A stretch of DNA of 64,000 bases, taken from NCBI RefSeq assembly GCF_024661895.1, contig NZ_CP102453.1, positions 2,356,001-2,420,000 of the forward strand, written 5' to 3'. Positions within the stretch are counted from its first letter, which is position 1. The number at the start of each line of letters is the position of its first letter. The notes below the pieces were generated by a model. That model was given only the letters and a program-made list of their open reading frames with translations. It was not told where the DNA came from and searched no databases. This DNA is from Fundicoccus culcitae. Lineage in GTDB: Bacteria; Bacillota; Bacilli; Lactobacillales; Aerococcaceae. This document shows positions 1 through 64,000 of the stretch, piece by piece. Made by a program: the position numbers and the translations under genes.

Positions 1-1500
1 AATATTGTGGGGATATTTATTGTGTTGGTGACTGAATATTTCGATATAAAAGGTGCGGGGATACTTCGTATAGGATTTATGACGACTTTGGTTTTCTCTG
101 GTTTGGTCCTAAATAATGGCTATTTGTATGTCTATGGTCAAAATGGTGTCTTAACCAAACTGTTATTGACGATAAACCCCGATTTAAATCCTCAATGGTT
201 TACAGGTTTTCCTGCCGTTGTATTTGTCATGACCTTTGCATGTACATCTAATCATATGTTATTCCTTAGGAATGCGGTCAGAGGCCTTGATAATAGTGTG
301 ATTGAAGCTGCTCAAAATATGGGGGCTAGCCAATGGCATATTTTAAAAAATGTCGTTATGCCCATGCTAAAACCCGTTTTATTCACTTTAACGATTATGG
401 CCTTTCAAACGGGCTTGGGTGCAATGTCTGCGCCTTTAATGGTCGGTGGAAGTTTTCAAACGATTTCGCCTTTAATCCTAACCTTTTCGCAAAGACCCGC
501 ATCGCGTGACATCGCGGCTTTATTATCCTTAATATTGGGCGTCGCGCAAATTGCGCTGCTTATCGTGATGACTTATAACGAAAAAAAGGGGAACTACTTA
601 TCGATTTCCAAGACACGAACAAAATTAACTAAGCAAAAAATACAAAACCCTACAATAAATATCATCGTACATGTGATTGCTTATATTCTGTTTGTCATTT
701 ATACGTTGCCGCTTATTTTGGTTATTTTATTTAGCTTTATGGACACCCAAGGAATCACGCAGTCGACCTTATCGTGGGAATTTTTCACATTGGAACATTA
801 TCAGAGTGTCATTACCGATTCTGGGAACTTACAACCGCTCTTAACGAGTTTCACCTATTCTGGGCTGGCTGCGGTTGGTTCGGTGATATTTATGTTGATT
901 GTCGTTAGGCTCATTATGACACATCGGAAGAATCGATTCTTTGAAGGCATGGAGTTATCCTTCTATATTCCATGGCTACTGCCTGCTTTACTGCTAGTAT
1001 TAGGGATTATTTTGGCCTATGATGAGCCGTCCATCTTGTTGTTCGGTAATTTAGTGGTAGGAACGTGGTGGGTTCTTCCGGTAACTTATTTAATTATGAT
1101 GTTGCCATCAACGCTGAGGTATTTGAAGAGTGCCTATTACTCTTTCGACCAAAATTTAGAAGAAGCGTCTCGTATTTTAGGCGCTTCTAGTGCTAGAACC
1201 TTTTTACAAGTTATCTTGCCAGCCTTATTATCGACGGCACTTGCCTTAGTCGCATTAAATTTTAATGGTTATTTAGCTGATTATGACTTGTCTGTTTTTC
1301 TTTATCAACCAGGACGGCCAACGTTAGGTATCGCTATTCGAGAAAATGCCGCTCCAGGCTCCAATGTCGATGCTGTGGCGGTTAACTTAGTGTATTCTGT
1401 ATTATTAATGATTATCAGCTCATCCGTTCTATATTTTGTTTATGGACGTGGATCGCAAGTTGGCGAGCGTCGCAGTGGCTTTAAGAAAACATCGGGGTGA
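1..1500 (+). CDS. ABC transporter permease, two-domain FbpB/PotB type (5' end outside window)
   Basis: Integral membrane permease of an ABC importer of the ferric/spermidine/phosphonate type in which two permease domains are fused. Two cytoplasmic EAA loops that contact the ATPase are visible, EAAQNMGAS near residue 100 and EEASRILGAS near residue 385 counted from a GTG at base 7, each set among hydrophobic segments. The frame is open to the left edge, and the first domain is about 70 residues short of the usual length (fused homologues in this window have 567-576 residues), so the true start lies upstream. A phosphodiesterase-like gene follows after 16 bp, so the operon may import a phosphorylated compound; the substrate is not readable from the permease. 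Confidence 0.88.
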   Translation, partial: NIVGIFIVLVTEYFDIKGAGILRIGFMTTLVFSGLVLNNGYLYVYGQNGVLTKLLLTINPDLNPQWFTGFPAVVFVMTFACTSNHMLFLRNAVRGLDNSVIEAAQNMGASQWHILKNVVMPMLKPVLFTLTIMAFQTGLGAMSAPLMVGGSFQTISPLILTFSQRPASRDIAALLSLILGVAQIALLIVMTYNEKKGNYLSISKTRTKLTKQKIQNPTINIIVHVIAYILFVIYTLPLILVILFSFMDTQGITQSTLSWEFFTLEHYQSVITDSGNLQPLLTSFTYSGLAAVGSVIFMLIVVRLIMTHRKNRFFEGMELSFYIPWLLPALLLVLGIILAYDEPSILLFGNLVVGTWWVLPVTYLIMMLPSTLRYLKSAYYSFDQNLEEASRILGASSARTFLQVILPALLSTALALVALNFNGYLADYDLSVFLYQPGRPTLGIAIRENAAPGSNVDAVAVNLVYSVLLMIISSSVLYFVYGRGSQVGERRSGFKKTSG

Positions 1501-1516
1501 AAGGTTGGCTTAAAAG

Positions 1517-2368
1517 ATGACGGATAAAAACAAATTTATTTCCAGATTAGCCGATAACCCTTTTTTGATAATGTCGCACCGGGGGTTCTGGGGAGGCAAT
1601 ATCATCCAAAATACAACCCAATCAGCTGACCTAGCCTATAGAGCAGGTTCAGATATTGTTGAGGTGGATGTATGTCGCTCATTGGATGGTGTCTATTATC
1701 TTTTCCATGATGGTGGTGAATTGGGTCTATTAGGTATTGATAAACACTTTTCACATTTAACATCTGATTTCATCGACAATGTTTCCGTGCTGAATACTTT
1801 AGGTACGCCATCTGGCTATCGAATTCAGCGCTTAAGTGAATTTCTTGAGTGGTTGCCTGACGATTCCTTGGTTAATATTGATCGTTCTTGGACATATTGG
1901 AATGATAAAGCCTTTTTTGACTTGTTGCACCATTCAGGTAAGGCAGAAAATTTATTATTAAAAAGTCCTGTTCAAGAAGAATGGTTAAGTAATTTAGAGA
2001 AAATGGCTCGAGGTATCGCTTATATGCCGATTGTTTATCAAAGAGAAGACGTTATCGCTGTTATGATGCGACATCAAGTTAACTTAGTTGGTGTTGAGAT
2101 AGTTGCACCTATTAATAATGATTTTTTAGATAGTAATTTATCTGTGGAACTAAAACAGCAACAGATACTGATTATGGCGAATGCAGAAAAATTAGGTGAG
2201 CATTTTGACTTATTCGTTGGATTGGATGACGATGCTTCTTTATTTAATCAAATAAATCAGGGATGGGATGCATATTTAAATCGAGGAATAGATATAATTC
2301 AGACAGACTGGCCGAATTTCATGAATGAATACAGACGTACGTATCAAAAAAGTGAGGTAAAGAGATGA
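1517..2368 (+). CDS. Glycerophosphodiester phosphodiesterase family protein
   Basis: Cytoplasmic GDPD-fold TIM-barrel protein of 283 residues with no signal peptide. The N-terminal family signature is present: MSHRG near residue 19, then DIVEVDVC near residue 46 and FHDGG near residue 64, which match the HRG...E.D...HD metal and catalytic residues of glycerophosphodiesterases. The central and C-terminal parts are divergent, so the substrate may differ from simple glycerophosphodiesters. The gene sits 16 bp after the ABC permease and overlaps the next gene by 4 bp (ATGA). This coupling suggests that the transporter, the phosphodiesterase and the downstream metallophosphoesterase act on one imported phosphate ester; that role is inferred. 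Confidence 0.82.
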   Translation: MTDKNKFISRLADNPFLIMSHRGFWGGNIIQNTTQSADLAYRAGSDIVEVDVCRSLDGVYYLFHDGGELGLLGIDKHFSHLTSDFIDNVSVLNTLGTPSGYRIQRLSEFLEWLPDDSLVNIDRSWTYWNDKAFFDLLHHSGKAENLLLKSPVQEEWLSNLEKMARGIAYMPIVYQREDVIAVMMRHQVNLVGVEIVAPINNDFLDSNLSVELKQQQILIMANAEKLGEHFDLFVGLDDDASLFNQINQGWDAYLNRGIDIIQTDWPNFMNEYRRTYQKSEVKR

Positions 2369-3249
2369 CATTAATGATGGATAGTAATAAAAGATTTAGA
2401 ATTGCACAGCTTACAGACATGCATCTAACGAATTTTCCATTTGATCAAAATGATGTGCAAATATTGCACGATGTAAAAAAGGCCGTTGAACATATTGAGC
2501 CTGATTTAATCATGATAACGGGTGATTTTGTTAATAGTTACAACAATGAGAATGAGCTTGAAATAGTAACCGCCTTTTTTGAGTTTTTGAATGAATTTGA
2601 TATTCCAAAAGCAATTACCTATGGTAACCATGATACAGAGCATAAATTGACTCGAAATGACCTTGAACAGTTATTTAATACGCTTGTTTCGAATAAAGTA
2701 AGTCGGGTTCATGAAAAAATGGTTGACGATCGAACGCAATATGTAGTGGAAATTAATAGCTCAGAAGGTTCACTGGCTCGCGTTTTATATGTAATGGATA
2801 CGGGTCATGTTGCGCCAGGTGAGGATAAGACAAATGACTGGATCCTTAGAGAGCAAGTGGAATGGTTTAGAGAAAGTTGTTCACAATATAAATCCCTAAA
2901 AAATAATTTATTATTTATTCATATTCCTATACCAGAGTATCTTCTTGCGAAGAAAAATATATTAAGTGGAGCCTTACTTGAACCCAATCAATTAATTTCA
3001 ACCAGTCGTATTAATACAGGCCTATTCTCCGAACTATTTTTCTCGCAACAAATTTATGGTGTTTTTTGCGGGCATAATCACCTAAACAATGCCGAAATGT
3101 TATGGGAAGACATTCATTTATTTTACGGTATGTTTTCTGGAAAAGAAGAAAAAGCCGGTGACTTTCGAGGCGTGCGCTATATTGATTTAGGCATTGAGGG
3201 AAATACAGTGAGTTCTGATTGCGTGTTCTTTAACGATTTAGTCGTTTAG
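2365..3249 (+). CDS. Metallophosphoesterase family protein
   Basis: Calcineurin-like phosphoesterase of 294 residues, probably cytoplasmic. The two-metal site motifs appear in order: QLTDMHL near residue 15, ITGDF near 52, YGNHDTE near 88, a lone HIP near 193 and CGHNH near 231. This set resembles class III cyclic-nucleotide phosphodiesterases and related phosphatases. The start overlaps the previous stop by 4 bp, so translation is coupled to the GDPD-like gene. It is the last gene before a strong terminator at 3280. A role in hydrolysing phosphodiesters or monoesters delivered by the ABC transporter is likely but not proven. Confidence 0.85.
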   Translation: MTLMMDSNKRFRIAQLTDMHLTNFPFDQNDVQILHDVKKAVEHIEPDLIMITGDFVNSYNNENELEIVTAFFEFLNEFDIPKAITYGNHDTEHKLTRNDLEQLFNTLVSNKVSRVHEKMVDDRTQYVVEINSSEGSLARVLYVMDTGHVAPGEDKTNDWILREQVEWFRESCSQYKSLKNNLLFIHIPIPEYLLAKKNILSGALLEPNQLISTSRINTGLFSELFFSQQIYGVFCGHNHLNNAEMLWEDIHLFYGMFSGKEEKAGDFRGVRYIDLGIEGNTVSSDCVFFNDLVV

Positions 3250-3279
3250 TTAGAAATATAATTTGCTGTTTAAACGGGC

Positions 3280-3311
3280 AACCCTACATGGATTTGTGGG
3301 GTTATTTTTTT
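3280..3311 (+). terminator. Rho-independent terminator after the phosphoesterase operon
   Basis: Inverted repeat AACCCTAC / GTGGGGTT around a short loop, followed by a run of seven Ts. It ends the ABC-GDPD-phosphoesterase transcript. Confidence 0.8.
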
Positions 3312-3330
3312 GGGTTAAACCAGGTGAAAA

Positions 3331-3381
3331 TTCACAAATGATATGATAATTATTGTGAACATTTGCAAATGATGCTATAAT
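3331..3381 (+). promoter_or_regulatory. Promoter with overlapping palindrome for the XRE/ImmA-like pair
   Basis: A -35 TTGTGA (3353-3358) and -10 TATAAT (3376-3381) are separated by 17 bp. An inverted repeat TTCACAA (3331-3337) / TTGTGAA (3353-3359) covers the -35 box, and the similar CAAATGATATGATAAT and CAAATGATGCTATAAT form a direct repeat. This fits autorepression by the XRE protein encoded immediately downstream (inference). Confidence 0.7.
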
Positions 3382-3399
3382 TCACCTGAAAGGATGGCG

Positions 3400-3735
3400 A
3401 TGATGATGAGAAGTGACCAAAATACGGTGAAAAATATTAAGCAGTGGCTATTAGATAATGATAAGACGCAATCGTGGTTAGCTGCAGAAATGGACATAGC
3501 CCCATCGTTAATTAGTCAATTATTTAGTGGCGCGCGAAAACTTCAACCGAATCATATTGAAAAATTTGCTGAAATTAGTGGTTTTACTATTTCCGAGCTG
3601 GCATCTACCTATGAACTGTCAAATGTAACACCCACCTATACTGTACGAGGTAAGGTTTCTAACCAACATGGCGAACACGCGTTGAACCAATTGTTACTTG
3701 ACGTTGAACACTTTGTTCAGCTAACGAATAAGTAG
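3400..3735 (+). CDS. XRE-family helix-turn-helix transcriptional regulator
   Basis: Small DNA-binding protein with one Cro/CI-type helix-turn-helix: TQSWLAAEMDIAPSLISQLF, roughly residues 24-43. It has a short hydrophilic tail and no further domain. In-frame ATGs lie at 3394, 3400, 3403 and 3406; the AAGGA site at 3390 touches 3394, so 3400 or 3403 gives proper spacing. A strong promoter with a palindromic operator precedes it. The ImmA/IrrE-like gene follows after 9 bp, an arrangement known from ICEBs1 ImmR-ImmA and from XRE-COG2856 toxin-antitoxin-like pairs. The likely role is autorepressor and partner of the downstream protein. Confidence 0.85.
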   Translation: MMMRSDQNTVKNIKQWLLDNDKTQSWLAAEMDIAPSLISQLFSGARKLQPNHIEKFAEISGFTISELASTYELSNVTPTYTVRGKVSNQHGEHALNQLLLDVEHFVQLTNK

Positions 3736-3744
3736 GTATTTATT

Positions 3745-4500
3745 ATGATGAAAATAACGAACAATCAAGTAGCAGAGATTGCAGATATTTATGCGAGTGT
3801 ATTTCTGAAAAAATATTTTGGAGAAGAAGTCTTTTTGGGTAGTGTCATTGAGCGCGTGCTGTCTAAAAAAGCCCATATTATTTATCAAAATGTCGATGAC
3901 CCATCCTATTATGGTGCAACTGTTCATATGCTAGACAAACAGATTATTGCAATAAATACCGCTCAACCTCTACGTATTCGCTACTATAGTGCTGCGCATG
4001 AGTTGTGGTATTTATTATATGACGCGGATGAGCTTCCAATTAAATACGATGGATTTGAGCATGAACGTGTTGCAGAACAATTTGCAACTAGGGTTATGTT
4101 ACCTGATGGGTTAGTTAGAACACTTTTGCGAATGATTGATGGAACCATCGAAAATAAAGTCATTGAAATTGCTGATCTATCTTCAATGCCTTATGTAATC
4201 GTAACGAATAGGTTGAAAGAATTGGGAGCAAGAGTTTCAGCAACTTTAATGGAGAGGGAAGAAGAGGATTGGATAAAAGTTAGAAAGCTCTTAGGTTACC
4301 CACCAAGTGTTTTGGATAAAAGCGATGCGTTTAAACAGTTTTGGGCATTATCCAAAGAGGTCGAGCAGCAGCTTGAAACGAAGGAGATTACTTTAGAAAT
4401 AGCAGCAAACTTGATTAAACATATTGATCCTGAGCAGGCAGAAAAATATTGGAAGCAAAGGCAGGATCTTCTTGATGATTGGAGTACTGAAGATGACTGA
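3745..4500 (+). CDS. ImmA/IrrE-family protein with an altered HExxH motif
   Basis: COG2856-type protein of 251 residues. Members are zinc proteases that cleave the partner XRE repressor. The expected zinc helix is present near residue 87 but reads HELWYLLYD, so the second histidine of HExxH is tyrosine. The downstream acidic region (ERVAEQFATRVMLP, near residue 111), which normally gives the third ligand, is kept. Catalysis is therefore probably lost, or one residue has mutated. The C-terminal part from about residue 165 is charged and not recognised. The gene is co-transcribed with the XRE regulator and followed by a terminator. The changed codons lie in GGTATTTATT, a one-base variant of the dispersed 10-mer of this window. 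Confidence 0.75.
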   Translation: MMKITNNQVAEIADIYASVFLKKYFGEEVFLGSVIERVLSKKAHIIYQNVDDPSYYGATVHMLDKQIIAINTAQPLRIRYYSAAHELWYLLYDADELPIKYDGFEHERVAEQFATRVMLPDGLVRTLLRMIDGTIENKVIEIADLSSMPYVIVTNRLKELGARVSATLMEREEEDWIKVRKLLGYPPSVLDKSDAFKQFWALSKEVEQQLETKEITLEIAANLIKHIDPEQAEKYWKQRQDLLDDWSTEDD

Positions 4501-4621
4501 TTCGAGGGGGAAAGTATTCGATCATTCTATAAAACGATAATCGTAGAATCTAAACATAGAGAATTTCAATTGAAACAGTTAGACATACGATTAGATAAAA
4601 TCTAGTTAATTTCGAAAAATT

Positions 4622-4658
4622 AAAGTGATTATCGCAGATAATGTGATAATTGCTTTTT
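4622..4658 (+). terminator. Rho-independent terminator after the ImmA-like gene
   Basis: Stem AAAGTGATTATC / GATAATTGCTTT with two G-T pairs, ending in six Ts. The rest of 4501-4826 is AT-rich. It holds AATAAATACC at about 4728, a variant of the dispersed motif, and no recognisable gene. Confidence 0.7.
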
Positions 4659-4826
4659 TGTTATTTTTACTTCTGTTTAACTTATTACTTCGAGAAATTT
4701 TCAAAATCTCCCACCCATCAATTTCTAATAAATACCAACTTTTTTAATCTTCCTCTAATTTAACTATTGATTTATTTTATCGTTTACGTTAAACTTCAAG
4801 AAACAAATCCTAAAGGAGGGGTCGAA

Positions 4827-6578
4827 GTGTTAAAAAGTAAATGGTTAAAATTGTCACTCGTAGTTTCGATGTTAGGGAGTACCTTTTCAGCCCGCGTTTT
4901 TGCGCAAGAAGAAACAGCTGTGTCGTTTGAGTCAAGTGTCGTTAACGAAGGCGAAGCAATTGAAGGTGGCACACTTCGATACGCCATAGTAGGAGATGCG
5001 TTTGCAGGGGTATTTAATGGGATGTATTATACGATGGGAGTTGACGGAACGATTATTTCCTTCTTCAACCCTGGTTTATATGGTTATGATGAAAACTTTA
5101 CCATTGATAATTCTGGTTTTGCCGATATTGAATTTGATCCGGACAATGCTCAGGTGACGATTACAATTCCTGAAGGAACGTTCTGGGATGATGGCGAACC
5201 GTTGGATATTGATGATGTCATTGCGCCTTATTATATCGTGGGCCATCCCGAATATGATGGGGTTAGATATGGTGTGGCTTTTACAAATGTGGTGGGTATG
5301 GAAGAATATAAAAATGGGGACACCGATGTTATTAGTGGACTTGAGCGGATTGATGATTACACCTTACGGGTCACTTACATTGATTTTACGGGGTCCATTT
5401 TACAAGCGGGTGGTGGGGTTTCCGATTATGTTGAACCTGAGCATATTTTAAGTGACATTCCAATAGCCGAAATTATCGATAGTGATCAAGTACGTCAAAG
5501 TCCGGTTGGTTTTGGTCCTTATACCTTAACATCGATTGTTCCAGGTGAAGCCGTAACGTTTGAAGCCAATGAAAATTATTATAAAGGGAAACCCTTAATC
5601 GATGAAATCGTCGTTGAAGTGGTCAGTCCTTCCCAAATTGTAGCCGAGTTAAAAGCCGGAAATTATGATATTGCTAGTTTACCCAGTGATCAATTTGAGA
5701 CCTATAAAGATGCGACCAACTTTGCCATTCTTGGGGTAGAGGCCAATTCTTACAATTATATTGGCTTTAAAATGGGTGTTTGGGATGAAGCTGCCGGGGA
5801 AGTGAATTTTGACCCTGACCGGGTGGTATCCAACCAAGCCTTCCGTCAAGCCATGGCCTATGCCATTGACAATGATTCCGTAGGCAGCCGTTTCTACCAA
5901 GGCTTACGTTTTAACGCCAATTCACACGTAACGCCAAACTTTGGCACCTTGCATAATCCGGACCAAGAAGGCTACCATTATGATCCTGAAAAAGCGAAAG
6001 CATTATTAGCTGAAGCCGGTTTTGTGGATAATGATGGGGATGGCTTTGTTGAAGATTTAAATGGGGAACCTTTTGTCTTAGGTTTTGCTGCTCCGACATC
6101 AGGTGAAGTTGCCGAAGTTATCGCCCAATACTACATTCAAGCCTGGCATGAAGTCGGTATAAATGTCGAGCTGGTCGATGGTAACCTTATGGAAACCAAC
6201 GCCTTCTATGAACGTGTCGAACAAGATGATCCAGCCATTGATGTCTTCCAAGGTGCTTGGACCATCGGTGGGGACCCGAATCAATATGGTTTCTTTGGAC
6301 GGGATCAATTCTGGAATGATAGCCGTTTTGCCGATGAGGAATTAGACGCCTTGCATGCACGGTTGAATTCGTCTGAAACCTTTGATGAAGCCTCACGAAT
6401 TGATATTTATTATGAATGGCAAGCTTATTTGATTGATCAAATTCCACTCTTGCCGACACTTTTTAACTATTCGCTCACGGCTGTCAATAACCGCGTCAGC
6501 GCCTACGACGTAACCACCGGCTCCGACTTAGATTGGACCGAAATTTACCTGCTCGCCGACGAGCCAATCGCTGAATAA
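4827..6578 (+). CDS. Peptide/nickel-type ABC transporter substrate-binding protein (SBP family 5)
   Basis: Extracellular OppA/DppA-like receptor of about 583 residues. The GTG at 4827 was chosen because AAAGGAGGGG lies 6 bp upstream and because it opens a clean signal peptide: basic KSKWLK, hydrophobic core, and signal peptidase I-type end RVFA|QEE near residue 26. There is no lipobox cysteine, which is unusual for a Gram-positive binding protein. Family-typical segments include FWDDGEPLDIDDV (about residue 122) and SPVGFGPYTL. No permease or ATPase gene is adjacent, so it may be an orphan receptor that shares a distant Opp transporter. A hairpin terminator follows. Confidence 0.88.
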   Translation: MLKSKWLKLSLVVSMLGSTFSARVFAQEETAVSFESSVVNEGEAIEGGTLRYAIVGDAFAGVFNGMYYTMGVDGTIISFFNPGLYGYDENFTIDNSGFADIEFDPDNAQVTITIPEGTFWDDGEPLDIDDVIAPYYIVGHPEYDGVRYGVAFTNVVGMEEYKNGDTDVISGLERIDDYTLRVTYIDFTGSILQAGGGVSDYVEPEHILSDIPIAEIIDSDQVRQSPVGFGPYTLTSIVPGEAVTFEANENYYKGKPLIDEIVVEVVSPSQIVAELKAGNYDIASLPSDQFETYKDATNFAILGVEANSYNYIGFKMGVWDEAAGEVNFDPDRVVSNQAFRQAMAYAIDNDSVGSRFYQGLRFNANSHVTPNFGTLHNPDQEGYHYDPEKAKALLAEAGFVDNDGDGFVEDLNGEPFVLGFAAPTSGEVAEVIAQYYIQAWHEVGINVELVDGNLMETNAFYERVEQDDPAIDVFQGAWTIGGDPNQYGFFGRDQFWNDSRFADEELDALHARLNSSETFDEASRIDIYYEWQAYLIDQIPLLPTLFNYSLTAVNNRVSAYDVTTGSDLDWTEIYLLADEPIAE

Positions 6579-6594
6579 ACTAAATATCACTGTT

Positions 6595-6636
6595 AAAGCC
6601 ATAGTCTGGCGTTCGTTTCCCAGGCTATGGCTTTTT
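6595..6636 (+). terminator. Rho-independent terminator; first copy of a 70-bp direct repeat
   Basis: Stem AAAGCCATAGTCTGG / CCAGGCTATGGCTTT followed by Ts. CTAAATATCACTG, a variant of the dispersed motif, precedes it. The stretch 6582-6652, including about 16 bp beyond the T run, recurs at 10048-10118 with few changes. Confidence 0.88.
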
Positions 6637-6772
6637 GGTGTGTAGACTATACATGTCATCTTCTTAAATAATCAGCGTTTATGAAAGACCTTTATGTATA
6701 ATGTTTTGTGAAGGAGATTTGGTATAATAAGATAATGAAAATATAAGACAGTTTATACTTGAAGGATTTAGG

Positions 6773-6786
6773 CAGGGATATTTATT
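6773..6786 (-). repeat. Dispersed AATAAATATCCCTG motif
   Basis: Exact 14-mer on the minus strand in the leader region before the PucR-type gene. TATAAT-like boxes at about 6697 and 6723 (the latter an extended TGGTATAAT) lie just upstream. Confidence 0.8.
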
Positions 6787-6870
6787 AAAGGGAATGAGCT
6801 GAAGAATTTAAATGGGATAGTATGATTTATGGAAAAGAATTGAAATAAGCAAATACTTGGAGGTATTAAG

Positions 6871-8427
6871 ATGAGACTTAATCTCAATATCATTTACGAT
6901 GAATTATCGGATTATGATTGTCAAATTATTGCTTCGGAAAATTTAGATTTAAACCTTAGAAACGTTTGTTATTTACCGTTAGAGCCTGAAAAGTTGCAAT
7001 CTGAGTATCTTTACTTAACAACAGCTGAAAAGATTAATGAGTATGGAAATATAAATGAATCAATTTCATTATTGTGTTTAGGGGAGCCGAAATTTGATAT
7101 TAGAAATAATAAATTAAATGTCATATTTTTTAATGAAAATCTGTCAGAACAATCAGTGTTCGAAAAATTACTTAAAATATTTGAAAAATATGAAGATTGG
7201 GAAAAAAGTATATTGTTGTCCATGGCAAATAATGAAAATTTACAAACCATATTTGATATTTCAACTAGTATGCTTATCAATCCAATTGCACTATGTGATC
7301 GTTATAATACAGTGGTTGTAAAGTCGAAAACATTCCCCGAAGATGTGCAAGGTTCTCCTTGGAAAGAAGCGTTTGAAAAAGGATATGTAACTGATGATGT
7401 TATGGAGAATGAAGAATACTTTGAGTTAAATCGATTAGTTGCGGAAAACAACACCCCTATTTTGTTCACAAGTCATTTAACTTTTCCGGGTCAAATACAG
7501 ATGGCAGCAAGAATACCTAGAGAAGGTGTACCTTTTGGCTATTTAGTTTCAACCGACTTTAATGGTGATTTCACAAAAGGCCAACTTTCTATTATATACT
7601 TCATACAAGACATTTTGAATCTGGCTTTGAAAAATAATTATTCAATGATTTCTGGAGAACAAGATTTATCTACCTTCTTTATCGAAAATATTATAAAAGG
7701 CTACGACATGGGAGAACGTTCGATTGCATATTTATTACAGCAATGGTCTTGGAAAGTAGATGATGAATATTCTTTATTGGTGTTTTATCCTATAGATGAT
7801 AAAGTATTAGACAAATCGATATTAAATATGCTAAAAAATCGTATTAAAGGATTATCCAAGAGTTCATTTGTATTCTCTTATGATAATAGTATTATAGCAA
7901 TCTTTCATAATAATAATAAAGAAAGTATAGCGAAAGATTATAGTGAACAACTGCAAGGTATTTTAGAAATAACAAATCTCCATTGCGCAGTAAGTATGAA
8001 TTTCCATAATTTCAAGTATATAAAGTATGCTTATCAACAATGTGGTATTATTAGAAACTTTTCAAACTTAAATCAACGGATTCATACGTTCGATGAAGTG
8101 TATACAGATTACTTTTTAAGTATTCTTGAAGAACAAACTGATTTAGCTAGTATGTGTAACCCAATTATTTTAAATCTCTATGAATCTGATAAGAATGGGA
8201 AAGATTTTATACAAAGTTTACAAGCGTACTTAGTTCATGGTCGCAGTATGACTGCAGCAGCAAATGCCCTTTTTATTCATCGCAATACGTTGATTTTTCG
8301 ATTAAGGAAGTTGGAGGAGTTGTTGAATTTAGATTTAAAAACAGTCAATGAGAATACTGCTTTAATGTTATACGTTTCTTGCCTAGTGGCCACGAATAAG
8401 TATAATCAACAGAAGGTTCACAATTGA
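6871..8427 (+). CDS. PucR-family transcriptional regulator
   Basis: Cytoplasmic regulator of 518 residues. The C-terminus carries the PucR/CdaR helix-turn-helix: GRSMTAAANALFIHRNTLIF around residues 455-474, followed by RLRKLEELLNLDL and a final helical segment. The middle part (about 270-400) fits the degenerate GGDEF-like region of this family; the N-terminal sensing region is not recognised. GGAGG precedes the ATG. PucR regulators usually activate neighbouring catabolic genes in response to a small molecule. Here the likely target is the O-demethylase-like gene 160 bp downstream on the same strand. The pair is bounded by duplicated terminators. Confidence 0.85.
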   Translation: MRLNLNIIYDELSDYDCQIIASENLDLNLRNVCYLPLEPEKLQSEYLYLTTAEKINEYGNINESISLLCLGEPKFDIRNNKLNVIFFNENLSEQSVFEKLLKIFEKYEDWEKSILLSMANNENLQTIFDISTSMLINPIALCDRYNTVVVKSKTFPEDVQGSPWKEAFEKGYVTDDVMENEEYFELNRLVAENNTPILFTSHLTFPGQIQMAARIPREGVPFGYLVSTDFNGDFTKGQLSIIYFIQDILNLALKNNYSMISGEQDLSTFFIENIIKGYDMGERSIAYLLQQWSWKVDDEYSLLVFYPIDDKVLDKSILNMLKNRIKGLSKSSFVFSYDNSIIAIFHNNNKESIAKDYSEQLQGILEITNLHCAVSMNFHNFKYIKYAYQQCGIIRNFSNLNQRIHTFDEVYTDYFLSILEEQTDLASMCNPIILNLYESDKNGKDFIQSLQAYLVHGRSMTAAANALFIHRNTLIFRLRKLEELLNLDLKTVNENTALMLYVSCLVATNKYNQQKVHN

Positions 8428-8586
8428 AAAAGTAGAATATCCTTACTTCATTTTCATTGTGCAAACGCTATATTTTTTATCATATAATTTTTCATTGTTT
8501 GTACCTAGACCTTAAAAATTTGCTTTGTTATCATGAAATTACAATAATTAATGATCAAATTAAATTTATTTATAGGAGGAAAAGCA

Positions 8587-10014
8587 ATGAACAGAGACTA
8601 TGAGAATAAGTATTTGATTCCAACAGATCAAATGGAGTTGAATTCTAATCAACAGATGCATACAAGTCCTTATATGCCATTTACACATGGAGGGTATATT
8701 TACGAAATTAGAGGTAATGACGATTTTATCACTCCTTCGGAGTATACTGACTGGCGTGATGAATCTTTGTCATGGCATTACACTGCGTCGATTCATGAAG
8801 GTCTTAATCCTATGTCCGCAATAAGGATCAAGGGGCCAGAAGCCGTTAAATTTCTGAAAGAAAATTTTGTTAACAATTTTGATAAATTCCCTTTAAATTC
8901 TAGTAAGCACGGTGTCATATGTACACCAGAAGGTTACATTGCTATCCATGGTGTTTTACAACGTCATGCTGAAGACGAATTTCTTGCGCTTGGGTTTGCG
9001 CCGTATATAGACTATTTGTGGCAAAAAGGTAATTATGATGCCAATTATGAAGATTTGACGGGTAAAGTAATTTTCTTCCAACTACAAGGTCCTCGTAGTT
9101 TAGAGTTATTAGAGGAAGTGACTAATGATGACTTGCACGATATTAAATTTATAAGATTTAAAGATAGTAGTGTGGATGAAAAACCAGTAAAAGTTCTTCG
9201 GTTTGGAATGTCAAATGGCTTAGGTTACGAATTGTATTGTAATGTAGAAGATTCTCAAGAGATATATCTTAAAATTATGGAAATTGGTAGAAAATATGGG
9301 CTTCGCCGCTTAGGACGCAAATCATATTTTTTAAATCATACACCTGGTGGAAGCCAACAACTGATGCTTCACTTCATGCCTGGAACAATGACTGATACTG
9401 ATTTTGCTCAGTTTGCTCAAACGCAGTCTCAAGTTGATGGGTCGTTAGCGAAGAATGTTATGTCATTTAGAATCAATGGCAGTCTTGGAGAGGAAAACAT
9501 AGGTGAAACACTCGTCAGTCCATTTGAAATAGGCTTAGGTAAAGTAGTAGATTTTAATAAGGGCAATTTCCATGGACGTGATGCGCTATTAGCGAAAAAA
9601 GAAGAAAATAATCGTGATATTTGTACATTAAAATGGAATGCAGACGACGTAGTAGACATTTTTGCTTCACAATTCCGTGAAGGTGAAGAAATGTATGATC
9701 GCATTGATAACCCACAAATCCTTAGTTATGCAAATGGTGGTTCAGAGCTTGAGTTTTTAAGAGTATTGGACTTAGATGGAAATGAAATCGGATATTGTGG
9801 AGGACGTACTCAAAGTCCATACCATAGAGCGATGCTTTCCGCTGGCGTTATTAAGAAAGACTTCATCAAAGAAGAAAATGAGGTCATTATAGTTTGGGGT
9901 GAAGTTGGTTCGAAACAAAAGAAAGTAAGAGCAACAATAGCTCCATTCCCTTACAATAAGCATTTGGAAAACAGAACCTTCGATATTGAATCAATTCCGC
10001 GTCGCTCTAATTAA
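8587..10014 (+). CDS. GcvT-like aminomethyltransferase family protein, LigM/DesA-type O-demethylase homologue
   Basis: Predicted tetrahydrofolate-dependent methyltransferase of 475 residues, close to the length of vanillate and syringate O-demethylases LigM and DesA. AGGAGG just upstream selects the ATG at 8587. Matches to the folate-binding GcvT fold include FFQLQGPRSLELLE, FGMSNGLGYELYC, SPFEIGLGKVVDFNKGNFHG and a C-terminal segment ending in VIIVWGE...VRATIAPFPY that I recall as LigM-like. GcvT glycine-cleavage proteins are about 100 residues shorter and lie with gcvH/gcvP, which are absent. The probable reaction is transfer of a methyl group from a methoxylated or methylated donor to tetrahydrofolate; the donor is unknown. 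The upstream PucR-type gene probably controls it. Confidence 0.78.
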   Translation: MNRDYENKYLIPTDQMELNSNQQMHTSPYMPFTHGGYIYEIRGNDDFITPSEYTDWRDESLSWHYTASIHEGLNPMSAIRIKGPEAVKFLKENFVNNFDKFPLNSSKHGVICTPEGYIAIHGVLQRHAEDEFLALGFAPYIDYLWQKGNYDANYEDLTGKVIFFQLQGPRSLELLEEVTNDDLHDIKFIRFKDSSVDEKPVKVLRFGMSNGLGYELYCNVEDSQEIYLKIMEIGRKYGLRRLGRKSYFLNHTPGGSQQLMLHFMPGTMTDTDFAQFAQTQSQVDGSLAKNVMSFRINGSLGEENIGETLVSPFEIGLGKVVDFNKGNFHGRDALLAKKEENNRDICTLKWNADDVVDIFASQFREGEEMYDRIDNPQILSYANGGSELEFLRVLDLDGNEIGYCGGRTQSPYHRAMLSAGVIKKDFIKEENEVIIVWGEVGSKQKKVRATIAPFPYNKHLENRTFDIESIPRRSN

Positions 10015-10044
10015 GATCTTTTGTTAACACCGTCCTTACTAAAA

Positions 10045-10058
10045 AATAAATATCCCTG
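10045..10058 (+). repeat. Dispersed AATAAATATCCCTG motif between stop and terminator
   Basis: Exact 14-mer, 31 bp after the stop codon of the O-demethylase-like gene and immediately before the terminator stem. Confidence 0.85.
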
Positions 10059-10060
10059 TT

Positions 10061-10102
10061 AAAGCCATAGTCTGGAGCTCGTTCCCCAGGCTATGGCTTT
10101 TT
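10061..10102 (+). terminator. Rho-independent terminator; second copy of the 70-bp direct repeat
   Basis: Almost the same hairpin as at 6595-6636 (stem AAAGCCATAGTCTGG / CCAGGCTATGGCTTT). The identical sequence continues past the Ts through GGTGTGTAGACTATAC. Confidence 0.88.
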
Positions 10103-10112
10103 GGTGTGTAGA

Positions 10113-10598
10113 CTATACTTTTTGCTCATAATATCGTCGATGCAAGTCTTTCATCGTGTCAGCCCATTCTAGAACGGGTCCGTCGACGGCTGTGTCGGTG
10201 ATGACGGCTTGAATAGGGCGACTAATGACACGGGATGTGCGTTCGATGCCCAATTCGTCAAGCCATTCATTCAGTTGTTGGCTTGAACTGACGTAGACAA
10301 TGCGTCCCAAGCCAGCCATACCATGCGCAGCAGCGCACATGGGGCAGTGTTCCCCCGATGTATAAACGGTCGCTTGGGCTCTTTCCTCGGGAGACAGGTG
10401 CTGACCTGCCCAGCGCACAATGTTGAATTCCGGATGTTGGGTATTGTCACCTTCTGCAATGTGATTATGATCTTCAAATAAAATATCGCCGTTTCTCGAT
10501 ACTAAAACTGACCCGAAAGGTTGGTCCCCTTTAGCTAAGGCTTCTGAGGCTAAGTCAATGCAACGTTGTAAGTACGGTTTATCTTTTTCGGTAATCAT
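10113..10598 (-). CDS. Nucleoside deaminase, CMP/dCMP-type zinc-binding fold
   Basis: Zinc-dependent deaminase of the cytidine/guanine/tRNA-adenosine deaminase superfamily, 161 residues, cytoplasmic. The active-site pattern is visible: HPE at residues 55-57 gives the zinc histidine and catalytic glutamate, and CPMC at 85-88 gives the two cysteines. QPFGSVLV near residue 26 is typical of guanine deaminase-like members. The C-terminal RYYEQ also suits that subgroup. The gene is single and convergent with the O-demethylase-like gene, sharing the hairpin region between them. The exact base substrate cannot be set from sequence alone. Confidence 0.88.
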   Translation of the reverse strand: MITEKDKPYLQRCIDLASEALAKGDQPFGSVLVSRNGDILFEDHNHIAEGDNTQHPEFNIVRWAGQHLSPEERAQATVYTSGEHCPMCAAAHGMAGLGRIVYVSSSQQLNEWLDELGIERTSRVISRPIQAVITDTAVDGPVLEWADTMKDLHRRYYEQKV

Positions 10599-10691
10599 AG
10601 GTTTTGCCCCCTTTTAGTCCTATAGTAGCGGATGTTGGATGGTAGGTCAAAGGAAGGGGATTTGATATAATAATGAAGAAGGAGTGTTGGC

Positions 10692-11183
10692 ATGGATATT
10701 TATTATCGGGAAGCAGAGTTGAAGGATTTAGATCGGATTATGGAAATTGAGCAGGCGGGCTTTACGGCGGATGAGGCAGCATCGCGGTCAGCGATGGAGG
10801 AGCGGATTGCTTTGATTCCGGATACCTTTGTGGTGGCGGTAAATGCCGATGGCGCGATTTTGGGGTATGCAGTTGGGCCGGTAGTGGAGCAGCGGTATTT
10901 ATTTGATGAGTTGTTTGAAAAGATCGAGGCAAACCCGGTGAGTGGCGGGTTTGTGAGTTTGTTGAGTGTAGCGGTGGCGCCGGAGTTCGCTGGAGCGGGC
11001 GTTGCCAGTGGGTTGTTGGGGGAAGTGGAACGGCGGGCACGGTTGGCGGGGCGTGAGGGAATCACGTTGACGTGTTTGGCGGACTTGATTGGATTTTATG
11101 AGAAGAACGGCTATGTGAATGAAGGCGTGTCAGCGTCGGAGCATGCGGGTGAGGTTTGGTATAATTTGGTGAGGGAGTTGTGA
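10692..11183 (+). CDS. GNAT-family N-acetyltransferase
   Basis: Acetyl-CoA-dependent acetyltransferase of 163 residues. The GNAT core is visible: the N-terminal YYREAELKDLDRIMEIE, the beta-4 strand FVSLLSVAVAP near residue 87 and the pyrophosphate loop EFAGAGVASGLL near residue 99. The C-terminus DLIGFYEKNGYVNEG is the usual beta-6/beta-7 part. Spacing of these elements resembles the arylalkylamine acetyltransferase-like group of small bacterial enzymes; the acceptor is unknown. GGAG lies 10 bp before the ATG. GATATTTATT, the dispersed motif core, overlaps codons 2-5. Confidence 0.9.
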   Translation: MDIYYREAELKDLDRIMEIEQAGFTADEAASRSAMEERIALIPDTFVVAVNADGAILGYAVGPVVEQRYLFDELFEKIEANPVSGGFVSLLSVAVAPEFAGAGVASGLLGEVERRARLAGREGITLTCLADLIGFYEKNGYVNEGVSASEHAGEVWYNLVREL

Positions 11184-11257
11184 GTTAAATGATTGGAAGG
11201 GAGTACTTAGAAAAAGTAAATTTAATACAGATATTTATTTAAAGGGGGTTGAGAGGT

Positions 11258-11611
11258 GTGATTTATGTTGTTTTCGAAGTGGTTATCAAGGCTAACTGTA
11301 TGGATAATTACCTTAGGATTGTAAGTGATTTGAAGGGAGAACTTAATAAGGTGAAGGGGTTTGTTCGCTCGGAGCGTTTCCAGAGTCTGGCGACTGAGAA
11401 CAAGTTGCTTAGTCTTTCTTTGTGGGAAAGTGAAGAGGCGGTGAATACGTGGCGGAATCAGGTGGAACATCGATTGAGTCAGCGAGTAGGGCGGGATTCA
11501 ATTTTTGAAAGTTATCAGATAAGCGTGTTGTCCTCCATTAGATCTTATGGCGATGATGATAGGAGGGAAGCGCCGGCGGATAGCAATGTATTTATTTTTG
11601 GAGAGAATTGA
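11258..11611 (+). CDS. Antibiotic biosynthesis monooxygenase (ABM) domain protein
   Basis: Small ferredoxin-like alpha+beta protein of about 117 residues. The ABM signature is the opening strand YVVFEVVIKAN, the helix that ends with GFVRSERFQS, and LLSLSLWESEEAVNTW near residue 50. Members include heme-degrading and quinol monooxygenases, but most are uncharacterised. GTG at 11258 is preferred because AAAGGGGG lies about 9 bp upstream; a TTG at 11249 is possible. A YciI-like gene follows within 11 bp, so the two are probably co-transcribed. The tail after residue 90 is extended and not recognised. Confidence 0.8.
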   Translation: MIYVVFEVVIKANCMDNYLRIVSDLKGELNKVKGFVRSERFQSLATENKLLSLSLWESEEAVNTWRNQVEHRLSQRVGRDSIFESYQISVLSSIRSYGDDDRREAPADSNVFIFGEN

Positions 11612-11621
11612 GGAGGGCTTT

Positions 11622-11933
11622 ATGTCGACAAATAAGGAACAATTTATATACGTTTTGAAATTAATCCCGGCTTTGTTAAATGAGGGGAACTGGACCGAAC
11701 TTGAGGAGCAGATTGTGGGGAGACATTTTTCGAGATTGGAGGCGTTGCTTGCTGAAGGTAAGTTGGTTTTAGCGGGGAAAACTCAGGGGCTGGATGAGAA
11801 GTCTTTTGGGATAGTTATATTGGAAGTTGAAGATGAAGCGTCAGCTGTGGCTATCATGCAAAGTGACCCAGCTGTAGCCGAAGGGATTATGACGGCGGAG
11901 TTATTTCCTTATAGGGTTGCGTTAAGTAAGTGA
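11622..11933 (+). CDS. YciI-family protein
   Basis: Ferredoxin-fold protein of 103 residues. The ATG at 11622 is selected by GAGGAGGG 7 bp upstream. Features of the YciI/DGPF family are the opening strand QFIYVLKLIP, the conserved-position histidine in GRHFSRLEALLAEGKLVLAG, and the C-terminal DPAVAEGIMTAELFPY, which resembles the family DPF-V-AGL-...-E-PF pattern. Family members are thought to be small enzymes or binding proteins; no reaction is assigned. It follows the ABM gene closely. A long repeat-rich gap starts after its stop. Confidence 0.82.
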   Translation: MSTNKEQFIYVLKLIPALLNEGNWTELEEQIVGRHFSRLEALLAEGKLVLAGKTQGLDEKSFGIVILEVEDEASAVAIMQSDPAVAEGIMTAELFPYRVALSK

Positions 11934-12305
11934 AAGGATGGAAATGGTTAGTTAGGTGTAATCGTAATAGCTACCTGATGAGGGATGGGTTAGTGATTTG
12001 AGCAATTAGAGATTTAATAAGGGTAGATATTTTCTGAGTGCTTGGTTTGGTTTGACAATTTGAGGGCTTTTAATCTCGGTTCTGTCCAAATTTTGTTTGG
12101 TTTTGGCCAGAGTAAGTCTATTCTGTCCATTTTTCTAAGTGTTTCCGACGTATTTTCTATGAGCGCCAAGCGAAAAAAAATCGAAAAAAGCCAATCTAAC
12201 GTTTGCTAACTAGTTTCACGTCAGAATAGCCCAATTTAAAATTAATATAAAAGTCTCCACCTACCCCGTAAGTAGGAAATGAATTATCCTACGGACTTAC
12301 CCACC
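11934..12305. other. Intergenic stretch without a recognised gene
   Basis: First part of a 900-bp gap at a convergent gene junction. It holds scattered TTCTGTCCA modules related to the repeats at about 49000 and a partial palindrome GTAAGTAGGAAATGAA...GACTTAC at about 12268-12300. No terminator with a clear T run is visible. Confidence 0.5.
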
Positions 12306-12378
12306 GCGAGACAAATTAGATTGAAATTGTCGTGCGCTATTTCGTCGCGAGACAAATTAAGTCGAAATTGTCGTGCGC
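12306..12378. repeat. Tandem palindromic repeat, GACAAATT family (2 units)
   Basis: Two copies about 40 bp apart, each carrying GACAAATT and AATTGTC as inverted arms. The same family forms the five-unit array at 29521-29727. Confidence 0.75.
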
Positions 12379-12387
12379 TGGTGCAGC

Positions 12388-12423
12388 GTAAGTGGGAAGT
12401 GAAGAACCATCATTCTCACTTAC
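12388..12423. repeat. Palindromic element GTAAGTGGGAAGTGA / TCTCACTTAC
   Basis: One 36-bp hairpin unit. Related full or half copies (consensus half TTCACTTCCCACTTA) occur near 25741, 26015, 34982, 35095, 35346, 35568, 35657, 49156, 52809, 53056, 63880 and 63940, usually at the edge of another array. Confidence 0.75.
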
Positions 12424-12427
12424 ATGG

Positions 12428-12589
12428 GCGCACACATATTGGAGCATTTGTTGTGAGCGCGACCCTGGGCGCACACATATTGGAGTGTTTGTTGTGAGCG
12501 TGACCCTGGGCGCACACATATTGAGGCGTTTGTTGTGAGCGCGATGGGGGGCGCACACATATTGAGGCGTTTGTTGTGAGCGCGACCCT
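12428..12589. repeat. Tandem palindromic repeat, GCGCACACATATTG family (4 units)
   Basis: Four units of about 41 bp. Each begins GCGCACACATATTG and ends TTGTTGTGAGCGC, which form imperfect inverted arms. The same family makes the ten-unit array at 18330-18742. Confidence 0.85.
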
Positions 12590-12629
12590 GAGCAGGAAAA
12601 GTGTGCTATTAAATAAACTACAAATTAGG

Positions 12630-12711
12630 CTATTCGGTCATGAAATCAGGTGCTTGGTGACCGATTAGCCTTATTCGGTCACGAAATCAGGTATTTGGTG
12701 ACCGATTAGCT
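12630..12711. repeat. Tandem palindromic repeat, TTCGGTCATGAAAT family (2 units)
   Basis: Two units 40 bp apart, each with arms TTCGGTCA and TGACCGA. Single or paired copies recur at 25765-25890, 35297-35338 and 48880-48920. Confidence 0.8.
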
Positions 12712-12734
12712 TTATTTAACGTTCGCTCACTTCC

Positions 12735-12815
12735 CGCGCCCACACCCCGCGTGCCTTCCCAACAAAACGAAGTCCCGCGCCTACACCCCGCGTGCCTTCC
12801 CGCCAAAACGAAGTC
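12735..12815. repeat. Tandem direct repeat CACACCCCGCGTGCCTTCCC (2 units)
   Basis: Two near-identical units with a 41-bp period, ending just before the stop codon of the ABC ATPase gene on the minus strand. No clear palindrome is seen in this family. Confidence 0.7.
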
Positions 12816-12836
12816 CCGCGCTCCAAGCCCACAAGC

Positions 12837-13874
12837 CTACCCCGCGACAGCCCGCAAGCCTACGCGTTCGCCAACCTCATAAACATCGGTAAAGGGTCGT
12901 TGGACAAGGATTGTTTGGCCATTTAGATTCAAGGAGTAATGGTATTCCTTACCTTGGAACTGGCGGGTCAAGACTTCAGCCGTCAAGTCGTTAAGGGCAA
13001 CGTCGGTTAACTCAATTTGGTCTGGCCGTAAGGCATAAATCCCGCTAGCCTTCAAAGCGTCTGTTGTACCAACATTGGCTAACACCACCGAACTGTCTGC
13101 CACATGAAAAGCATCGCCTTCCCACCAACCTCTAAAAATATTGGCTTTGCTCACAAACGTCGCCACAAATTCGGTTTCAGGGCGATAGAAGATATCTTCA
13201 GGCGTTCCCACCTGTTCAATCCGCCCCTTGTTCATCACGACAATTCGGTCAGCCATGGCCAAGGCTTCCCCTTGGTCGTGGGTCACGTAAACAATCGTAG
13301 CGCCGGTAATTTGATGCAAACGCTGAATTTCACGACGCATCTCAATCCGCAACTCAGCATCCAGAGCACTTAAAGGTTCATCCATCAACAACAATTGCGG
13401 TTCGGTCGCAATCGCGCGCCCTAAAGACACCCGTTGTTTTTGCCCGCCCGATAATTCATGGGGGTAGGCCTCGCCCTTATCCTGCAAATTAATAATCTCC
13501 AACACATCCCCCACGCGCTGAGACATGTTTTGCTTCAACTCATAAGCAGCAAACTGGTCGTAGCGCAAGGGGAATTTAATGTGGTCAGCGACCGTCATGT
13601 GCGGCCATAAAGCAAAGCCTTGGAAGACCATCGACACGTCGCGTTTTTCAGGGGGAACGGAAAAGGAAGCATCGGCGACGGCAGTGTTATTTATTTCAAT
13701 GGTCCCAGAAGTTGGGGACTCAAAGCCGGCCAACATCCTCAAAAGCGTCGTTTTCCCGCAACCGGAAGGACCGAGGATCGCAATAAACTCGCCATCTTCA
13801 ATCGCTAAATTAATATCATACAGCGCTTGGAAATCGCCAAACTTTTTAGTCACATCAACAACATTTGTACTCAT
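12837..13874 (-). CDS. ABC transporter ATP-binding protein, FbpC/PotA type
   Basis: Energising subunit of an importer, 345 residues. It has Walker A GPSGCGKTT (35-43), Q-loop MVFQGFALWPHMTV near 82, signature LSGGQKQR (141-148), Walker B LLLMDEP (161-167) and H-loop THD near 198. The C-terminal 100 residues form the TOBE-like regulatory domain common to Fe3+, spermidine and phosphonate importers. Its start overlaps the permease stop by 4 bp (ATGA). It is the last gene of the operon surE, binding protein, permease, ATPase. Confidence 0.93.
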   Translation of the reverse strand: MSTNVVDVTKKFGDFQALYDINLAIEDGEFIAILGPSGCGKTTLLRMLAGFESPTSGTIEINNTAVADASFSVPPEKRDVSMVFQGFALWPHMTVADHIKFPLRYDQFAAYELKQNMSQRVGDVLEIINLQDKGEAYPHELSGGQKQRVSLGRAIATEPQLLLMDEPLSALDAELRIEMRREIQRLHQITGATIVYVTHDQGEALAMADRIVVMNKGRIEQVGTPEDIFYRPETEFVATFVSKANIFRGWWEGDAFHVADSSVVLANVGTTDALKASGIYALRPDQIELTDVALNDLTAEVLTRQFQGKEYHYSLNLNGQTILVQRPFTDVYEVGERVGLRAVAG

Positions 13875-15601
13875 TTATTCACGACCTTTCTATTCCACAT
13901 CCATTGAAACAACAGCAACAATCCATAGGCCCCGATAATCAAGATGACGATTAAACTGGAAAAAGCCGTTGAATACAAGGTATAGCCCGATTGTTGGAAA
14001 CTCAAAATGGACACGCCGATGGTTTCCGAATTGGAAGAATACAACAAGGAAGACACCGTCAATTCTGTTAAAGCGCTCAAAAAGACTAACAAGGATCCGC
14101 CAATGACGGTCGGCGTAATTAAGGGCAACAAAATCCGCCGCCACTTGCCAAAGCCATTGGTACCGCCCACCCGGGCGGCTTCTTCCACCGAAGGGTCAAT
14201 TTGCTGAAAGGCCGAAATCCCCGACCGCACCTGCAAAATCAGAAAACGCGTCATATAAGCGATGTACAAAATCGTCATCGACCCATAAATCCCCGGAAAC
14301 CAGCCCGGTAAAGGTTGCATCCAAGCAAAAATCATCGATAGGGCAAAAACCGTTCCGGGCAAAGCGTAAGGCAAAGTCACCGCCAACTCCAAAGCCTGCG
14401 ATAACCGCGTGTTTTTTCGCACCCGATAATAAGCAATCGCCGTTCCAAGCACCAGCGTCACCAAAGCCGTCACCCCGGCCAACCGCAAACTCACCCCAAT
14501 CGCATCTGTCGTCGACGGGCTGGTCAAAATAAACCGATAATTATCCAGCGTCAAATTCTCCGGCGTAAAACTCAAACCATACGCCCGCAAAAACGGCGTC
14601 ATAATCATGGAAATCAAAGGCAAAACCGTAGTAAGGGCAAAAAACCCAAAAATAAATATCTCTACCACAATCCGCTTCTTACCTAGAAACACCCGCGGCT
14701 CGTAGTCAATCGTTCCCGTTTCTAACCGCCGCGAACGACGCAAAGCAAACCATTGTAGCAGCATGCCGACAACCGCAATCAAGCCAAGAATGACAGACAA
14801 AACCGCGGCCCGATTAAAAGCGGTCACTCCAAAACCGATGACTTGTTGATAAATATAAGTGGTTAAGACAGAGATATTTGCTGGGGTACCTAAAAAGGCC
14901 GGAATCCCAAAATTGTCTAAACTACTTAAAAAGGCAATGAACATGCCCCCGACAATGCCCGGCAAGGCCATCGGCACGGTAATTTTTCTAAAAGTCTGCC
15001 AAGTCGACGCCCCCGAAATGCGGGCTGCAAATTCATCCTCGCGCGGTATTTGCCGAAAGGTATTTATTGTAAAAAGATAGACCAAGGGAAAAGTCGAAAT
15101 CCCCATGACCGCAATGATGCCCGACATACTATATAAATTCCAGCTGGGCACATGGTCCATAAATAATTCAAAAAAGCGTTGCAGAGTGCCGTTGAATCCG
15201 AAAAATTGTACCCAGGCTAGCGATAGCACATAGGAGGGAATGACAAACGGCAACAAAATTAATAATTGAATTAGTTTTTTAAAGCGAATATCCGTGTAAG
15301 CGACAATCCAAGCAAACAGCACGCCTAAAATCGTCGCGACCGTCATGGAGCCTAAAATCATCACTAAGGTATTGCGCAAAACATTCCAGGTGCGCTTGGA
15401 TGACAGAATATCCTGGAAAAAACTAAGGGTAAAACCATCCTCACCCATCACACTCATTAATGCCAGGCGCAAAGTAGGCAGGATAAAGAAAAAGAACACC
15501 AACACAACCACAACCGCCACAACTAGCTTTCGCATAAAAGGAAGAGAGGAAACCGCATGAAGCTGCGGTTTCCTCTGCTTATTTGAGTGATTCATCGTCA
15601 T
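13871..15601 (-). CDS. ABC transporter permease, fused two-domain FbpB type
   Basis: Membrane permease of 576 residues with about twelve hydrophobic segments arranged as two six-helix halves. Each half has an EAA loop: DEFAARISGASTWQTF in the first half and EEAARVGGTNGFGKW near the end. It works with the adjacent ATPase (4-bp overlap downstream) and the secreted binding protein 11 bp upstream. A gap-free fusion of two permease domains is typical of ferric-ion, thiamine and aminoethylphosphonate importers; the substrate stays open. AATAAATATCTCT, the dispersed motif, occurs at 14651. Confidence 0.92.
   Translation of the reverse strand: MTMNHSNKQRKPQLHAVSSLPFMRKLVVAVVVVLVFFFFILPTLRLALMSVMGEDGFTLSFFQDILSSKRTWNVLRNTLVMILGSMTVATILGVLFAWIVAYTDIRFKKLIQLLILLPFVIPSYVLSLAWVQFFGFNGTLQRFFELFMDHVPSWNLYSMSGIIAVMGISTFPLVYLFTINTFRQIPREDEFAARISGASTWQTFRKITVPMALPGIVGGMFIAFLSSLDNFGIPAFLGTPANISVLTTYIYQQVIGFGVTAFNRAAVLSVILGLIAVVGMLLQWFALRRSRRLETGTIDYEPRVFLGKKRIVVEIFIFGFFALTTVLPLISMIMTPFLRAYGLSFTPENLTLDNYRFILTSPSTTDAIGVSLRLAGVTALVTLVLGTAIAYYRVRKNTRLSQALELAVTLPYALPGTVFALSMIFAWMQPLPGWFPGIYGSMTILYIAYMTRFLILQVRSGISAFQQIDPSVEEAARVGGTNGFGKWRRILLPLITPTVIGGSLLVFLSALTELTVSSLLYSSNSETIGVSILSFQQSGYTLYSTAFSSLIVILIIGAYGLLLLFQWMWNRKVVNK
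14651..14660 (+). repeat. Dispersed AATAAATATC motif inside the permease gene
   Basis: Exact core followed by TCTA, antisense to the minus-strand gene. Confidence 0.75.
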
Positions 15602-15612
15602 AATGAAAGCTC

Positions 15613-16632
15613 TTATTGGGCAAATAAATCATCAAATTGTTGTTTGTCAGCATCACGATTTTGGAATAATTCATTCATATCAGCTGATAAAACAGTATCT
15701 AACTCTTCAGCAGTACGTAACCCTTCAGGTGCTTCAACCCCATTACGGATCGGTGCATAACCTAAATCAGCTTGTAATTGTTGACCCGCTTCAGATAAAA
15801 CAAAGTCAACAAAGGTTTGAGCAATTTCAACTTCTTGAGTGGCGCTCATAATACCGATGGGTTCAGTAATAACCGGCACACCTTCTTCAGGATAAACAAA
15901 GGCCACAGGCGAACCATTGTTCATCGCACGGATAGCCAAGTAATCCACGATCATACCATAACTCATTTGACCAGAAGCCACGTTTTCAACCACGGCACCA
16001 TTACCTTCAGTAATCATTGGGCTATTGGCTTGTAAAGCTTCATAAAATTCCCAACCAAAACCTTCAGAACGTGTTAACACGCCTAAGTTGTAAGCAGCCG
16101 CACCAGAATATAAGGGGCTAGGCATAACGACTTGTTCAGCATTGGCTTCGTCGGTTAAAGCAGACCATGAAGTAGGGGCTTCTTCAACGTTGTCCGTATT
16201 GTAAACAATCCCCGTTGTCATAATTTTAGTTCCCGCATAGAAGTTATCGGCATCCACAAAAGCCGGATCAATCGCTTCGGCTTCAGGTGAAGCATATTCT
16301 AATAACATATCTTGCTCTTTGAACGATTCAAAGGTTACGGCATCCGCTAATAAAATCACGTCGGCTAACACTTCACCCGCGGTTGCTTCTGCATTGATTT
16401 TGCTAACAACTTCTTCGGTTCCAGAACGGAAGATATTTACTGTTACATTTGGGAATAATTCATTGTAAGCAGCCACTAATTGTTCAGCATCCACGTCTGG
16501 TTGTGATGTATAAAATTCAATTTCGCCTTCAAGTGATTCGTTGACTTCTTGGGCCGAAACCGCCACATTGGTTGCTAAAATTGAGCTTAATAGTAAACTA
16601 GTAACCGCTAGACGTTTTACAAATTTTTTCAT
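15613..16632 (-). CDS. ABC transporter substrate-binding protein, family 1 (FbpA-like)
   Basis: Secreted solute receptor of 339 residues. The signal peptide is MKKFVKRLAVTS plus a hydrophobic core, with a peptidase I-type end VSA|QE near residue 27 and no lipobox cysteine. The mature protein opens with GEIEFYTSQPD, has the PTSWSALTDE hinge segment and VVMPSPLYSGAAAYNLG near residue 165, a pattern of ferric/phosphonate-type receptors. The paired tyrosines that bind iron in FbpA are not obvious (MSYGMIVDY only), so iron is not assigned. Its start overlaps the end of surE by 4 bp; the ribosome site GGAGG lies within surE. Confidence 0.9.
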   Translation of the reverse strand: MKKFVKRLAVTSLLLSSILATNVAVSAQEVNESLEGEIEFYTSQPDVDAEQLVAAYNELFPNVTVNIFRSGTEEVVSKINAEATAGEVLADVILLADAVTFESFKEQDMLLEYASPEAEAIDPAFVDADNFYAGTKIMTTGIVYNTDNVEEAPTSWSALTDEANAEQVVMPSPLYSGAAAYNLGVLTRSEGFGWEFYEALQANSPMITEGNGAVVENVASGQMSYGMIVDYLAIRAMNNGSPVAFVYPEEGVPVITEPIGIMSATQEVEIAQTFVDFVLSEAGQQLQADLGYAPIRNGVEAPEGLRTAEELDTVLSADMNELFQNRDADKQQFDDLFAQ

Positions 16633-17402
16633 GATAAAGCCTCCATTTGTTTTTCTATATTGTTTAATACTTCAACATTTGCAGAACCCACAGACACCGG
16701 CGACACCGTCACAAAGCCCTCTTTGACTGCTTGTAAATCCTGACTTTGTGCCTTACCTTCCACATTAAAAAGACTCTTCATCCAATAAATATCACTGCCT
16801 CTGGAGTCGCTGTCTTTAATGATATCAAAGCGTTTGGCCTCAACATCCATCTCAACCACTTGGATGCCTTTAACATCAACCGGCTGAGTACCAGGGATAT
16901 TTACATTTAAAAGGGTTTGACGGGGTAAAGAAATTTCAAGTAGGGGTTGGATGTAGCGACCGAGAATTTCGGCGACCCAATCATAATGGATGCGCTCGTC
17001 AGCGTCGCGGGCAGCCGATAAAGCAATGGCCGGTAAGCCGTAAAGAATGGCTTCGCGCGCCGCTCCAATCGTGCCGGAATAAAAGACATCCTGCCCCACG
17101 TTGGCGCCATGGTTGATGCCCGACAAAACGAGGTCAGGTTGCTTGTCTGCAAATAAGGTTTCTAGCCCCCATTTGAGGCAGTCCACCGGCGTACCGTCGA
17201 CACTGTAAACCGTGACCGTGTCGTTGTGCGATAATTTTGCCGCCCTTAAGGGCGTCTTGGTCGTAATCGAATGTCCATGTCCGCTACGTTCCCTATCAGG
17301 GGCAACCACGGTTACCTGACCGAATTGGCTGAGGACGTTGGTTAAAACTTTAATCCCTTGAGCATTCACCCCATCATCATTCGTAACTAAAAATTGTCTT
17401 AT
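16629..17402 (-). CDS. surE: 5'/3'-nucleotidase SurE, possible ATA start codon
   Basis: Metal-dependent nucleotidase that removes phosphate from nucleoside monophosphates and exopolyphosphate; cytoplasmic, about 257 residues. The motifs are TNDDG (metal aspartates 9-10), RSGHGHSIT near 39, GTPVDC near 73 and SGINHGANVG near 93. E. coli SurE starts MRILLSNDDG; here the aligned start is an ATA codon (ATA-AGA-CAA, 17402-17400) exactly 8 nt after GGAGG. The nearest standard in-frame starts, GTG and TTG, lie within or before that ribosome site. It is the first gene of the ABC operon, overlapping the binding protein by 4 bp, which is an unusual partner for surE. Confidence 0.88.
   Translation of the reverse strand: MRQFLVTNDDGVNAQGIKVLTNVLSQFGQVTVVAPDRERSGHGHSITTKTPLRAAKLSHNDTVTVYSVDGTPVDCLKWGLETLFADKQPDLVLSGINHGANVGQDVFYSGTIGAAREAILYGLPAIALSAARDADERIHYDWVAEILGRYIQPLLEISLPRQTLLNVNIPGTQPVDVKGIQVVEMDVEAKRFDIIKDSDSRGSDIYWMKSLFNVEGKAQSQDLQAVKEGFVTVSPVSVGSANVEVLNNIEKQMEALS
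16784..16797 (+). repeat. Dispersed AATAAATATCACTG motif inside surE
   Basis: Exact 14-mer, antisense to surE coding direction. Confidence 0.85.
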
Positions 17403-17555
17403 TGAGAGCACCTCCAAAAACTAAAAGATTTCCTACTCAACTAGTTTAACAAGCGAATGTAAATTTCTTGTTTAATTCAAGTTAAGATAATGTAAATGCA
17501 AAATCGCCTGATTTTTGATAGGATTAGCTAATTAAGGAAAGGGTGTGGACACAGG

Positions 17556-18299
17556 ATGCGATTAGAAGTGTTGGGTTTTTGGGGTGGAACCCCCGAACGT
17601 GGTGGGGCAACGTCAGGTTATCTGTTGCATTTAGACCAAGGTGTCTTGATGCTGGATTGTGGTAGCGGGGTGATGAGTGAGCTGTCGCGGCGGATGGCTT
17701 TCCACAAAGTTCGCTATCTCATCCTGTCACACCTACACTTTGATCACATTGCCGACGTCGGAATCTTACAGTACGGCTTTAACCGCGCTTTGCGTAACGG
17801 TTGGGTGGCGGAGCCTTTGCCGGTATTGGCTGCGGGGGAGCCACGGGTTTTCTGGGATGCTTTGCAAAGTCAAGAGGCGCACTGGGAAGAAATTGATGCT
17901 GCGCGGGAATATGCGATTTTAGGCGCTAAAGTGAGTTTTTTGGAGGTGCAACATACCGTTCCATGTTATGCGGTCAAGGTGGTAGATCGTTCGGAGCGCG
18001 TGTTTGTCTATTCCGCTGACACAGCTTACTTTGAAGAAGGCTTGGTCGACTTTGTTGCCGGCGCCGACGTGTTTCTATGCGAAGCCACCAACTTTGAAGG
18101 AAGTGTGCATTCTGTTGGGAGAGGACATATGAGTGCCGGAGAGGCGGGACGTTTGGCCGCTGCGGCGGGTGTCGGTAAGTTAGTGCTGACCCACTTGCCT
18201 TCCGACGGCAATTTTGAAGCGATGCGGCAGGAAGCTAAGGCGGAGTTTAGTGGCCAAGTCTTGCTGGCGAGTGAGGTTGGGTGGTGGAAGTTTAGGTGA
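17556..18299 (+). CDS. MBL-fold metallohydrolase (RNase Z-like/YhfI group)
   Basis: Metallo-beta-lactamase-fold hydrolase of 247 residues, cytoplasmic. The zinc motif HLHFDH is at residues 59-64, with further ligands in VQHTV near 131, YSADTAY near 149 and LTHLP near 218. The N-terminal LGFWGGTPERGGATSGYLL is typical of the YhfI group, relatives of RNase Z without the exosite arm. Substrate unknown. It is a single gene, divergent from the surE operon. GAAAGGG lies upstream of the ATG. A ten-unit repeat array starts directly after its stop. Confidence 0.88.
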   Translation: MRLEVLGFWGGTPERGGATSGYLLHLDQGVLMLDCGSGVMSELSRRMAFHKVRYLILSHLHFDHIADVGILQYGFNRALRNGWVAEPLPVLAAGEPRVFWDALQSQEAHWEEIDAAREYAILGAKVSFLEVQHTVPCYAVKVVDRSERVFVYSADTAYFEEGLVDFVAGADVFLCEATNFEGSVHSVGRGHMSAGEAGRLAAAAGVGKLVLTHLPSDGNFEAMRQEAKAEFSGQVLLASEVGWWKFR

Positions 18300-18329
18300 G
18301 TGAGTTGTTGTGAGCGCGGCGCTGGGCAG

Positions 18330-18742
18330 GCGCACACATATTGGAGCGTTTGTTGTGAGCGCGGTACTGAGCGCACACATATTGGGGCGCTTGTTGTGAG
18401 CGCGGCCCTGGGCAGGCGCACACATATAGGAGTGTTTGTTGTGAGCGCGGTACTGAGCGCACACATATTGGGGCGCTTGTTGTGAGCGCGGCCCTGAGCG
18501 CACACATATAGGAGTGTTTGTTGTGAGCGCGACCCTGAGCGCACACATATAGGAGTGTTTGTTGTGAGCGCGGTACTAGGCGCACACAAATAGGAGCGTT
18601 TGTTGTGAGCGCGGTACTAGGCGCACACATATTGGAACGCTTGTTGTGAGCGCTGCCCTGGGCGCACACATATAGGAGCGCTTGTTGTGAGCGCTGCCCT
18701 GGGCGCACACATATAGGAGTGTTTGTTGTGAGCGCGACCCTG
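18330..18742. repeat. Ten-unit tandem palindromic repeat, GCGCACACATATTG family
   Basis: Ten units of about 41 bp (two with a 4-bp insertion), each opening GCGCACACATATTG or GCGCACACATATAG and closing TTGTTGTGAGCGC. Neighbouring units differ by point changes, so there are no unique spacers. The array fills the convergent junction between the MBL-fold gene and an ABC permease gene. ORFs that cross it on the minus strand are repeat artefacts. Confidence 0.9.
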
Positions 18743-18808
18743 TTACAATTGGTTCCATTTTGAGTAACTTATTCTTTATTGTCGTTGTTGGGTAATTATG
18801 AAAGAGGT

Positions 18809-18855
18809 AAAACCCGTAAATATCTCGGAATTTCTGAGATGCTTACGGGTTTTTT
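18809..18855. terminator. Bidirectional hairpin terminator
   Basis: Stem AAACCCGTAA..ATCTC / GAGAT..TTACGGGTTT with Ts on both strands. It ends the minus-strand ABC operon and protects the array side. Confidence 0.8.
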
Positions 18856-18869
18856 GGTTTAAAAAATCA

Positions 18870-20573
18870 TCATTCTTGAACTTGCTGTGAATCGTTTGTA
18901 TTCGAGAATTTATTATAAATTACCAATAGGAAGATGACGATTACCAAGACGATAGTTCCCAAGACCCAAGTCATATTCGATTTATCGTTCTCCTGAGATC
19001 CAAGGGATCGAATCAACATCGCAATATTACTATTACCAATCGGTCCGATAAAAGCGTTAATCGTATATTCTTGGAGTTTATAGATCATAGTGATAATAAA
19101 AGTCGAAATAAATATCGGTGTTATAATTGGGAAAATAACTTTTCGCATGGTGTAAAATTCACTAGCACCCAACATGGAGGAAGCTTCATCCAAATCCGTG
19201 CTAATTCGTTGAATTGCTGAGTAAAAATTTTTATAAGCCAAGGTTACGGATAATAATGCGAGAATAATGATTAATAACGAATAGTCACCATAGAGCGCTT
19301 GATTACCAACAAACCATTGAGGAACGTTGAATGTTACAATAACCGCAATGGCATAGCCAACATCAGAAATGAAGGTTGGGAAATGTGCCATCCCATTGGC
19401 AAGGCTTTTGAATTTCCAATTCGTTCTAAGGGAAATCAAAGCAAGCACTAAAGCAATAATAACCGTAATGATGGCCACAATGAATGACTGTTCAAAGGTA
19501 TATTTTAAACTGTCAACGATATCGCCATAGTTCCAGATATTTGAGAAACCAGATAAGGTAAAGTTATCCAGCGTAAATGTTCCAGAACTTTTTGGTGGGA
19601 AAAATGAGAATAAAACCACGAAAATGATTGGCAACATTAGCACAATAATAAGCAACCAAATATATAGGGTGAATAAGTTATGGGCAACTTTACTCTTAAA
19701 TCTATAAGTTGTAAAGGGTGTGTATTTTACGGATAGTGTTGTCGTACGTTTCCGACTAAAATACTCAATGAGAATCAAAGAAATAATAACTAACAATGAA
19801 CTAATGATGGATAACATGGAAGAAATGTGTAAATTACCAGATTGTCTTGCCGTGTTAATTCCAACCGTCAAAGTAATAAAACTACCACCAATCATTGAAG
19901 GTGCTGCATACGATCCCATGCCACCGATTAAAGTTAACCCCGCTGCACTAGCAATGGATGGCAGTAAAGGGATAAAGAATGAATCTTTAAAGACTTTAAA
20001 TTTACTAGCTCCCAGTATAATACTACTTTCCATTTGGCTTTTATCAATTTTTGTTAAGCCGTAACTAATAATGACATAAAAATTAATGTATTGTGATAGC
20101 GCGTGAATTAAAAGAATCGGCCAAAAACCAGTAAAGGAATATAATTGTTCTTCACTCCCGGTTATAGCAGTAAGAATATTGCCTAAAACGCCTGTAGGAC
20201 CGAATATATTAACGCAAGCATAAACAAAGAGGGTTCCCGGTAAACAAATAGGTAGTAAGGCGATGATTTTACCAATGAACTTTCCATTAAAATCATAAAA
20301 GTTAAAGGCGAAGGCTAAAGAAAAGCCTACAATACCACAGACAATAACCGTCGCAAAACCTAATCCCAATGTGTTTAGTATGTATTCCCCGTACTTGTCG
20401 TTGGTAAACATTAACTCTAACCATCGAAAAGTAAATTCACCTTCATTAGTCGTGAAACTCTCGACAAAGGTTGTGATTGAAGGAATAACTAAAAACGCAA
20501 CAAATAAATATAAAATTGGAATAAACAAAAATAGCAACCATTTATTCTTCATATTAATGACGTTATTCTTCAT
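18870..20573 (-). CDS. ABC transporter permease, fused two-domain FbpB/PotB type
   Basis: Membrane permease of about 567 residues with two six-helix halves. EAA-type loops are MESSIILGASKFKVFKDSF in the first half and DEASSMLGASEFYTM in the second. ATG 20573 lies directly after the ATPase stop; a second in-frame ATG seven codons later is possible because the sequence ATTAATATGAAGAATAA is duplicated there. It works with the ATPase upstream and the secreted binding protein two genes further up. The two-domain form matches the other importers in the window, but the sequences differ clearly, so they are separate systems. Confidence 0.92.
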   Translation of the reverse strand: MKNNVINMKNKWLLFLFIPILYLFVAFLVIPSITTFVESFTTNEGEFTFRWLELMFTNDKYGEYILNTLGLGFATVIVCGIVGFSLAFAFNFYDFNGKFIGKIIALLPICLPGTLFVYACVNIFGPTGVLGNILTAITGSEEQLYSFTGFWPILLIHALSQYINFYVIISYGLTKIDKSQMESSIILGASKFKVFKDSFFIPLLPSIASAAGLTLIGGMGSYAAPSMIGGSFITLTVGINTARQSGNLHISSMLSIISSLLVIISLILIEYFSRKRTTTLSVKYTPFTTYRFKSKVAHNLFTLYIWLLIIVLMLPIIFVVLFSFFPPKSSGTFTLDNFTLSGFSNIWNYGDIVDSLKYTFEQSFIVAIITVIIALVLALISLRTNWKFKSLANGMAHFPTFISDVGYAIAVIVTFNVPQWFVGNQALYGDYSLLIIILALLSVTLAYKNFYSAIQRISTDLDEASSMLGASEFYTMRKVIFPIITPIFISTFIITMIYKLQEYTINAFIGPIGNSNIAMLIRSLGSQENDKSNMTWVLGTIVLVIVIFLLVIYNKFSNTNDSQQVQE

Positions 20574-20574
20574 A

Positions 20575-21591
20575 TTAATCACGCAATCCTTGGAATTTAC
20601 TGGCATCAATATAGAAATCGACGAAACTATCAAGTTCAATGTTACCTATTGTTTCAATGTCATCACCAGAAATAAAAGCTTCCAGGTTATATTTACCTGC
20701 TATTTCAAGCATGATTGAAGCATAAGGACCATAAAGTCTTTTTCTTTTTAGAATGCCTTGTAATTTATGACTTGATGGTTTCTCCTTGATGGCAATATGT
20801 TCATTACGTAAGCCAACAAATTTCTCTGTAAAAGGTAATTTTTGTTTGATAATGTCTTCCCATTCACTTTTTAGGAGAATGTTGTTATCCCCAATAAAAT
20901 TAGCCACAAATGTATTCGAAGGGTTTCTATAAATATCAAGGTTGGTTCCTTTTTGAGAAATATTTCCATCATTAAAAACAATGATTTCATCACTAATTAA
21001 GAGGGCTTCTTTTTGATCGTGGGTCACGTAAATAGTCGTGACATCTAGACTTTTTTGAATATCCATTAATGATTCTAACATGGACTCTTTTAGTTCCGCA
21101 TCCAGGTTAGACATTGGTTCATCTAATAGGAGAATATTAGGGTGTAAAACCAATGAACGGGCAATGGCTACGCGCTGCTGCTGACCTCCTGAAAGTTGAC
21201 CTATTTGTTTATGCTTATGTTCATCTAGCCGTGAAATACCAATGATGTCATCGGCTCTCTTAGCAATCTCTTCTTTTGAAAGTTTTTGCACTTTTAAGCC
21301 ATAAATAATATTTTCATAGGCAGTTAAATGAGGAAAGAGAGCGTAGTTTTGAAACACAAATCCAATGCCACGTTTTGAACTTTCTTTATTAGTAATATCT
21401 TCCCCATTAAAAAGAATTTGCGATCCCTTATCAGAATTTTCTAAACCAGCAATAATACGTAAGGTTGTTGTTTTCCCACACCCTGATGGTCCTAAAAAAG
21501 TATATAATTTCCCATTCTCTAATTGTAAATTGATATCTTTTAAGACTTTAGATGACCCGAATGTTTTGGAAACATTGATTAACTCTAACAT
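20575..21591 (-). CDS. ABC transporter ATP-binding protein, PotA/FbpC type
   Basis: ATPase subunit of 338 residues. It has Walker A GPSGCGKTT (34-42), Q-loop FVFQNYALFPHLT near 79, signature LSGGQQQR (133-140), Walker B LLLDEP near 154 and the H-loop THD. A TOBE-like C-terminal domain covers the last 90 residues. ATG 21591 gives the standard MLELINVSK start; a TTG three codons upstream is less likely. The gene lies between the TIM-barrel gene and the permease, and its stop is next to the permease start, so the two are translated together. Confidence 0.93.
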   Translation of the reverse strand: MLELINVSKTFGSSKVLKDINLQLENGKLYTFLGPSGCGKTTTLRIIAGLENSDKGSQILFNGEDITNKESSKRGIGFVFQNYALFPHLTAYENIIYGLKVQKLSKEEIAKRADDIIGISRLDEHKHKQIGQLSGGQQQRVAIARSLVLHPNILLLDEPMSNLDAELKESMLESLMDIQKSLDVTTIYVTHDQKEALLISDEIIVFNDGNISQKGTNLDIYRNPSNTFVANFIGDNNILLKSEWEDIIKQKLPFTEKFVGLRNEHIAIKEKPSSHKLQGILKRKRLYGPYASIMLEIAGKYNLEAFISGDDIETIGNIELDSFVDFYIDASKFQGLRD

Positions 21592-21622
21592 CGATTCCAA
21601 CCAACTTTCTATGTACGATAAA

Positions 21623-22480
21623 TTACATAAATTTTTCTAGATGCTCTTTAGCGTCAACTAAAGATTCTTTGTTTTCATAAAAGGCTTCAATCAACATTGT
21701 GCCATCATAATTTGCTTGTTTTAAACTATTAAATACGAGTTCATAATCCATCCCTTTATTTAGCGTACCAGGTAAAGCGTGTAAATCACAAAGCCCATCA
21801 TTATCATTAATATGAATGTGTCCTAGGTGAGTAGCGATGTCACTTGGGAATGTTTGTAAATTTTGTTTGGCACGATTTGCATGACCGACATCATAGACGG
21901 CATTTATTTTAGGGTGATTGGCTAATTCAATGATATTTATTTGATCTTCAGGACTATAAACCACTTCAACATCTAAAAGAACATTTTCAATACCAATATG
22001 TGTGTCGTAATCTAACTTATCGGTAAAAACGGCTAATTCTTTGATCACGCTTATTGAACGGTCGTAAACTTCTTTGCGACGACTCATCGCAATGTCATAG
22101 ATTAGTTTGTGTTCAGGTAAATCGATGCGGTCGCTTAAATCTTGATTACCAGTTGTAGCGGCATGTAAAACATATTGTTTAATACCGAATTCACGTGTAT
22201 CGGCAATTGATCTTTTTAAAATATCAATCATGAGGTCAACAACTTCTTGATTACGATTACCATAATCTAATACTGGTAAATGAGCAGTGACGATGGGTTG
22301 ATATTTATTTATGACTTTACGTAAAACTTTGAAATAATCGACTAAATACTCGTCAAATTCATTAAAGGGATTGGCGCTTATCTCAATCCCTTTAAAGATA
22401 TTATTTCCAAGTAAATAATCTGCATAGCTTTCTAGTTTTTCAATATCTAAACCAAATCTAAATTGGTATAAGAAATCCAT
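21623..22480 (-). CDS. Sugar phosphate isomerase/epimerase family TIM-barrel protein
   Basis: Xylose isomerase-like (AP endonuclease 2) barrel of 285 residues, cytoplasmic. Segments that normally carry the metal ligands are present: VTAHLPVLDY near 85, HIGIENVLLD near 160, AVYDVGHANR near 196, HLGHIHINDND near 216 and MLIEAFYE near 262. It stands between the binding protein and the ATPase of an ABC importer, so it probably acts on the imported compound, perhaps a sugar, inositol-like compound or their phosphate. No closer function can be given. Confidence 0.85.
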   Translation of the reverse strand: MDFLYQFRFGLDIEKLESYADYLLGNNIFKGIEISANPFNEFDEYLVDYFKVLRKVINKYQPIVTAHLPVLDYGNRNQEVVDLMIDILKRSIADTREFGIKQYVLHAATTGNQDLSDRIDLPEHKLIYDIAMSRRKEVYDRSISVIKELAVFTDKLDYDTHIGIENVLLDVEVVYSPEDQINIIELANHPKINAVYDVGHANRAKQNLQTFPSDIATHLGHIHINDNDGLCDLHALPGTLNKGMDYELVFNSLKQANYDGTMLIEAFYENKESLVDAKEHLEKFM

Positions 22481-22503
22481 GCAAATTGTCTCCTTTTATT
22501 GGC

Positions 22504-23532
22504 TTAGAACCATTCGTTGTAAATTTTATCCATGTATTCATCGTAGTTATCAGTTAATTCAATCCAGTCGACTGGGAATACTTCATATTCTTGTGACATC
22601 CATTCTTTTGAAGTATCTTGACGTGCTTGAGGGTCAGTTGGAACACGGTTAAATGTATCAGCTAAGAATAATTGAGTATCATATGAACCGATGAAGTCCA
22701 TAAATGCTTGAGAAGCAGCTAATTTAGCTTCGTCTTGTTCAGTACCAGCAATAATTGCGGCCGCATCTTGAATTTCAATGATTCCTTCTTCAGGCGTTAA
22801 ACTATATTCTAACGGTCCGCCTTCAGCGATGTAGTTTTCCCAAGTAGGAATAACAAACAGACTCACAGCAGCTCCGTCAGTGTTATTCATAATTTTATCT
22901 TTTTGAATATCACCTGCTGGACGTTCGATAACATTTTCATTAAAGGCTTCAAACCAAGCCTTACCTTCTGTATCTAAAGTACCTTCTGCATCAAATTTGC
23001 TTGCAATAACAGCTAAAGAAGTAGATGTAGCTGCTGATCCAGCGCTAGCTGTAATGATTGAATCGTTATATTTTTCATCAGCTAATTCTAACCAAGAAGT
23101 TGGCATTTCAACACCAGATTCAGTATTAATACCAAAAGTAGTAGGAGAAACCATAGGAACAGCAAAAGCATTGTCTTCACCGATGTAAGAAGCATCCACA
23201 TTTTCAGCCCAAGCTACTTCATAAGGAACTAATAAATCTTGATTTTTTAAATTATAGAAATAACTAGTCGGACCACCATATAAGATGTTGGCTTGAGGGT
23301 TTTGTGCTTCAGCAATGATTCTTTGTAAAGCTTCTGCACCACCGATGTCTTGAATAATCACATTAATGCCTTCGTTTTCTGCTTCGAATTTATTTTTGAT
23401 TTCGGTTAACAATTCAATTCCGTGTGGTGAGTAAACGATAATGTCTGTTGTTTCTTGAGCACTAACACTTTGACCAGCAAATAAGCTCATTGATAATGCT
23501 GCGACACTTAAAAACTTAGCAAATTTTTTCAT
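22504..23532 (-). CDS. ABC transporter substrate-binding protein, family 1
   Basis: Secreted receptor of 342 residues and first gene of the operon. The signal peptide MKKFAKFLSVAALS...SVSA|QE ends near residue 25 and lacks a lipobox cysteine. The mature part opens with IIVYSPHGIELLTEI and has SPTTFGINTE and MPTSWLELADEKY, typical of ferric/spermidine/phosphonate-type receptors. GGGAGC precedes the ATG. The next gene is a TIM-barrel isomerase/epimerase-like protein, pointing to an organic ligand rather than a metal (inference). Confidence 0.9.
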   Translation of the reverse strand: MKKFAKFLSVAALSMSLFAGQSVSAQETTDIIVYSPHGIELLTEIKNKFEAENEGINVIIQDIGGAEALQRIIAEAQNPQANILYGGPTSYFYNLKNQDLLVPYEVAWAENVDASYIGEDNAFAVPMVSPTTFGINTESGVEMPTSWLELADEKYNDSIITASAGSAATSTSLAVIASKFDAEGTLDTEGKAWFEAFNENVIERPAGDIQKDKIMNNTDGAAVSLFVIPTWENYIAEGGPLEYSLTPEEGIIEIQDAAAIIAGTEQDEAKLAASQAFMDFIGSYDTQLFLADTFNRVPTDPQARQDTSKEWMSQEYEVFPVDWIELTDNYDEYMDKIYNEWF

Positions 23533-23788
23533 GAAAATTAGCTCCCTTAGATTAATTATGAGTGATAAAACCCATATTGACAGTATACTTAGCGATTGTT
23601 AATTACTTGTAAAAAATAGGTAAATTAACATTTTTACGTTATTTTTACAATGAAAATTCAAAAAGTAAATATTGTGTAAATACTGATATTAACAGTCGTG
23701 TGCAAAGAGAATAACAGTCAGTATAAAAGTCAGATAGCTTTTGATAAAAATCATCGTTATTATATTAAAAACAATATAACGTAAAAAA

Positions 23789-23822
23789 ACGGGTAATGTT
23801 GCGTTCAAGCAACATTACCCGT
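23789..23822 (-). terminator. Rho-independent terminator of the DUF4153 gene
   Basis: Perfect 14-bp stem ACGGGTAATGTTGC / GCAACATTACCCGT, followed on the minus strand by seven Ts. It lies 16 bp after the stop codon. Confidence 0.9.
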
Positions 23823-23837
23823 CAGTCATCATTACCC

Positions 23838-25601
23838 CTACTTAAACTCTACCAACAAATAGACCCCTCCATCCTCATAATCCTCTGTACGACTGAGGTA
23901 CATCACCACAATTTGTAGGCGGATCTCATCGTTTTCAACGACAAAAGTAGCAGCCTCCGGCGTCAACACATTGCCAAGTGGATCCTGTACATAGTCTTCA
24001 CCAAAGATGGTATCAAACAATACTTGGGTATCATAGGTCAACAAAGTTTGCCCGCTTGGGTCAACAATGGCTAACTGTAAGTAGTCGTTGTTATTAAAGG
24101 TTTGCTCAATGTGATAGATAGCATCAGCGTGCTCAAAAATAATCGGATCCAATGCCTCGTCTGCCTCGTCCTGAGTGTAAATGTATAGAGGTAGGAAGGT
24201 ATCAAAACCTTCTATATTAATACTGGGGTGCTCTGCCCAATCCCAAAAGGCATTTTCTTGGGTCATATCCATCTCAAACGCGGAAAGGTCATAGGCTCGG
24301 TCAAAACCAAAGACGTCATCAAAGTCGCGATAAAGATCAAAATCGTCGGGTAAAAAGTGATTCGGATAGCCCATTTGATCAATATAGGAAACCAGCTCCG
24401 TAATAAGCACTTTATCTTCCCCGGAAATATTGTTTTTAGCCACCACCTGATCACCCACCAACATCTCATTAGACTCCAAAACAGCTTCCAGTCGATTCAT
24501 ATGGTCCGTGCGACTCAACGTAAAGGCGTCGAGCGGGGGCACGATGGAAATCACTGATAAAATCAATAGAATCACCGCACTCAAACCATGCCATTTTTCT
24601 TTATTGAAACTAAATATCACTGCTGCTAGCGTTGAAAAGACGCCGAACAAGATAACAAAGTAACGCCCATGTGTTAAGCCAACTTCTTGAATACGTAAAA
24701 TGGATGCGATGGTTTGAAATAAGACAATCGGTAATAAGATTTTCGGAAACCAACGTCGATAAATGATCAGATATTTATTGGAAAGGTTAAAGGATAGTAG
24801 GTAGACGATAAGGCTGATGATGGCATAGGAAACGAGCAGGGGCTCAAGGAGGTTGTCGCTCCAAAATTGACCGGTGATATTTATTAGGATATAAGCAATT
24901 AGGATGAGGGTGTAAATTAAGGTGAGCGGAATGATAATGTTGGTCAACAGTACTTCAAAGAAGCGCGGGACGCTAAAGGCGTGTGTGTCGGCGTCGGTGC
25001 GGTAGGTCGGGATGAGTGAAAGGGCGTAAATGGGCGCGAACAGAATCCAGATAATATTAACCAGGTGCGAAATCACGCGGTCGTCTAAGCGGAAAAGCAA
25101 ATTGTCTATGGCCGAATAAATGGCCAAAAAGCCGAGGGTCAGGATGGCGGCGAAAAGCATGGAGGTGAAGATGGCTTTTATAACGGCGAGCAGGTTTTGG
25201 TGAAAGGCAAGTGAGTTGTTGATGGTTGGGATCCAAATAAAGGCAATGAGTAGGGCGAATAGAATCACGCTCGTTTTGATTGGAAATTCAATATTATAAA
25301 CGGACAGGGGCGCCAAGATGAAATAATAGGCAACGGTCAAAAGAACGGCGGCTGCCATCAGTGCATAACGCCGATTGGCTTGGGCAGTAAAGAAACGTTC
25401 AAAAATGATTTGGGCAACGGCGGCTAACATGGCGCCAACAATGAAGGTCACAATGAACCGCATATAAGATTCCTGAGCGTTTTCAATATTCAAAGCATTC
25501 ATAATTGTTGCGGCGACCAAAAGTATAGACGTTAACGGAAAGCGACTGAAAGACTGACTAAAGTTGGTGAAACTTTGTCTCACTCGATCTGTAAAGCGCA
25601 T
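23838..25601 (-). CDS. DUF4153-type polytopic membrane protein
   Basis: Membrane protein of about 587 residues. The first 330 residues hold about ten hydrophobic helices; the last 250 form a soluble, acidic, probably extracytoplasmic domain. The segment SVPRFFEVLLTNIIIPLTLI followed by two more helices (about residues 205-245) is the hallmark of the DUF4153 family. The start at 25601 follows AAAGGGGTGG; a TTG eight codons upstream would lie before that site. Function is unknown. It is monocistronic with its own terminator. Confidence 0.75.
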   Translation of the reverse strand: MRFTDRVRQSFTNFSQSFSRFPLTSILLVAATIMNALNIENAQESYMRFIVTFIVGAMLAAVAQIIFERFFTAQANRRYALMAAAVLLTVAYYFILAPLSVYNIEFPIKTSVILFALLIAFIWIPTINNSLAFHQNLLAVIKAIFTSMLFAAILTLGFLAIYSAIDNLLFRLDDRVISHLVNIIWILFAPIYALSLIPTYRTDADTHAFSVPRFFEVLLTNIIIPLTLIYTLILIAYILINITGQFWSDNLLEPLLVSYAIISLIVYLLSFNLSNKYLIIYRRWFPKILLPIVLFQTIASILRIQEVGLTHGRYFVILFGVFSTLAAVIFSFNKEKWHGLSAVILLILSVISIVPPLDAFTLSRTDHMNRLEAVLESNEMLVGDQVVAKNNISGEDKVLITELVSYIDQMGYPNHFLPDDFDLYRDFDDVFGFDRAYDLSAFEMDMTQENAFWDWAEHPSINIEGFDTFLPLYIYTQDEADEALDPIIFEHADAIYHIEQTFNNNDYLQLAIVDPSGQTLLTYDTQVLFDTIFGEDYVQDPLGNVLTPEAATFVVENDEIRLQIVVMYLSRTEDYEDGGVYLLVEFK

Positions 25602-25739
25602 GATACCACCCCTTTCAAAGGCCAAACCTAAAGTAAATACCTCTTCTACCTTGAGTATAAAGCGGTTTCAGGTTTTGGTCAATTTTTATGGATGGCGGTG
25701 AGGGGGTGCGCAGGGGCAAGCGGATAGAGAGTGTAACCA

Positions 25740-26035
25740 AAAGTAAGCGGGAAGTGAAAGGGGGTTGAATAAAGCTAATCGGTCATCAAAAACCTAATTT
25801 CATGACCGAATAAAGCTAATCGGTCATCTGCTCGATTAGCAAAAGACAGAATAGCCTTAATCGGTCATCTGCTTGATTAGGAAAAGACCAGGGTAAGAAG
25901 GTTAGCCTATTCAGTTCAAAATCCGGTAAAAAGTAAGTGGTCAATGAAAAATGTTATTTTCACTCAGATATTTCCATGTGATATTAACTTAGATGAGCAT
26001 TGAAAGACAGCTTATTACTTCCCACTTACTCAATC
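25740..26035. repeat. Composite palindromic repeat island, copy 1
   Basis: Begins GTAAGCGGGAAGTGAAAG and contains GCTAATCGGTCATC / TTTCATGACCGAAT hairpins. Two GGTCATCTGCT...GATTAG modules about 40 bp apart and a degenerate TTATTTTCACTCAGATATT palindrome follow, and it closes with TTACTTCCCACTTACT. The same modules in the same order occur at 48860-49170. Confidence 0.8.
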
Positions 26036-26133
26036 AAGTGAAAAATTCTGTTCCAATTTATTAAACCAGCCCCCATCTACCCCCTAACAGAATCAACCGA
26101 ACAAGAAAATCGCCACCCACCAAGGGGTTTTGA

Positions 26134-26162
26134 TTGACATCAACGGCAATCGGTGGTATCAT
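26134..26162 (+). promoter_or_regulatory. Promoter of cysK-cysE
   Basis: Consensus -35 TTGACA (26134-26139) and -10 TATCAT (26157-26162), 17 bp apart, about 40 bp before the cysK start. No T-box leader or riboswitch is seen in the short leader. Confidence 0.8.
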
Positions 26163-26201
26163 TCTAATATATATTTGATTAACTAAACAGGAGGATTTGC
26201 A

Positions 26202-27122
26202 ATGATATTTAATAATGTGGTAGACGCCATTGGTTATACACCGATGGTTAAAATTAATGGACTTGATGAGAGTTATGCCGATATTTATGTGAAGTTGGAA
26301 AAAAACAATCCGAGTGGGTCGGTGAAAGACCGCCCTGTGAAATATATTATTCAAGATTTGATGGATAAGGGTGTATTGAAACCCGGCGGAACGATTGTAG
26401 AATCGACATCAGGAAATACGGGGGTCGGGCTCGCCATGGTTGGCGCCGCCCTGGGCATTAAAGTGATTATCGTCATGCCCGACTCCATGAGTGTGGAACG
26501 AAGAATGTTGATGCAAGCCTATGGGGCGGAACTTGTTTTAACGCCAGCGGCGGGTGGAATGAGTTTGGCCGGTGAAAAAGCGGAAGAAATTGCCAAAGAA
26601 CACAACGCGCCGATTTTCGGACAATTCACTAACGAAGCCAATGTGACATCGCATGAAGAAACAACCGCACGCGAAATTTTGGCTGATTTGCCCGATGTGG
26701 ATGGCTTCTTAGCAGGAATTGGCACCGGCGGGACGGTTTCAGGTGTGGGTCGCGCGTTAAAAGCCAACAATCCTGAAACAGTCATTTGGGCAGTTGAACC
26801 AGCGGCGTCGCCTTTATTAACGAAAGGTGAAGCAGGCCCCCACAAAATTCAAGGCCTAGGAGCCAACTTTGTGCCTGAAATTTTGGACCGCTCTGTCATT
26901 GACCACATCGAAACCGTCACAAACGATGAAGCGATTGACACAGCTGTTGAATTAGCAAAAACACAAGGGATTTTAGCCGGCTTTTCTTCTGGCGCTAATT
27001 ATGTTGGAGCCCTAAAACTGGCTAAAAAGCTTGGGAAAGGCAAGAAGGTCGTCGTCGTTTTCCCAGATAGCGGGGAACGCTACTTATCTTCCGGGTTATT
27101 TGGAAATGGACAAACCGAATAA
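26202..27122 (+). CDS. cysK: Cysteine synthase A (O-acetylserine sulfhydrylase)
   Basis: PLP enzyme of 306 residues that makes L-cysteine from O-acetylserine and sulfide in the cytoplasm. The PLP lysine is in NNPSGSVKDRP (Lys42), the substrate loop TSGNTG is at 68-73 and the phosphate loop GTGGT is at 173-177. AGGAGG precedes the ATG. The stop codon lies inside the dispersed motif (27118-27131), and the end of the gene overlaps cysE by 17 bp. The partner CysE supplies O-acetylserine. Confidence 0.95.
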   Translation: MIFNNVVDAIGYTPMVKINGLDESYADIYVKLEKNNPSGSVKDRPVKYIIQDLMDKGVLKPGGTIVESTSGNTGVGLAMVGAALGIKVIIVMPDSMSVERRMLMQAYGAELVLTPAAGGMSLAGEKAEEIAKEHNAPIFGQFTNEANVTSHEETTAREILADLPDVDGFLAGIGTGGTVSGVGRALKANNPETVIWAVEPAASPLLTKGEAGPHKIQGLGANFVPEILDRSVIDHIETVTNDEAIDTAVELAKTQGILAGFSSGANYVGALKLAKKLGKGKKVVVVFPDSGERYLSSGLFGNGQTE

Positions 27123-27660
27123 ATATCACCGTGAAAACCCCCAAGATCTTGCCCAGTACATTTATGAAAATGATCCTGCAGCAACGAGCGTTGAGGAAGT
27201 CATCGACTTATACCCTGGCTTCAAAGCCGTGATGAACCATAGACAAGCCCACCAATTGTATTTAGAAGGCAAACTGTATGAGGCTAGAAAAGTCTCGGAA
27301 GCCTCGCGAACCGAGACGGGTATTGAAATTCATGCTGGCGCCAAGTTAGGCAACAATATTTTCATCGATCATGGTATGGGCGTGGTGATTGGTGAAACAG
27401 CAGTGGTCGGAGACCGAGTGAAAATTTTCCACGGTGTCACCTTGGGCGGCACAGGCAAGGAAAAAGGTGTCAAACGCCACCCCACCATCGAACACGATGT
27501 GGAAATTGGCACCAACGCCACGTTGTTGGGCGACATCACGATTGGTCACCATGCCAAAATTGGCGCTGGAGCCGTCGTCTTGAAAGACGTACCCGCTTAC
27601 GCCACCGCTGTAGGCGTTCCGGCAAGGATTATCTTGCGAGATTCTGAACCGTTTAAATAA
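27106..27660 (+). CDS. cysE: Serine O-acetyltransferase
   Basis: Left-handed beta-helix acetyltransferase of 184 residues that makes O-acetylserine from L-serine and acetyl-CoA. Hexapeptide repeats run from about residue 74 to 170. The catalytic His is in IDHGMG (89) and the acetyl-CoA region is HGVTLGGTGK (109-118). The N-terminal helical region is short compared with E. coli CysE, as in many Firmicutes. The ATG at 27106 lies within cysK, implying translational coupling. Because of the overlap, the dispersed motif encodes residues 5-8 (NKYH). An upstream in-frame ATG at 27031 would bury the start deep in cysK. Confidence 0.93.
   Translation: MDKPNKYHRENPQDLAQYIYENDPAATSVEEVIDLYPGFKAVMNHRQAHQLYLEGKLYEARKVSEASRTETGIEIHAGAKLGNNIFIDHGMGVVIGETAVVGDRVKIFHGVTLGGTGKEKGVKRHPTIEHDVEIGTNATLLGDITIGHHAKIGAGAVVLKDVPAYATAVGVPARIILRDSEPFK
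27118..27131 (+). repeat. Dispersed AATAAATATCACCG motif at the cysK stop codon
   Basis: The TAA of cysK is bases 3-5 of the motif, and the same bases are cysE codons in another frame. Confidence 0.8.
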
Positions 27661-27669
27661 ATATCCCTG
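27656..27669 (+). repeat. Dispersed AATAAATATCCCTG motif at the cysE stop codon
   Basis: The TAA of cysE is bases 3-5 of the exact 14-mer, directly before the terminator. Confidence 0.85.
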
Positions 27670-27708
27670 AACATTCAATGTCGTTAAGATGATGTTGGAT
27701 GTTTTTTT
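27670..27708 (+). terminator. Rho-independent terminator of cysK-cysE
   Basis: Stem AACATTCAA / TTGGATGTT with a G-T pair, followed by seven Ts. Confidence 0.75.
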
Positions 27709-27765
27709 GACTCGGAAAAACTTATAAAGCATGCTTAGATAGGATTATGAGCAATATAATTTATT

Positions 27766-27811
27766 AAAAGACGTTGCTCCCCAGATTTCAAGGGGCAGTA
27801 ACGTCTTTTTT
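27766..27811 (+). terminator. Hairpin terminator, copy 1 flanking the antitoxin gene
   Basis: Stem AAAAGACGTTGCT..CCCC / GGGG..AGTAACGTCTTTT with a T run. A near-identical copy lies at 28189-28236, so the antitoxin gene sits between direct repeats. Confidence 0.8.
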
Positions 27812-27835
27812 AGTTTTCAGCAAACAGAAAACGAA

Positions 27836-27871
27836 TGGACGTTGTCATTACGATGTGTTACAATTATTGTA
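27836..27871 (+). promoter_or_regulatory. Promoter and operator of the RelB/DinJ-like gene
   Basis: -35 TGGACG (27836-27841) and -10 TACAAT (27859-27864), 17 bp apart. The -10 box is half of a 13-bp palindrome TACAATTATTGTA, a plausible site for autoregulation by the ribbon-helix-helix antitoxin. Confidence 0.6.
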
Positions 27872-27886
27872 TGGAGGTGTGCATCA

Positions 27887-28186
27887 ATGAGTAAAACAGT
27901 TAATTTAAATGTGAGGATTCAACCAGAAATTAAAAATCAAGCAGAAGAGATTCTAAATGATTTGGGGCTCTCGGCATCGACGGCAATTAATATTTTTTAC
28001 CGTCAAATTATTGAGCAACAGGGGCTGCCTTTCGAAGTGAAACATCGAGATAACAACAATACTTTAAGTAAAGAATCAATTTATCAAGAAATTGATAAGG
28101 GCTTGAAATCTTATTTAGAAGGAAAAGTTACACCTGTTGAACGAGTATTAGAAGAGTTGAAACAGGAGTATAATAATACAATCTAA
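27887..28186 (+). CDS. RelB/DinJ-family antitoxin without an adjacent toxin
   Basis: Ribbon-helix-helix protein of 99 residues. The N-terminal strand VNLNVRI and helices EIKNQAEEILNDLGLSASTA and INIFYRQIIEQQGLPFEV are the DinJ/RelB pattern; the C-terminal half should wrap a toxin. GGAGG lies 10 bp before ATG 27887. No RelE/YafQ-like gene follows: the stop is 2 bp from a terminator, and the next gene is on the other strand. It is therefore an orphan antitoxin, perhaps a relic or a free regulator. Near-identical terminators flank the gene. Confidence 0.85.
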   Translation: MSKTVNLNVRIQPEIKNQAEEILNDLGLSASTAINIFYRQIIEQQGLPFEVKHRDNNNTLSKESIYQEIDKGLKSYLEGKVTPVERVLEELKQEYNNTI

Positions 28187-28188
28187 TT

Positions 28189-28236
28189 AAAAGACGTTAC
28201 TCTCCCCAGATTTCCAGGGGTAGTAACGTCTTTTTT
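28189..28236 (+). terminator. Hairpin terminator, copy 2 flanking the antitoxin gene
   Basis: Same stem as 27766-27811 (AAAAGACGTTACT / AGTAACGTCTTTTTT). It also serves the convergent PepSY gene. Confidence 0.8.
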
Positions 28237-28237
28237 G

Positions 28238-28251
28238 CAGAGATATTTATT
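28238..28251 (-). repeat. Dispersed AATAAATATCTCTG motif at the PepSY gene stop codon
   Basis: On the minus strand it follows the TAA of the PepSY gene and precedes the shared terminator. Confidence 0.8.
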
Positions 28252-28727
28252 TAGGTTTTTAATTTCATTTGGACAATTGTTCCGTCTTGGGCGTCAACTT
28301 TAACTTCGGTAATGTCTGTTCCGCTGGGGTCAGCCATTTCCACTTTCCAAACGGTGCGTTGACCAGCGCGGTCCATTTCCCATTGGAAGGCTTGGCCGAC
28401 CTGGGCATTATTTAAGGCCAACTGGTTAATTTCCGCAAGGGGCAGGAGGTTGGTCAGATTCAAGGCTTTGCTTTGGCGGCGAATAGGATCCTGGTCTTTG
28501 GTTTTAAGAGGCTTTTGGTGCTGCTTCATGGTCGCGCCGGTTTGCGCATTGATTTCAAGGGTGTGACGGTAAGTGCCATCATTACCAACCATGTCATATT
28601 TTATAAAGGGTCCTTCATATTCGATTTGCAATTTATTGATGTCGTTGTTCGGATACTGGGTCAAAAAGGTGTCAATAGCAGCTGCGACAGAGATGATGCC
28701 TAACTGGTCTTCGAATACATGTGTCAT
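28251..28727 (-). CDS. PepSY-domain protein, two domains
   Basis: Protein of 158 residues with two PepSY-like alpha-beta repeats. The first covers about residues 12-70 (SVAAAIDTFLTQYP...RHTLEINAQTGATMK) and the second about 94-158 (LAEINQLALNN...WKVEMADPSGTDITEVKVDAQDGTIVQ). There is no signal peptide or membrane helix, so it is probably cytoplasmic, unlike most PepSY proteins. PepSY domains often bind or inhibit proteases; a role here is unknown. An extended -10 TGGTATAAT lies about 45 bp upstream on the minus strand. Confidence 0.78.
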   Translation of the reverse strand: MTHVFEDQLGIISVAAAIDTFLTQYPNNDINKLQIEYEGPFIKYDMVGNDGTYRHTLEINAQTGATMKQHQKPLKTKDQDPIRRQSKALNLTNLLPLAEINQLALNNAQVGQAFQWEMDRAGQRTVWKVEMADPSGTDITEVKVDAQDGTIVQMKLKT

Positions 28728-28832
28728 GTTTTCCGCCTCCTATCCGTGATTTATTTATCTTTCAATATAATTATACCATAAAATAGGATGAGTAAACAGC
28801 CTGCGCGTATGAGACTCAATAAATCCTTAAAA

Positions 28833-28861
28833 ATGACAAGCCCCCTGAAAATCGCTACAAT
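28833..28861 (+). promoter_or_regulatory. Promoter of the thiol peroxidase gene
   Basis: -35 ATGACA (28833-28838) and -10 TACAAT (28856-28861), 17 bp apart, about 36 bp before the start codon. Confidence 0.65.
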
Positions 28862-28897
28862 AAATACATTAAGAAAAATAATGACAAGAGGTGCAAC

Positions 28898-29383
28898 ATG
28901 GAAATTAAAAGAGGCGACCAAGTGATTCATTTAGTGGGGCAAACGTTAGCGGTTGGGGATAACCTACCCAATGTTGAGCTCGTTGATCGTGATCATCAAC
29001 CCGTTCAGTTGGCGGATTTTGTTAAAGGGACAACCGTGATTAGTATTGTGCCCGACATCAATACCAAAACCTGCAGCATTCAAACCAACCGCTTCAACGC
29101 CATTGCCAAAGAAAAAGACTACCCAATTCTTACGCTGAGTACCAACTCCCCTGACGACATTGTCAACTGGTGCCAAGCCAATAACGTCGATATGACTTAC
29201 TTATCCGATCAAAAGCATCATTTTAGCGATGCATCCGGTCTGTTGATGGAAGAAAATGGCAAGCTTGCGCGCACCGTCCTAGTGGTCGATGAAAATTCGA
29301 AAATCCACTACATCGAAATCGTGCCCGATATGCGCGACGAACCCAATTACGACCTCGCCCTACAAGCCGCCGAGACCCTCTAA
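28898..29383 (+). CDS. tpx: Thiol peroxidase (Tpx-type peroxiredoxin)
   Basis: Cytoplasmic atypical 2-Cys peroxiredoxin of 161 residues that reduces hydroperoxides with thioredoxin. The peroxidatic cysteine is in VPDINTKTCSIQT (Cys59) and the resolving cysteine in NWCQANNV (Cys92), as in Tpx of other bacteria. The usual DLPFA segment before the second cysteine is changed to NSPDD. AAGAGG precedes the ATG. It is a single gene with its own promoter and a perfect terminator. Confidence 0.92.
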   Translation: MEIKRGDQVIHLVGQTLAVGDNLPNVELVDRDHQPVQLADFVKGTTVISIVPDINTKTCSIQTNRFNAIAKEKDYPILTLSTNSPDDIVNWCQANNVDMTYLSDQKHHFSDASGLLMEENGKLARTVLVVDENSKIHYIEIVPDMRDEPNYDLALQAAETL

Positions 29384-29399
29384 AGTAAATATCACTGCT

Positions 29400-29437
29400 A
29401 AAAGCCTGCAGCAACGAATATTGCTGCAGGCTTTTTT
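29400..29437 (+). terminator. Rho-independent terminator of tpx
   Basis: Perfect stem AAAAGCCTGCAGCAA / TTGCTGCAGGCTTTT plus Ts. GTAAATATCACTG, a one-base variant of the dispersed motif, lies between stop and stem. Confidence 0.92.
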
Positions 29438-29447
29438 ATATTACATG

Positions 29448-29530
29448 AAGCGCGTGCCTTCTGAAAATCGGGATGACCCGCGTTGCGAGAGCGCGTGCCT
29501 TCGGAAAATCGGGATGACCCGCGCTCCCTA
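29448..29530. repeat. Tandem repeat GCGCGTGCCTTC..GGGATGACCCGCG (2 units)
   Basis: Two units with a 41-bp period next to the tpx terminator. Confidence 0.75.
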
Positions 29531-29727
29531 AGCACACGCCATTCCAATAAATTTGTCTCGCGCTCCCTAGGCGCGCGACAACTCCGCCATAATTTGTCTC
29601 ACGCTCCCTAGGCGCGCGACAACTCCGCCATAATTTGTCTCGCGCTCCCTAGGCACGCGACAACTCCGCCATAATTTGTCTCGCGCTCCCTAAGCGCCCG
29701 ACAATTTCGCCACAATTTGTCTCGCGC
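29521..29727. repeat. Tandem palindromic repeat, TTTGTCTCGCGC family (5 units)
   Basis: Units of about 42 bp: TTTGTCTCGCGCTCCCTAGG and then GCGCGACAACTCCGCCATAA. Arms TTGTC.CGCGC / GCGCG.GACAA pair. It fills the convergent junction of tpx and the TetR gene. Confidence 0.85.
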
Positions 29728-29756
29728 CAGCCTACTCAACCCAACTCACTCACCCC

Positions 29757-30362
29757 CTAAAACACAATATCCACGCCCAACACGGTCAGATTGGCATTGC
29801 CAATCATCTTCACCATCAAATGGGCCAGCTGCGCCGCGGTCATGTCATTATCATCACTCAGCCACCAATTCAGTAGATTCATCACAATCGAAATACTGTA
29901 ATTGGCCACCACCTCGATCGGAATCTCCAAATCCGACTCCTTGATCGTCAAGCGGTCCAGAATATCCTTGTAATTTTTCACCACGCTTTCCCACAGCGTA
30001 TCCTTCAAAATCCGCCAATCAACGCTTTGAATCAAACTAAAATAAAAATCTTTTTCCTCTTGAACCATCAACAACATCCGCGTAATCGTATCGGTAATTT
30101 CTTTGACATAAATTTTATTGTCTTCTTTTAATAAATTTCCCGACTCAGACGTCGACATCGCTTCTAAGGCTTTCATCAACAACTGCTGCATTAAGTCGAA
30201 TTTATCTTTGTAATGGCTGTAAAAGGTGGAGCGGTTAATCATGGCAGCTTCAGCAATATCTTTCACTGAAACATTTTCAAAACCTTTTTCTTTGACTAAT
30301 TCAATAAATACCTGGTTGATGGTCATTCGCGTCCGCATAACGCGCAAATCTTCTTTAGTCAC
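29757..30362 (-). CDS. TetR/AcrR-family transcriptional regulator
   Basis: Repressor-type protein of 201 residues. The N-terminal DNA-binding domain is clear: NQVFIELVKEKGFENVSVKD followed by IAEAAMINRSTFYSHYKDKF (about residues 16-55). The C-terminal ligand domain has no recognised relatives. The start is GTG at 30362; an ATG eight codons later is also possible. It is divergent from the dehydratase activator-like gene, with 217 bp between, so that gene is the likely target. The gap holds the small palindrome GTTGCTTAAACAAC at 30421, a possible operator. Confidence 0.9.
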   Translation of the reverse strand: MTKEDLRVMRTRMTINQVFIELVKEKGFENVSVKDIAEAAMINRSTFYSHYKDKFDLMQQLLMKALEAMSTSESGNLLKEDNKIYVKEITDTITRMLLMVQEEKDFYFSLIQSVDWRILKDTLWESVVKNYKDILDRLTIKESDLEIPIEVVANYSISIVMNLLNWWLSDDNDMTAAQLAHLMVKMIGNANLTVLGVDIVF

Positions 30363-30579
30363 TAATTTGACGCCTGCCTTTCCAATAAATAAATAAGTTT
30401 TCCAACATATAAAAAGAAGTGTTGCTTAAACAACGGGGGGTATCTGTTTGAGGGTTGCTATAAATAATATTTATTAATAAAATAAAAGTATGTAACTAAA
30501 ATAACATCTGTAGTATATAGTTTCAATATAGCATAAAAATGACTTATTTAACAATAGTAATGAAAGGAGCGCCAAGTGT

Positions 30580-33500
30580 ATGCGTACAGCGATTTTAAAT
30601 GCAGGGATTGATGTGGGTTCAACCACTATTAAACTGGTCGTCATGAATGAAGCGAATCAAACCCTATACAAAAAATATGAACGGCATTATTCGGATGTGA
30701 AAAAAGCCACCAAACTGCTGTTTGAGGATGCCGCAGCGATATTTAGTGATCAAGAGGTTCGGATTTCGATTACAGGTTCGGGCGGGATGGGGATTTCTGA
30801 GGTTTTGGATATTGAATTTATTCAGGAAGTGATTGCGTGTTCGTTGACGGTTGAAACGCTGATTCCGGAAACGGACGTGTCCATTGAGTTGGGCGGCGAG
30901 GATGCCAAGATTACTTTTTTTGGGGATTCGCTTGAACAACGGATGAATGGCAGTTGTGCCGGGGGTACGGGGGCATTTATTGATCAGATGGCGCAGTTGT
31001 TGAACACGGATGCTAGTGGGGTCAACGAGCTGGCTAAAAAGCATCAGAAAATTTATCCGATTGCGTCGCGGTGTGGCGTGTTTGCTAAAACCGATGTTCA
31101 ACCGCTAATCAATGATGGCGTTTCTAAAGAAGATATTGCTGCTTCGATTTTGCAGGCGGTGGTCAATCAAACGATTACCGGTTTAGCTTCGGGGCGAACG
31201 ATTGAAGGGAAAGTCGCCTTTCTGGGTGGACCCTTGTATTTCATGAGTGAACTGCGCGAGCGGTTTATCGCGACCCTTAAATTAAAAGATGAAGATGTTA
31301 TTTTCCCAGAGGATCCGCAATTGTATGTGGCCATGGGGGCGGCTTTAAATAGCGCTAAACAAAAGGAAACGACCAGTTTCAATGATTTGTATACTTTGGT
31401 GACTTCCGACAAAACGCCGGATTTGGCGCCAACGGATACCTTAGAGCCTTTATTTGAAAGTGAAGAAGATTTAGCCGCTTTTCGTCAGCGTCATGCCCAA
31501 GCGAAAGTTGAAGAGGCGCCATTAGAAGACTATGAGGGCGTGGCTTTTCTCGGGATTGATGCGGGTTCGACCACGACTAAAATGACTTTGATTGACCCTG
31601 AAGGGACGCTGTTGTGGAGTGATTATTCCAGTAATGAAGGGAATCCTTTGCAAAAGTCTATGGAAATGTTGACGGAGCTCTACCGGATATTGCCTGAGAA
31701 TGTGTATATTGGGCGGGCGGTGACGACTGGTTATGGGGAAGCTTTGATTAAGAATGCGTTAAAAGTGGATGAAGGCGAAGTTGAAACCGTCTGTCACTAC
31801 AAGGCGGCGGAACATTTTTCACCGGACGTGGATTTTATTTTAGATATTGGTGGCCAAGATATGAAAGCCATGACCATCCACAACGGCGTTTTGTCAGCCA
31901 TTAAATTAAATGAAGCCTGTTCATCCGGTTGTGGTAGTTTTATTGAAACACTGGCGGCTTCCTTGCAATATAATGTGTATGATTTTGCCAAAGAAGCCCT
32001 GAAATCCAAGGCGCCGGTTGATTTAGGCTCACGTTGTACCGTCTTTATGAATTCAAAGGTTAAGCAAACGCAAAAAGAAGGCGCTTCGATAGCGGATATT
32101 TCGGCGGGTCTGTCGATTTCAGTTATTAAAAATGCCTTGTACAAAGTGATTAAGGTGCAAGACCCTAAACGCCTAGGCAAGAAAATCTTATGCCAAGGGG
32201 GCACTTTTTATAACGAGTCCGTCTTGCGGGCCTTTGAACAAATTACCGGCCGTGAAGTTATTCGACCAAATATCGCTGGTTTAATGGGGGCTTATGGCTG
32301 TGCGTTAATTGCTGCCAACCAATACGTTCCCGGTGATGTTTCAACCTTGATGCAACCTGATGAAATGGCTAATTTTTCAGCCAGAAAAGAATTTACCCGT
32401 TGCGGTTTATGTTTAAATAATTGTGAATTAACCGTTACTTTATTTAATGATGGACGTCGCTTTGTTTCGGGCAACCGTTGTGAACGTGGCGAACAAAAAG
32501 GGATGGGTATTGCCTTTAAAGATATTAAGGAAAACACCAACTACAATTTAATGGCCTATAAATACGACCGCTTATTCCAATACAAACCTTTGAAAAACAA
32601 GGAAGCGACCCGGGGTTCGGTTGGTTTGATTCAAGCGATGAATATGTATGAGAATTATCCTTTATGGTTCACTTTCTTTACAGAACTTGGTTTTCAAGTG
32701 CGCTTATCAAATCGCAGTAGTAAAAAAATCTATGAACAAGGAATTTCTTCCATTCCCGATGATACCGTGTGTTATCCAGCCAAGTTAGCGCATGGTCACA
32801 TTAAAGATTTAATCCGGAAGAAATGTGATTTCATTTTCTACCCATGCATCAATTACGAACAACAAGAAGAATCCAAAGCGCCTAACTCTTATAATTGTCC
32901 CATCATTATTTCTTATCCGGCTGTGATTCGTAATAATGTGGATGAAATTGTGCAAGGCTTAGTGGATTACCGCTCACCGCATTTGAATTTTATGAACCGC
33001 GAACATATGGTCGATGTCTTAACCGAAATGTTACAAGATAAAGGCGTGAGTCGCGACGAAGTCGCTGCAGCTCTTGAAGCCGGTTTTGCTGAAATGTCTA
33101 GCTACCGGGCCGATATCCAAGCCAAAGGGGAAGAAGTGTTAAGTCACCTGCGTTACCATCCAAACGGAAAAGCCATTGTAGTGGCTGGACGGCCTTACCA
33201 TAGCGATCCCGAAATCAACCACGGGGTGGCTGATGTGATGATCAAAGAAGGCTTCCATGTTTTAACCGAAGATTCGATTAGTCATTTGACCGATATCGAT
33301 GGCTTGCGGGTGGTCAATCAATGGGTTTATCATGCCCGCTTGTATGCCGCCGCTAAAATCGTCTGTAAAACACCCAACCTTGAATTAGTGCAACTCAATT
33401 CCTTTGGTTGCGGGATTGATGCGATCACGGCTGAACAAGTCCAAGAAATTTTGGAGCAATATGGAAAAATCCATACTTTACTGAAAATTGATGAAGGCTC

Positions 33501-34866
33501 GAACTTAGGCGCTATCCGCATTCGGATTCGTTCCTTGAAAGCTGCTATGATTGAAAGAAGTATTGGCAAACAACCCGCTAAAAAATTATATGATACGCCT
33601 GAGGAAATTGTCTTTACGAAAGAAATGCGGAAGAAACATACCTTATTAATTCCAATGATGAGTCCTATCCATCAAGAAGGCCTTATTGATGAAGCCTTAC
33701 GTGCCAGTGGTTACCAAGTGGTACAAATCGGTACAGATACAGGGAAACAAGGGATTAACGAAGGCCTCAATTATGTTAATAACGATGCCTGTTATCCAGC
33801 CATCATTACCATCGGTCAACTGATTGACGCCTTGAAGAGTGGCAAATACGATGTCGATAATACCTCTGTAATTATGACCCAAACAGGTGGCGGTTGCCGG
33901 GCAACCAACTACATTCCCCTGTTGCGGAAAGCCCTGCGTGACGCTGGCTTCCCACAAGTGCCAGTCGTGTCCGTTTCTACCGGTGTGGCAGGAACAGAAA
34001 CCAACGAAGGGTTCCGCTATAGCTTACCTATGTTGGCTAGACTCGGCGTAGCCGTTTTATACGGCGATTTATTCCAAAAACTCTTGTACCGGACCCGCCC
34101 ATACGAGCTTGAAGCCGGAGCAGCCGATGCGCTATATGACTATTGGTTGGAACGCGTCCAACCTAATGTGAAAAATGGGAATCTGCGTGAATTTAATAAA
34201 AATATGCAAATGATTATCGACGATTTCGATAACCTGCCTCGAACTGACGCGGTTAAACCACGGGTTGGGATTGTCGGTGAGATCCTAGTGAAATATTCGC
34301 CAACTGCCAACAACGGCATTGTCGAACTACTCGAAGCCGAAGGCGCTGAAGCCGTGGTACCTGATTTGATTGGTTTTGCCAACTATTGCCTCTACAACAT
34401 GCAATGGAAAGCCGACAATTTAGGCTTTAAAAAAATAAATAAACCCATTGCTCAGTTTGCCATCAAATTTATTCAGTTCTGTGAAAAACCAATGAATAAA
34501 GCACTAGCCGCCTCAAAACATTTTGATCCTTTCACCGCCATTGAAGAAATTGCCCTTGGAGCCGAAAGTGTTATTTCAGTCGGCACCCACACCGGGGAAG
34601 GCTGGTACTTGACCGGCGAAATCATCCAATTCATTAACCATGGCGTGCCTAATGTGGTCATTACCCAGCCGTTCGGCTGCCTACCCAACCACGTGGTAGG
34701 ACGCGGCATGATGAAAGAAATTCGCCGCCAATACCCAGGCGCCAACCTAACCGCCATTGACTACGACCCCGGCGTTTCCGAAGTCAACCAAATGAACCGC
34801 ATCCGCCTAATGCTCGCCCAAGCCCAGAAAAAACTCGAAAAAGCCAGTGCAAGTTCTTTTAAATAA
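30580..34866 (+). CDS. Giant acyl-CoA dehydratase activase (two BcrAD/BadFG ATPase domains plus HgdB-like C-terminal region)
   Basis: Cytoplasmic protein of 1428 residues. Domain 1 (about 5-265) and domain 2 (about 325-590) are both ASKHA ATPases of the 2-hydroxyglutaryl-CoA dehydratase activator type, with GIDVGSTTIK and GIDAGSTTTK phosphate loops. Iron-sulfur cysteines are visible in both: NGSCAGGTGAF and ASRCGVFAK, then NEACSSGCGSF and GSRCTVFMN. A CGLCLNNCELTV cysteine cluster (about 610) leads into the DUF2229/HgdB-like half. Such fusions occur in many anaerobic and facultative Firmicutes; a substrate is not established. No separate dehydratase, CoA-transferase or electron-transfer gene is adjacent. 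A divergent TetR gene probably controls it. Confidence 0.88.
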   Translation: MRTAILNAGIDVGSTTIKLVVMNEANQTLYKKYERHYSDVKKATKLLFEDAAAIFSDQEVRISITGSGGMGISEVLDIEFIQEVIACSLTVETLIPETDVSIELGGEDAKITFFGDSLEQRMNGSCAGGTGAFIDQMAQLLNTDASGVNELAKKHQKIYPIASRCGVFAKTDVQPLINDGVSKEDIAASILQAVVNQTITGLASGRTIEGKVAFLGGPLYFMSELRERFIATLKLKDEDVIFPEDPQLYVAMGAALNSAKQKETTSFNDLYTLVTSDKTPDLAPTDTLEPLFESEEDLAAFRQRHAQAKVEEAPLEDYEGVAFLGIDAGSTTTKMTLIDPEGTLLWSDYSSNEGNPLQKSMEMLTELYRILPENVYIGRAVTTGYGEALIKNALKVDEGEVETVCHYKAAEHFSPDVDFILDIGGQDMKAMTIHNGVLSAIKLNEACSSGCGSFIETLAASLQYNVYDFAKEALKSKAPVDLGSRCTVFMNSKVKQTQKEGASIADISAGLSISVIKNALYKVIKVQDPKRLGKKILCQGGTFYNESVLRAFEQITGREVIRPNIAGLMGAYGCALIAANQYVPGDVSTLMQPDEMANFSARKEFTRCGLCLNNCELTVTLFNDGRRFVSGNRCERGEQKGMGIAFKDIKENTNYNLMAYKYDRLFQYKPLKNKEATRGSVGLIQAMNMYENYPLWFTFFTELGFQVRLSNRSSKKIYEQGISSIPDDTVCYPAKLAHGHIKDLIRKKCDFIFYPCINYEQQEESKAPNSYNCPIIISYPAVIRNNVDEIVQGLVDYRSPHLNFMNREHMVDVLTEMLQDKGVSRDEVAAALEAGFAEMSSYRADIQAKGEEVLSHLRYHPNGKAIVVAGRPYHSDPEINHGVADVMIKEGFHVLTEDSISHLTDIDGLRVVNQWVYHARLYAAAKIVCKTPNLELVQLNSFGCGIDAITAEQVQEILEQYGKIHTLLKIDEGSNLGAIRIRIRSLKAAMIERSIGKQPAKKLYDTPEEIVFTKEMRKKHTLLIPMMSPIHQEGLIDEALRASGYQVVQIGTDTGKQGINEGLNYVNNDACYPAIITIGQLIDALKSGKYDVDNTSVIMTQTGGGCRATNYIPLLRKALRDAGFPQVPVVSVSTGVAGTETNEGFRYSLPMLARLGVAVLYGDLFQKLLYRTRPYELEAGAADALYDYWLERVQPNVKNGNLREFNKNMQMIIDDFDNLPRTDAVKPRVGIVGEILVKYSPTANNGIVELLEAEGAEAVVPDLIGFANYCLYNMQWKADNLGFKKINKPIAQFAIKFIQFCEKPMNKALAASKHFDPFTAIEEIALGAESVISVGTHTGEGWYLTGEIIQFINHGVPNVVITQPFGCLPNHVVGRGMMKEIRRQYPGANLTAIDYDPGVSEVNQMNRIRLMLAQAQKKLEKASASSFK

Positions 34867-34875
34867 ATACCTCTG
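34862..34875 (+). repeat. Dispersed motif variant AATAAATACCTCTG at a stop codon
   Basis: The TAA of the activase gene is bases 3-5 of the motif; a terminator follows. Confidence 0.75.
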
Positions 34876-34879
34876 CTAT

Positions 34880-34910
34880 AAAAGCCCGACCACTCAGTGG
34901 TCGGGCTTTT
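34880..34910 (+). terminator. Rho-independent terminator of the activase gene
   Basis: Perfect stem AAAAGCCCGACCACT / AGTGGTCGGGCTTTT. Confidence 0.92.
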
Positions 34911-35094
34911 ACCGTTGAGAGGAGTACGACTTTCAGTCAGCTAGGGCAGACGAGCTCTCATAATGACTGCCCGCGCGACAAGGTAAGTGGGAAGTGTAGG
35001 CACGGGTTGATTTAATTAGGTAGCGAATCCCCATCCCTCTCCAGCGGTTGGAAGGATGATTCATGGCTATTTTGATTCCAAATAGTAGTTTATT

Positions 35095-35132
35095 GTAAGT
35101 GGGAAGTGAATAACCGTCATTTCTCACTTACG
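35095..35132. repeat. Palindromic element GTAAGTGGGAAGTGA / TCTCACTTAC
   Basis: Same hairpin as 12388-12423, and again directly followed by GCGCACACATATTGG units. Confidence 0.75.
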
Positions 35133-35135
35133 TGG

Positions 35136-35252
35136 GCGCACACATATTGGAGCATTTGTTGTGAGCGTGATGTGGAGCGCACACATATTCAGGCAGTTGT
35201 TGTGTGCGCGAGCTCAGGCGCACGCAAGAAATGTCGCTTGTTGTGTGCGTGA
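35136..35252. repeat. GCGCACACATATTG-family repeats (3 diverged units)
   Basis: Three units of about 41 bp; the second has perfect arms ending TTGTTGTGTGCGC. Confidence 0.8.
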
Positions 35253-35296
35253 ACCTAAGCGGGAAATGTGTGACCATTAAATAAACGACAAATTAG

Positions 35297-35338
35297 GCTA
35301 TTCGGTCATGAAATTAGGTATTTGGTGACCGATTAGCT
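35297..35338. repeat. Single TTCGGTCATGAAAT-family palindrome
   Basis: Arms TTCGGTCA / TGACCGA; nearly the same sequence as 12672-12711. Confidence 0.75.
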
Positions 35339-35369
35339 TTATTTAAAGTTCGCTCACTTCCAGCTTACC

Positions 35370-35527
35370 TCCCAATCGCCAGAGAGAAGCCTGAGAGGCG
35401 GATTGGCTCTCCCATCCGCCAGAGAGAAGCCTGAGAGGCGGATTGGCTCTCCCAACCGCCAGAGAGAAGTCTGAGAGGCGGATGGCCCTTCCCAACCGCC
35501 AGAGAGAAGTCTGAGAGGCGGATGGGA
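35370..35527. repeat. Tandem palindromic repeat, GAGAGGCGGATTGG family (4 units)
   Basis: Period 40 bp. Arms GGCGGATTGG / CCAACCGCC flank GCTCTC. A related four-unit array with the same right flank lies at 52850-53018. Confidence 0.85.
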
Positions 35528-35579
35528 GAAAAAAAGGCGACTTGTTAATTTGACGGTCTTTCACTTCCTACTTACGTTT

Positions 35580-35656
35580 ATTGTCATGAGGAAAAATCTG
35601 AGTGACAATGGGACGGCTTATTGTCATGAGAAAAAATCTGAGTGACAATAGGGCGG
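35580..35656. repeat. Tandem palindromic repeat, TTGTCATGAG family (2 units)
   Basis: Two units with a 40-bp period; arms TTGTCA / TGACAA. Confidence 0.8.
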
Positions 35657-35930
35657 TCCGTCACTTCCCACTTACCGACAAGATTAATTGAAGTTGTCTC
35701 GCGCTATGGCTTTCTACTTAGTTACCGCATAACTTTTCTAACTTACTAAGGCAAGTCGCAACGACATTTGCTAGCTTACGCCATGTCCGCAATGACGCCG
35801 ATTCAATTAGGTAGCATTTACCGAGTGCATCTGTGCCACTCATCGAAGTTAGAGTAAGCGGGAAGCGACCGTCAGTCTATGCAACCCCACCTATAAAGGA
35901 AATTCATAATAATTATTAGGCAAAATGTTT
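35657..35930. other. Intergenic stretch with scattered half-repeats, no gene seen
   Basis: Contains CGTCACTTCCCACTTACC, a GTTGTCTCGCGC half unit and AGTAAGCGGGAAGCGACC, but no coding signal or tandem array. Confidence 0.5.
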
Positions 35931-35964
35931 ATTCGGGCCACTGCTCCGATAGCAGTGGCCTGAA
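35931..35964. repeat. Long palindrome ATTCGGGCCACTGCT / AGCAGTGGCCTGAAT
   Basis: Hairpin of about 14 bp with a 5-nt loop and one mismatch; no clear T run and no adjacent gene. Its role is unknown. Confidence 0.75.
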
Positions 35965-36157
35965 TAACTATTTTTAAACTAGAGATTTCTGCAAAAATAT
36001 CACTCCGATAGGATTCATCGAAGAGAATCAGCTTTTTATCGGGTTGAAGTATCGCAACAACCGCTCTTTCACTTACCGTTTAAAGTTGGAAGCAAATTAC
36101 GATAATATCACCCTATTAGTTCCTTGTTTAACAAGCTTGAATCAAACCAACTAGGAA

Positions 36158-36402
36158 ACGCGTATATGGAAATCGTAAAAGGCTATACGCGAAAGGCAAA
36201 CGCGTATATGGAAATCGTAAAAGGCTATACGCGAAAGGCAAACGCGTATATGGAAATCGTAAAAGGCTATACGCGAAAGGCAAACGCGTATATGGAAATC
36301 GTAAAAGGCTATACGCGAAAGGCAAACGCGTATATGGAAATCGTAAAAGGCTATACGCGAAAGGCAAACGCGTATATGGAAACCACAAAAGGCTATACGC
36401 GA
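36158..36402. repeat. Tandem palindromic repeat, ACGCGTATATGG family (6 units)
   Basis: Six near-perfect 42-bp units with perfect arms CGCGTATA / TATACGCG. Because 42 is a multiple of three, long ORFs with 14-residue repeats appear on both strands; they are not taken as genes. Confidence 0.9.
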
Positions 36403-36445
36403 TGCCCAAATAAAGGCTGATTTGGCGGCCGCCTCACCACCCGCC

Positions 36446-36712
36446 TCACCACCCGCCACACCAAGCCCACAGCCCAGCCCCAACCACCTGCACCACCAAC
36501 ATCAGTGGCAAGCCATAAACATATATTTTCTGCTGTGTCTTATGGCGGAACAGATACATTGCGACCAGGCCGCCAACGGAACCACCTACCAAACTCAGCC
36601 CCAGCAACCAGGCGTTTTTCAAACGGCGCTTGCCGTGGATTGCGCGGCGTTTGTCCACCCAGTAAACAACAAAAGCAGTGATATTTATTAGAAGTAAGAA
36701 AATGAGCATCAC
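36446..36712 (-). CDS. DUF1294-family small membrane protein
   Basis: Protein of 88 residues with three hydrophobic segments. The family signature DKRRAIHGKRRLKNAWLLGL followed by GGSVGGLVAMYLFRHKT (about residues 20-62) is complete. DUF1294 is also found fused to cold-shock domains; its function is unknown. The HAD-family gene lies 4 bp upstream on the same strand, so the two are an operon. The exact 14-mer AATAAATATCACTG lies in codons 8-12 in sense direction. Confidence 0.88.
   Translation of the reverse strand: MMLIFLLLINITAFVVYWVDKRRAIHGKRRLKNAWLLGLSLVGGSVGGLVAMYLFRHKTQQKIYVYGLPLMLVVQVVGAGLWAWCGGW
36676..36689 (-). repeat. Dispersed AATAAATATCACTG motif inside the DUF1294 gene
   Basis: Exact 14-mer in the sense strand, coding within LINITAF. 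Confidence 0.85.
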
Positions 36713-36716
36713 GGGG

Positions 36717-37361
36717 TTACCGTTCTAACAGCTCAAGCAAATCGGAAGGGGATGCAACGATTGCGGTCGCGCCGGCCGCCGACAACTCGTCCAACGAGCC
36801 AAAGCCATACAGGACGCCGATGCTGTCCATACCAAGGTGTGCGGCTCCCAGTATGTCATGCTTGCGGTCGCCAATCATCACGCTGGCGGTCACGTCCGTC
36901 AACCCAGCAGCACCAACGGCGTATGCCAAAACGTCATCTTTGGAAGCGCGGACGCCGTCCAGAGAAGCTCCGTAAATGGCGGTGAAGTATTGGCTGAGGT
37001 CGAGTTGCAGTAATATTTTTTGGGCGAAGGTTTCAGGTTTTGACGTCGCGATGTACAGGGTGTGGGTTTGCGCCAAGTGAGCGAGCACCTCGGGGATGCC
37101 TTCGTAGACAGACAGCTCCATCAGACCCGCGTCGCTATAGTATTCACGGTAAAAGCCAATCGCCTGGGTCGCTTCCGAAGCGGTCATATCGAGCTGCTCA
37201 AAAGAATGCTGTAGAGGCGGTCCGATGAAATGGCGTTTAACGTCCACGTCGATATCTTCCCGTTGCATTTTTTTCAAAGCGTATGAAATCCCACTAAATA
37301 TCCCCGGACTCGAATCAATCAGTGTCCCATCCAAATCAAAAAAGATGTTTTGTTTTTGCAT
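36717..37361 (-). CDS. HAD-family hydrolase (phosphoglycolate phosphatase-like)
   Basis: Phosphatase of 214 residues, HAD subclass IA. Motif I is FFDLDGTLID (nucleophile Asp9, Asp11), motif II is IATSKP near 114, motif III lysine is in RASKDDVL near 151, and motif IV is MIGDRKHD near 168. The cap domain lies at about 17-85. ATG 37361 follows AAGGAGG by 8 bp; an upstream in-frame start is unlikely. Similar proteins hydrolyse phosphoglycolate or small sugar phosphates or act as 5'-nucleotidases; the substrate is not defined. Upstream of the DUF1294 gene in one operon. Confidence 0.9.
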   Translation of the reverse strand: MQKQNIFFDLDGTLIDSSPGIFSGISYALKKMQREDIDVDVKRHFIGPPLQHSFEQLDMTASEATQAIGFYREYYSDAGLMELSVYEGIPEVLAHLAQTHTLYIATSKPETFAQKILLQLDLSQYFTAIYGASLDGVRASKDDVLAYAVGAAGLTDVTASVMIGDRKHDILGAAHLGMDSIGVLYGFGSLDELSAAGATAIVASPSDLLELLER

Positions 37362-37606
37362 GAAAAGCCTCCTTAAATCAGTGTCAATACAAAGTTTATT
37401 AAAATCAATATAGCACACTTGGACTTTATTGAACAGACACTAAAAAACGGATATAAAGCCCTAGTTATAATGATTGAGCATAATTGTGAATCAACATTTT
37501 TATAGAGGGTTGTTTTTCAAAAAATTGCTTGCTATATTTATTTAAAGGAGTAGAATAAGCTAAGTTAAATTTATTTAAAGATTGATAAAGTGAAAGGAAA
37601 CTTAAC

Positions 37607-38959
37607 ATGAAAATTGTGATTGCTGGTGGAGGAAAAGTAGGATCGGTGCTGTGTGCTGAATTAACTTCACAAAAACATGATGTGATGTTAATTGAAACAA
37701 ACGAAACCATTTTTGATCAATTAATGAGTCGTTATGATTTATCTGGAGTGATTGGCAATGCTGCGAGCTATGAAATCCAGCAGGAAGTGGGTATTAATAA
37801 AACGGATATATTTATTGCCGTGACAGATACCGATGAAATAAATATCATTGCGAGCATCCTCGCTAAAAGTCTTGGTGCCCGTTATACGGTAGCCCGCGTG
37901 AGAAATCCGGAGTATTCGCAACACGCGCATGAAGTCAGTGAAAGTTTAGGCATTGATTTAATGATTAATCCTGAACAAGAAGCAGCGAAAACTATTTCAC
38001 ATATGATTAAATTTCCAACGGTTGTGCATGCTCAAAAATTCATGAGCAGTGATGTCGAACTTTTAGAAGTGGTGGTTAAAGCCGACAGTCCGCTTGAAAA
38101 TGTGACGATGGCTGATTTTAAAGATAAATTTGGCGATTTATTGGTGTGTGCCATTGTTCGATCGGATCAAGTCATCGTGCCAAATGCCAACGATACCTTA
38201 AAAGCTGGCGACCGCATTGATGTCTTAGGTTCGCAAAATGATATTTATAAATTTTATCAACAAATTCGGACGGAACGCCATCGCCTGAAATCGGTGATGA
38301 TTATTGGTGGCGGGCGTTTGACTTATTATTTATTAAATTACTTACGTGAATTCCATCTAGACATTAAAGTGATTGAATGGAAGGAAGAGGCTGCTGAGCA
38401 ATTGAGTGCGGCTTTCCCGGAAGTGGAAGTCATTTTAGGGGACAGTACCGAACAAGAACTCTTGCTGCAAGAAGGTGTCGGTAATTACGATGTGTTTGTT
38501 TCGCTCTTAGGCATTGACGAGGAAAATATTATGGCCTCGCTGTTTGCCCAACAACAAGGCGTGTCTAAGGTGATTACGAAAGTCAACCGCGAAGCCTTAT
38601 TTTCGTTATTCAAAAACTTTGGCCTCGACACGATTATTACGCCAAAACGTTTGATCGCCAATTCAATTTTGCGCTTTGTCCGCAGTCTTGGCAACCCATC
38701 CGTTTCCTATTTAGAGGAACTTTACCGTTTGTCGGATAATCAAGCCGAACTGATTCAATTCAAAGTAAATAACTCTAGTAAAGTTCTGAATACACCGCTA
38801 GAACAATTGAACTTAAAAGATAATACCTTAATTGCTTATATTTTGCGTGATCATAAAACCATTATTCCGAGCGGTCAAGATCGCTTAGAAGTGGGCGACC
38901 ATGTAATTATTATGACCAATGCGGCAACGATGGATGACATCGATGACATTTTACGTTAG
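37607..38959 (+). CDS. trkA: Trk potassium uptake system protein TrkA
   Basis: Cytoplasmic nucleotide-binding gating subunit of a K+ transporter, 450 residues. It is two RCK halves in tandem: each has a Rossmann TrkA-N domain (IAGGGKVGS at 5-13, IIGGGRLTYY near 229) and a TrkA-C domain (about 140-220 and 370-450). Conserved acidic residues follow each glycine motif (LIETNE and VIEWKE). GAAAGGA precedes the ATG. It is followed after 15 bp by trkH, its membrane partner. Confidence 0.93.
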   Translation: MKIVIAGGGKVGSVLCAELTSQKHDVMLIETNETIFDQLMSRYDLSGVIGNAASYEIQQEVGINKTDIFIAVTDTDEINIIASILAKSLGARYTVARVRNPEYSQHAHEVSESLGIDLMINPEQEAAKTISHMIKFPTVVHAQKFMSSDVELLEVVVKADSPLENVTMADFKDKFGDLLVCAIVRSDQVIVPNANDTLKAGDRIDVLGSQNDIYKFYQQIRTERHRLKSVMIIGGGRLTYYLLNYLREFHLDIKVIEWKEEAAEQLSAAFPEVEVILGDSTEQELLLQEGVGNYDVFVSLLGIDEENIMASLFAQQQGVSKVITKVNREALFSLFKNFGLDTIITPKRLIANSILRFVRSLGNPSVSYLEELYRLSDNQAELIQFKVNNSSKVLNTPLEQLNLKDNTLIAYILRDHKTIIPSGQDRLEVGDHVIIMTNAATMDDIDDILR

Positions 38960-38974
38960 GAGGCACTGACTAAA

Positions 38975-40420
38975 ATGAATCTTGGAATTGTGCGTTATGT
39001 GATAGCGCGTCTCTTGCAAATTGAAGCGTTGTTAATGATTTTACCTTTGATTGTCAGCTTTATTTATGCGGAAAGTTGGAACTATAAGCTCAGTTTTATA
39101 AGTGTGATGGTGTTACTGGTTGTCTTAGGCCAGCTCTTGGCGTGGAAAAAACCTAAAAGCAACCGCCTCACGGCTCGCGAAGGTCTGGTTATCGTTGCTT
39201 TAACCTGGATTTTGTATTCCTTTTTTGGCGGACTGCCTTTTGTTATCAATGGGGATATTCCTTCCATAGTCGATGCTTTTTTTGAAACATCGAGTGGGTT
39301 TACGACGACGGGATCCAGTATTTTAGATAATGTTGAACTCTTATCGCATTCAAGCTTGTTTTGGCGAAGTTTTACCCACTTAGTGGGTGGTATGGGGATT
39401 CTCGTCTTTGCCTTGGCTGTTTTGCCACAAATTGATGCCCAATCGGTTCACATTATGAAAGCTGAAGTCCCAGGGCCTACCTTTGGTAAGCTCGTATCCA
39501 AAATATCATCCAGCGCGCGTATTTTGTATATTATTTATTTAGTGATGACAGCCGTGTTAATTGTCTTGTTGTGGTGGAGTGGCATGCCACTCTTTGATTC
39601 CATGCTCCATGCCTTCGGGGTTGCCGGAACAGGGGGCTTCGGGATTAAAGTCGGGAGTGTCGCCCCTTACCAAAACCCAACCGCCGAATGGATTATGGCG
39701 ATTGGTATGATTGTGTTTGCCATCAACTTCAACTTGTACTATATGATTTTAATCGGTCAAGCCAAGCAAGCCCTAAAAAGTGAAGAACTTCGTGGCTTTT
39801 TACTAATCATCTTAGCAGCCATTGTCTTAATTAGTTTCAACTTATGGCCAAGCTACGATTCGTTTTCAACTTTAGTGCGCGATGTCGTCTTTGCGGTTAG
39901 CTCAGTGATTTCAACCAGTGGTTTTTCAACCGCTGACTTTGGTCAATGGCCACTGTTTTCCCAAACCGTCCTGCTTTTAATCATGTTCGTCGGGGGTAGT
40001 TCCGGCTCAACCGCTGGGGGGTTAAAAGCCTCCCGTGTGATCCTGTACTTGAAATTTGCCATCGCTGAAATCCGTAAAGTTGTCCAACCGCATCGGGTCT
40101 TAACCGTCAAATTTGATGGCAAACCTCTAACCAAAGAATCTAAACAAGGTCTATCCAGTTATTTCGTTGTTTACATGTGCCTATTTTTCTTATTACTGTT
40201 GGTCACCAACCTCGACGCCCCTGACTTTCTGTCCGGCTTCAGCGCGGTCACAACCACATTAAACAACGTCGGCCCAGCCCTAGGCCAATTCGGTCCCGCC
40301 TACAGCTTCGCCTCCCTCAACGACTTCACCAAAGTCGTTCTGTCCTTTAGCATGCTAGCCGGCCGCCTTGAGCTATTCCCCATCCTCATCCTATTCGCCC
40401 CTCGCACCTGGCGCCGCTAA
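38975..40420 (+). CDS. trkH: Trk potassium uptake system membrane protein TrkH
   Basis: K+-translocating channel-like subunit of 481 residues with about ten membrane segments in four M1-P-M2 repeats. Pore-loop motifs are FETSSGFTTTGSS near 104, FGVAGTGGFGI near 214, SSVISTSGFSTADF near 310 and VTTTLNNVGPALG near 425. It also has the conserved THLVGGMGILVF. The upstream trkA supplies the regulatory subunit. The stop codon overlaps the dispersed motif and a strong terminator follows. Confidence 0.93.
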   Translation: MNLGIVRYVIARLLQIEALLMILPLIVSFIYAESWNYKLSFISVMVLLVVLGQLLAWKKPKSNRLTAREGLVIVALTWILYSFFGGLPFVINGDIPSIVDAFFETSSGFTTTGSSILDNVELLSHSSLFWRSFTHLVGGMGILVFALAVLPQIDAQSVHIMKAEVPGPTFGKLVSKISSSARILYIIYLVMTAVLIVLLWWSGMPLFDSMLHAFGVAGTGGFGIKVGSVAPYQNPTAEWIMAIGMIVFAINFNLYYMILIGQAKQALKSEELRGFLLIILAAIVLISFNLWPSYDSFSTLVRDVVFAVSSVISTSGFSTADFGQWPLFSQTVLLLIMFVGGSSGSTAGGLKASRVILYLKFAIAEIRKVVQPHRVLTVKFDGKPLTKESKQGLSSYFVVYMCLFFLLLLVTNLDAPDFLSGFSAVTTTLNNVGPALGQFGPAYSFASLNDFTKVVLSFSMLAGRLELFPILILFAPRTWRR

Positions 40421-40432
40421 TAAATATCACTG
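40419..40432 (+). repeat. Dispersed AATAAATATCACTG motif at the trkH stop codon
   Basis: Exact 14-mer starting on the last two bases of the TAA stop and preceding the terminator. Confidence 0.85.
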
Positions 40433-40436
40433 CTAC

Positions 40437-40476
40437 AACCCCCCACCGCCTATTTCGCGGTGGGGGGTTCGTTTTT
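40437..40476 (+). terminator. Rho-independent terminator of trkA-trkH
   Basis: Stem AACCCCCCACCGC / GCGGTGGGGGGTT, then TCGTTTTT. Confidence 0.9.
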
Positions 40477-40643
40477 AGTGCTGCTTAGAAGGAGGAGTGG
40501 GTGAGTTGGACGGGCTTGGATGTGTACGAAAGACTCACGTGAGGTAGAGCGCACACAGGAACAGCCTTGAAATGATGGCACGACCTGAGCGCTCTGGGGA
40601 AAGCACTCAATAAAATGGATAATATAGTGTGCCATTCCGAAAT

Positions 40644-41162
40644 GCCGGACGTCATTTTCGCGGGACGTCCGTCAATCGCACTTGCCGGAAGACCTCAGCA
40701 AACGACGTCCGGCAAATAAGTAAAAGCGCCAGATTTCTCCAAAAAGCCGGACGTCATTTTCACGGGACGTCCGCCAACCGGACTTGCCGGCACACCTCAG
40801 CAAACGATGTCCGGCAAATAAGTAAAAGCGCCAGATTTCTCCAAAAAGCCGGACGTCATTTTCGCGGGACGTCCGCCAACCGGACTTGCCGGCACACCTC
40901 AGCAAACGACGTCCGGCAAATAAGCAAAAGCGCCAGATTTCTCCAAAAAGCCGGACGTCATTTTCACGGGACGTCCGCCAACCGGACTTGCCGGAAGACC
41001 TCAGCAAACGACGTCCGGCAAATTAGTAAAAGCGCCAGATTTCTCCAAAAAGCCGGACGTCATTTTCGCGGGACGTCCGTCAACCGGACTTGCCGGCACA
41101 CCTCAGCAAACGACGTCCGGCAAATAAGTAAAAGCGCCAGATTTCTCCGAAATGCCGGACTT
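40644..41162. repeat. Tandem palindromic repeat, 102-bp GCCGGACGTC family (5 units)
   Basis: Five units of 102 bp with arms GCCGGACGTC / GACGTCCGGC and an inner GGACGTCCG. One diverged unit recurs at 63766-63845. The period is a multiple of three, so long ORFs with 34-residue repeats run through it; they lack a ribosome site and are treated as artefacts. Confidence 0.9.
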
Positions 41163-41209
41163 TCCCCTAAACCAACACACCTACTAAGCGCTTTACCCCT
41201 CCAACCAAC

Positions 41210-43165
41210 CTAATACGTCTCAAACCACCCCAACATCGCCTCTAAGCGTACCACGCGGTAGGAAGGGCGGCCACTGCGAGAAAGTTCGTGGCTGGAATTG
41301 GGGAAAACCATCAATTCGGCTTCGCGACCAAAATGCTTCAAGCCAATATAAAATTGCTGCGCTTGCTCCAAGGGACACCGTAAGTCATCTTTAGCATGCA
41401 ACAACAACAGGGGCGTTTCCACTTGATCCACATAAGCCAAGGGCGAAACTTCCCACAAACGCTCAGGCTGTGAAATATCCAAGCCCATCTCATCCTTGTA
41501 AAAATAATAACCAATGTCACTCGTACCAAACATGGAAACAAAGTTGGACATACTGCGTTGCGACACCGCCGCCTTGAACCGCTGCGTTTGCGTCACAATC
41601 CAGTTGGTCATGTAACCACCGTAACTACCACCCGTTACATACAAACGCTCGCTATCCACCCAACTAAACCGCGCAACCACATCATCCACCGCCGCCATTA
41701 AATCCGTATAATCTTCCTTGCCATAACGCTCATAAACCCCTTTCGTATGCTTTTGACCATAGCCATAGCTCCCACGCGGGTTCACCAACAAGACCGCATA
41801 GCCATTGGCTGCCAAATATTGCGCCTCATGGTAGAAGTTCCAAGCATGCATCGTATAAGGACCGCCATGAATGTTCAGAATCAGGGGGTATTTATGATTA
41901 ACATCTAAATCCAAGGGCAAACACAACAAGCCATGAATCACACCGCCATCCGCCGCCGTCAAAGTCATTTCCGTATAATCCGCCAAAGCCACCCCGTCAT
42001 AAACCGCCGCCACCTGGGTGGGCAACGGAAGCCAGTCACCGTCGACAAAATGATACAGTCCGACCGGCTGTGTTGGTTGACTCATGACCGCCAACAAACG
42101 GCCATCCGCCTTCACCACAAACTCCTTGACCACCGCCCGCTCAGGCGAAAGCACCCGTATGTCGCCATCCAACGTCACCTCATTCAACAAAACTTGCCCG
42201 TATTCGGACGTGACCACATAAAAAACGTCCCCGCTCGGTGCCCATTGAATGAAAGGCGTTGCCACATTTTGATACACATCCGACACACTGTTATCGCCGT
42301 ACTGCACATCCTTGTCCGCCGCCAACTGCCTCAAAACCCCTTTTTCAAAATCAAATACATACAACTGAAACTGATTGGAGGTTTCATAAGGCAAGGGATT
42401 CCCAATAAATGCCAGCTTAGATTGATCAGGCGAAAACACCGCCTCACCAAAAATCCCGGTCGGAAACGCCTCTGTCAACCAAGTCACGGCTTTGGTGCGA
42501 CGGTCGTAGATAACCAAACCTGTATCAAAATTATAGTCGCTCCTAGGCTCCCGCAACTGCTCCAAGACGTAAGACTCACCATCCGCCGAAACCGACACCA
42601 CGCGGCGCAAACCATAACCCGTCGACTGTGGCGTCAACACTTCGACCTCACCCGAAGCCAAGTCATACTCACACAAATAGTTTGCCAAGCCCTTATCCAG
42701 AAAGCCCATCCCGTCTTGCAAAATCTTCATATCATGGTAACGATAAAAGGGTGCACCACTCGCGCTATATTGCGTGCTTTCCTCACCCAGCTGCGTCGTG
42801 AACAAAAACGACCCCTTGGCTGCATTGACCGCCAAGGAAGTCACCCCGTGCGCACACGCCGTCAACTGCCGCGACTCGCCTGTTTCAAAATCAAATAAAT
42901 ACACCTGCTCCAAGCCACTGGCATTTGATACATAAAGCAAAGACCCCTCTAAGTAATGGGGATATTTATTTAAAAAGCCGTTCTCAATCAGGACGGTTTC
43001 GAAATGATCCACCAGCGAATGCGCGACAATGCTCGATTGGTAGCCATCGTTGGCCCGATTGATTGTCGTGTGAACATAGTAAAGCGTCGCCTCATCCGCC
43101 GATAGCGACGGGGCCGATAAATAATGTAAGTCATAAAGCGACTCAGCCGTTTGAAAAGTTTTCAT
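41210..43165 (-). CDS. S9-family peptidase (prolyl oligopeptidase/acylaminoacyl peptidase type)
   Basis: Serine peptidase of 651 residues without a signal peptide, so cytoplasmic. An N-terminal beta-propeller (about 10-370, DPP6/TolB-like repeats such as FSPDQSKLAFIG) precedes an alpha/beta hydrolase domain. The catalytic serine is in GGSYGGY (about 514), aspartate in HAKDDLRCP (about 591) and histidine in SSHELSRSG (about 626). The oxyanion region NIHGGPYTMH is intact. GAGGAGG lies 6 bp upstream. It cleaves short peptides; it lies just after an Opp binding-protein gene on the same strand but behind a terminator. Confidence 0.92.
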   Translation of the reverse strand: MKTFQTAESLYDLHYLSAPSLSADEATLYYVHTTINRANDGYQSSIVAHSLVDHFETVLIENGFLNKYPHYLEGSLLYVSNASGLEQVYLFDFETGESRQLTACAHGVTSLAVNAAKGSFLFTTQLGEESTQYSASGAPFYRYHDMKILQDGMGFLDKGLANYLCEYDLASGEVEVLTPQSTGYGLRRVVSVSADGESYVLEQLREPRSDYNFDTGLVIYDRRTKAVTWLTEAFPTGIFGEAVFSPDQSKLAFIGNPLPYETSNQFQLYVFDFEKGVLRQLAADKDVQYGDNSVSDVYQNVATPFIQWAPSGDVFYVVTSEYGQVLLNEVTLDGDIRVLSPERAVVKEFVVKADGRLLAVMSQPTQPVGLYHFVDGDWLPLPTQVAAVYDGVALADYTEMTLTAADGGVIHGLLCLPLDLDVNHKYPLILNIHGGPYTMHAWNFYHEAQYLAANGYAVLLVNPRGSYGYGQKHTKGVYERYGKEDYTDLMAAVDDVVARFSWVDSERLYVTGGSYGGYMTNWIVTQTQRFKAAVSQRSMSNFVSMFGTSDIGYYFYKDEMGLDISQPERLWEVSPLAYVDQVETPLLLLHAKDDLRCPLEQAQQFYIGLKHFGREAELMVFPNSSHELSRSGRPSYRVVRLEAMLGWFETY

Positions 43166-43184
43166 AGTGTCCTCCTCGTAAAAT

Positions 43185-43223
43185 ATAAAAAACCGGACTT
43201 TTACATAAGAAATAAAAGTCCGG
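43185..43223 (-). terminator. Rho-independent terminator of the Opp binding-protein gene
   Basis: Stem CCGGACTTTTA / TAAAAGTCCGG with six Ts on the minus strand. Confidence 0.88.
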
Positions 43224-43268
43224 AAAATGTGTAGCGCTAGGTTAGTCGCAACCTGTTAGCAATATCTA

Positions 43269-44837
43269 CTATTGATTTAAAGAAACATTCACGCCATTGC
43301 TATCAACGATAATGATTGAGTTGTTGGCTAACACACTGTAACCTTGAACACTATCAGAGATACCATTGGCTGTTTCAGATAATTCCAACTCGATGCGTGA
43401 GTAGTCACCTAAAACAATTTCTTGTACTTGTTTATATAAGTCCGTCCGAACGGCTTGATCCGTTTCGATTAAGGCTTCATCCAATAAAGCATCCACTTCT
43501 TCGTTAGAGTAACCACGACCATTTCCTAACGAACCAATGCTGTTAGAATGGAAGATTTGGTTAAGGTAGAAGTAGGGATCTGGGAACCATGACCAGCCAC
43601 CGATGTTCATACCAGCACTATTACTAGACACGGTTTGGCTATACGTACCCCACTCTTGGACGTTGATATTTACTTTGATGTTTAAGTTTTCTTGCATTTG
43701 TTGTTGGAAAATAGTGGCATAAGGCACACGGGCTTCCGCTAAATACAAGTCAATTTCGAAACCATCAGGATAGTCGGTTTCAGCTAATAAGGCTTTAGCG
43801 GCTTCTGGGTCATAAGCAGGAATAAAATCACTGGCGTTTTCCATGTAACCCCAAGAGGCTTTAGGTAGAGGAGAGTAAGAAACTTCCGCGCCACCCCATT
43901 GGTTCACACCATTTACGATTTCTTCGACGTTGGTTGCCATATAGATAGCTTGACGTACTTTTGGATCAGCTGTAGGACCTTGAACGTTATTCATATCTAA
44001 GTAAGTCGTTGACATACCAGGAACACTTTCTAAGCGTACGCCTTGGGCTTGTTCAACGATTTGACGGTTTTGCATACGGACATCGGTCGCAATATGGATA
44101 TCACCTGATAATAATGAGTTGGCCATCATGTTGGTATCACTAATGACTTTGAAGGTGACCCCATCCAGATTAGGTGTTGGTCCCCAATAACCATCGTGAC
44201 GAACTAAATCAATTTGTTGACCAGAAACAATATTGCTTAACATGAAAGGTCCAGTACCCACAAGGTGTTGTGCGAATTGATCGCCCCAGCCTTCAACTTC
44301 TTCTTGAGGAACAATAATATTACCTACGTCGGTTAACATCGCTAACAAAGCAGCGTTCGGGGTATCAAGATGTAGCGCAACGGTTGTATCATCAATCACT
44401 TCTACAGAAGCAACACCACTTAAGCGATTTAAAGCTGAATCATTGACGGAACGCTCTAAACTGAATTTTACATCTTCAGCTGTCATTAAACGGCCATCTT
44501 GGTATTCACCAGGTTGGAAATGTACATCGTCACGAAGGTTAAAGGTATAAACTAACCCATCTTCCGATATTTCCCAATCGGTAGCCAATGAAGGTAAAAA
44601 CTCGCTGAAATCATTACTATAAGTAATTAAGGTATTTCCGATTTGGCGGATGACATTGGATTCATATTGACTGGTATAAGTGACAGGGTCAAGGGAACTA
44701 GGGTTGGCGGATAAACCAATATTGAGCGTACCACCTTGCGTGGCTGCTTCATCTTGTGCATAAACGCGCCCGTTGAATCCAGTAAGTAATAAGACGGTTG
44801 CGACTAACATGAGAGATAGTTTTTTAAGGCTATTCAT
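43269..44837 (-). CDS. Oligopeptide/dipeptide ABC transporter substrate-binding protein (SBP family 5)
   Basis: Secreted receptor of 522 residues for the divergently encoded importer. ATG 44837 follows AAGGAGGAACAAAC. The signal peptide has a core LMLVATVLLLTG and ends RVYA|QDE near residue 27; the position where a lipobox cysteine would stand (LLTGFNG) has phenylalanine. Family motifs include GGTLNIGLSANPSSLDP and TYTFNLRDDVHFQPGEY. Promoter and palindrome lie in the 274-bp divergent region. With the M20 deacylase and DUF1177 genes downstream of the transporter, the ligand may be a modified peptide or N-acyl amino acid (inference). Confidence 0.92.
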   Translation of the reverse strand: MNSLKKLSLMLVATVLLLTGFNGRVYAQDEAATQGGTLNIGLSANPSSLDPVTYTSQYESNVIRQIGNTLITYSNDFSEFLPSLATDWEISEDGLVYTFNLRDDVHFQPGEYQDGRLMTAEDVKFSLERSVNDSALNRLSGVASVEVIDDTTVALHLDTPNAALLAMLTDVGNIIVPQEEVEGWGDQFAQHLVGTGPFMLSNIVSGQQIDLVRHDGYWGPTPNLDGVTFKVISDTNMMANSLLSGDIHIATDVRMQNRQIVEQAQGVRLESVPGMSTTYLDMNNVQGPTADPKVRQAIYMATNVEEIVNGVNQWGGAEVSYSPLPKASWGYMENASDFIPAYDPEAAKALLAETDYPDGFEIDLYLAEARVPYATIFQQQMQENLNIKVNINVQEWGTYSQTVSSNSAGMNIGGWSWFPDPYFYLNQIFHSNSIGSLGNGRGYSNEEVDALLDEALIETDQAVRTDLYKQVQEIVLGDYSRIELELSETANGISDSVQGYSVLANNSIIIVDSNGVNVSLNQ

Positions 44838-44874
44838 GTTTGTTCCTCCTTGATTTTGCATTAAGCAAATTAAT

Positions 44875-44957
44875 TTCAAATAGTGAAAACCAAAAACGCT
44901 CCAAATCGTTCTCACTTAATTTTAATAAAATATACCACGAATAAATTTAATTGTAAA
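44875..44957 (-). promoter_or_regulatory. Promoter and operator-like palindrome of the binding-protein gene
   Basis: On the minus strand, -35 TTTACA (44952-44957) and -10 TATATT (44930-44935) are followed in the leader by TTTCACTATTTGAAA (44875-44889), a near twin of the palindrome at 45071. A shared repressor, perhaps the IclR protein at 51802, is inferred. Confidence 0.6.
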
Positions 44958-45019
44958 CAAAAATAACGGATTAAATATTGTTTAAGTAAAAATTTAATGA
45001 GAAATATTAAAGAAAAATA

Positions 45020-45085
45020 TTTACATTAAAAATGAATGTGTTAGAATTATGAACATAAAATGCAAATAGATTTCACATAGTGAAA
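45020..45085 (+). promoter_or_regulatory. Promoter and palindromic operator of the Opp/Dpp operon
   Basis: -35 TTTACA (45020-45025) and -10 TAGAAT (45042-45047), 16 bp apart. The perfect palindrome TTTCAC-ATA-GTGAAA (45071-45085) lies just past the expected start site, where a bound repressor would block transcription. Confidence 0.65.
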
Positions 45086-45111
45086 ACTAATCAGGCATAG
45101 GAGGAGAAAGA

Positions 45112-46068
45112 ATGACAAGATACATTATAAATCGTGTAATAAATATACTCCCTACACTCTTAATTGTTGCCATTATTGTTTTTGGCGTTACGCGCATTTT
45201 ACCTGGTGATCCGGCTGCTTCCATTTTAGGACCACAAGCCAATGCCACCGAAATTGAAAATATGCGCATCGTGATGGGGTTAGATAAACCGATTTGGGAA
45301 CAATTTATCAATTATTTAGGTAATCTACTCCGAGGCGATTTAGGTTATTCCTATGCTTACAATATGAATGTGGTGGATTTAATTGCTGAACGTTTCCCCA
45401 ACACCGTGATTTTAACTGTTTCGGCCTTAATCATTGCCTTAGTTGTGGGTGTACCCGCTGGTATTCTTTCAGCTTATAAACGTAACACCTTTGTCGATTA
45501 TTTAGTTATGGTGATTTCCTTAGTGGGTGTTTCCATGCCAGTCTTTTGGCTAGGCGTCATGCTGGTTTTAATTTTCAGTGTCAACCTAGGTTGGTTACCG
45601 GCAACCGGTATGGGCGATTGGTCACAAGGCGCCGATGTCTTCTTTAAACATCTGATCCTACCGAGTGTGACCTTAGCCACCATTCCAATGGCTAACTTTG
45701 CTCGAATTACACGCTCCAGTATGCTAGATGTTTTATCGCAAGATTATATCCGGACGGCTAGAGCCAAAGGTCTCCTTGAAAATAAAGTCGTGTGGAAACA
45801 CGCCTTGAAAAATGCCCTTAACCCAATTTTATCCGTTCTCGGTATGCAAGTGGCCAGTCTACTCGGCGGATCGGTTTTAACGGAAACCATCTTTTCTTGG
45901 CCGGGCATGGGACGCTTGGTGACCGATGCAATTAATCGGGGGGACTTTGGTGTTGTGCAAGGGGTCGTGATATTTATTGCTTTGATTTACGTGGTAACCA
46001 ATTTGATTATCGATATTCTATATAAAGTCGTCAATCCGAAAATTTCTTACGAAGGAGGGGGCAAATAA
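45112..46068 (+). CDS. Dipeptide/oligopeptide ABC transporter permease (DppB/OppB type)
   Basis: Membrane permease of 318 residues with six helices. It has the N-terminal RYIINRVINILPTLLIV and the GDPAASILGPQA segment, both typical of DppB. The EAA-type loop is YIRTARAKGLLENKV near 212, and the C-terminus SWPGMGRLVTDAINRGD is family-specific. AGGAGG precedes the ATG. First gene of the plus-strand operon; the partner permease starts 1 bp after its stop. Confidence 0.94.
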   Translation: MTRYIINRVINILPTLLIVAIIVFGVTRILPGDPAASILGPQANATEIENMRIVMGLDKPIWEQFINYLGNLLRGDLGYSYAYNMNVVDLIAERFPNTVILTVSALIIALVVGVPAGILSAYKRNTFVDYLVMVISLVGVSMPVFWLGVMLVLIFSVNLGWLPATGMGDWSQGADVFFKHLILPSVTLATIPMANFARITRSSMLDVLSQDYIRTARAKGLLENKVVWKHALKNALNPILSVLGMQVASLLGGSVLTETIFSWPGMGRLVTDAINRGDFGVVQGVVIFIALIYVVTNLIIDILYKVVNPKISYEGGGK

Positions 46069-46069
46069 G

Positions 46070-46945
46070 ATGGAACAAACAGCAATCGTCGAAGTAAAAA
46101 GCGAAGAATTCCGTCCCGGCTTCTTCAAAAAATTAATGCGCAACAAGCTAGCTATGATAGGCTTAGCCATTGTGACCATCGTTTTACTGGTTGCCATCTT
46201 TGCGCCGTATATTGCCACGCATGACCCTAACAAAATCGACACCTTAATGGCCTTTAGAAAACCTGGGCAAGATGGTTTCCTATTAGGGACTGATAATTAT
46301 GGGCGCGATTTGTTCAGCCGGATTGTGTATGGGGCACGCGTTTCCATGATTGTCAGCCTGTCGGCGGTTTTAATCGGTGGTGTGATTGGGAGCTTGTTAG
46401 GCCTGATTGCCGGCTATTTCGGAGGGATTATCGATAACGTCATCATGCGGATTATGGATGGTTTTTCAGCCTTTCCCTTTATTTTATTAGCTATTTTATT
46501 AATGACCGTCCTTGAACAAGGCTTGCTGAACGTGATTATCGCCATAGGGATTGGTAATATCCCGGGCTTTACCCGGATTGTCCGCGGGCAAGTCTTGAGT
46601 GTCAAAGAAGAAGAATATATCGAAGTGCAACGCTCACTAGGTGCTAGTAATTGGCGCATAATGTGGCATCACATTTTGCCTAACTCGATGGGACCCTTGG
46701 TGGTCCACGGCACCATGAGCGTGGCCGGCGCAATCATTTCCGAGGCCTCGCTGAGCTTTCTGGGCTTGGGTATTCAACCGCCAACACCGTCTTGGGGCTC
46801 CATCCTCAACGACGGCCGCAACTTCCTCTTTTTAAATCCCGAAATTGCCACCATCTCAGGTTTAGCCATTTTAATTACCGTTCTTGGAATAAATATCCTG
46901 GGTGACGGCATTCGTGACGCCCTCGATCCAAAGTTGAATGATTAA
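46070..46945 (+). CDS. Dipeptide/oligopeptide ABC transporter permease (DppC/OppC type)
   Basis: Second permease subunit, 291 residues, six helices after an N-terminal cytoplasmic tail. Characteristic stretches are LLGTDNYGRDLFSRIVYGAR near 75, the EAA loop YIEVQRSLGASNWRIM near 185 and SFLGLGIQPPTPSWG near 229. It begins 1 bp after the DppB-type gene and is followed 11 bp later by the first ATPase. GGAGGGGG lies in the end of the previous gene. Confidence 0.94.
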   Translation: MEQTAIVEVKSEEFRPGFFKKLMRNKLAMIGLAIVTIVLLVAIFAPYIATHDPNKIDTLMAFRKPGQDGFLLGTDNYGRDLFSRIVYGARVSMIVSLSAVLIGGVIGSLLGLIAGYFGGIIDNVIMRIMDGFSAFPFILLAILLMTVLEQGLLNVIIAIGIGNIPGFTRIVRGQVLSVKEEEYIEVQRSLGASNWRIMWHHILPNSMGPLVVHGTMSVAGAIISEASLSFLGLGIQPPTPSWGSILNDGRNFLFLNPEIATISGLAILITVLGINILGDGIRDALDPKLND

Positions 46946-46956
46946 GGAGTGATTGT

Positions 46957-47874
46957 ATGAGTGAATTATTAAGGATCAAAAGTCTACATGTCACCTTTAA
47001 AGGGAGTCACAAACAAGCCTTCCATGCCATTAAAGGCGTCGACTTAACCGTCAACACCCATGAAACGGTTGGGATTGTGGGGGAGTCAGGCTCAGGTAAA
47101 AGTGTTACCGCCACCTCGATTATGGGATTACATAGCAAAAACACCGAAGTCATCGCCGATGAAATGACTTTTGAAGGCAAAAATTTAATAGGTTTAAGCC
47201 AAAAAGAATTTCAGCCTTTGCGCGGCAATGATATTTCCATGATTTTCCAAGATCCCATGACCACCTTAAATCCGGTTTTCACTGTTGAAAACCAATTGGT
47301 CGAAACGGTCCGTGCCCACCGCAACATTTCTAAACAAGCAGCCAAAGACCTATCGCTGGAAATGCTTGAAAAGGTCGGTATTAAAGACGCCAAGCGCCGC
47401 ATTAAAATGTATCCTTATGAATTCTCAGGCGGGATGCGCCAGCGGGTGATGATTGCTATGGCTTTAATTTGCAATCCAAAGTTACTGATTGCCGATGAAC
47501 CAACCACCGCTCTAGACGTAACCATTCAAGCGCAAATTCTAACCCTGCTCAAAGACCTGCAAAAAGAAACCGGCAATTCCATTATTATGATTACCCACGA
47601 TTTAGGCGTTATTTGGGAAACTTGCGACCGCGTGGTGGTCATGTTTAAAGGCCATGTGGTTGAAAGCGGAACGGTGAAACAAATTTACGACAACGCCGTC
47701 CACCCCTATACTATTGGCCTGTTGAAATCACAAATTAACCAAGAAACCATTAAAGATACCCATTTGCCAACCATTCCATACGGTGCTTTCGTTCAGGATA
47801 TGCAACAAGAAACCCAACTCGACATGCAAGAAGTCGAACCCGGCCATCTAGTGGCCCAATTTACACAGGACTAA
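46957..47874 (+). CDS. Dipeptide/oligopeptide ABC transporter ATPase (DppD/OppD type)
   Basis: ATPase of 305 residues. Walker A GESGSGKS is near 43, signature FSGGMRQRV near 158 and Walker [13 protein letters not shown] near 178. The C-terminal oligopeptide-transporter extension begins HPYTIGLL near 249; the cysteines that bind an iron-sulfur cluster in some DppD proteins are absent. It pairs with the following ATPase to power the two permeases. Confidence 0.94.
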
Positions 47875-47889
47875 GAAAGGGAGGATACG

Positions 47890-48705
47890 ATGGAAAAGTC
47901 AACCATTATCAGCGTTAAGAACATCAAAAAATATTATAAATTACCCCGCAGCCACCCTTTTCAACGCCAACAAGAATCGATAAAAGCGGTCGACGATGTC
48001 TCCTTTGATATTTACAAAAGCGAAACCTTCGGTATCGTAGGCGAGTCGGGCAGTGGTAAATCGACCGTGGCCCGCTTGGTGAATCAACTCATCCGTCCGA
48101 CGGCAGGGGATATTTATTATTATGATCAAGAATTAGCCTCGGCCAACAAAGCGCAACTGATGGACTACCGCAAGCAAGTCCAAATGGTCTTTCAAAGCCC
48201 TTACGGTACGCTTGACCCGCGCAAGACCATCGAGTTTTCTTTGCTGGAGCCTTTTGCCATTCACAACATCGGCACCACGGCCGAACGCACGCAACGCGTC
48301 GCCACCCTGCTCGATTACGTGAGTCTGCCCAAGTCCACCCTGAATAAATATCCCCACGAATTCTCAGGCGGGCAACTGCAACGGATCAATATCGCGCGGG
48401 CCATTTCCTTAGAGCCCGAACTGCTCATCTTGGACGAATCCGTTTCGGCTCTAGACGTGTCAGTTCAAGCCCAGATTTTGAATCTTTTGAATGATTTGCA
48501 GGAAGAACTCGGCTTGACCTATCTCTTTATCTCACACGACTTGAACGTGGTGCGCTACATGTGCGACCGCATTGCCGTCATGAACCAAGGCAAAATCGTT
48601 GAACTCAACGACGCCAAGGAAATCTACGACAACCCACAAGCAAGCTACACCCGCTCCTTACTGAGCGCCATCCCCATCAGCAGCCCTTATTTAAGGACCA
48701 CTTAA
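47890..48705 (+). CDS. Dipeptide/oligopeptide ABC transporter ATPase (DppF/OppF type)
   Basis: ATPase of 271 residues. Walker [10 protein letters not shown] near 53, Q-loop MVFQSPYGTLDPRKTI near 101, signature FSGGQLQR near 160 and Walker B LLILDESVSALD near 180. The proline of the usual DEP is serine here, and catalytic Glu is kept. GGGAGG precedes the ATG. Just after the stop stands AATAAATACC, a variant of the dispersed motif. An 840-bp repeat island then separates it from the DUF1177 gene. Confidence 0.93.
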   Translation: MEKSTIISVKNIKKYYKLPRSHPFQRQQESIKAVDDVSFDIYKSETFGIVGESGSGKSTVARLVNQLIRPTAGDIYYYDQELASANKAQLMDYRKQVQMVFQSPYGTLDPRKTIEFSLLEPFAIHNIGTTAERTQRVATLLDYVSLPKSTLNKYPHEFSGGQLQRINIARAISLEPELLILDESVSALDVSVQAQILNLLNDLQEELGLTYLFISHDLNVVRYMCDRIAVMNQGKIVELNDAKEIYDNPQASYTRSLLSAIPISSPYLRTT

Positions 48706-48757
48706 TAAATACCACAAGGCCGCGACTGGTGGGTCGGTGGGGTGATGCTAGAGATGA

Positions 48758-48832
48758 AAGTGGAACAAACGGGTTTGGGTTGTTCCACTTACTGGATTAA
48801 GTGGAACAAACTCAGTTAGAATATTCCACTTT
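48758..48832. repeat. Tandem palindromic repeat, GTGGAACAAAC family (2 units)
   Basis: Two units with a 41-bp period; arms GTGGAACAA / TTGTTCCAC in the first and GTGGAA / TTCCAC in the second. A diverged copy lies at about 52740-52770. Confidence 0.8.
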
Positions 48833-48859
48833 AACTCGCTTGCGGCGGGAAGCAGGAAG

Positions 48860-49170
48860 GGGAAGGCGGTCGAATGAAGCTAATCGGTCATCAAATGACT
48901 CATTTTCGTGACCGAATAAAGCTAATCTGTCATCTGCTCAAGTAGCAAAAGACAGAATAACCTTAATCTGTCATCTGCTCAAGTAGCAAAAGACAGAATA
49001 ACCTATTCTGTCCAAAATCCAAGTAAAAAAGGACAGAATAACTTGATTCTGTCCAAAATCCGGGTAAAAAAGTAAAAGGTAAATGAGGAAACGTTATTGT
49101 CACTCAAATATTTACATATGACAATAACTTAACTAAGCATTGAAAGACGACCTATCACTTCCCGCTTAGC
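48860..49170. repeat. Composite palindromic repeat island, copy 2
   Basis: Same module order as 25740-26035, plus two ATTCTGTCC / GGACAGAAT hairpins with a 41-bp period at about 49003-49060. The TTATTGTCA / TGACAATAA palindrome at 49094-49127 is intact here. Confidence 0.82.
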
Positions 49171-49548
49171 TTAGAAGCCCAAACCGATAGTGCCACCTAT
49201 AAGTAGAAAACTTAGCCCGAATAATCCATGTTCATCTTACGGCAAATTTGGGAATATGATGTGATTTGGTAAAAAATACAGGTCACTCACTTCCCTCTTA
49301 CTAGCAATGACCCGCAAAGCCGTATTCGGGCCATAGCTCGTTCACTCCCCACTTATACAGATAGGATTTATATAGCAACAATCGACTACGCACCTAAAGC
49401 TAGGCCGTGTAGAATAACTAGCTGCTACATCAACAGCTTGCCAGCATGATGAAATGTCACCGAGAGTGACGGCTATAACGGGATATTTATTTTCCAACAA
49501 GCAAACCAACATTACCCCTAAATCAATTTACGAGAAAGAAGGATGAAT
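49171..49548. other. Intergenic leader before the DUF1177 gene
   Basis: Half repeats (CTCACTTCCCTCTTAC, TTCACTCCCCACTTAT) and an exact GATATTTATT at 49482. No promoter consensus or gene is clear, so whether DUF1177 has its own promoter is open. Confidence 0.45.
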
Positions 49549-50499
49549 ATGTCATTAAAATATGCAATTGAAGTTTACGAATTAATGGATGATATCACGA
49601 TTAACGGCCAAGGGATCAAAACCTATCTTGAAAGTATCTCACGAAACGGCGACATACATGTGGAGACGGTTTATGGAGAAAAAGGGTCAACCGACTTTAT
49701 TAGCATAAAAATTGCAGGCTCAAACGGGAAAACCAAAGGTGGTCAAGCGCCAACCTTGGGTATCGTTGGCCGTTTAGGGGGTATTGGTGCCCGCCCAGAA
49801 GTGATTGGATTTGTATCAGACGGTGATGGCGCTTTGTCAGCCATCGCTATCGCAGCTAAATTGCTTTCCATGTCTGAAAAAGGCGATCGCTTAGAAGGTG
49901 ATGTTATTGTAAGCACACATATTTGTCCAACCGCACCAACGCAACCCCATGAACCTGTCCCATTTATGGGTTCGCCGGTAGATATTTTGACCATGAATCA
50001 ATACGAAGTGTCCGATGAAATGGATGCCGTTTTGACCATTGATACCACTAAAGGAAATTATGTCATCAATCACCGCGGCTTTGCCTTAACCCCAACGGTC
50101 AAAGAAGGCTATATTTTAAAAATGAGCAATGACATCCTTAATATTAGTCAACAAACAACCGGTAAATTACCTGTTACTATGCCGATTACTATGCAAGATA
50201 TTACCCCATACGGTAACGGCTTGTTCCATATTAACAGCCTCATGCAACCCGCTGTGGCTACGAACGCACCGGTAATTGGTGTCGCCATTACCACAGAAGT
50301 AGCCGTTGCTGGATCCGCATCCGGTGCAACGCATTTAGTCGACGTCGAAGAAGTCATCCGATTCGGCATTGAAGTGGCTAAACGCTTCACCGCCGACACA
50401 TGTGATTTTTATGACGCCGAAGAATTTGACTTAATTCAATCCCTCTATGGCTCGATGAAACATCTACAAACCCCCGGCAAAGTAGCAGAGGAGGCATAA
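49549..50499 (+). CDS. DUF1177-family protein
   Basis: Cytoplasmic protein of 316 residues. The DUF1177 pattern is complete: TVYGEKGSTDFI near 42, PTLGIVGRLGGIGARPEVIG near 65, the histidine-rich STHICPTAPTQPHEPVPFMG near 120, IDTTKGNYVINHRGFALTPT near 165 and DITPYGNGLFHINS near 220. Conserved His, Asp and Gly suggest a hydrolase or metal enzyme, but no activity is known to me. ATG 49549 is preferred over 49543 because AAGG would abut the latter. As elsewhere, it sits with Opp transport genes and an M20 deacylase (1 bp gap), so it probably acts on the imported peptide-like compound. Confidence 0.85.
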   Translation: MSLKYAIEVYELMDDITINGQGIKTYLESISRNGDIHVETVYGEKGSTDFISIKIAGSNGKTKGGQAPTLGIVGRLGGIGARPEVIGFVSDGDGALSAIAIAAKLLSMSEKGDRLEGDVIVSTHICPTAPTQPHEPVPFMGSPVDILTMNQYEVSDEMDAVLTIDTTKGNYVINHRGFALTPTVKEGYILKMSNDILNISQQTTGKLPVTMPITMQDITPYGNGLFHINSLMQPAVATNAPVIGVAITTEVAVAGSASGATHLVDVEEVIRFGIEVAKRFTADTCDFYDAEEFDLIQSLYGSMKHLQTPGKVAEEA

Positions 50500-50500
50500 A

Positions 50501-51772
50501 ATGACCGAATTAACAAAAACCCAATTAAAACAACAAGTCGTGCAAGCGATTGAAGATCAGCAGAGAGATTTATTAGATTTATGCTCTAAATTGATTCAAA
50601 TTAACAGCGAAAATCCTCCCGGCGACTCAACCGAAATTACGGAATTTATAAAAACCTACCTCGAAGAGGCCGGTTTGGCGGTTGAAATCCATGAATCAGC
50701 GCCTTTACAATACAACATCATCAGCAAATACGGCTCAGAATCCGGCAAAAAATTGATTTACTGCGGCCACACCGACGTCGTTCCCGTCGGCAACCTCGAC
50801 AAATGGGATTTCGACCCCTTCAGCGGCGAAATTAAGGACGGCTTCCTGCTAGGACGCGGGGCTTCCGATATGAAAGCCGGCCTGGGCGGCCTCATTTTCG
50901 CGACAACCTTAATGAAAAAACTAAATATCTCCTTGCCCGGCCAAGTCATTCTTGCTATCGTGCCCGATGAAGAAACAGGTGGCGAAAATGGTGTACCTTG
51001 GGTCTTGAACAAGGGTCTAGTTTCAGGTGACGGCGCGTTAATCGCAGAGCCCTCATCCAAATACAATCCGACCATCGGTCAAAAAGGCTCTTACTGGTTT
51101 AAACTAGACGTTTACGGCGAACCGGGTCACGGCAGTTTATCGCCCATTATTGGGGGTAACGCCATCGTCGATATGATGCGCGCCATCGAACGGATTCAGA
51201 CGTTATTTACTTTAGATTTTGACATGCCAGACGAGATGCGTGAACTGGTAGAAACATCGAAACGATATATGCGCGAAGTGGAAACCGAACGCGAAGCCTT
51301 CCAACCGATTTTAGAACATATTTCATGCAACATCGGTAAAATTGAAGGGGGAACTAAAGCCAATGTCGTACCTGAATCGTGCTCCGTCGAAATTGACTGC
51401 CGTTTACCTTTTGGGGTCAGTGAAGATTTTGTTACCCAATACATTACCGACGAATTGGATAAACTAGGGATTGATTACAAAATGGAGCGCTTTGGTTTTA
51501 GAAGTGAAGCCAACTATACCTCCCCTCAAGATCCCGTTTGCCGTGCGGTTGTCGACAATCTGCAAGAAATATCAGGCCATGAGGCTTATGGCGTGATGCA
51601 ATGGGCGTCCAGTGATGCCCGTCATTTTAGAGAACACAATATACCCGTTCTACAATACGGACCAGCGACTTTATCAACCATCCATGGTTACAACGAACGC
51701 GTAGAAGTTGATAAAATTGTACTCGCAACCAAGGTTTATGGTGCAGCAATCATCGATTTCCTATATAATTAG
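50501..51772 (+). CDS. M20-family metallohydrolase (ArgE/DapE-type deacylase)
   Basis: Zinc-dependent deacylase or peptidase of 423 residues, cytoplasmic. Metal and catalytic motifs are CGHTDVVPVG near 87 (His, Asp), GRGASDMKAG near 122 (Asp), PDEETGGENG near 152 (Glu-Glu) and IAEPS near 182, with the late histidine in the TIHGYNE segment near 398. A dimerisation domain lies at about 190-310. It starts 1 bp after the DUF1177 stop. It likely removes an acyl group or splits a dipeptide imported by the upstream Opp system. Confidence 0.92.
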   Translation: MTELTKTQLKQQVVQAIEDQQRDLLDLCSKLIQINSENPPGDSTEITEFIKTYLEEAGLAVEIHESAPLQYNIISKYGSESGKKLIYCGHTDVVPVGNLDKWDFDPFSGEIKDGFLLGRGASDMKAGLGGLIFATTLMKKLNISLPGQVILAIVPDEETGGENGVPWVLNKGLVSGDGALIAEPSSKYNPTIGQKGSYWFKLDVYGEPGHGSLSPIIGGNAIVDMMRAIERIQTLFTLDFDMPDEMRELVETSKRYMREVETEREAFQPILEHISCNIGKIEGGTKANVVPESCSVEIDCRLPFGVSEDFVTQYITDELDKLGIDYKMERFGFRSEANYTSPQDPVCRAVVDNLQEISGHEAYGVMQWASSDARHFREHNIPVLQYGPATLSTIHGYNERVEVDKIVLATKVYGAAIIDFLYN

Positions 51773-51801
51773 TAATACATGGATTCGTAGGAGGAATTAC
51801 T

Positions 51802-52563
51802 TTGTTAAAGACAGTCGATTTAGCATCGGAATTATTAATGAAATTTAATCGTCATCAACCATCATGGTCTGCCAAAGCCTTAGCAAAGGCCTTAAACCAA
51901 AACTATTCGACCATTTATCGCATCGTCAAAACGTTGCACAAACATGATTTTCTTGCGTACGATGACACAACGAAAACATATAGTTTAGGCATTTCAATCT
52001 GGCAATTAGGCCAAGTGGTTGATAACTCAATGAATTTAGAATCGCTCATTCGCCCCTATTTAACAAAGCTTAAAGACCTCACCGGCGAATCTGTTTTCTT
52101 TACCATTCGTAAAGGCTATCGAGGAATTACTTTGTTGGCGGTCGAACCAGAGAACAAAGTGAAGTTTACCGCGGAAACAGGCGCCAGCGTGCCCCTATTT
52201 CCAGGCGCTTCATACCGTTCAATCCTCGCTTACCAACCCGAGGAATTTGTCGAAGAGCTTATTGAGGGTGGCTTGCCACAATACACCCCTAACACCATGA
52301 CCAACCCCAATAAATTACGCAAAGAACTCGAGAAAATCCGCGTTGACGGCTATGCCCGTAGCGAAGGCGAATACACCCCCGACGTGATTGCCTGGGCGGT
52401 TCCCATCCGCGATTTCGAAAACAAAGTCAATTGTTCCGTCACCCTGTCTGGCCCAACTTATCGCGCCAACAACCTCGACCAAAACCAAGCCATCTACCAA
52501 CTCAAAGAAACCGCCCTCGAAGTCGAACGCATCTTAAGACAAACCGCCTATCGCTTTCAATAA
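51802..52563 (+). CDS. IclR-family transcriptional regulator
   Basis: Regulator of 253 residues. The N-terminal winged helix holds SAKALAKALNQNYSTIYRIV (about 24-43), and the C-terminal effector domain has GITLLAVEPENKVKFTAETG and LFPGASYRSILAY. TTG start after GGAGG. It is the last gene of the Opp-DUF1177-M20 cluster and probably its local repressor; the 15-bp palindromes at 44875 and 45071 are candidate targets. The stop codon lies in the exact 14-mer motif. Confidence 0.9.
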   Translation: MLKTVDLASELLMKFNRHQPSWSAKALAKALNQNYSTIYRIVKTLHKHDFLAYDDTTKTYSLGISIWQLGQVVDNSMNLESLIRPYLTKLKDLTGESVFFTIRKGYRGITLLAVEPENKVKFTAETGASVPLFPGASYRSILAYQPEEFVEELIEGGLPQYTPNTMTNPNKLRKELEKIRVDGYARSEGEYTPDVIAWAVPIRDFENKVNCSVTLSGPTYRANNLDQNQAIYQLKETALEVERILRQTAYRFQ

Positions 52564-52572
52564 ATATCACTG
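52559..52572 (+). repeat. Dispersed AATAAATATCACTG motif at the IclR gene stop codon
   Basis: The TAA stop is bases 3-5 of the 14-mer; its ACTGCC end also pairs with GGCAGT just downstream. Confidence 0.85.
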
Positions 52573-52597
52573 CCCTTCAGACGGCAGTTCATGCTTA

Positions 52598-52639
52598 AAC
52601 CGTAAGCATCTGCGAAAAACAGATACTTACGGTTTTTTT
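52598..52639 (+). terminator. Rho-independent terminator after the IclR gene
   Basis: Stem AAACCGTAAG.ATCTG / CAGAT.CTTACGGTTT followed by seven Ts. Confidence 0.9.
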
Positions 52640-52849
52640 GTGCTTTCTTGTGGGTGAGAGGAGGTGAGACGCTAATTTTTCAGAGTTTGAATGCTTAGCG
52701 TGGGTAGAAGAAAAGGCCGCTTCATTTCCCGCTTATGTTATGTGGAATATTCCGGCTGAGTTCGTTCCACTTAATCAGCCAATGTGACAAGCGAGTGACC
52801 GTCAGCCTAAAGTAAGTGAGAAATGAAGGTTCTTCACTTCCCACTTAGC

Positions 52850-53018
52850 CTGAGAGGCGGATGCACCTCCAAACCGCCAGAGAACAACTTTAGAGGCGGA
52901 TTGGCCCTCCAAACCGCCAGAGAGAAGTCTGAGAGGCGGATTGGCACCCCCAACCGCCAGAGGAAATCCTGAGTGGCGGATGGGACACCCAATCCGCCTT
53001 TAAACAAGCTGAGTGGCG
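52850..53018. repeat. Tandem palindromic repeat, GAGAGGCGGATTGG family (4 diverged units)
   Basis: Period about 40 bp. The order of this array, then GGAGAAAAAAGG, TTTGACGGTCTTTCACTTCC and CACTTACG, is the same as at 35370-35575. Confidence 0.82.
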
Positions 53019-53108
53019 CTTAGGAGAAAAAAGGTGACTTGTCAATTTGACGGTCTTTCACTTCCCACTTACGCCTAAACTGGTCCATCATCAGCTAATT
53101 ATAATGTT

Positions 53109-53188
53109 AATTGGTGGCGAGTAAGTATGGGGGGGCGCCACCTAATTTGATTGGTGGCGAGGGGGTAGATGGGCTTCGCCACCTAATA
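53109..53188. repeat. Tandem palindromic repeat, TTGGTGGCGA family (2 units)
   Basis: Period 40 bp; arms GGTGGCG / CGCCACC. Confidence 0.8.
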
Positions 53189-53319
53189 AAGAAAACTTTG
53201 TCAAACACGATGTTATATCCAAAATCAACCCGTTCCTAGGTTTCCCACATACACACACTCCCAACCAATCCGCTAGCGTCGCCTACACCTTCCCACGATA
53301 CACCATCCTACCCCCATAG

Positions 53320-54198
53320 TTAAACAATATAATCATCGGTTGTTTTAGCGTCCTTCAATGCCAAGCGGATTTTATCCATGGTTAATTGGCTTTCGCCTTC
53401 ATCCATAAACATGATGATGGAATAGATAATATCGATGAGTGTTAGATAAAGAATACGCGAGGTTAAACTCTCCGTGCGATATTTTGATTCTTCAGAATAG
53501 ACGATTAATTGTTCGTCACAATAGTCCAACATACTTGACGTTGGGTTCCCCGTCAGGCCAATGATTTTTGCGCCGGATTCTTTAGCGACCTTTGCTAGGC
53601 TAATCGTGTGCACCGATTGGCCAGAATGAGAGAACACAAAAACACAATCATCTTTGGATAGCTTTGTGGAATAACTTAACTGCATGTGCGAGTCACCAAT
53701 ATAGTTGCAGAGAAATTTAGTTCGCAAAAATTTATGGTAGGCATCGTAAGCGACAATTGAGGATCCGCCTTGTCCAAAGAAGTGTAACGTTTTGGACCCT
53801 GAAATAAGTTTAATAATGTTTTCAAGTTGGAGTTCGTCCAGGGAATGTAAAATACCTTGCAAGGAATCGATGTTAAATGAAACAATCTTTTGTGCAATTG
53901 TATAATAGGAATCGCTATCCGTGATATCCGAATAGGCTGTATAAGTCGACGACCGTACTTCGTTGGTTGAATTAGTAGCTAGGGCGATTTTAAATTCTTG
54001 AAAACCTGAAAACCCAAGCTTCTTAACAAAATTAAATACCGTTGTTTGAGATACACCCGTTACCTCTGAAACGTTAGCAATCGTCATATTGATGAGCTCT
54101 TTATCTAGTTCTAAAAAATGTTTAGATAATTTCGTTTCAGTTTCACTAAATAAGGGACTTTTTGATTTTAATAAATGTGTTAAATAGTAGTTCTTCAT
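53320..54198 (-). CDS. MurR/RpiR-family transcriptional regulator with SIS domain
   Basis: Regulator of 292 residues. The N-terminal RpiR-type helix-turn-helix is NMTIANVSEVTGVSQTTVFN followed by FVKKLGFSGFQEFK (about 37-71). The SIS sugar-phosphate-binding domain starts near 125, with FFGQGGSSIVAYDAYHKF and VFVFSHSGQSVHTI. It is divergent from the sugar-acid PTS operon, so it probably senses the imported phosphosugar and controls that operon. AGGAGG lies just upstream of the ATG. Confidence 0.92.
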   Translation of the reverse strand: MKNYYLTHLLKSKSPLFSETETKLSKHFLELDKELINMTIANVSEVTGVSQTTVFNFVKKLGFSGFQEFKIALATNSTNEVRSSTYTAYSDITDSDSYYTIAQKIVSFNIDSLQGILHSLDELQLENIIKLISGSKTLHFFGQGGSSIVAYDAYHKFLRTKFLCNYIGDSHMQLSYSTKLSKDDCVFVFSHSGQSVHTISLAKVAKESGAKIIGLTGNPTSSMLDYCDEQLIVYSEESKYRTESLTSRILYLTLIDIIYSIIMFMDEGESQLTMDKIRLALKDAKTTDDYIV

Positions 54199-54216
54199 GG
54201 TACACCTCCTGATACT

Positions 54217-54230
54217 CTATTATATAATAG
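54217..54230. promoter_or_regulatory. Perfect palindrome CTATTATATAATAG in the divergent promoter region
   Basis: 14-bp perfect palindrome about 20 bp before the RpiR-type gene and upstream of the PTS-operon promoter. It is a candidate operator. Confidence 0.5.
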
Positions 54231-54273
54231 TATACTATAAATTGTAAGAAAATAAAATTTATTTTAGGAAGCC

Positions 54274-54302
54274 TTTACATGAAAAATATTTAATGTTATA
54301 CT
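54274..54302 (+). promoter_or_regulatory. Promoter of the sugar-acid PTS operon
   Basis: -35 TTTACA (54274-54279) and -10 TATACT (54297-54302) with a 17-bp spacer, 32 bp before the TTG start. Confidence 0.75.
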
Positions 54303-54334
54303 GTATGTATTAAATTTCCAAAGGAGTGAGCTAG

Positions 54335-55240
54335 TTGAAAATTGGGTTTATAGGGCTGGGTAAAATGGGATTAAATATGGCTCTCAACGTAATTGATAGT
54401 GGCTGGGATATTGTAGGGTTCGATGTGAGTCCTCAGGCAAGAGCCAATGCAGAGGAAAATCAGGTTAATGTCGTTGATTCAATGGATGGATTAATTGATG
54501 CACTTGACGATCAAAAAATAATTTTCTTATCGACACCGGCAGGCGAGATTACGGATAATTTGATTAAAGAGTTGTCTGGAAAACTAGCGAGTAAAGATAT
54601 CATCATTGATAGTGGTAATTCAAATTATAAAGATAGTCTGAAAAATTACGCCTTTTTGAAAGAAAGCGATATTTATTTTATTGATTGTGGCACTTCTGGA
54701 GGTATGGAAGGTGCGCGCAATGGGGCTTGTTTGATGGTCGGTGGTGATGAGGAAGCGGTCAAAGTGGTCGAACCATTCTTCATTGATTTAGCCATTGAAG
54801 ATGGGTATTTATTTGCGGGGGCTCCAGGAACGGGCCATTACTTAAAAATGGTACACAACGGGATTGAATACGGCATGATGCAGTCAATCGGTGAAGGCTT
54901 TGATGTGTTGAATGCTTCCGAATTTGATTTTGATAATGAAAAGGTAGCCAAAGTTTGGAATCACGGTTCGGTTATTCGTTCATGGTTAATGGAACTCATG
55001 GAAGAAGGCTTCCAAAAGGATCCGCAATTATCCGGCATTGCTGGTCGCGTTGATGCTAGTGGTGAAGGTAAATGGATGGTTGAGGAAGCTTTGGAGCTAA
55101 ATATCCCTGTACCTGTAATTGCTAATTCTTTATTTGTTCGAAGCGCAAGTAAAATTGATGATTCATTTTCAAATAAAGTTGTGGCTACCTTGCGCCATGG
55201 ATTTGGCGGACATGCGGTCGCAAAAGTTGAGGAGAAATAG
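54335..55240 (+). CDS. Short-form 6-phosphogluconate dehydrogenase family protein (decarboxylating type)
   Basis: NAD(P)-dependent dehydrogenase of 301 residues. The Rossmann motif IGFIGLGKMGLNMA opens the protein. The active-site segment is GTSGGMEGARNG near 127 and the catalytic lysine region [16 protein letters not shown] near 168. This is the short bacterial form lacking the C-terminal third of the standard enzyme encoded at 61736. Expected reaction: 6-phosphogluconate to ribulose-5-phosphate and CO2. TTG start after AAGGAG. It is the first gene of the PTS operon, so the imported substrate probably becomes 6-phosphogluconate or a close relative. Confidence 0.9.
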   Translation: MKIGFIGLGKMGLNMALNVIDSGWDIVGFDVSPQARANAEENQVNVVDSMDGLIDALDDQKIIFLSTPAGEITDNLIKELSGKLASKDIIIDSGNSNYKDSLKNYAFLKESDIYFIDCGTSGGMEGARNGACLMVGGDEEAVKVVEPFFIDLAIEDGYLFAGAPGTGHYLKMVHNGIEYGMMQSIGEGFDVLNASEFDFDNEKVAKVWNHGSVIRSWLMELMEEGFQKDPQLSGIAGRVDASGEGKWMVEEALELNIPVPVIANSLFVRSASKIDDSFSNKVVATLRHGFGGHAVAKVEEK

Positions 55241-55241
55241 C

Positions 55242-56243
55242 ATGGGAAAAGATAAAATTGCCATTGTTAATTCAAGTAGTTTTGGTAAAGTATTTAAAAA
55301 TCATATCGAAGAACTTGAACAATTAGGGGAAGTTAAGCATTTTACTTTTGAACAAGAAATCGCGGGTAAAGATTTAGCAGAAGCACTTGAAGGTTTTAAT
55401 ATTATCATTTCAAGTGTCACACCTTTTTTTACGAAAGAATTTTTTGATCATAAAGATGAATTAAAATTAATTTCACGCCATGGGATTGGCTACAATAATA
55501 TTGATTTAGAGGCTGCCGCTGAACACAATACGATTGTATCAATTATTCCGGCGTTGGTTGAACGCGATGCGGTTGCTGAAAATAATATAGCCAACCTGAT
55601 GAATATTCTTAGAAGAACCTCAAGTGCTCAACAAAGAGTAAAAGATAACAAATGGGAAGATCGTGCCCAATTTGTTGGCAATACATTGTATAATAAAACT
55701 GTCGGTGTGATTGGTATTGGAAATACGGGTAGTTTGGTGGCTGAAACGGTACGCAATGGTTTTAGATGTAATGTCTTAGCGTATGATCCTTATAAGTCAA
55801 AATTGGATATTGAACAATTTGGGGCTAAAAAGGTTGATTTTGAAACGTTACTAAAGGAAGCCGATGTCATTTGTTTATGTGCCAATTTGACGGATGAAAA
55901 TTATCATATGATTGCTGAAGATGAAGTTGCCATGATGAAAGACAATGTCTATATATCAAATAGTGCAAGGGGGGCGTTGGTAAAAGAAGAAGCCATTGTT
56001 GGTGGGTTAGCGTCAGGCAAAATTGCTGGATTTGCGACCGATGTTCTTGAAGAAGAACCAGGCCGGTCAAATCATCCATATTTGCAATTTGAGAATGTCG
56101 TTGTGACGCCTCACACTTCCGCCTACACGATGGAGTGCTTAGAGGCGATGGGAGACAAATGTGTCGCAGATGTTCAAGATATTGTTGTTGGGAAATTACC
56201 AGGAAGATCCGTACAGCCAATTAGTACATATGTCACTCAATAG
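55242..56243 (+). CDS. D-2-hydroxyacid dehydrogenase family protein
   Basis: NAD(P)-dependent dehydrogenase of 333 residues. The nucleotide fold is VGVIGIGNTGSLVAETV near 150, followed by AYDPY. Catalytic residues fit the family: Arg in NSARGALVKEEA near 242, Glu in DVLEEEPG near 270 and His in VTPHTSAY near 289. Substrate-side elements are SRHGIGYNNIDLEAA near 79. ATG 55242 lies 1 bp after the previous stop, with GAGGAG upstream. In a gluconate-type operon it could reduce a 2-keto sugar acid or its phosphate to the hydroxy form; this is inference. Confidence 0.9.
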   Translation: MGKDKIAIVNSSSFGKVFKNHIEELEQLGEVKHFTFEQEIAGKDLAEALEGFNIIISSVTPFFTKEFFDHKDELKLISRHGIGYNNIDLEAAAEHNTIVSIIPALVERDAVAENNIANLMNILRRTSSAQQRVKDNKWEDRAQFVGNTLYNKTVGVIGIGNTGSLVAETVRNGFRCNVLAYDPYKSKLDIEQFGAKKVDFETLLKEADVICLCANLTDENYHMIAEDEVAMMKDNVYISNSARGALVKEEAIVGGLASGKIAGFATDVLEEEPGRSNHPYLQFENVVVTPHTSAYTMECLEAMGDKCVADVQDIVVGKLPGRSVQPISTYVTQ

Positions 56244-56259
56244 AGAAAGAAGCTAAATA

Positions 56260-57366
56260 ATGATTGATAATATGAAAGTAAAAGTAGGTCCCCAAGTTTA
56301 TCGTTACGATGAAGGAGCCATTGACTTTATTCCTGAAATGTTAGCTGAGTATAAAGCCAAAAACATCCTAATCGTTCATGGAACGATTTCTTGGGAAAAA
56401 GCTCAAAAGTATTTTAAATTTTTAGATGATGAACGCTACAATATGTTCTATCATCAATATACGGGCGAATGTAGTTATTACGGTGCCGGCTTAATCAAAG
56501 ATATTGTGGAAAGAGAAGCCATCGATTTTATTATTGGTGTCGGAGGCGGGAAACTAACCGATTTGGTTGGTTATTCAGGCCATGTTACCAACACACCATA
56601 CGGTGTGGTGCCGACCTTGGCCAGTAATTGTGCTCCGTGGACGCCTTTATCGGTGATGTATAAAGAGTCAGGGGAGTCCGAAGGTAAATCTGAGCATTAT
56701 TTACGACAAGCAGCGTTTCTATTAACGTGTCCGAGTCTCGTCATCGATTCACCCGTAAGGTATTTCGTAGCGGGTATTGCTGATACCTTAGCTAAGTGGT
56801 ACGAATCGGACTTGATTTTAAATCAAGACGAATTAAGTGATGTCCCTTTCTTACAATTGGCTAAATTTACTACTGAGTTATGTAAGAACGTTATTCTTAA
56901 AGATAGCGATAAAGCCATTGAGGATATGAAACAAGGGGTTGTGTCAGAAGAGTTTAAGAATGTCTCTGAAATTATCTTCGCTGTTTCTGGTTTAGTCGGT
57001 GGTTTAGGTGATAAATATGCAAGAAATGCAGCTGCCCATGCGGTGCATGATGGTTTAGGCAAATATTTATCTGAGAAAAGTCATAAGTATATTCACGGTG
57101 AAATTGTTGCCTATGGCATTTTTTATCAATTAGCTCTGGAAGAAAGATGGGAATTAATTGACGAGCTGTTACCGCTCTATGAACGATTAGGTTTACCTAC
57201 TTCTTTGAAAAGCATGGACATTTATCCAATTTCAGATGAAGACTTAGATAATTTAGTTGATTTTATTGATAGTAAAGAAAAAGTTCATTTAATCCCCATT
57301 GAAATCAATAAAGACGTTTTAAGAGAAGCGATTGTCAAATTAGAAGAATATATGGAAAATAGATAG
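56260..57366 (+). CDS. Glycerol dehydrogenase-like (iron-containing alcohol dehydrogenase superfamily) protein
   Basis: Metal-dependent, NAD-linked polyol dehydrogenase-like protein of 368 residues. The dinucleotide motif GVGGGKLTD is near 101, followed by PTLASNCAPWTPLSVMY near 120. Metal-site positions are VAGIADTLAKW near 170 (Asp), the AAAHAVHDGL histidines near 261 and HGEIVAYGI near 278. These match GldA rather than the butanol-dehydrogenase group. It may oxidise a polyol or reduce a ketose or keto-acid group of the PTS substrate. Its place between dehydrogenases and PTS genes supports such a step. Confidence 0.87.
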   Translation: MIDNMKVKVGPQVYRYDEGAIDFIPEMLAEYKAKNILIVHGTISWEKAQKYFKFLDDERYNMFYHQYTGECSYYGAGLIKDIVEREAIDFIIGVGGGKLTDLVGYSGHVTNTPYGVVPTLASNCAPWTPLSVMYKESGESEGKSEHYLRQAAFLLTCPSLVIDSPVRYFVAGIADTLAKWYESDLILNQDELSDVPFLQLAKFTTELCKNVILKDSDKAIEDMKQGVVSEEFKNVSEIIFAVSGLVGGLGDKYARNAAAHAVHDGLGKYLSEKSHKYIHGEIVAYGIFYQLALEERWELIDELLPLYERLGLPTSLKSMDIYPISDEDLDNLVDFIDSKEKVHLIPIEINKDVLREAIVKLEEYMENR

Positions 57367-57378
57367 GAGTGTCAATTT

Positions 57379-58230
57379 ATGGAAACATTAACAGTGTGGC
57401 AAAGTCTGCTTATCGCACTATGGGTAGCAGCAGTTATGTCAAGATGGTTAGGGGGAGGGGCAACTTTAACGCTACGTTTTTCTCCACTAATGACCGGTTT
57501 GTTTGTAGGTATTGTTATGGGAAATGTTCATGATGCGATGGTTGTAACAGCTTCCTTGCAACTGATTTATATGGGGGTCTTTTCTCCTGGGGGATCAATG
57601 CCGTCTGAACCGGCTATTGCAGCCGCCATTGCCGTCCCCGTTGCGTTGATGGGTGACTTAGCACCAGAAGCAGCGATTGCGGTTGCCGTCCCTGTTGGTC
57701 TGCTTGGGTCTTACTTATACCAATTTAGATTCTTTATCAATACCTTCTTAGGTAAATATACGGATAAAGCGGTTGAAGATTTAAATGATGGCGCTATTAA
57801 ACGCTCAATTATTTGGTATCCAACCATTGCTTCATTTATTTTGTTCGTTCCACTAGTATTTATTGCTTTATACTACGGTGCACCGGTTATTGCTGATGTT
57901 ATTACAGCTTTAGAAGGTACGGTTGTTATTCATATTCTAGAAGTAGTTGGTGGCGGTCTAGCGGCAATTGGTATTGCGACAACGGTTTATGTTATCGGTC
58001 GTAAAGATTTCATGGTATTTTTCTTATTAGCTTATTTCATGAGTGTCGTTTTAAAACCATTAAATATCACCATGGTGACTTACGCTATTTTTGGTACACT
58101 TCTAGCAGCAATCTTTGTCCTTAGCAAATCTTCAGGTGGTCAAGCCAAAGTAGTTACTGCAACTGAAAAAGTAGAAACTACAGCTGAACATGACGGTGAT
58201 TTCTTTGACGAAGATGACGAAGATTTTTAA
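57379..58230 (+). CDS. PTS mannose/sorbose-family transporter subunit IIC
   Basis: Membrane subunit of 283 residues with about seven helices. Family segments are MSRWLGGGATLTLRFSPLMT (about 22-41), SLQLIYMGVFSPGGSMPSEP near 59 and AIAVAVPVGLLGSYLYQFRF near 96. The C-terminus ends in the acidic tail FFDEDDEDF, nearly like that of subunit IIA. GGAG precedes the ATG. It forms the translocation channel with IID encoded next. Confidence 0.92.
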   Translation: METLTVWQSLLIALWVAAVMSRWLGGGATLTLRFSPLMTGLFVGIVMGNVHDAMVVTASLQLIYMGVFSPGGSMPSEPAIAAAIAVPVALMGDLAPEAAIAVAVPVGLLGSYLYQFRFFINTFLGKYTDKAVEDLNDGAIKRSIIWYPTIASFILFVPLVFIALYYGAPVIADVITALEGTVVIHILEVVGGGLAAIGIATTVYVIGRKDFMVFFLLAYFMSVVLKPLNITMVTYAIFGTLLAAIFVLSKSSGGQAKVVTATEKVETTAEHDGDFFDEDDEDF

Positions 58231-58248
58231 TTTAAGGAGGAACGTATA

Positions 58249-59109
58249 ATGACAGATGTAGCAAACAAAACAAAAAGATACGAACCAGAAGAAATTACTC
58301 AAAAAGATGTCACCAAAGCTTATCTAAGATGGCACTTTGCCAATGAAATCCCTCACTCTTTTGATCGTTATTTGGCAGCCTCTTTACTTTATGCTTTGAT
58401 GCCTATTTTAAGAAAACTTTATAAAGATGATGATGATTTAAGAGCGGCTTATCAAAGACAATTACTCTTCTTTAATACCCAATTAACTTGGGGTGGTGGT
58501 GTTATTACTGGTTTAATGGCATCAATGGAATCACAAAGAGCCGAGCAAGAAGCCAATAACGAAGAAATCACGATGACCGACGACTTGATGTACAATACGA
58601 AAGCCGGTTTGATGGGGGCTTTAGCTGGTATTGGGGACGCGATTGACTCAGGGACGATTCAGTATATCTTTATAGCCATTGCTATTCCATGGGCACAACA
58701 AGGTAGTGCTTTAGGTGCTTTATTCCCATTCGTTGCTTTTGCCACTTATCAAGTATTAATTGGTCTTTTCTTTGCCAGACAATCATTTAAAATGGGAAGT
58801 AATGCAACAGGTTTAATGGCAAGTGCAGGTATTCAAACCATGATCGAATTGCTTTCGATCCTCGGTTTGTTTATGATGGGGATTTTAGCTGGTAATTATG
58901 TTAAAGTATCCTCAACCTTTGAATTTAGTATTTCTGGTCGTCCGTTTGTTTTACAAGACATTTTAGATTCAATTTTACCAGGTATCTTACCGTTGGCAGT
59001 CGTATTAGGTGTATATTGGTATTACACTAAATACGGTCTTAAAGTTACCCGTGCGTTATTGTGGTTAACAGGAATTTTAATTGTACTTGCTGCGGTAGGT
59101 ATTCTATAA
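58249..59109 (+). CDS. PTS mannose/sorbose-family transporter subunit IID
   Basis: Membrane subunit of 286 residues unique to the mannose family. It opens with a soluble part containing ITQKDVTKAYLRWHFANEIP; FFNTQLTWGGGVITGLMASME near 77 and the GDAIDSGTIQYIF region near 129 are family-typical. Several helices fill the C-terminal half. GGAGG lies upstream of the ATG. It works with IIC at 57379. Confidence 0.92.
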   Translation: MTDVANKTKRYEPEEITQKDVTKAYLRWHFANEIPHSFDRYLAASLLYALMPILRKLYKDDDDLRAAYQRQLLFFNTQLTWGGGVITGLMASMESQRAEQEANNEEITMTDDLMYNTKAGLMGALAGIGDAIDSGTIQYIFIAIAIPWAQQGSALGALFPFVAFATYQVLIGLFFARQSFKMGSNATGLMASAGIQTMIELLSILGLFMMGILAGNYVKVSSTFEFSISGRPFVLQDILDSILPGILPLAVVLGVYWYYTKYGLKVTRALLWLTGILIVLAAVGIL

Positions 59110-59143
59110 TTATTTAATAAATATCAGGAAGTGAGCGATTTTA

Positions 59144-59647
59144 ATGGGAGAAGTAAATTTAGCAAGAGTTGATGAACGATTAATTCACGGTCAAGTAATG
59201 TTAACCTTATCACAACGTGCGGGTGTAAACTCAATCTTTGTTGTTGATGATGTGGTAGCCAAAGATAAATTTATGAAAGATTTATACAAGAGTGCGGGTA
59301 GCCGGACAGGTCAAAAAACCATTGTTGCGACTACCAGTAAAATGAAAGAATATTGGGATAAATACAACTTGAAGGATTATAGTTGTATCTTAATAACCAA
59401 AACCGTCGACGTTATTTATGAATTAGTGACGCACGGTATCCCAATGAAAGAATTAAACCTCGGTGGGATTGCTAAGAAAGATGACAATGATCTATTTGTC
59501 ACTAAATCCGTTTATTTAAACAAAGATGATGCGATTAAATTGAAAGACTTAAATGAAAACTATGGTGTTGAAGATATTTATTTCCAAGCAACGCCATCGG
59601 CTGCTAGAACAGAGTTGAAAGAAGTGTTAGCGAAATTTAATTTATAG
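59144..59647 (+). CDS. PTS mannose/sorbose-family transporter subunit IIB
   Basis: Cytoplasmic phosphocarrier of 167 residues. The phosphorylated histidine is in RVDERLIHGQV (His15). Other family features are FVVDDVVAKD near 32 and the GIPMKELNLGG loop near 102. It passes phosphate from IIA to the incoming sugar. Exact copies of the dispersed 10-mer lie just before (59116) and inside (59573) the gene. Confidence 0.93.
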   Translation: MGEVNLARVDERLIHGQVMLTLSQRAGVNSIFVVDDVVAKDKFMKDLYKSAGSRTGQKTIVATTSKMKEYWDKYNLKDYSCILITKTVDVIYELVTHGIPMKELNLGGIAKKDDNDLFVTKSVYLNKDDAIKLKDLNENYGVEDIYFQATPSAARTELKEVLAKFNL

Positions 59648-59661
59648 TTAAGGGTGTTATT

Positions 59662-60498
59662 ATGGAAAGTAGTATATTGAAAGATTGGCAATTTAGGTAT
59701 ATGCATGTCTTTAAAAAGCGTTATACAAACAAGCAAAAGACACGTTTTATTAAAAGTGTGTTGAGTGATATTAGCCAATTTAGAGACGATATTACAGTAA
59801 CAGAATTGAAATCAGACAAACGTCATAAGGTACGCAATATTTATATCGGCAATGTAAAGAAAGCAGATATTGTTATTTCGACCTATTACGATACACCTTC
59901 CAAATATTTTGGGAATTTTCAATTCTTTAATACTGAAAAAATGCAAAAACAAACCCTTTGGGTTAATGTGCTTTCTAGTCTCGTCCTTTTAATTTTAGGC
60001 GTTTTGTATACGATGTATATTGCAATTCCTATTTTAAATCAATCGAATATGCTACTGACCCTCTTAGTGGTTGCAGGATATTTACTTTTCTTTTGGTTGT
60101 TAAGTATTGCGGCGGGTGGACACCCCAAACCGACGACAAGGGTAAGGAATTCGGCGTCTATTTTATATCTCCTTCAATCAATGAACCAAGTGAAATCGAA
60201 GAAAGTAGCGTTCGCCTTGGTGGATTATGGATGTAAAAATAGTTATGGTTTGGAAGGCTTGTTGGCTGTAACCAAACCAACGAGTCAGGTCTATTATTTA
60301 GATTCTTTTGCATCGAAGCAAGAATTATTTGTTGTTCCTGGCAGTGAAACCGATGTGCCGATTAAAGAAGGAAAAAGGGATGTAACCTTTATTATTTCGG
60401 CTAAGAAAACGGATAATACCTATATCCTCGAAGAAGCGGACTTAACGGAAGTCGATGAAGAAAAGTTTGCACAAGTCGATCAAGTCCTTAAATTATAA
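59662..60498 (+). CDS. Unrecognised membrane protein with weak resemblance to M28 peptidases
   Basis: Protein of 278 residues encoded between PTS subunits IIB and IIA. Residues 1-90 are soluble, two membrane helices lie at about 97-148, and residues 150-278 are soluble, so both soluble parts face the same side. By eye, [14 protein letters not shown] (near 67) resembles the M28 ..HYDT strand, [15 protein letters not shown] (near 165) resembles DNASGVAALLE, and [18 protein letters not shown] (near 184) resembles FVFFDGEEXGLLGS. The metal ligands His, Asp and Glu-Glu are replaced, so it would be an inactive relative. The position in the operon suggests a PTS accessory or regulatory role. Confidence in the fold is low. 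Confidence 0.5.
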
Positions 60499-60515
60499 AG
60501 GAGGCGTATAAACGC

Positions 60516-60971
60516 ATGTTAGGAATTGTAATTGCAACACATGGAAGTTTGAGTGATGGCTTAAAAGATGCCGTTAATGTTATCGTGGGGATTGCAGATA
60601 ATATCGAAACGGTTAATTTGGTTCAAGGCCAAGCGGTGGATACCTTAGGTGAAGAAATTAAAGCCGCCATTAACCGAGCCAATACAGGTGAAGGTGTGCT
60701 GGTTTTAGTGGATTTACTTTCAGCTAGTCCATATAACCAAGCGGTCTTAGCTATCAATCAGTTACCGGATGATTTAAAAAATAAGGTCTATATCATTGGT
60801 GGCGTGAGCTTGCCGATGGTTTTAGAAGCGGTCAATCATCAATTAATCAACACACCGATTGAAGAAGCGGTTGATGCGATTGTGAATCAAGGGAAAGAAA
60901 GTGTCGGTTCATGGAGTTTGGCTGATATTGCCAATGATTCAGACGACGATGACGACGAAGATGATTTTTAA
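60516..60971 (+). CDS. PTS mannose/sorbose-family transporter subunit IIA
   Basis: Cytoplasmic phosphocarrier of 151 residues. The phosphohistidine is in [10 protein letters not shown] (His9). [17 protein letters not shown] near 61 and [14 protein letters not shown] near 93 are family motifs. The C-terminus ends in a strongly acidic tail, [11 protein letters not shown], beyond the usual domain. GGAGG precedes the ATG. Last gene of the operon; a terminator follows. Confidence 0.93.
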
Positions 60972-60984
60972 TTAAATAACATAA

Positions 60985-61024
60985 AAGCACCGGCTAGAGC
61001 AGGGATTCTGCGATAGCCGGTGCT
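60985..61024. terminator. Bidirectional terminator between the PTS operon and the HAD gene
   Basis: Stem AAAGCACCGGCTA / TAGCCGGTGCT. Ts flank it on both strands, and AATAAATAGCACCG on the minus strand is a near copy of the dispersed motif. Confidence 0.8.
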
Positions 61025-61034
61025 ATTTATTTGT

Positions 61035-61697
61035 TTAAAAGAAGTGAGGATACGTTTCGCCTAAATGGCTGTAAACTGCGATAATATTATCATCGTTGAT
61101 TGCTTTAACATCGGTAAAGACAGGATCAGGAATTAAAATCACATTAACATTCGCATTTTTTCCAGCCTCTGCTCCGGTTAAGGAGTCTTCTAAAATGATG
61201 GCCTCTTGATTCGATGTATTGGCTTGCTCCAAAATATTCAAATACAAATCCGGCGCCGGTTTAACCTCATTAACTTGATCGCCAAAGACCGTATAATCAA
61301 ATAAAGCTGTTATGTCATGATGTTCCAAAATCGGCTGAGCATTCTTTTGCGCAGTTGTCGTTGCTAATGCGGTTAAGTAATGGTTATCCTTAAGCTTTAC
61401 TAACAACTCTTTAGCAAAAGGCTTTAAATCCACCTTGCCTTGGGCTAACTGGTCATTAAAATAATTCATCCGCACCTTTCGAATGTTTTGCACCAGGTCT
61501 TCATCATGGAGATAACTATTTAACAAAGCCGTATTTTGTTTAGGACTACGGCCATTCATTCGATACACGATATCTTCTGGTAAATCCGCCTTATAATGCT
61601 GAATCCCAACTAGCCAGCCCTCCGAATACACTTTTTCAGAGTCAATCAACAAACCATCCATATCAAAGATTGCGAGCTTAATCCTATTTTTTTGCAT
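61035..61697 (-). CDS. HAD-family hydrolase (beta-phosphoglucomutase-like phosphatase)
   Basis: HAD subclass IA protein of 220 residues. Motif I is IFDMDGLLIDSE near 10, the cap carries YRMNGRSPKQNTALL near 45, motif II is ALATTTAQKN near 110 and motif III/IV are EVKPAPDLYL near 144 and ILEDSLTGAEAG near 167. The Met-Asp-Gly-Leu-Leu form of motif I is shared by beta-phosphoglucomutases and sugar-phosphate phosphatases. It lies downstream of gnd on the same strand, 38 bp apart, and may be co-transcribed. Confidence 0.88.
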   Translation of the reverse strand: MQKNRIKLAIFDMDGLLIDSEKVYSEGWLVGIQHYKADLPEDIVYRMNGRSPKQNTALLNSYLHDEDLVQNIRKVRMNYFNDQLAQGKVDLKPFAKELLVKLKDNHYLTALATTTAQKNAQPILEHHDITALFDYTVFGDQVNEVKPAPDLYLNILEQANTSNQEAIILEDSLTGAEAGKNANVNVILIPDPVFTDVKAINDDNIIAVYSHLGETYPHFF

Positions 61698-61735
61698 CCA
61701 AATCCTCCAAATCCTAAATCAACGTCAAATAAATA

Positions 61736-63178
61736 TCACCAAGTAATTTCTTCTTCCGTGCCTTCTTCCCAATGGAAGTGGAAGGTGCCTTCTTTATCTA
61801 CCCGTTTGTATGTATGAGCCCCAAAGAAGTCACGTTGCGCTTGAATAATATTTGCTGGTAAAACAGCTGAACGATAAGAATCATAATAAGCAATGGCTGC
61901 TGAGAAAGTTGGAACAGGAATACCCGCAGCGATAGCTTTAGAAACAACATCGCGAACCGCTTGATTATTCTTTGTAATAATATCTAAGAAGTAATCATCT
62001 AACATTAAGTTTTCCAAATCCGGATTCTTTTCATATGCATCAGTGATATTTTGTAAGAATTTAGCCCGAATAATACAACCTGCACGCCAAATTTTAGCAA
62101 TTTCACCATAGTCTAAATCCCAATTATTTTCTTGGCTTGCGGCACGTAATTGAGAGAACCCTTGCGCGTAACTCATGATTTTACTGAAGTATAACGCTTG
62201 GCGGATAGCCGTAATGAAAGTTTCTTTTTCTGCTTCGTTTAAGTCAATCGCTCCCGTAGTTGAAGGAATAATTTGACTGGCTTTAACCCGTTGATCTTTT
62301 TGAGCCGAAATAAAGCGCGCAAAAACAGACTCAGTAATTAAGGATAAAGGTTCACCCAAGTCTAAAGCACTTTGTGACGTCCATTTACCCGTTCCTTTAT
62401 TACCAGCCGCATCAACGATAACATCAACCATCGGTTTACCTGTATCCGGATCGACTGCTTTAAGGATTTTAGAGGTAATTTCCATTAAGAAACTATCAAG
62501 TTCCCCGTTATTCCATTCAGTAAATATATCACCAATTTCTTGCGCGGATAATCCCAAACCACGATGCATAATATCATAGGATTCAGCGATTAATTGCATA
62601 TCACCATATTCAATCCCATTATGAACCATTTTAACATAGTGACCCGCACCATCTGCACCAATATACGTCACACAAGGTTGTCCATCTTCAGCTTTAGCAG
62701 AGATGGCTTCAAGAATATCCTTCACTAAATCATAGGCTTCTTTTTGTCCACCCGGCATAATCGAAGGACCAAAACGCGCCCCTTCTTCACCACCTGAAAT
62801 ACCTGTACCAATAAAGTTAACGCCAGAGTTAGCCAAATATTCATTACGACGAATGGTATCTTTATAAAAAGTATTGCCACCATCAATTAATATATCACCT
62901 TCATCCAAATGCGGTAATAAATTATCAATCGTATCATCGGTCCCTTTACCAGCTTGAACCATTAACAAAATCTTTCTAGGTTTTTCTAATGAGTTCACAA
63001 ATTCCTCAATAGAATACGTAGCGACTAATTGTTTGTTTGGGTTTTCTTCAATCACCTGGGTCGTTTTCCAATCCGTCCGATTGTACAATGAAACAGAATA
63101 ACCACGACTTTCAATGTTTAGGGCAATATTACGTCCCATAACCGCCATACCAACTACACCAATTTGTTGTTTTGTCAT
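61736..63178 (-). CDS. gnd: 6-phosphogluconate dehydrogenase, decarboxylating
   Basis: Full-length pentose phosphate pathway enzyme of 480 residues: 6-phosphogluconate plus NADP gives ribulose-5-phosphate, CO2 and NADPH. The Rossmann motif [17 protein letters not shown] opens the protein, NRT after the second strand is the NADP-type choice, and the active site has [20 protein letters not shown] near 130 and [16 protein letters not shown] near 180. The C-terminal [21 protein letters not shown] is standard. AAGGAGG precedes the ATG. The stop codon TGA lies in the dispersed motif (61728-61737). A second, short homologue lies in the PTS operon at 54335. Confidence 0.96.
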
Positions 63179-63204
63179 ATTCGTAAGCCTCCTTATATAG
63201 TTAA

Positions 63205-63213
63205 ATTATACCA
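63205..63213 (-). promoter_or_regulatory. Extended -10 promoter of gnd
   Basis: TGGTATAAT on the minus strand, about 30 bp before the start codon; no good -35 box. Confidence 0.55.
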
Positions 63214-63369
63214 AAGTAATGAAATTATTAATAGGTTTTCATACCTAAGAAATCCTAAAACACAAGGACCTAACCCCTTTCTTGCTTTTTTAAATAAATA
63301 CCACTGTTTTATGCCGGGGGGCTTTGGTAATGCTGTGAGTTATGGGGTGGTGGGAGTAGAAGTGTTTTG

Positions 63370-63668
63370 ATTGGGTGACAGTTTAACTTCTGGGTGCTTA
63401 GAAGTAGAAGTGATTGGGTGACGGTTTAACTTCTGAGGTGGTAGAAGTATAAGTGATTTGGTGACGGTTTAACTTCTGAGTTGGTAGAAGTATAAGTGAT
63501 TTGGTGACGGTTTAACTTCTGAGTTGGTAGAAGTATAAGTGATTCGCTAACGCTTTAACTTCTGAGGTGGTAGAAGTATAAGTGATTCACCAACACTTTA
63601 ACTTCTGAGTTGGTAGAAGTATAAGTGATTCGATAACGCTTTAACTTCTGGGTTGTTAGAAGTATATA
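63370..63668. repeat. Tandem palindromic repeat, TTTAACTTCTG family (7 units)
   Basis: Seven copies with a 43-bp period; arms ACTTCT / AGAAGT. AATAAATACCACTG, a motif variant, lies nearby at about 63294. Confidence 0.88.
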
Positions 63669-63765
63669 TGTTCATCTAATCACTAAGTCTAGTGATAGCT
63701 GCTTACTTTTGCATAGACACCCATAGCGTTGGATGTCAACCCTAATTTCCACTAAAAATTGGGAA

Positions 63766-63845
63766 ATGCCGGCTTTCATTTTCTCGGGAAGTCCTCCAAA
63801 CGCATTTGCCGGATTACATCAAGAATCGACGTCCGGCAAATTAGG
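63766..63845. repeat. Single diverged unit of the GCCGGACGTC family
   Basis: Has TGCCGGCTTTCATTTTC, TTTGCCGG and GACGTCCGGCAAATTAGGA, clearly related to the 102-bp units at 40644-41162. Confidence 0.7.
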
Positions 63846-63897
63846 ACAAATGACGAAAATTATCGCAATTGACTTGTCATCCACTTCCCGCTTAGGT

Positions 63898-63979
63898 TCA
63901 CGCACACAACAACTGCCCGAATATGTGTGCGCTGGTGCAGCGTAAATGAGAAATGCCGGTAATCCACTTCCCGCTTACG
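63898..63979. repeat. Inverted GCGCACACA-family unit joined to a TTCCCGCTTAC palindrome
   Basis: CGCACACAACAACTG and ATATGTGTGCGC form one inverted unit; GCTGGTGCAGCGTAA then joins it to the hairpin GTAAATGAGAAATG / CACTTCCCGCTTAC. The same joint sequence occurs at 12377-12390. Confidence 0.7.
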
Positions 63980-64000
63980 TTAGCCCGCCAAATGAATCGC

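Follow-up and report, generated by a model that had tools for sequence, protein, structure and literature searches.

Two terminator copies flanking a PucR/LigM-like gene pair in Fundicoccus culcitae, and a decayed gene start beside one of them: a probable scar of gene gain

Why should nearly the same transcription terminator stand on both sides of a two-gene segment? This question is raised by a locus of Fundicoccus culcitae (contig NZ_CP102453.1) at which a gene for a PucR-type regulator and a gene resembling those of the aryl O-demethylases LigM and DesA lie between two almost identical hairpins. The locus was studied within a stretch of 64,000 nucleotides, here called the window, to which all coordinates refer. 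The initial annotation, made from the letters of the window, had described near-identical direct repeats at 6582-6652 and 10048-10118 and had proposed that the segment between them could have been inserted with duplication or could be excised by recombination between the copies. The order of features along the locus is oppA, terminator, remnant of an acetyltransferase gene start, PucR-type gene, LigM-like gene, terminator, deaminase gene and acetyltransferase gene, as detailed below.

4827..6578, + strand: oppA, gene of an oligopeptide-binding protein (SBP_bac_5, Opp4A-like), the left neighbour; PF00496 208.6 bits, NF045467 548 bits with a cut-off of 650; the start at 4827 is assumed, the frame being open from 4767
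6577..6652, + strand: terminator repeat, copy 1; 71/76 bases as in copy 2, hairpin z -5.15
6595..6634, + strand: hairpin of copy 1, entering the T run, from folding
6710..6835, + strand: putative decayed copy of the promoter region and start of the acetyltransferase gene, collinear with 10653-10746
6871..8427, + strand: gene of the PucR-type regulator, 518 aa; PF13556 (HTH_30) 59.6 bits, cut-off 27
8587..10014, + strand: LigM/DesA-like gene, a member of the aminomethyltransferase family; 475 aa when read from the ATG at 8587, the frame being open from 8551; PF01571 106.9 bits, NF047885 188.7 bits with a cut-off of 580, structure 5x1i at E 5.3e-39
10043..10118, + strand: terminator repeat, copy 2, with the deaminase stop codon; 71/76 bases as in copy 1
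10061..10100, + strand: hairpin of copy 2, from folding
10113..10598, - strand: convergent gene of the deaminase family, 161 aa; PF00383 50.6 bits
10653..10746, + strand: intact counterpart of 6710-6835, made up of intergenic sequence and the acetyltransferase gene's first 55 bases, from alignment
10692..11183, + strand: gene of a GNAT acetyltransferase; PF00583 40.4 bits

The two terminators are in direct orientation, 3466 bases apart from start to start. The repeat is real: within the limits first proposed 67 of 71 bases agree. The unit starts earlier, at 6577 and 10043, and the likeness resumes past a gap (see below). The differences between the copies are found at unit positions 4, 13, 34, 36 and 42, that is, in the 5' flank and in the loop. 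The final 34 bases are identical, including the T run and 16 bases past it, and constitute the longest exact match between the copies. Excision by recombination between the copies is at most a possibility, given that they differ at 5 of 76 bases. The earlier argument that a repeat reaching 16 bases past the T run exceeds what termination needs is upheld by this identical end. On the + strand both copies fold more stably than shuffled sequences (z -5.15 for copy 1 and -5.31 for copy 2, 0/200 shuffles each), and the corresponding values for the - strand are -3.78 and -4.17. In each copy a stable stem leads into a short T run, as is expected of intrinsic terminators. Neither hairpin appears among the 18 sites (17.6 expected) that a simple terminator scan gave for 1-20000, because the scan permits loops of 3-8 only. 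The deaminase gene, which is convergent, has its stop codon within copy 2; copy 1 has an identical tail and no deaminase gene. In a search of 6000-11000 against Rfam, a single match was obtained, far under its gathering score, and was rejected.

With respect to copy number, recurrence of the terminator at unrelated loci would have spoken against a local event, and it was observed for one end of the unit only. The whole 76-base unit is present at two places only in the 3.22-Mb genome, and its 3' arm plus tail also occurs twice at up to 3 mismatches. Within the window, a 21-base pattern covering the T run and the remainder of the unit occurs twice at up to 3 mismatches (0/100 shuffles). The first 17 bases, in contrast, are found at 23 genome places, both copies included, at up to 2 mismatches (reversed control 0), and ten more partial genome matches to the unit, at E up to 1, are all inside unit positions 1-35. 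A dispersed motif, to which we return below, accounts for the further occurrences of the repeat's left end but not for the duplication of the whole terminator. Repeated 34-mers are no rarity in the window (276 on the + strand), and among the positions listed (the first 60) the terminator pair alone precedes 12425.

The likeness past the gap, at 6710-6835 and 10653-10746, involves the start of the acetyltransferase gene. A local alignment of 6761-6824 with 10678-10742 scored 55, the maximum in 500 shuffles being 33 (0/500 as good); under a second scoring scheme the values were 34 and 31. Upstream of this piece, 19 of 21 bases match between 6710-6730 and 10653-10673, a result equalled by 0/1000 shuffles for a nearby target and by 7/1000 for a larger one. 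The collinear chain extends to 6835 and 10746 (shuffles as good: 0/1000 for 6790-6870 and 3/1000 for 6787-6870), and 6825-6870 taken alone shows nothing beyond the end of the chain (482/1000 shuffles as good). When genomic chunks were used as controls, the plain score was 64 and the control maximum 38 in 944 chunks (0/944). The second block holds one copy of the dispersed motif. With the motif neutralised, the chain scored 59.5, and none of 1884 overlapping control chunks from the genome exceeded 45.5; when the motif is counted as plain mismatches, single blocks alone score, and the best of them, at 32, is reached by 6/944 chunks. The case for a second block is carried by the collinear chain, single pieces being weaker. 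The best non-self genome match of 6653-6870 is 10678-10738 (79%, E 7.6e-6; 40 of 158 first-look candidates scored), and 34 of the 38 other listed genome matches to 6653-6870 lie inside the stretch around the dispersed motif.

Both blocks occur in the same order and orientation on either side of the gene pair. The left copy of the acetyltransferase start has lost its start codon and its frame is broken. The two blocks have diverged to different degrees, the terminators being 93% alike and the acetyltransferase piece about 79%. A remnant of the deaminase gene was sought in 6653-6706 and no significant one was found (263/1000 shuffles as good). Judged from these alignments, the terminators are most likely what is best preserved of a larger direct duplication, whose intact copy (10043-10746) would measure about 700 bases. 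The PucR/LigM-like pair was probably once flanked on each side by terminator, deaminase gene and acetyltransferase start, and the deaminase gene has since been lost from the left set.

Two simpler ideas were discarded. A chance likeness of two terminators is rejected because of the identical tail, which goes beyond the needs of termination, together with the collinear second block; a target-site duplication of 70 bp is excluded, since the intact copy of the duplicated segment is about 700 bases long. It could also be proposed that the gene pair is an old resident and that the terminator alone was copied, for instance by gene conversion, the acetyltransferase-like piece being due to chance or to an independent origin. 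This proposal can appeal to the terminators being much more alike than the second block and to the motif copy that the block includes, but the chain is significant with the motif neutralised (0/1884 chunks) and coincides with the best genome match, and the tail past the T run is identical yet unnecessary for termination. We regard it as quite improbable.

The explanation that we consider probable is a single-crossover integration, in which the gene pair arrived joined to a copy of a host segment and the left copy of that segment then decayed. The ancestor would have had the order oppA, terminator, deaminase, acetyltransferase. The incoming molecule, a circle or a concatemer, would have consisted of the gene pair plus a copy of the segment from the terminator through the deaminase gene to the acetyltransferase start, and one homologous crossover would have left one copy of the segment on each side of the pair (about 6836-10042). 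In the redundant left copy, the deaminase gene would then have been lost and the acetyltransferase start would have decayed, whereas the terminator would have been retained behind oppA under selection. The contrast between 93% for the terminator and about 79% for the acetyltransferase piece would fit such selection. We infer the single crossover itself, the direction and order of events, and the selection on the terminator; what is observed is two repeat blocks with a shared order and orientation, a whole unit that matches at no third place in the genome, and the patchy distribution of the LigM-like gene.

Campbell-type integration by a single crossover leaves direct repeats. At this locus, direct repeats of one host segment flank the insert in two collinear blocks, the right copy being intact and the left one ending at the insert. 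What departs from the standard case is the decay of the left copy, and between the copies neither a vector nor a replication gene is seen. If this reading holds, the gene gain is of an ordinary kind, and the interest of the locus is that it can still be read, the scar being visible as a retained terminator and the decaying start of a neighbour gene. The idea of insertion with duplication is strengthened by the decayed collinear acetyltransferase start beside copy 1 and by the lack of the LigM-like gene in 75 other genomes of the family; the empty site which it predicts was, however, not encountered. A deaminase match is present in 14 of 76 family genomes, the own genome included, the genus being represented in the set by one species. 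Neighbourhoods of 7-17 kb were read for 11 of the 13 others, two weak or broken matches being omitted, and 0 of these 11 contain a match to this oppA. The further proposal that the deaminase gene was formerly the neighbour of oppA, in the order oppA-terminator-deaminase, gains support from the larger duplication.

The unequal divergence of the two blocks also speaks against a single integration, since separate events are possible. The main rival places a tandem duplication first: terminator, deaminase and acetyltransferase genes would have been duplicated in tandem and the pair would later have entered the left copy by an unrelated route. The final map would be nearly identical and the differing divergence of the blocks would be easily accommodated. 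This course demands two events plus a further deletion, and the 28 bases between the LigM-like stop codon and copy 2 offer no space for the remaining left acetyltransferase gene; we hold it to be rather unlikely. Much less credible still is a mobile element, whether one that leaves a long duplication of its target site or one that uses the terminator as a specific attachment site. Some mobile elements do target terminators, and direct repeats at either end of a two-gene segment could suggest one. However, the segment between the copies has two ORFs of 100 aa or more, which belong to Pfam HTH_30 and GCV_T, with no transposase or recombinase, and the duplicated segment measures about 700 bases in its intact copy. 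Moreover, viral_contigs contains no exact match to the final 29 bases of the unit, and the unit has no match in phages; one plasmid record matches it, over 21 bases only.

If single-crossover integration did take place, its cargo is the gene pair. The PucR-type protein has a C-terminal HTH_30 domain over the cut-off (59.6 vs 27 bits), as PucR regulators do, and a weak GGDEF_2-like middle; its N-terminal half has no Pfam match at E up to 5. The NCBIfam models of the PucR regulators AdeR, CdaR and PmfR match it at 24-48 bits, all three far under their cut-offs. The second protein resembles the tetrahydrofolate-dependent aryl O-demethylases LigM and DesA, and the solved LigM structure 5x1i is matched over residues 49-457. 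It scores, nevertheless, 188.7 bits with NF047885 and 169.7 with NF047633, the equivalog cut-offs being 580 and 800, and so falls outside the LigM equivalog of vanillate/3-O-methylgallate O-demethylases. Because these scores are far below the cut-offs, its substrate may differ from those of LigM and DesA, and on similarity grounds we take the gene to encode not LigM itself but a putative demethylase of another methylated compound.

The LigM-like gene is patchily distributed. At E 1e-20 it is present in 1 of 76 family genomes, its own, the 75 other family members showing no such gene, and in 2 of 295 sampled genomes of the order, own included, the other being a 29% partial match. At E 1e-40 it is found in 6 of 398 sampled genomes of the phylum, again with its own included. 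Of the 5 neighbourhoods read around these other homologues, 3 contain a PucR relative (L252, L254 and L256); in L256 the regulator gene is directly upstream and on the same strand, as in the window, and in L254 the regulator match is split across two overlapping frames and the LigM frame was excluded by the ORF filter. This may mean that the two genes travel together. Searches with the LigM-like protein gave 54 stretches of genome_contigs that fit a pattern, 0 of them confirmed, and 298 plasmid records, all with less than 60% identity (30-34.5% for the best ten). The G+C content of the insert is 0.328, compared with 0.486 for the deaminase gene, 0.535 for the acetyltransferase gene, 0.436 for oppA and 0.381 for a 200-kb genome sample. 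When 50 window ORFs are ranked by third-position G+C, the PucR-type gene comes third and the LigM-like gene fifth from the bottom; since other window ORFs are similar, the low G+C argues only weakly for insertion.

The dispersed motif at the left end of the repeat is a more surprising feature than the scar of gene gain. Its core, AATAAATATCNCTG, is exact in copy 2 (10045-10058) and one base off in copy 1. The genome contains 202 exact copies, 108 forward and 94 reverse (reversed control 0), and each of the 75 other family genomes contains 0 or 1. In 264 kb, composed of the window and the 200-kb genome sample (L133-L142) and occupied by ORFs to 87%, the full motif occurs 18 times and the 10-mer AATAAATATC 72 times; 12 and 29 of these occurrences, respectively, lie at least partly outside ORFs. 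The 72 copies of the 10-mer compare with 4.9 expected, and most one-base neighbours of the 10-mer are near expectation. Variants in excess are those with C (33 vs 3.3 expected) or A (10 vs 4.2) at the ninth base, with C (11) or G (12) at the second base, where under 2 are expected, and with A at the tenth base (12 vs 4.5). Seven of 58 window ORF ends have the 17-base form within 70 bases at up to 3 mismatches, in six cases followed by a hairpin as judged by eye. Several window copies of AATAAATATCNCTG are directly after stop codons, ahead of hairpins.

The DNA uptake sequences of Neisseriaceae and Pasteurellaceae are short, exist in hundreds of copies on both strands, are in excess outside genes and often lie beside terminators. 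The motif is similar in all these respects, its 202 copies falling in the range of hundreds. It differs in its host, which is of another kind, probably a low-G+C Gram-positive, and in that exact 10-mer pairs within 60 bases, as in the inverted-pair terminators formed by uptake sequences, number 0 in 264 kb. An imperfect inverted pair of the motif was seen at L037 1501-1532 (G000:C1 near 2024359), between two convergent ORFs and, by eye, in a hairpin. The genome contains ComEC, the sole competence gene sought. Copy number and sharpness resemble those of uptake signals, but a site for protein binding or chromosome organisation is equally likely. It is a speculative and improbable thought that AATAAATATCNCTG is uptake-signal-like or self-propagating in a lineage outside the proteobacterial families in which such signals are known and that recombination at motif-tagged gene ends brings in cassettes such as PucR/LigM.

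A 19-base pattern of the motif matched 101 stretches of genome_contigs; the 80 listed come from unrelated phyla, with two in one genome and one in each of the others, and appear chance-like. A motif pattern gave 33 stretches in viral_contigs, with one match each. Among the publication titles listed, none was on the motif, which is no proof of absence. Other repeats were also noticed. Long exact direct repeats are present in the window at 12425-12585 and from 18348 on (among the matches listed), and its high-copy words include GCGCACACATAT and CGCTCACAACA. The words TGCCGGACGTCG and GACAGAATAG, over-represented in the window and the 200-kb sample, could belong to other repeat families. Among the 11 matches listed for another genome of the family (G043:C1), 9 have the sequence AATTTCACTGTTAAA, which may be a related dispersed word of a different genus.
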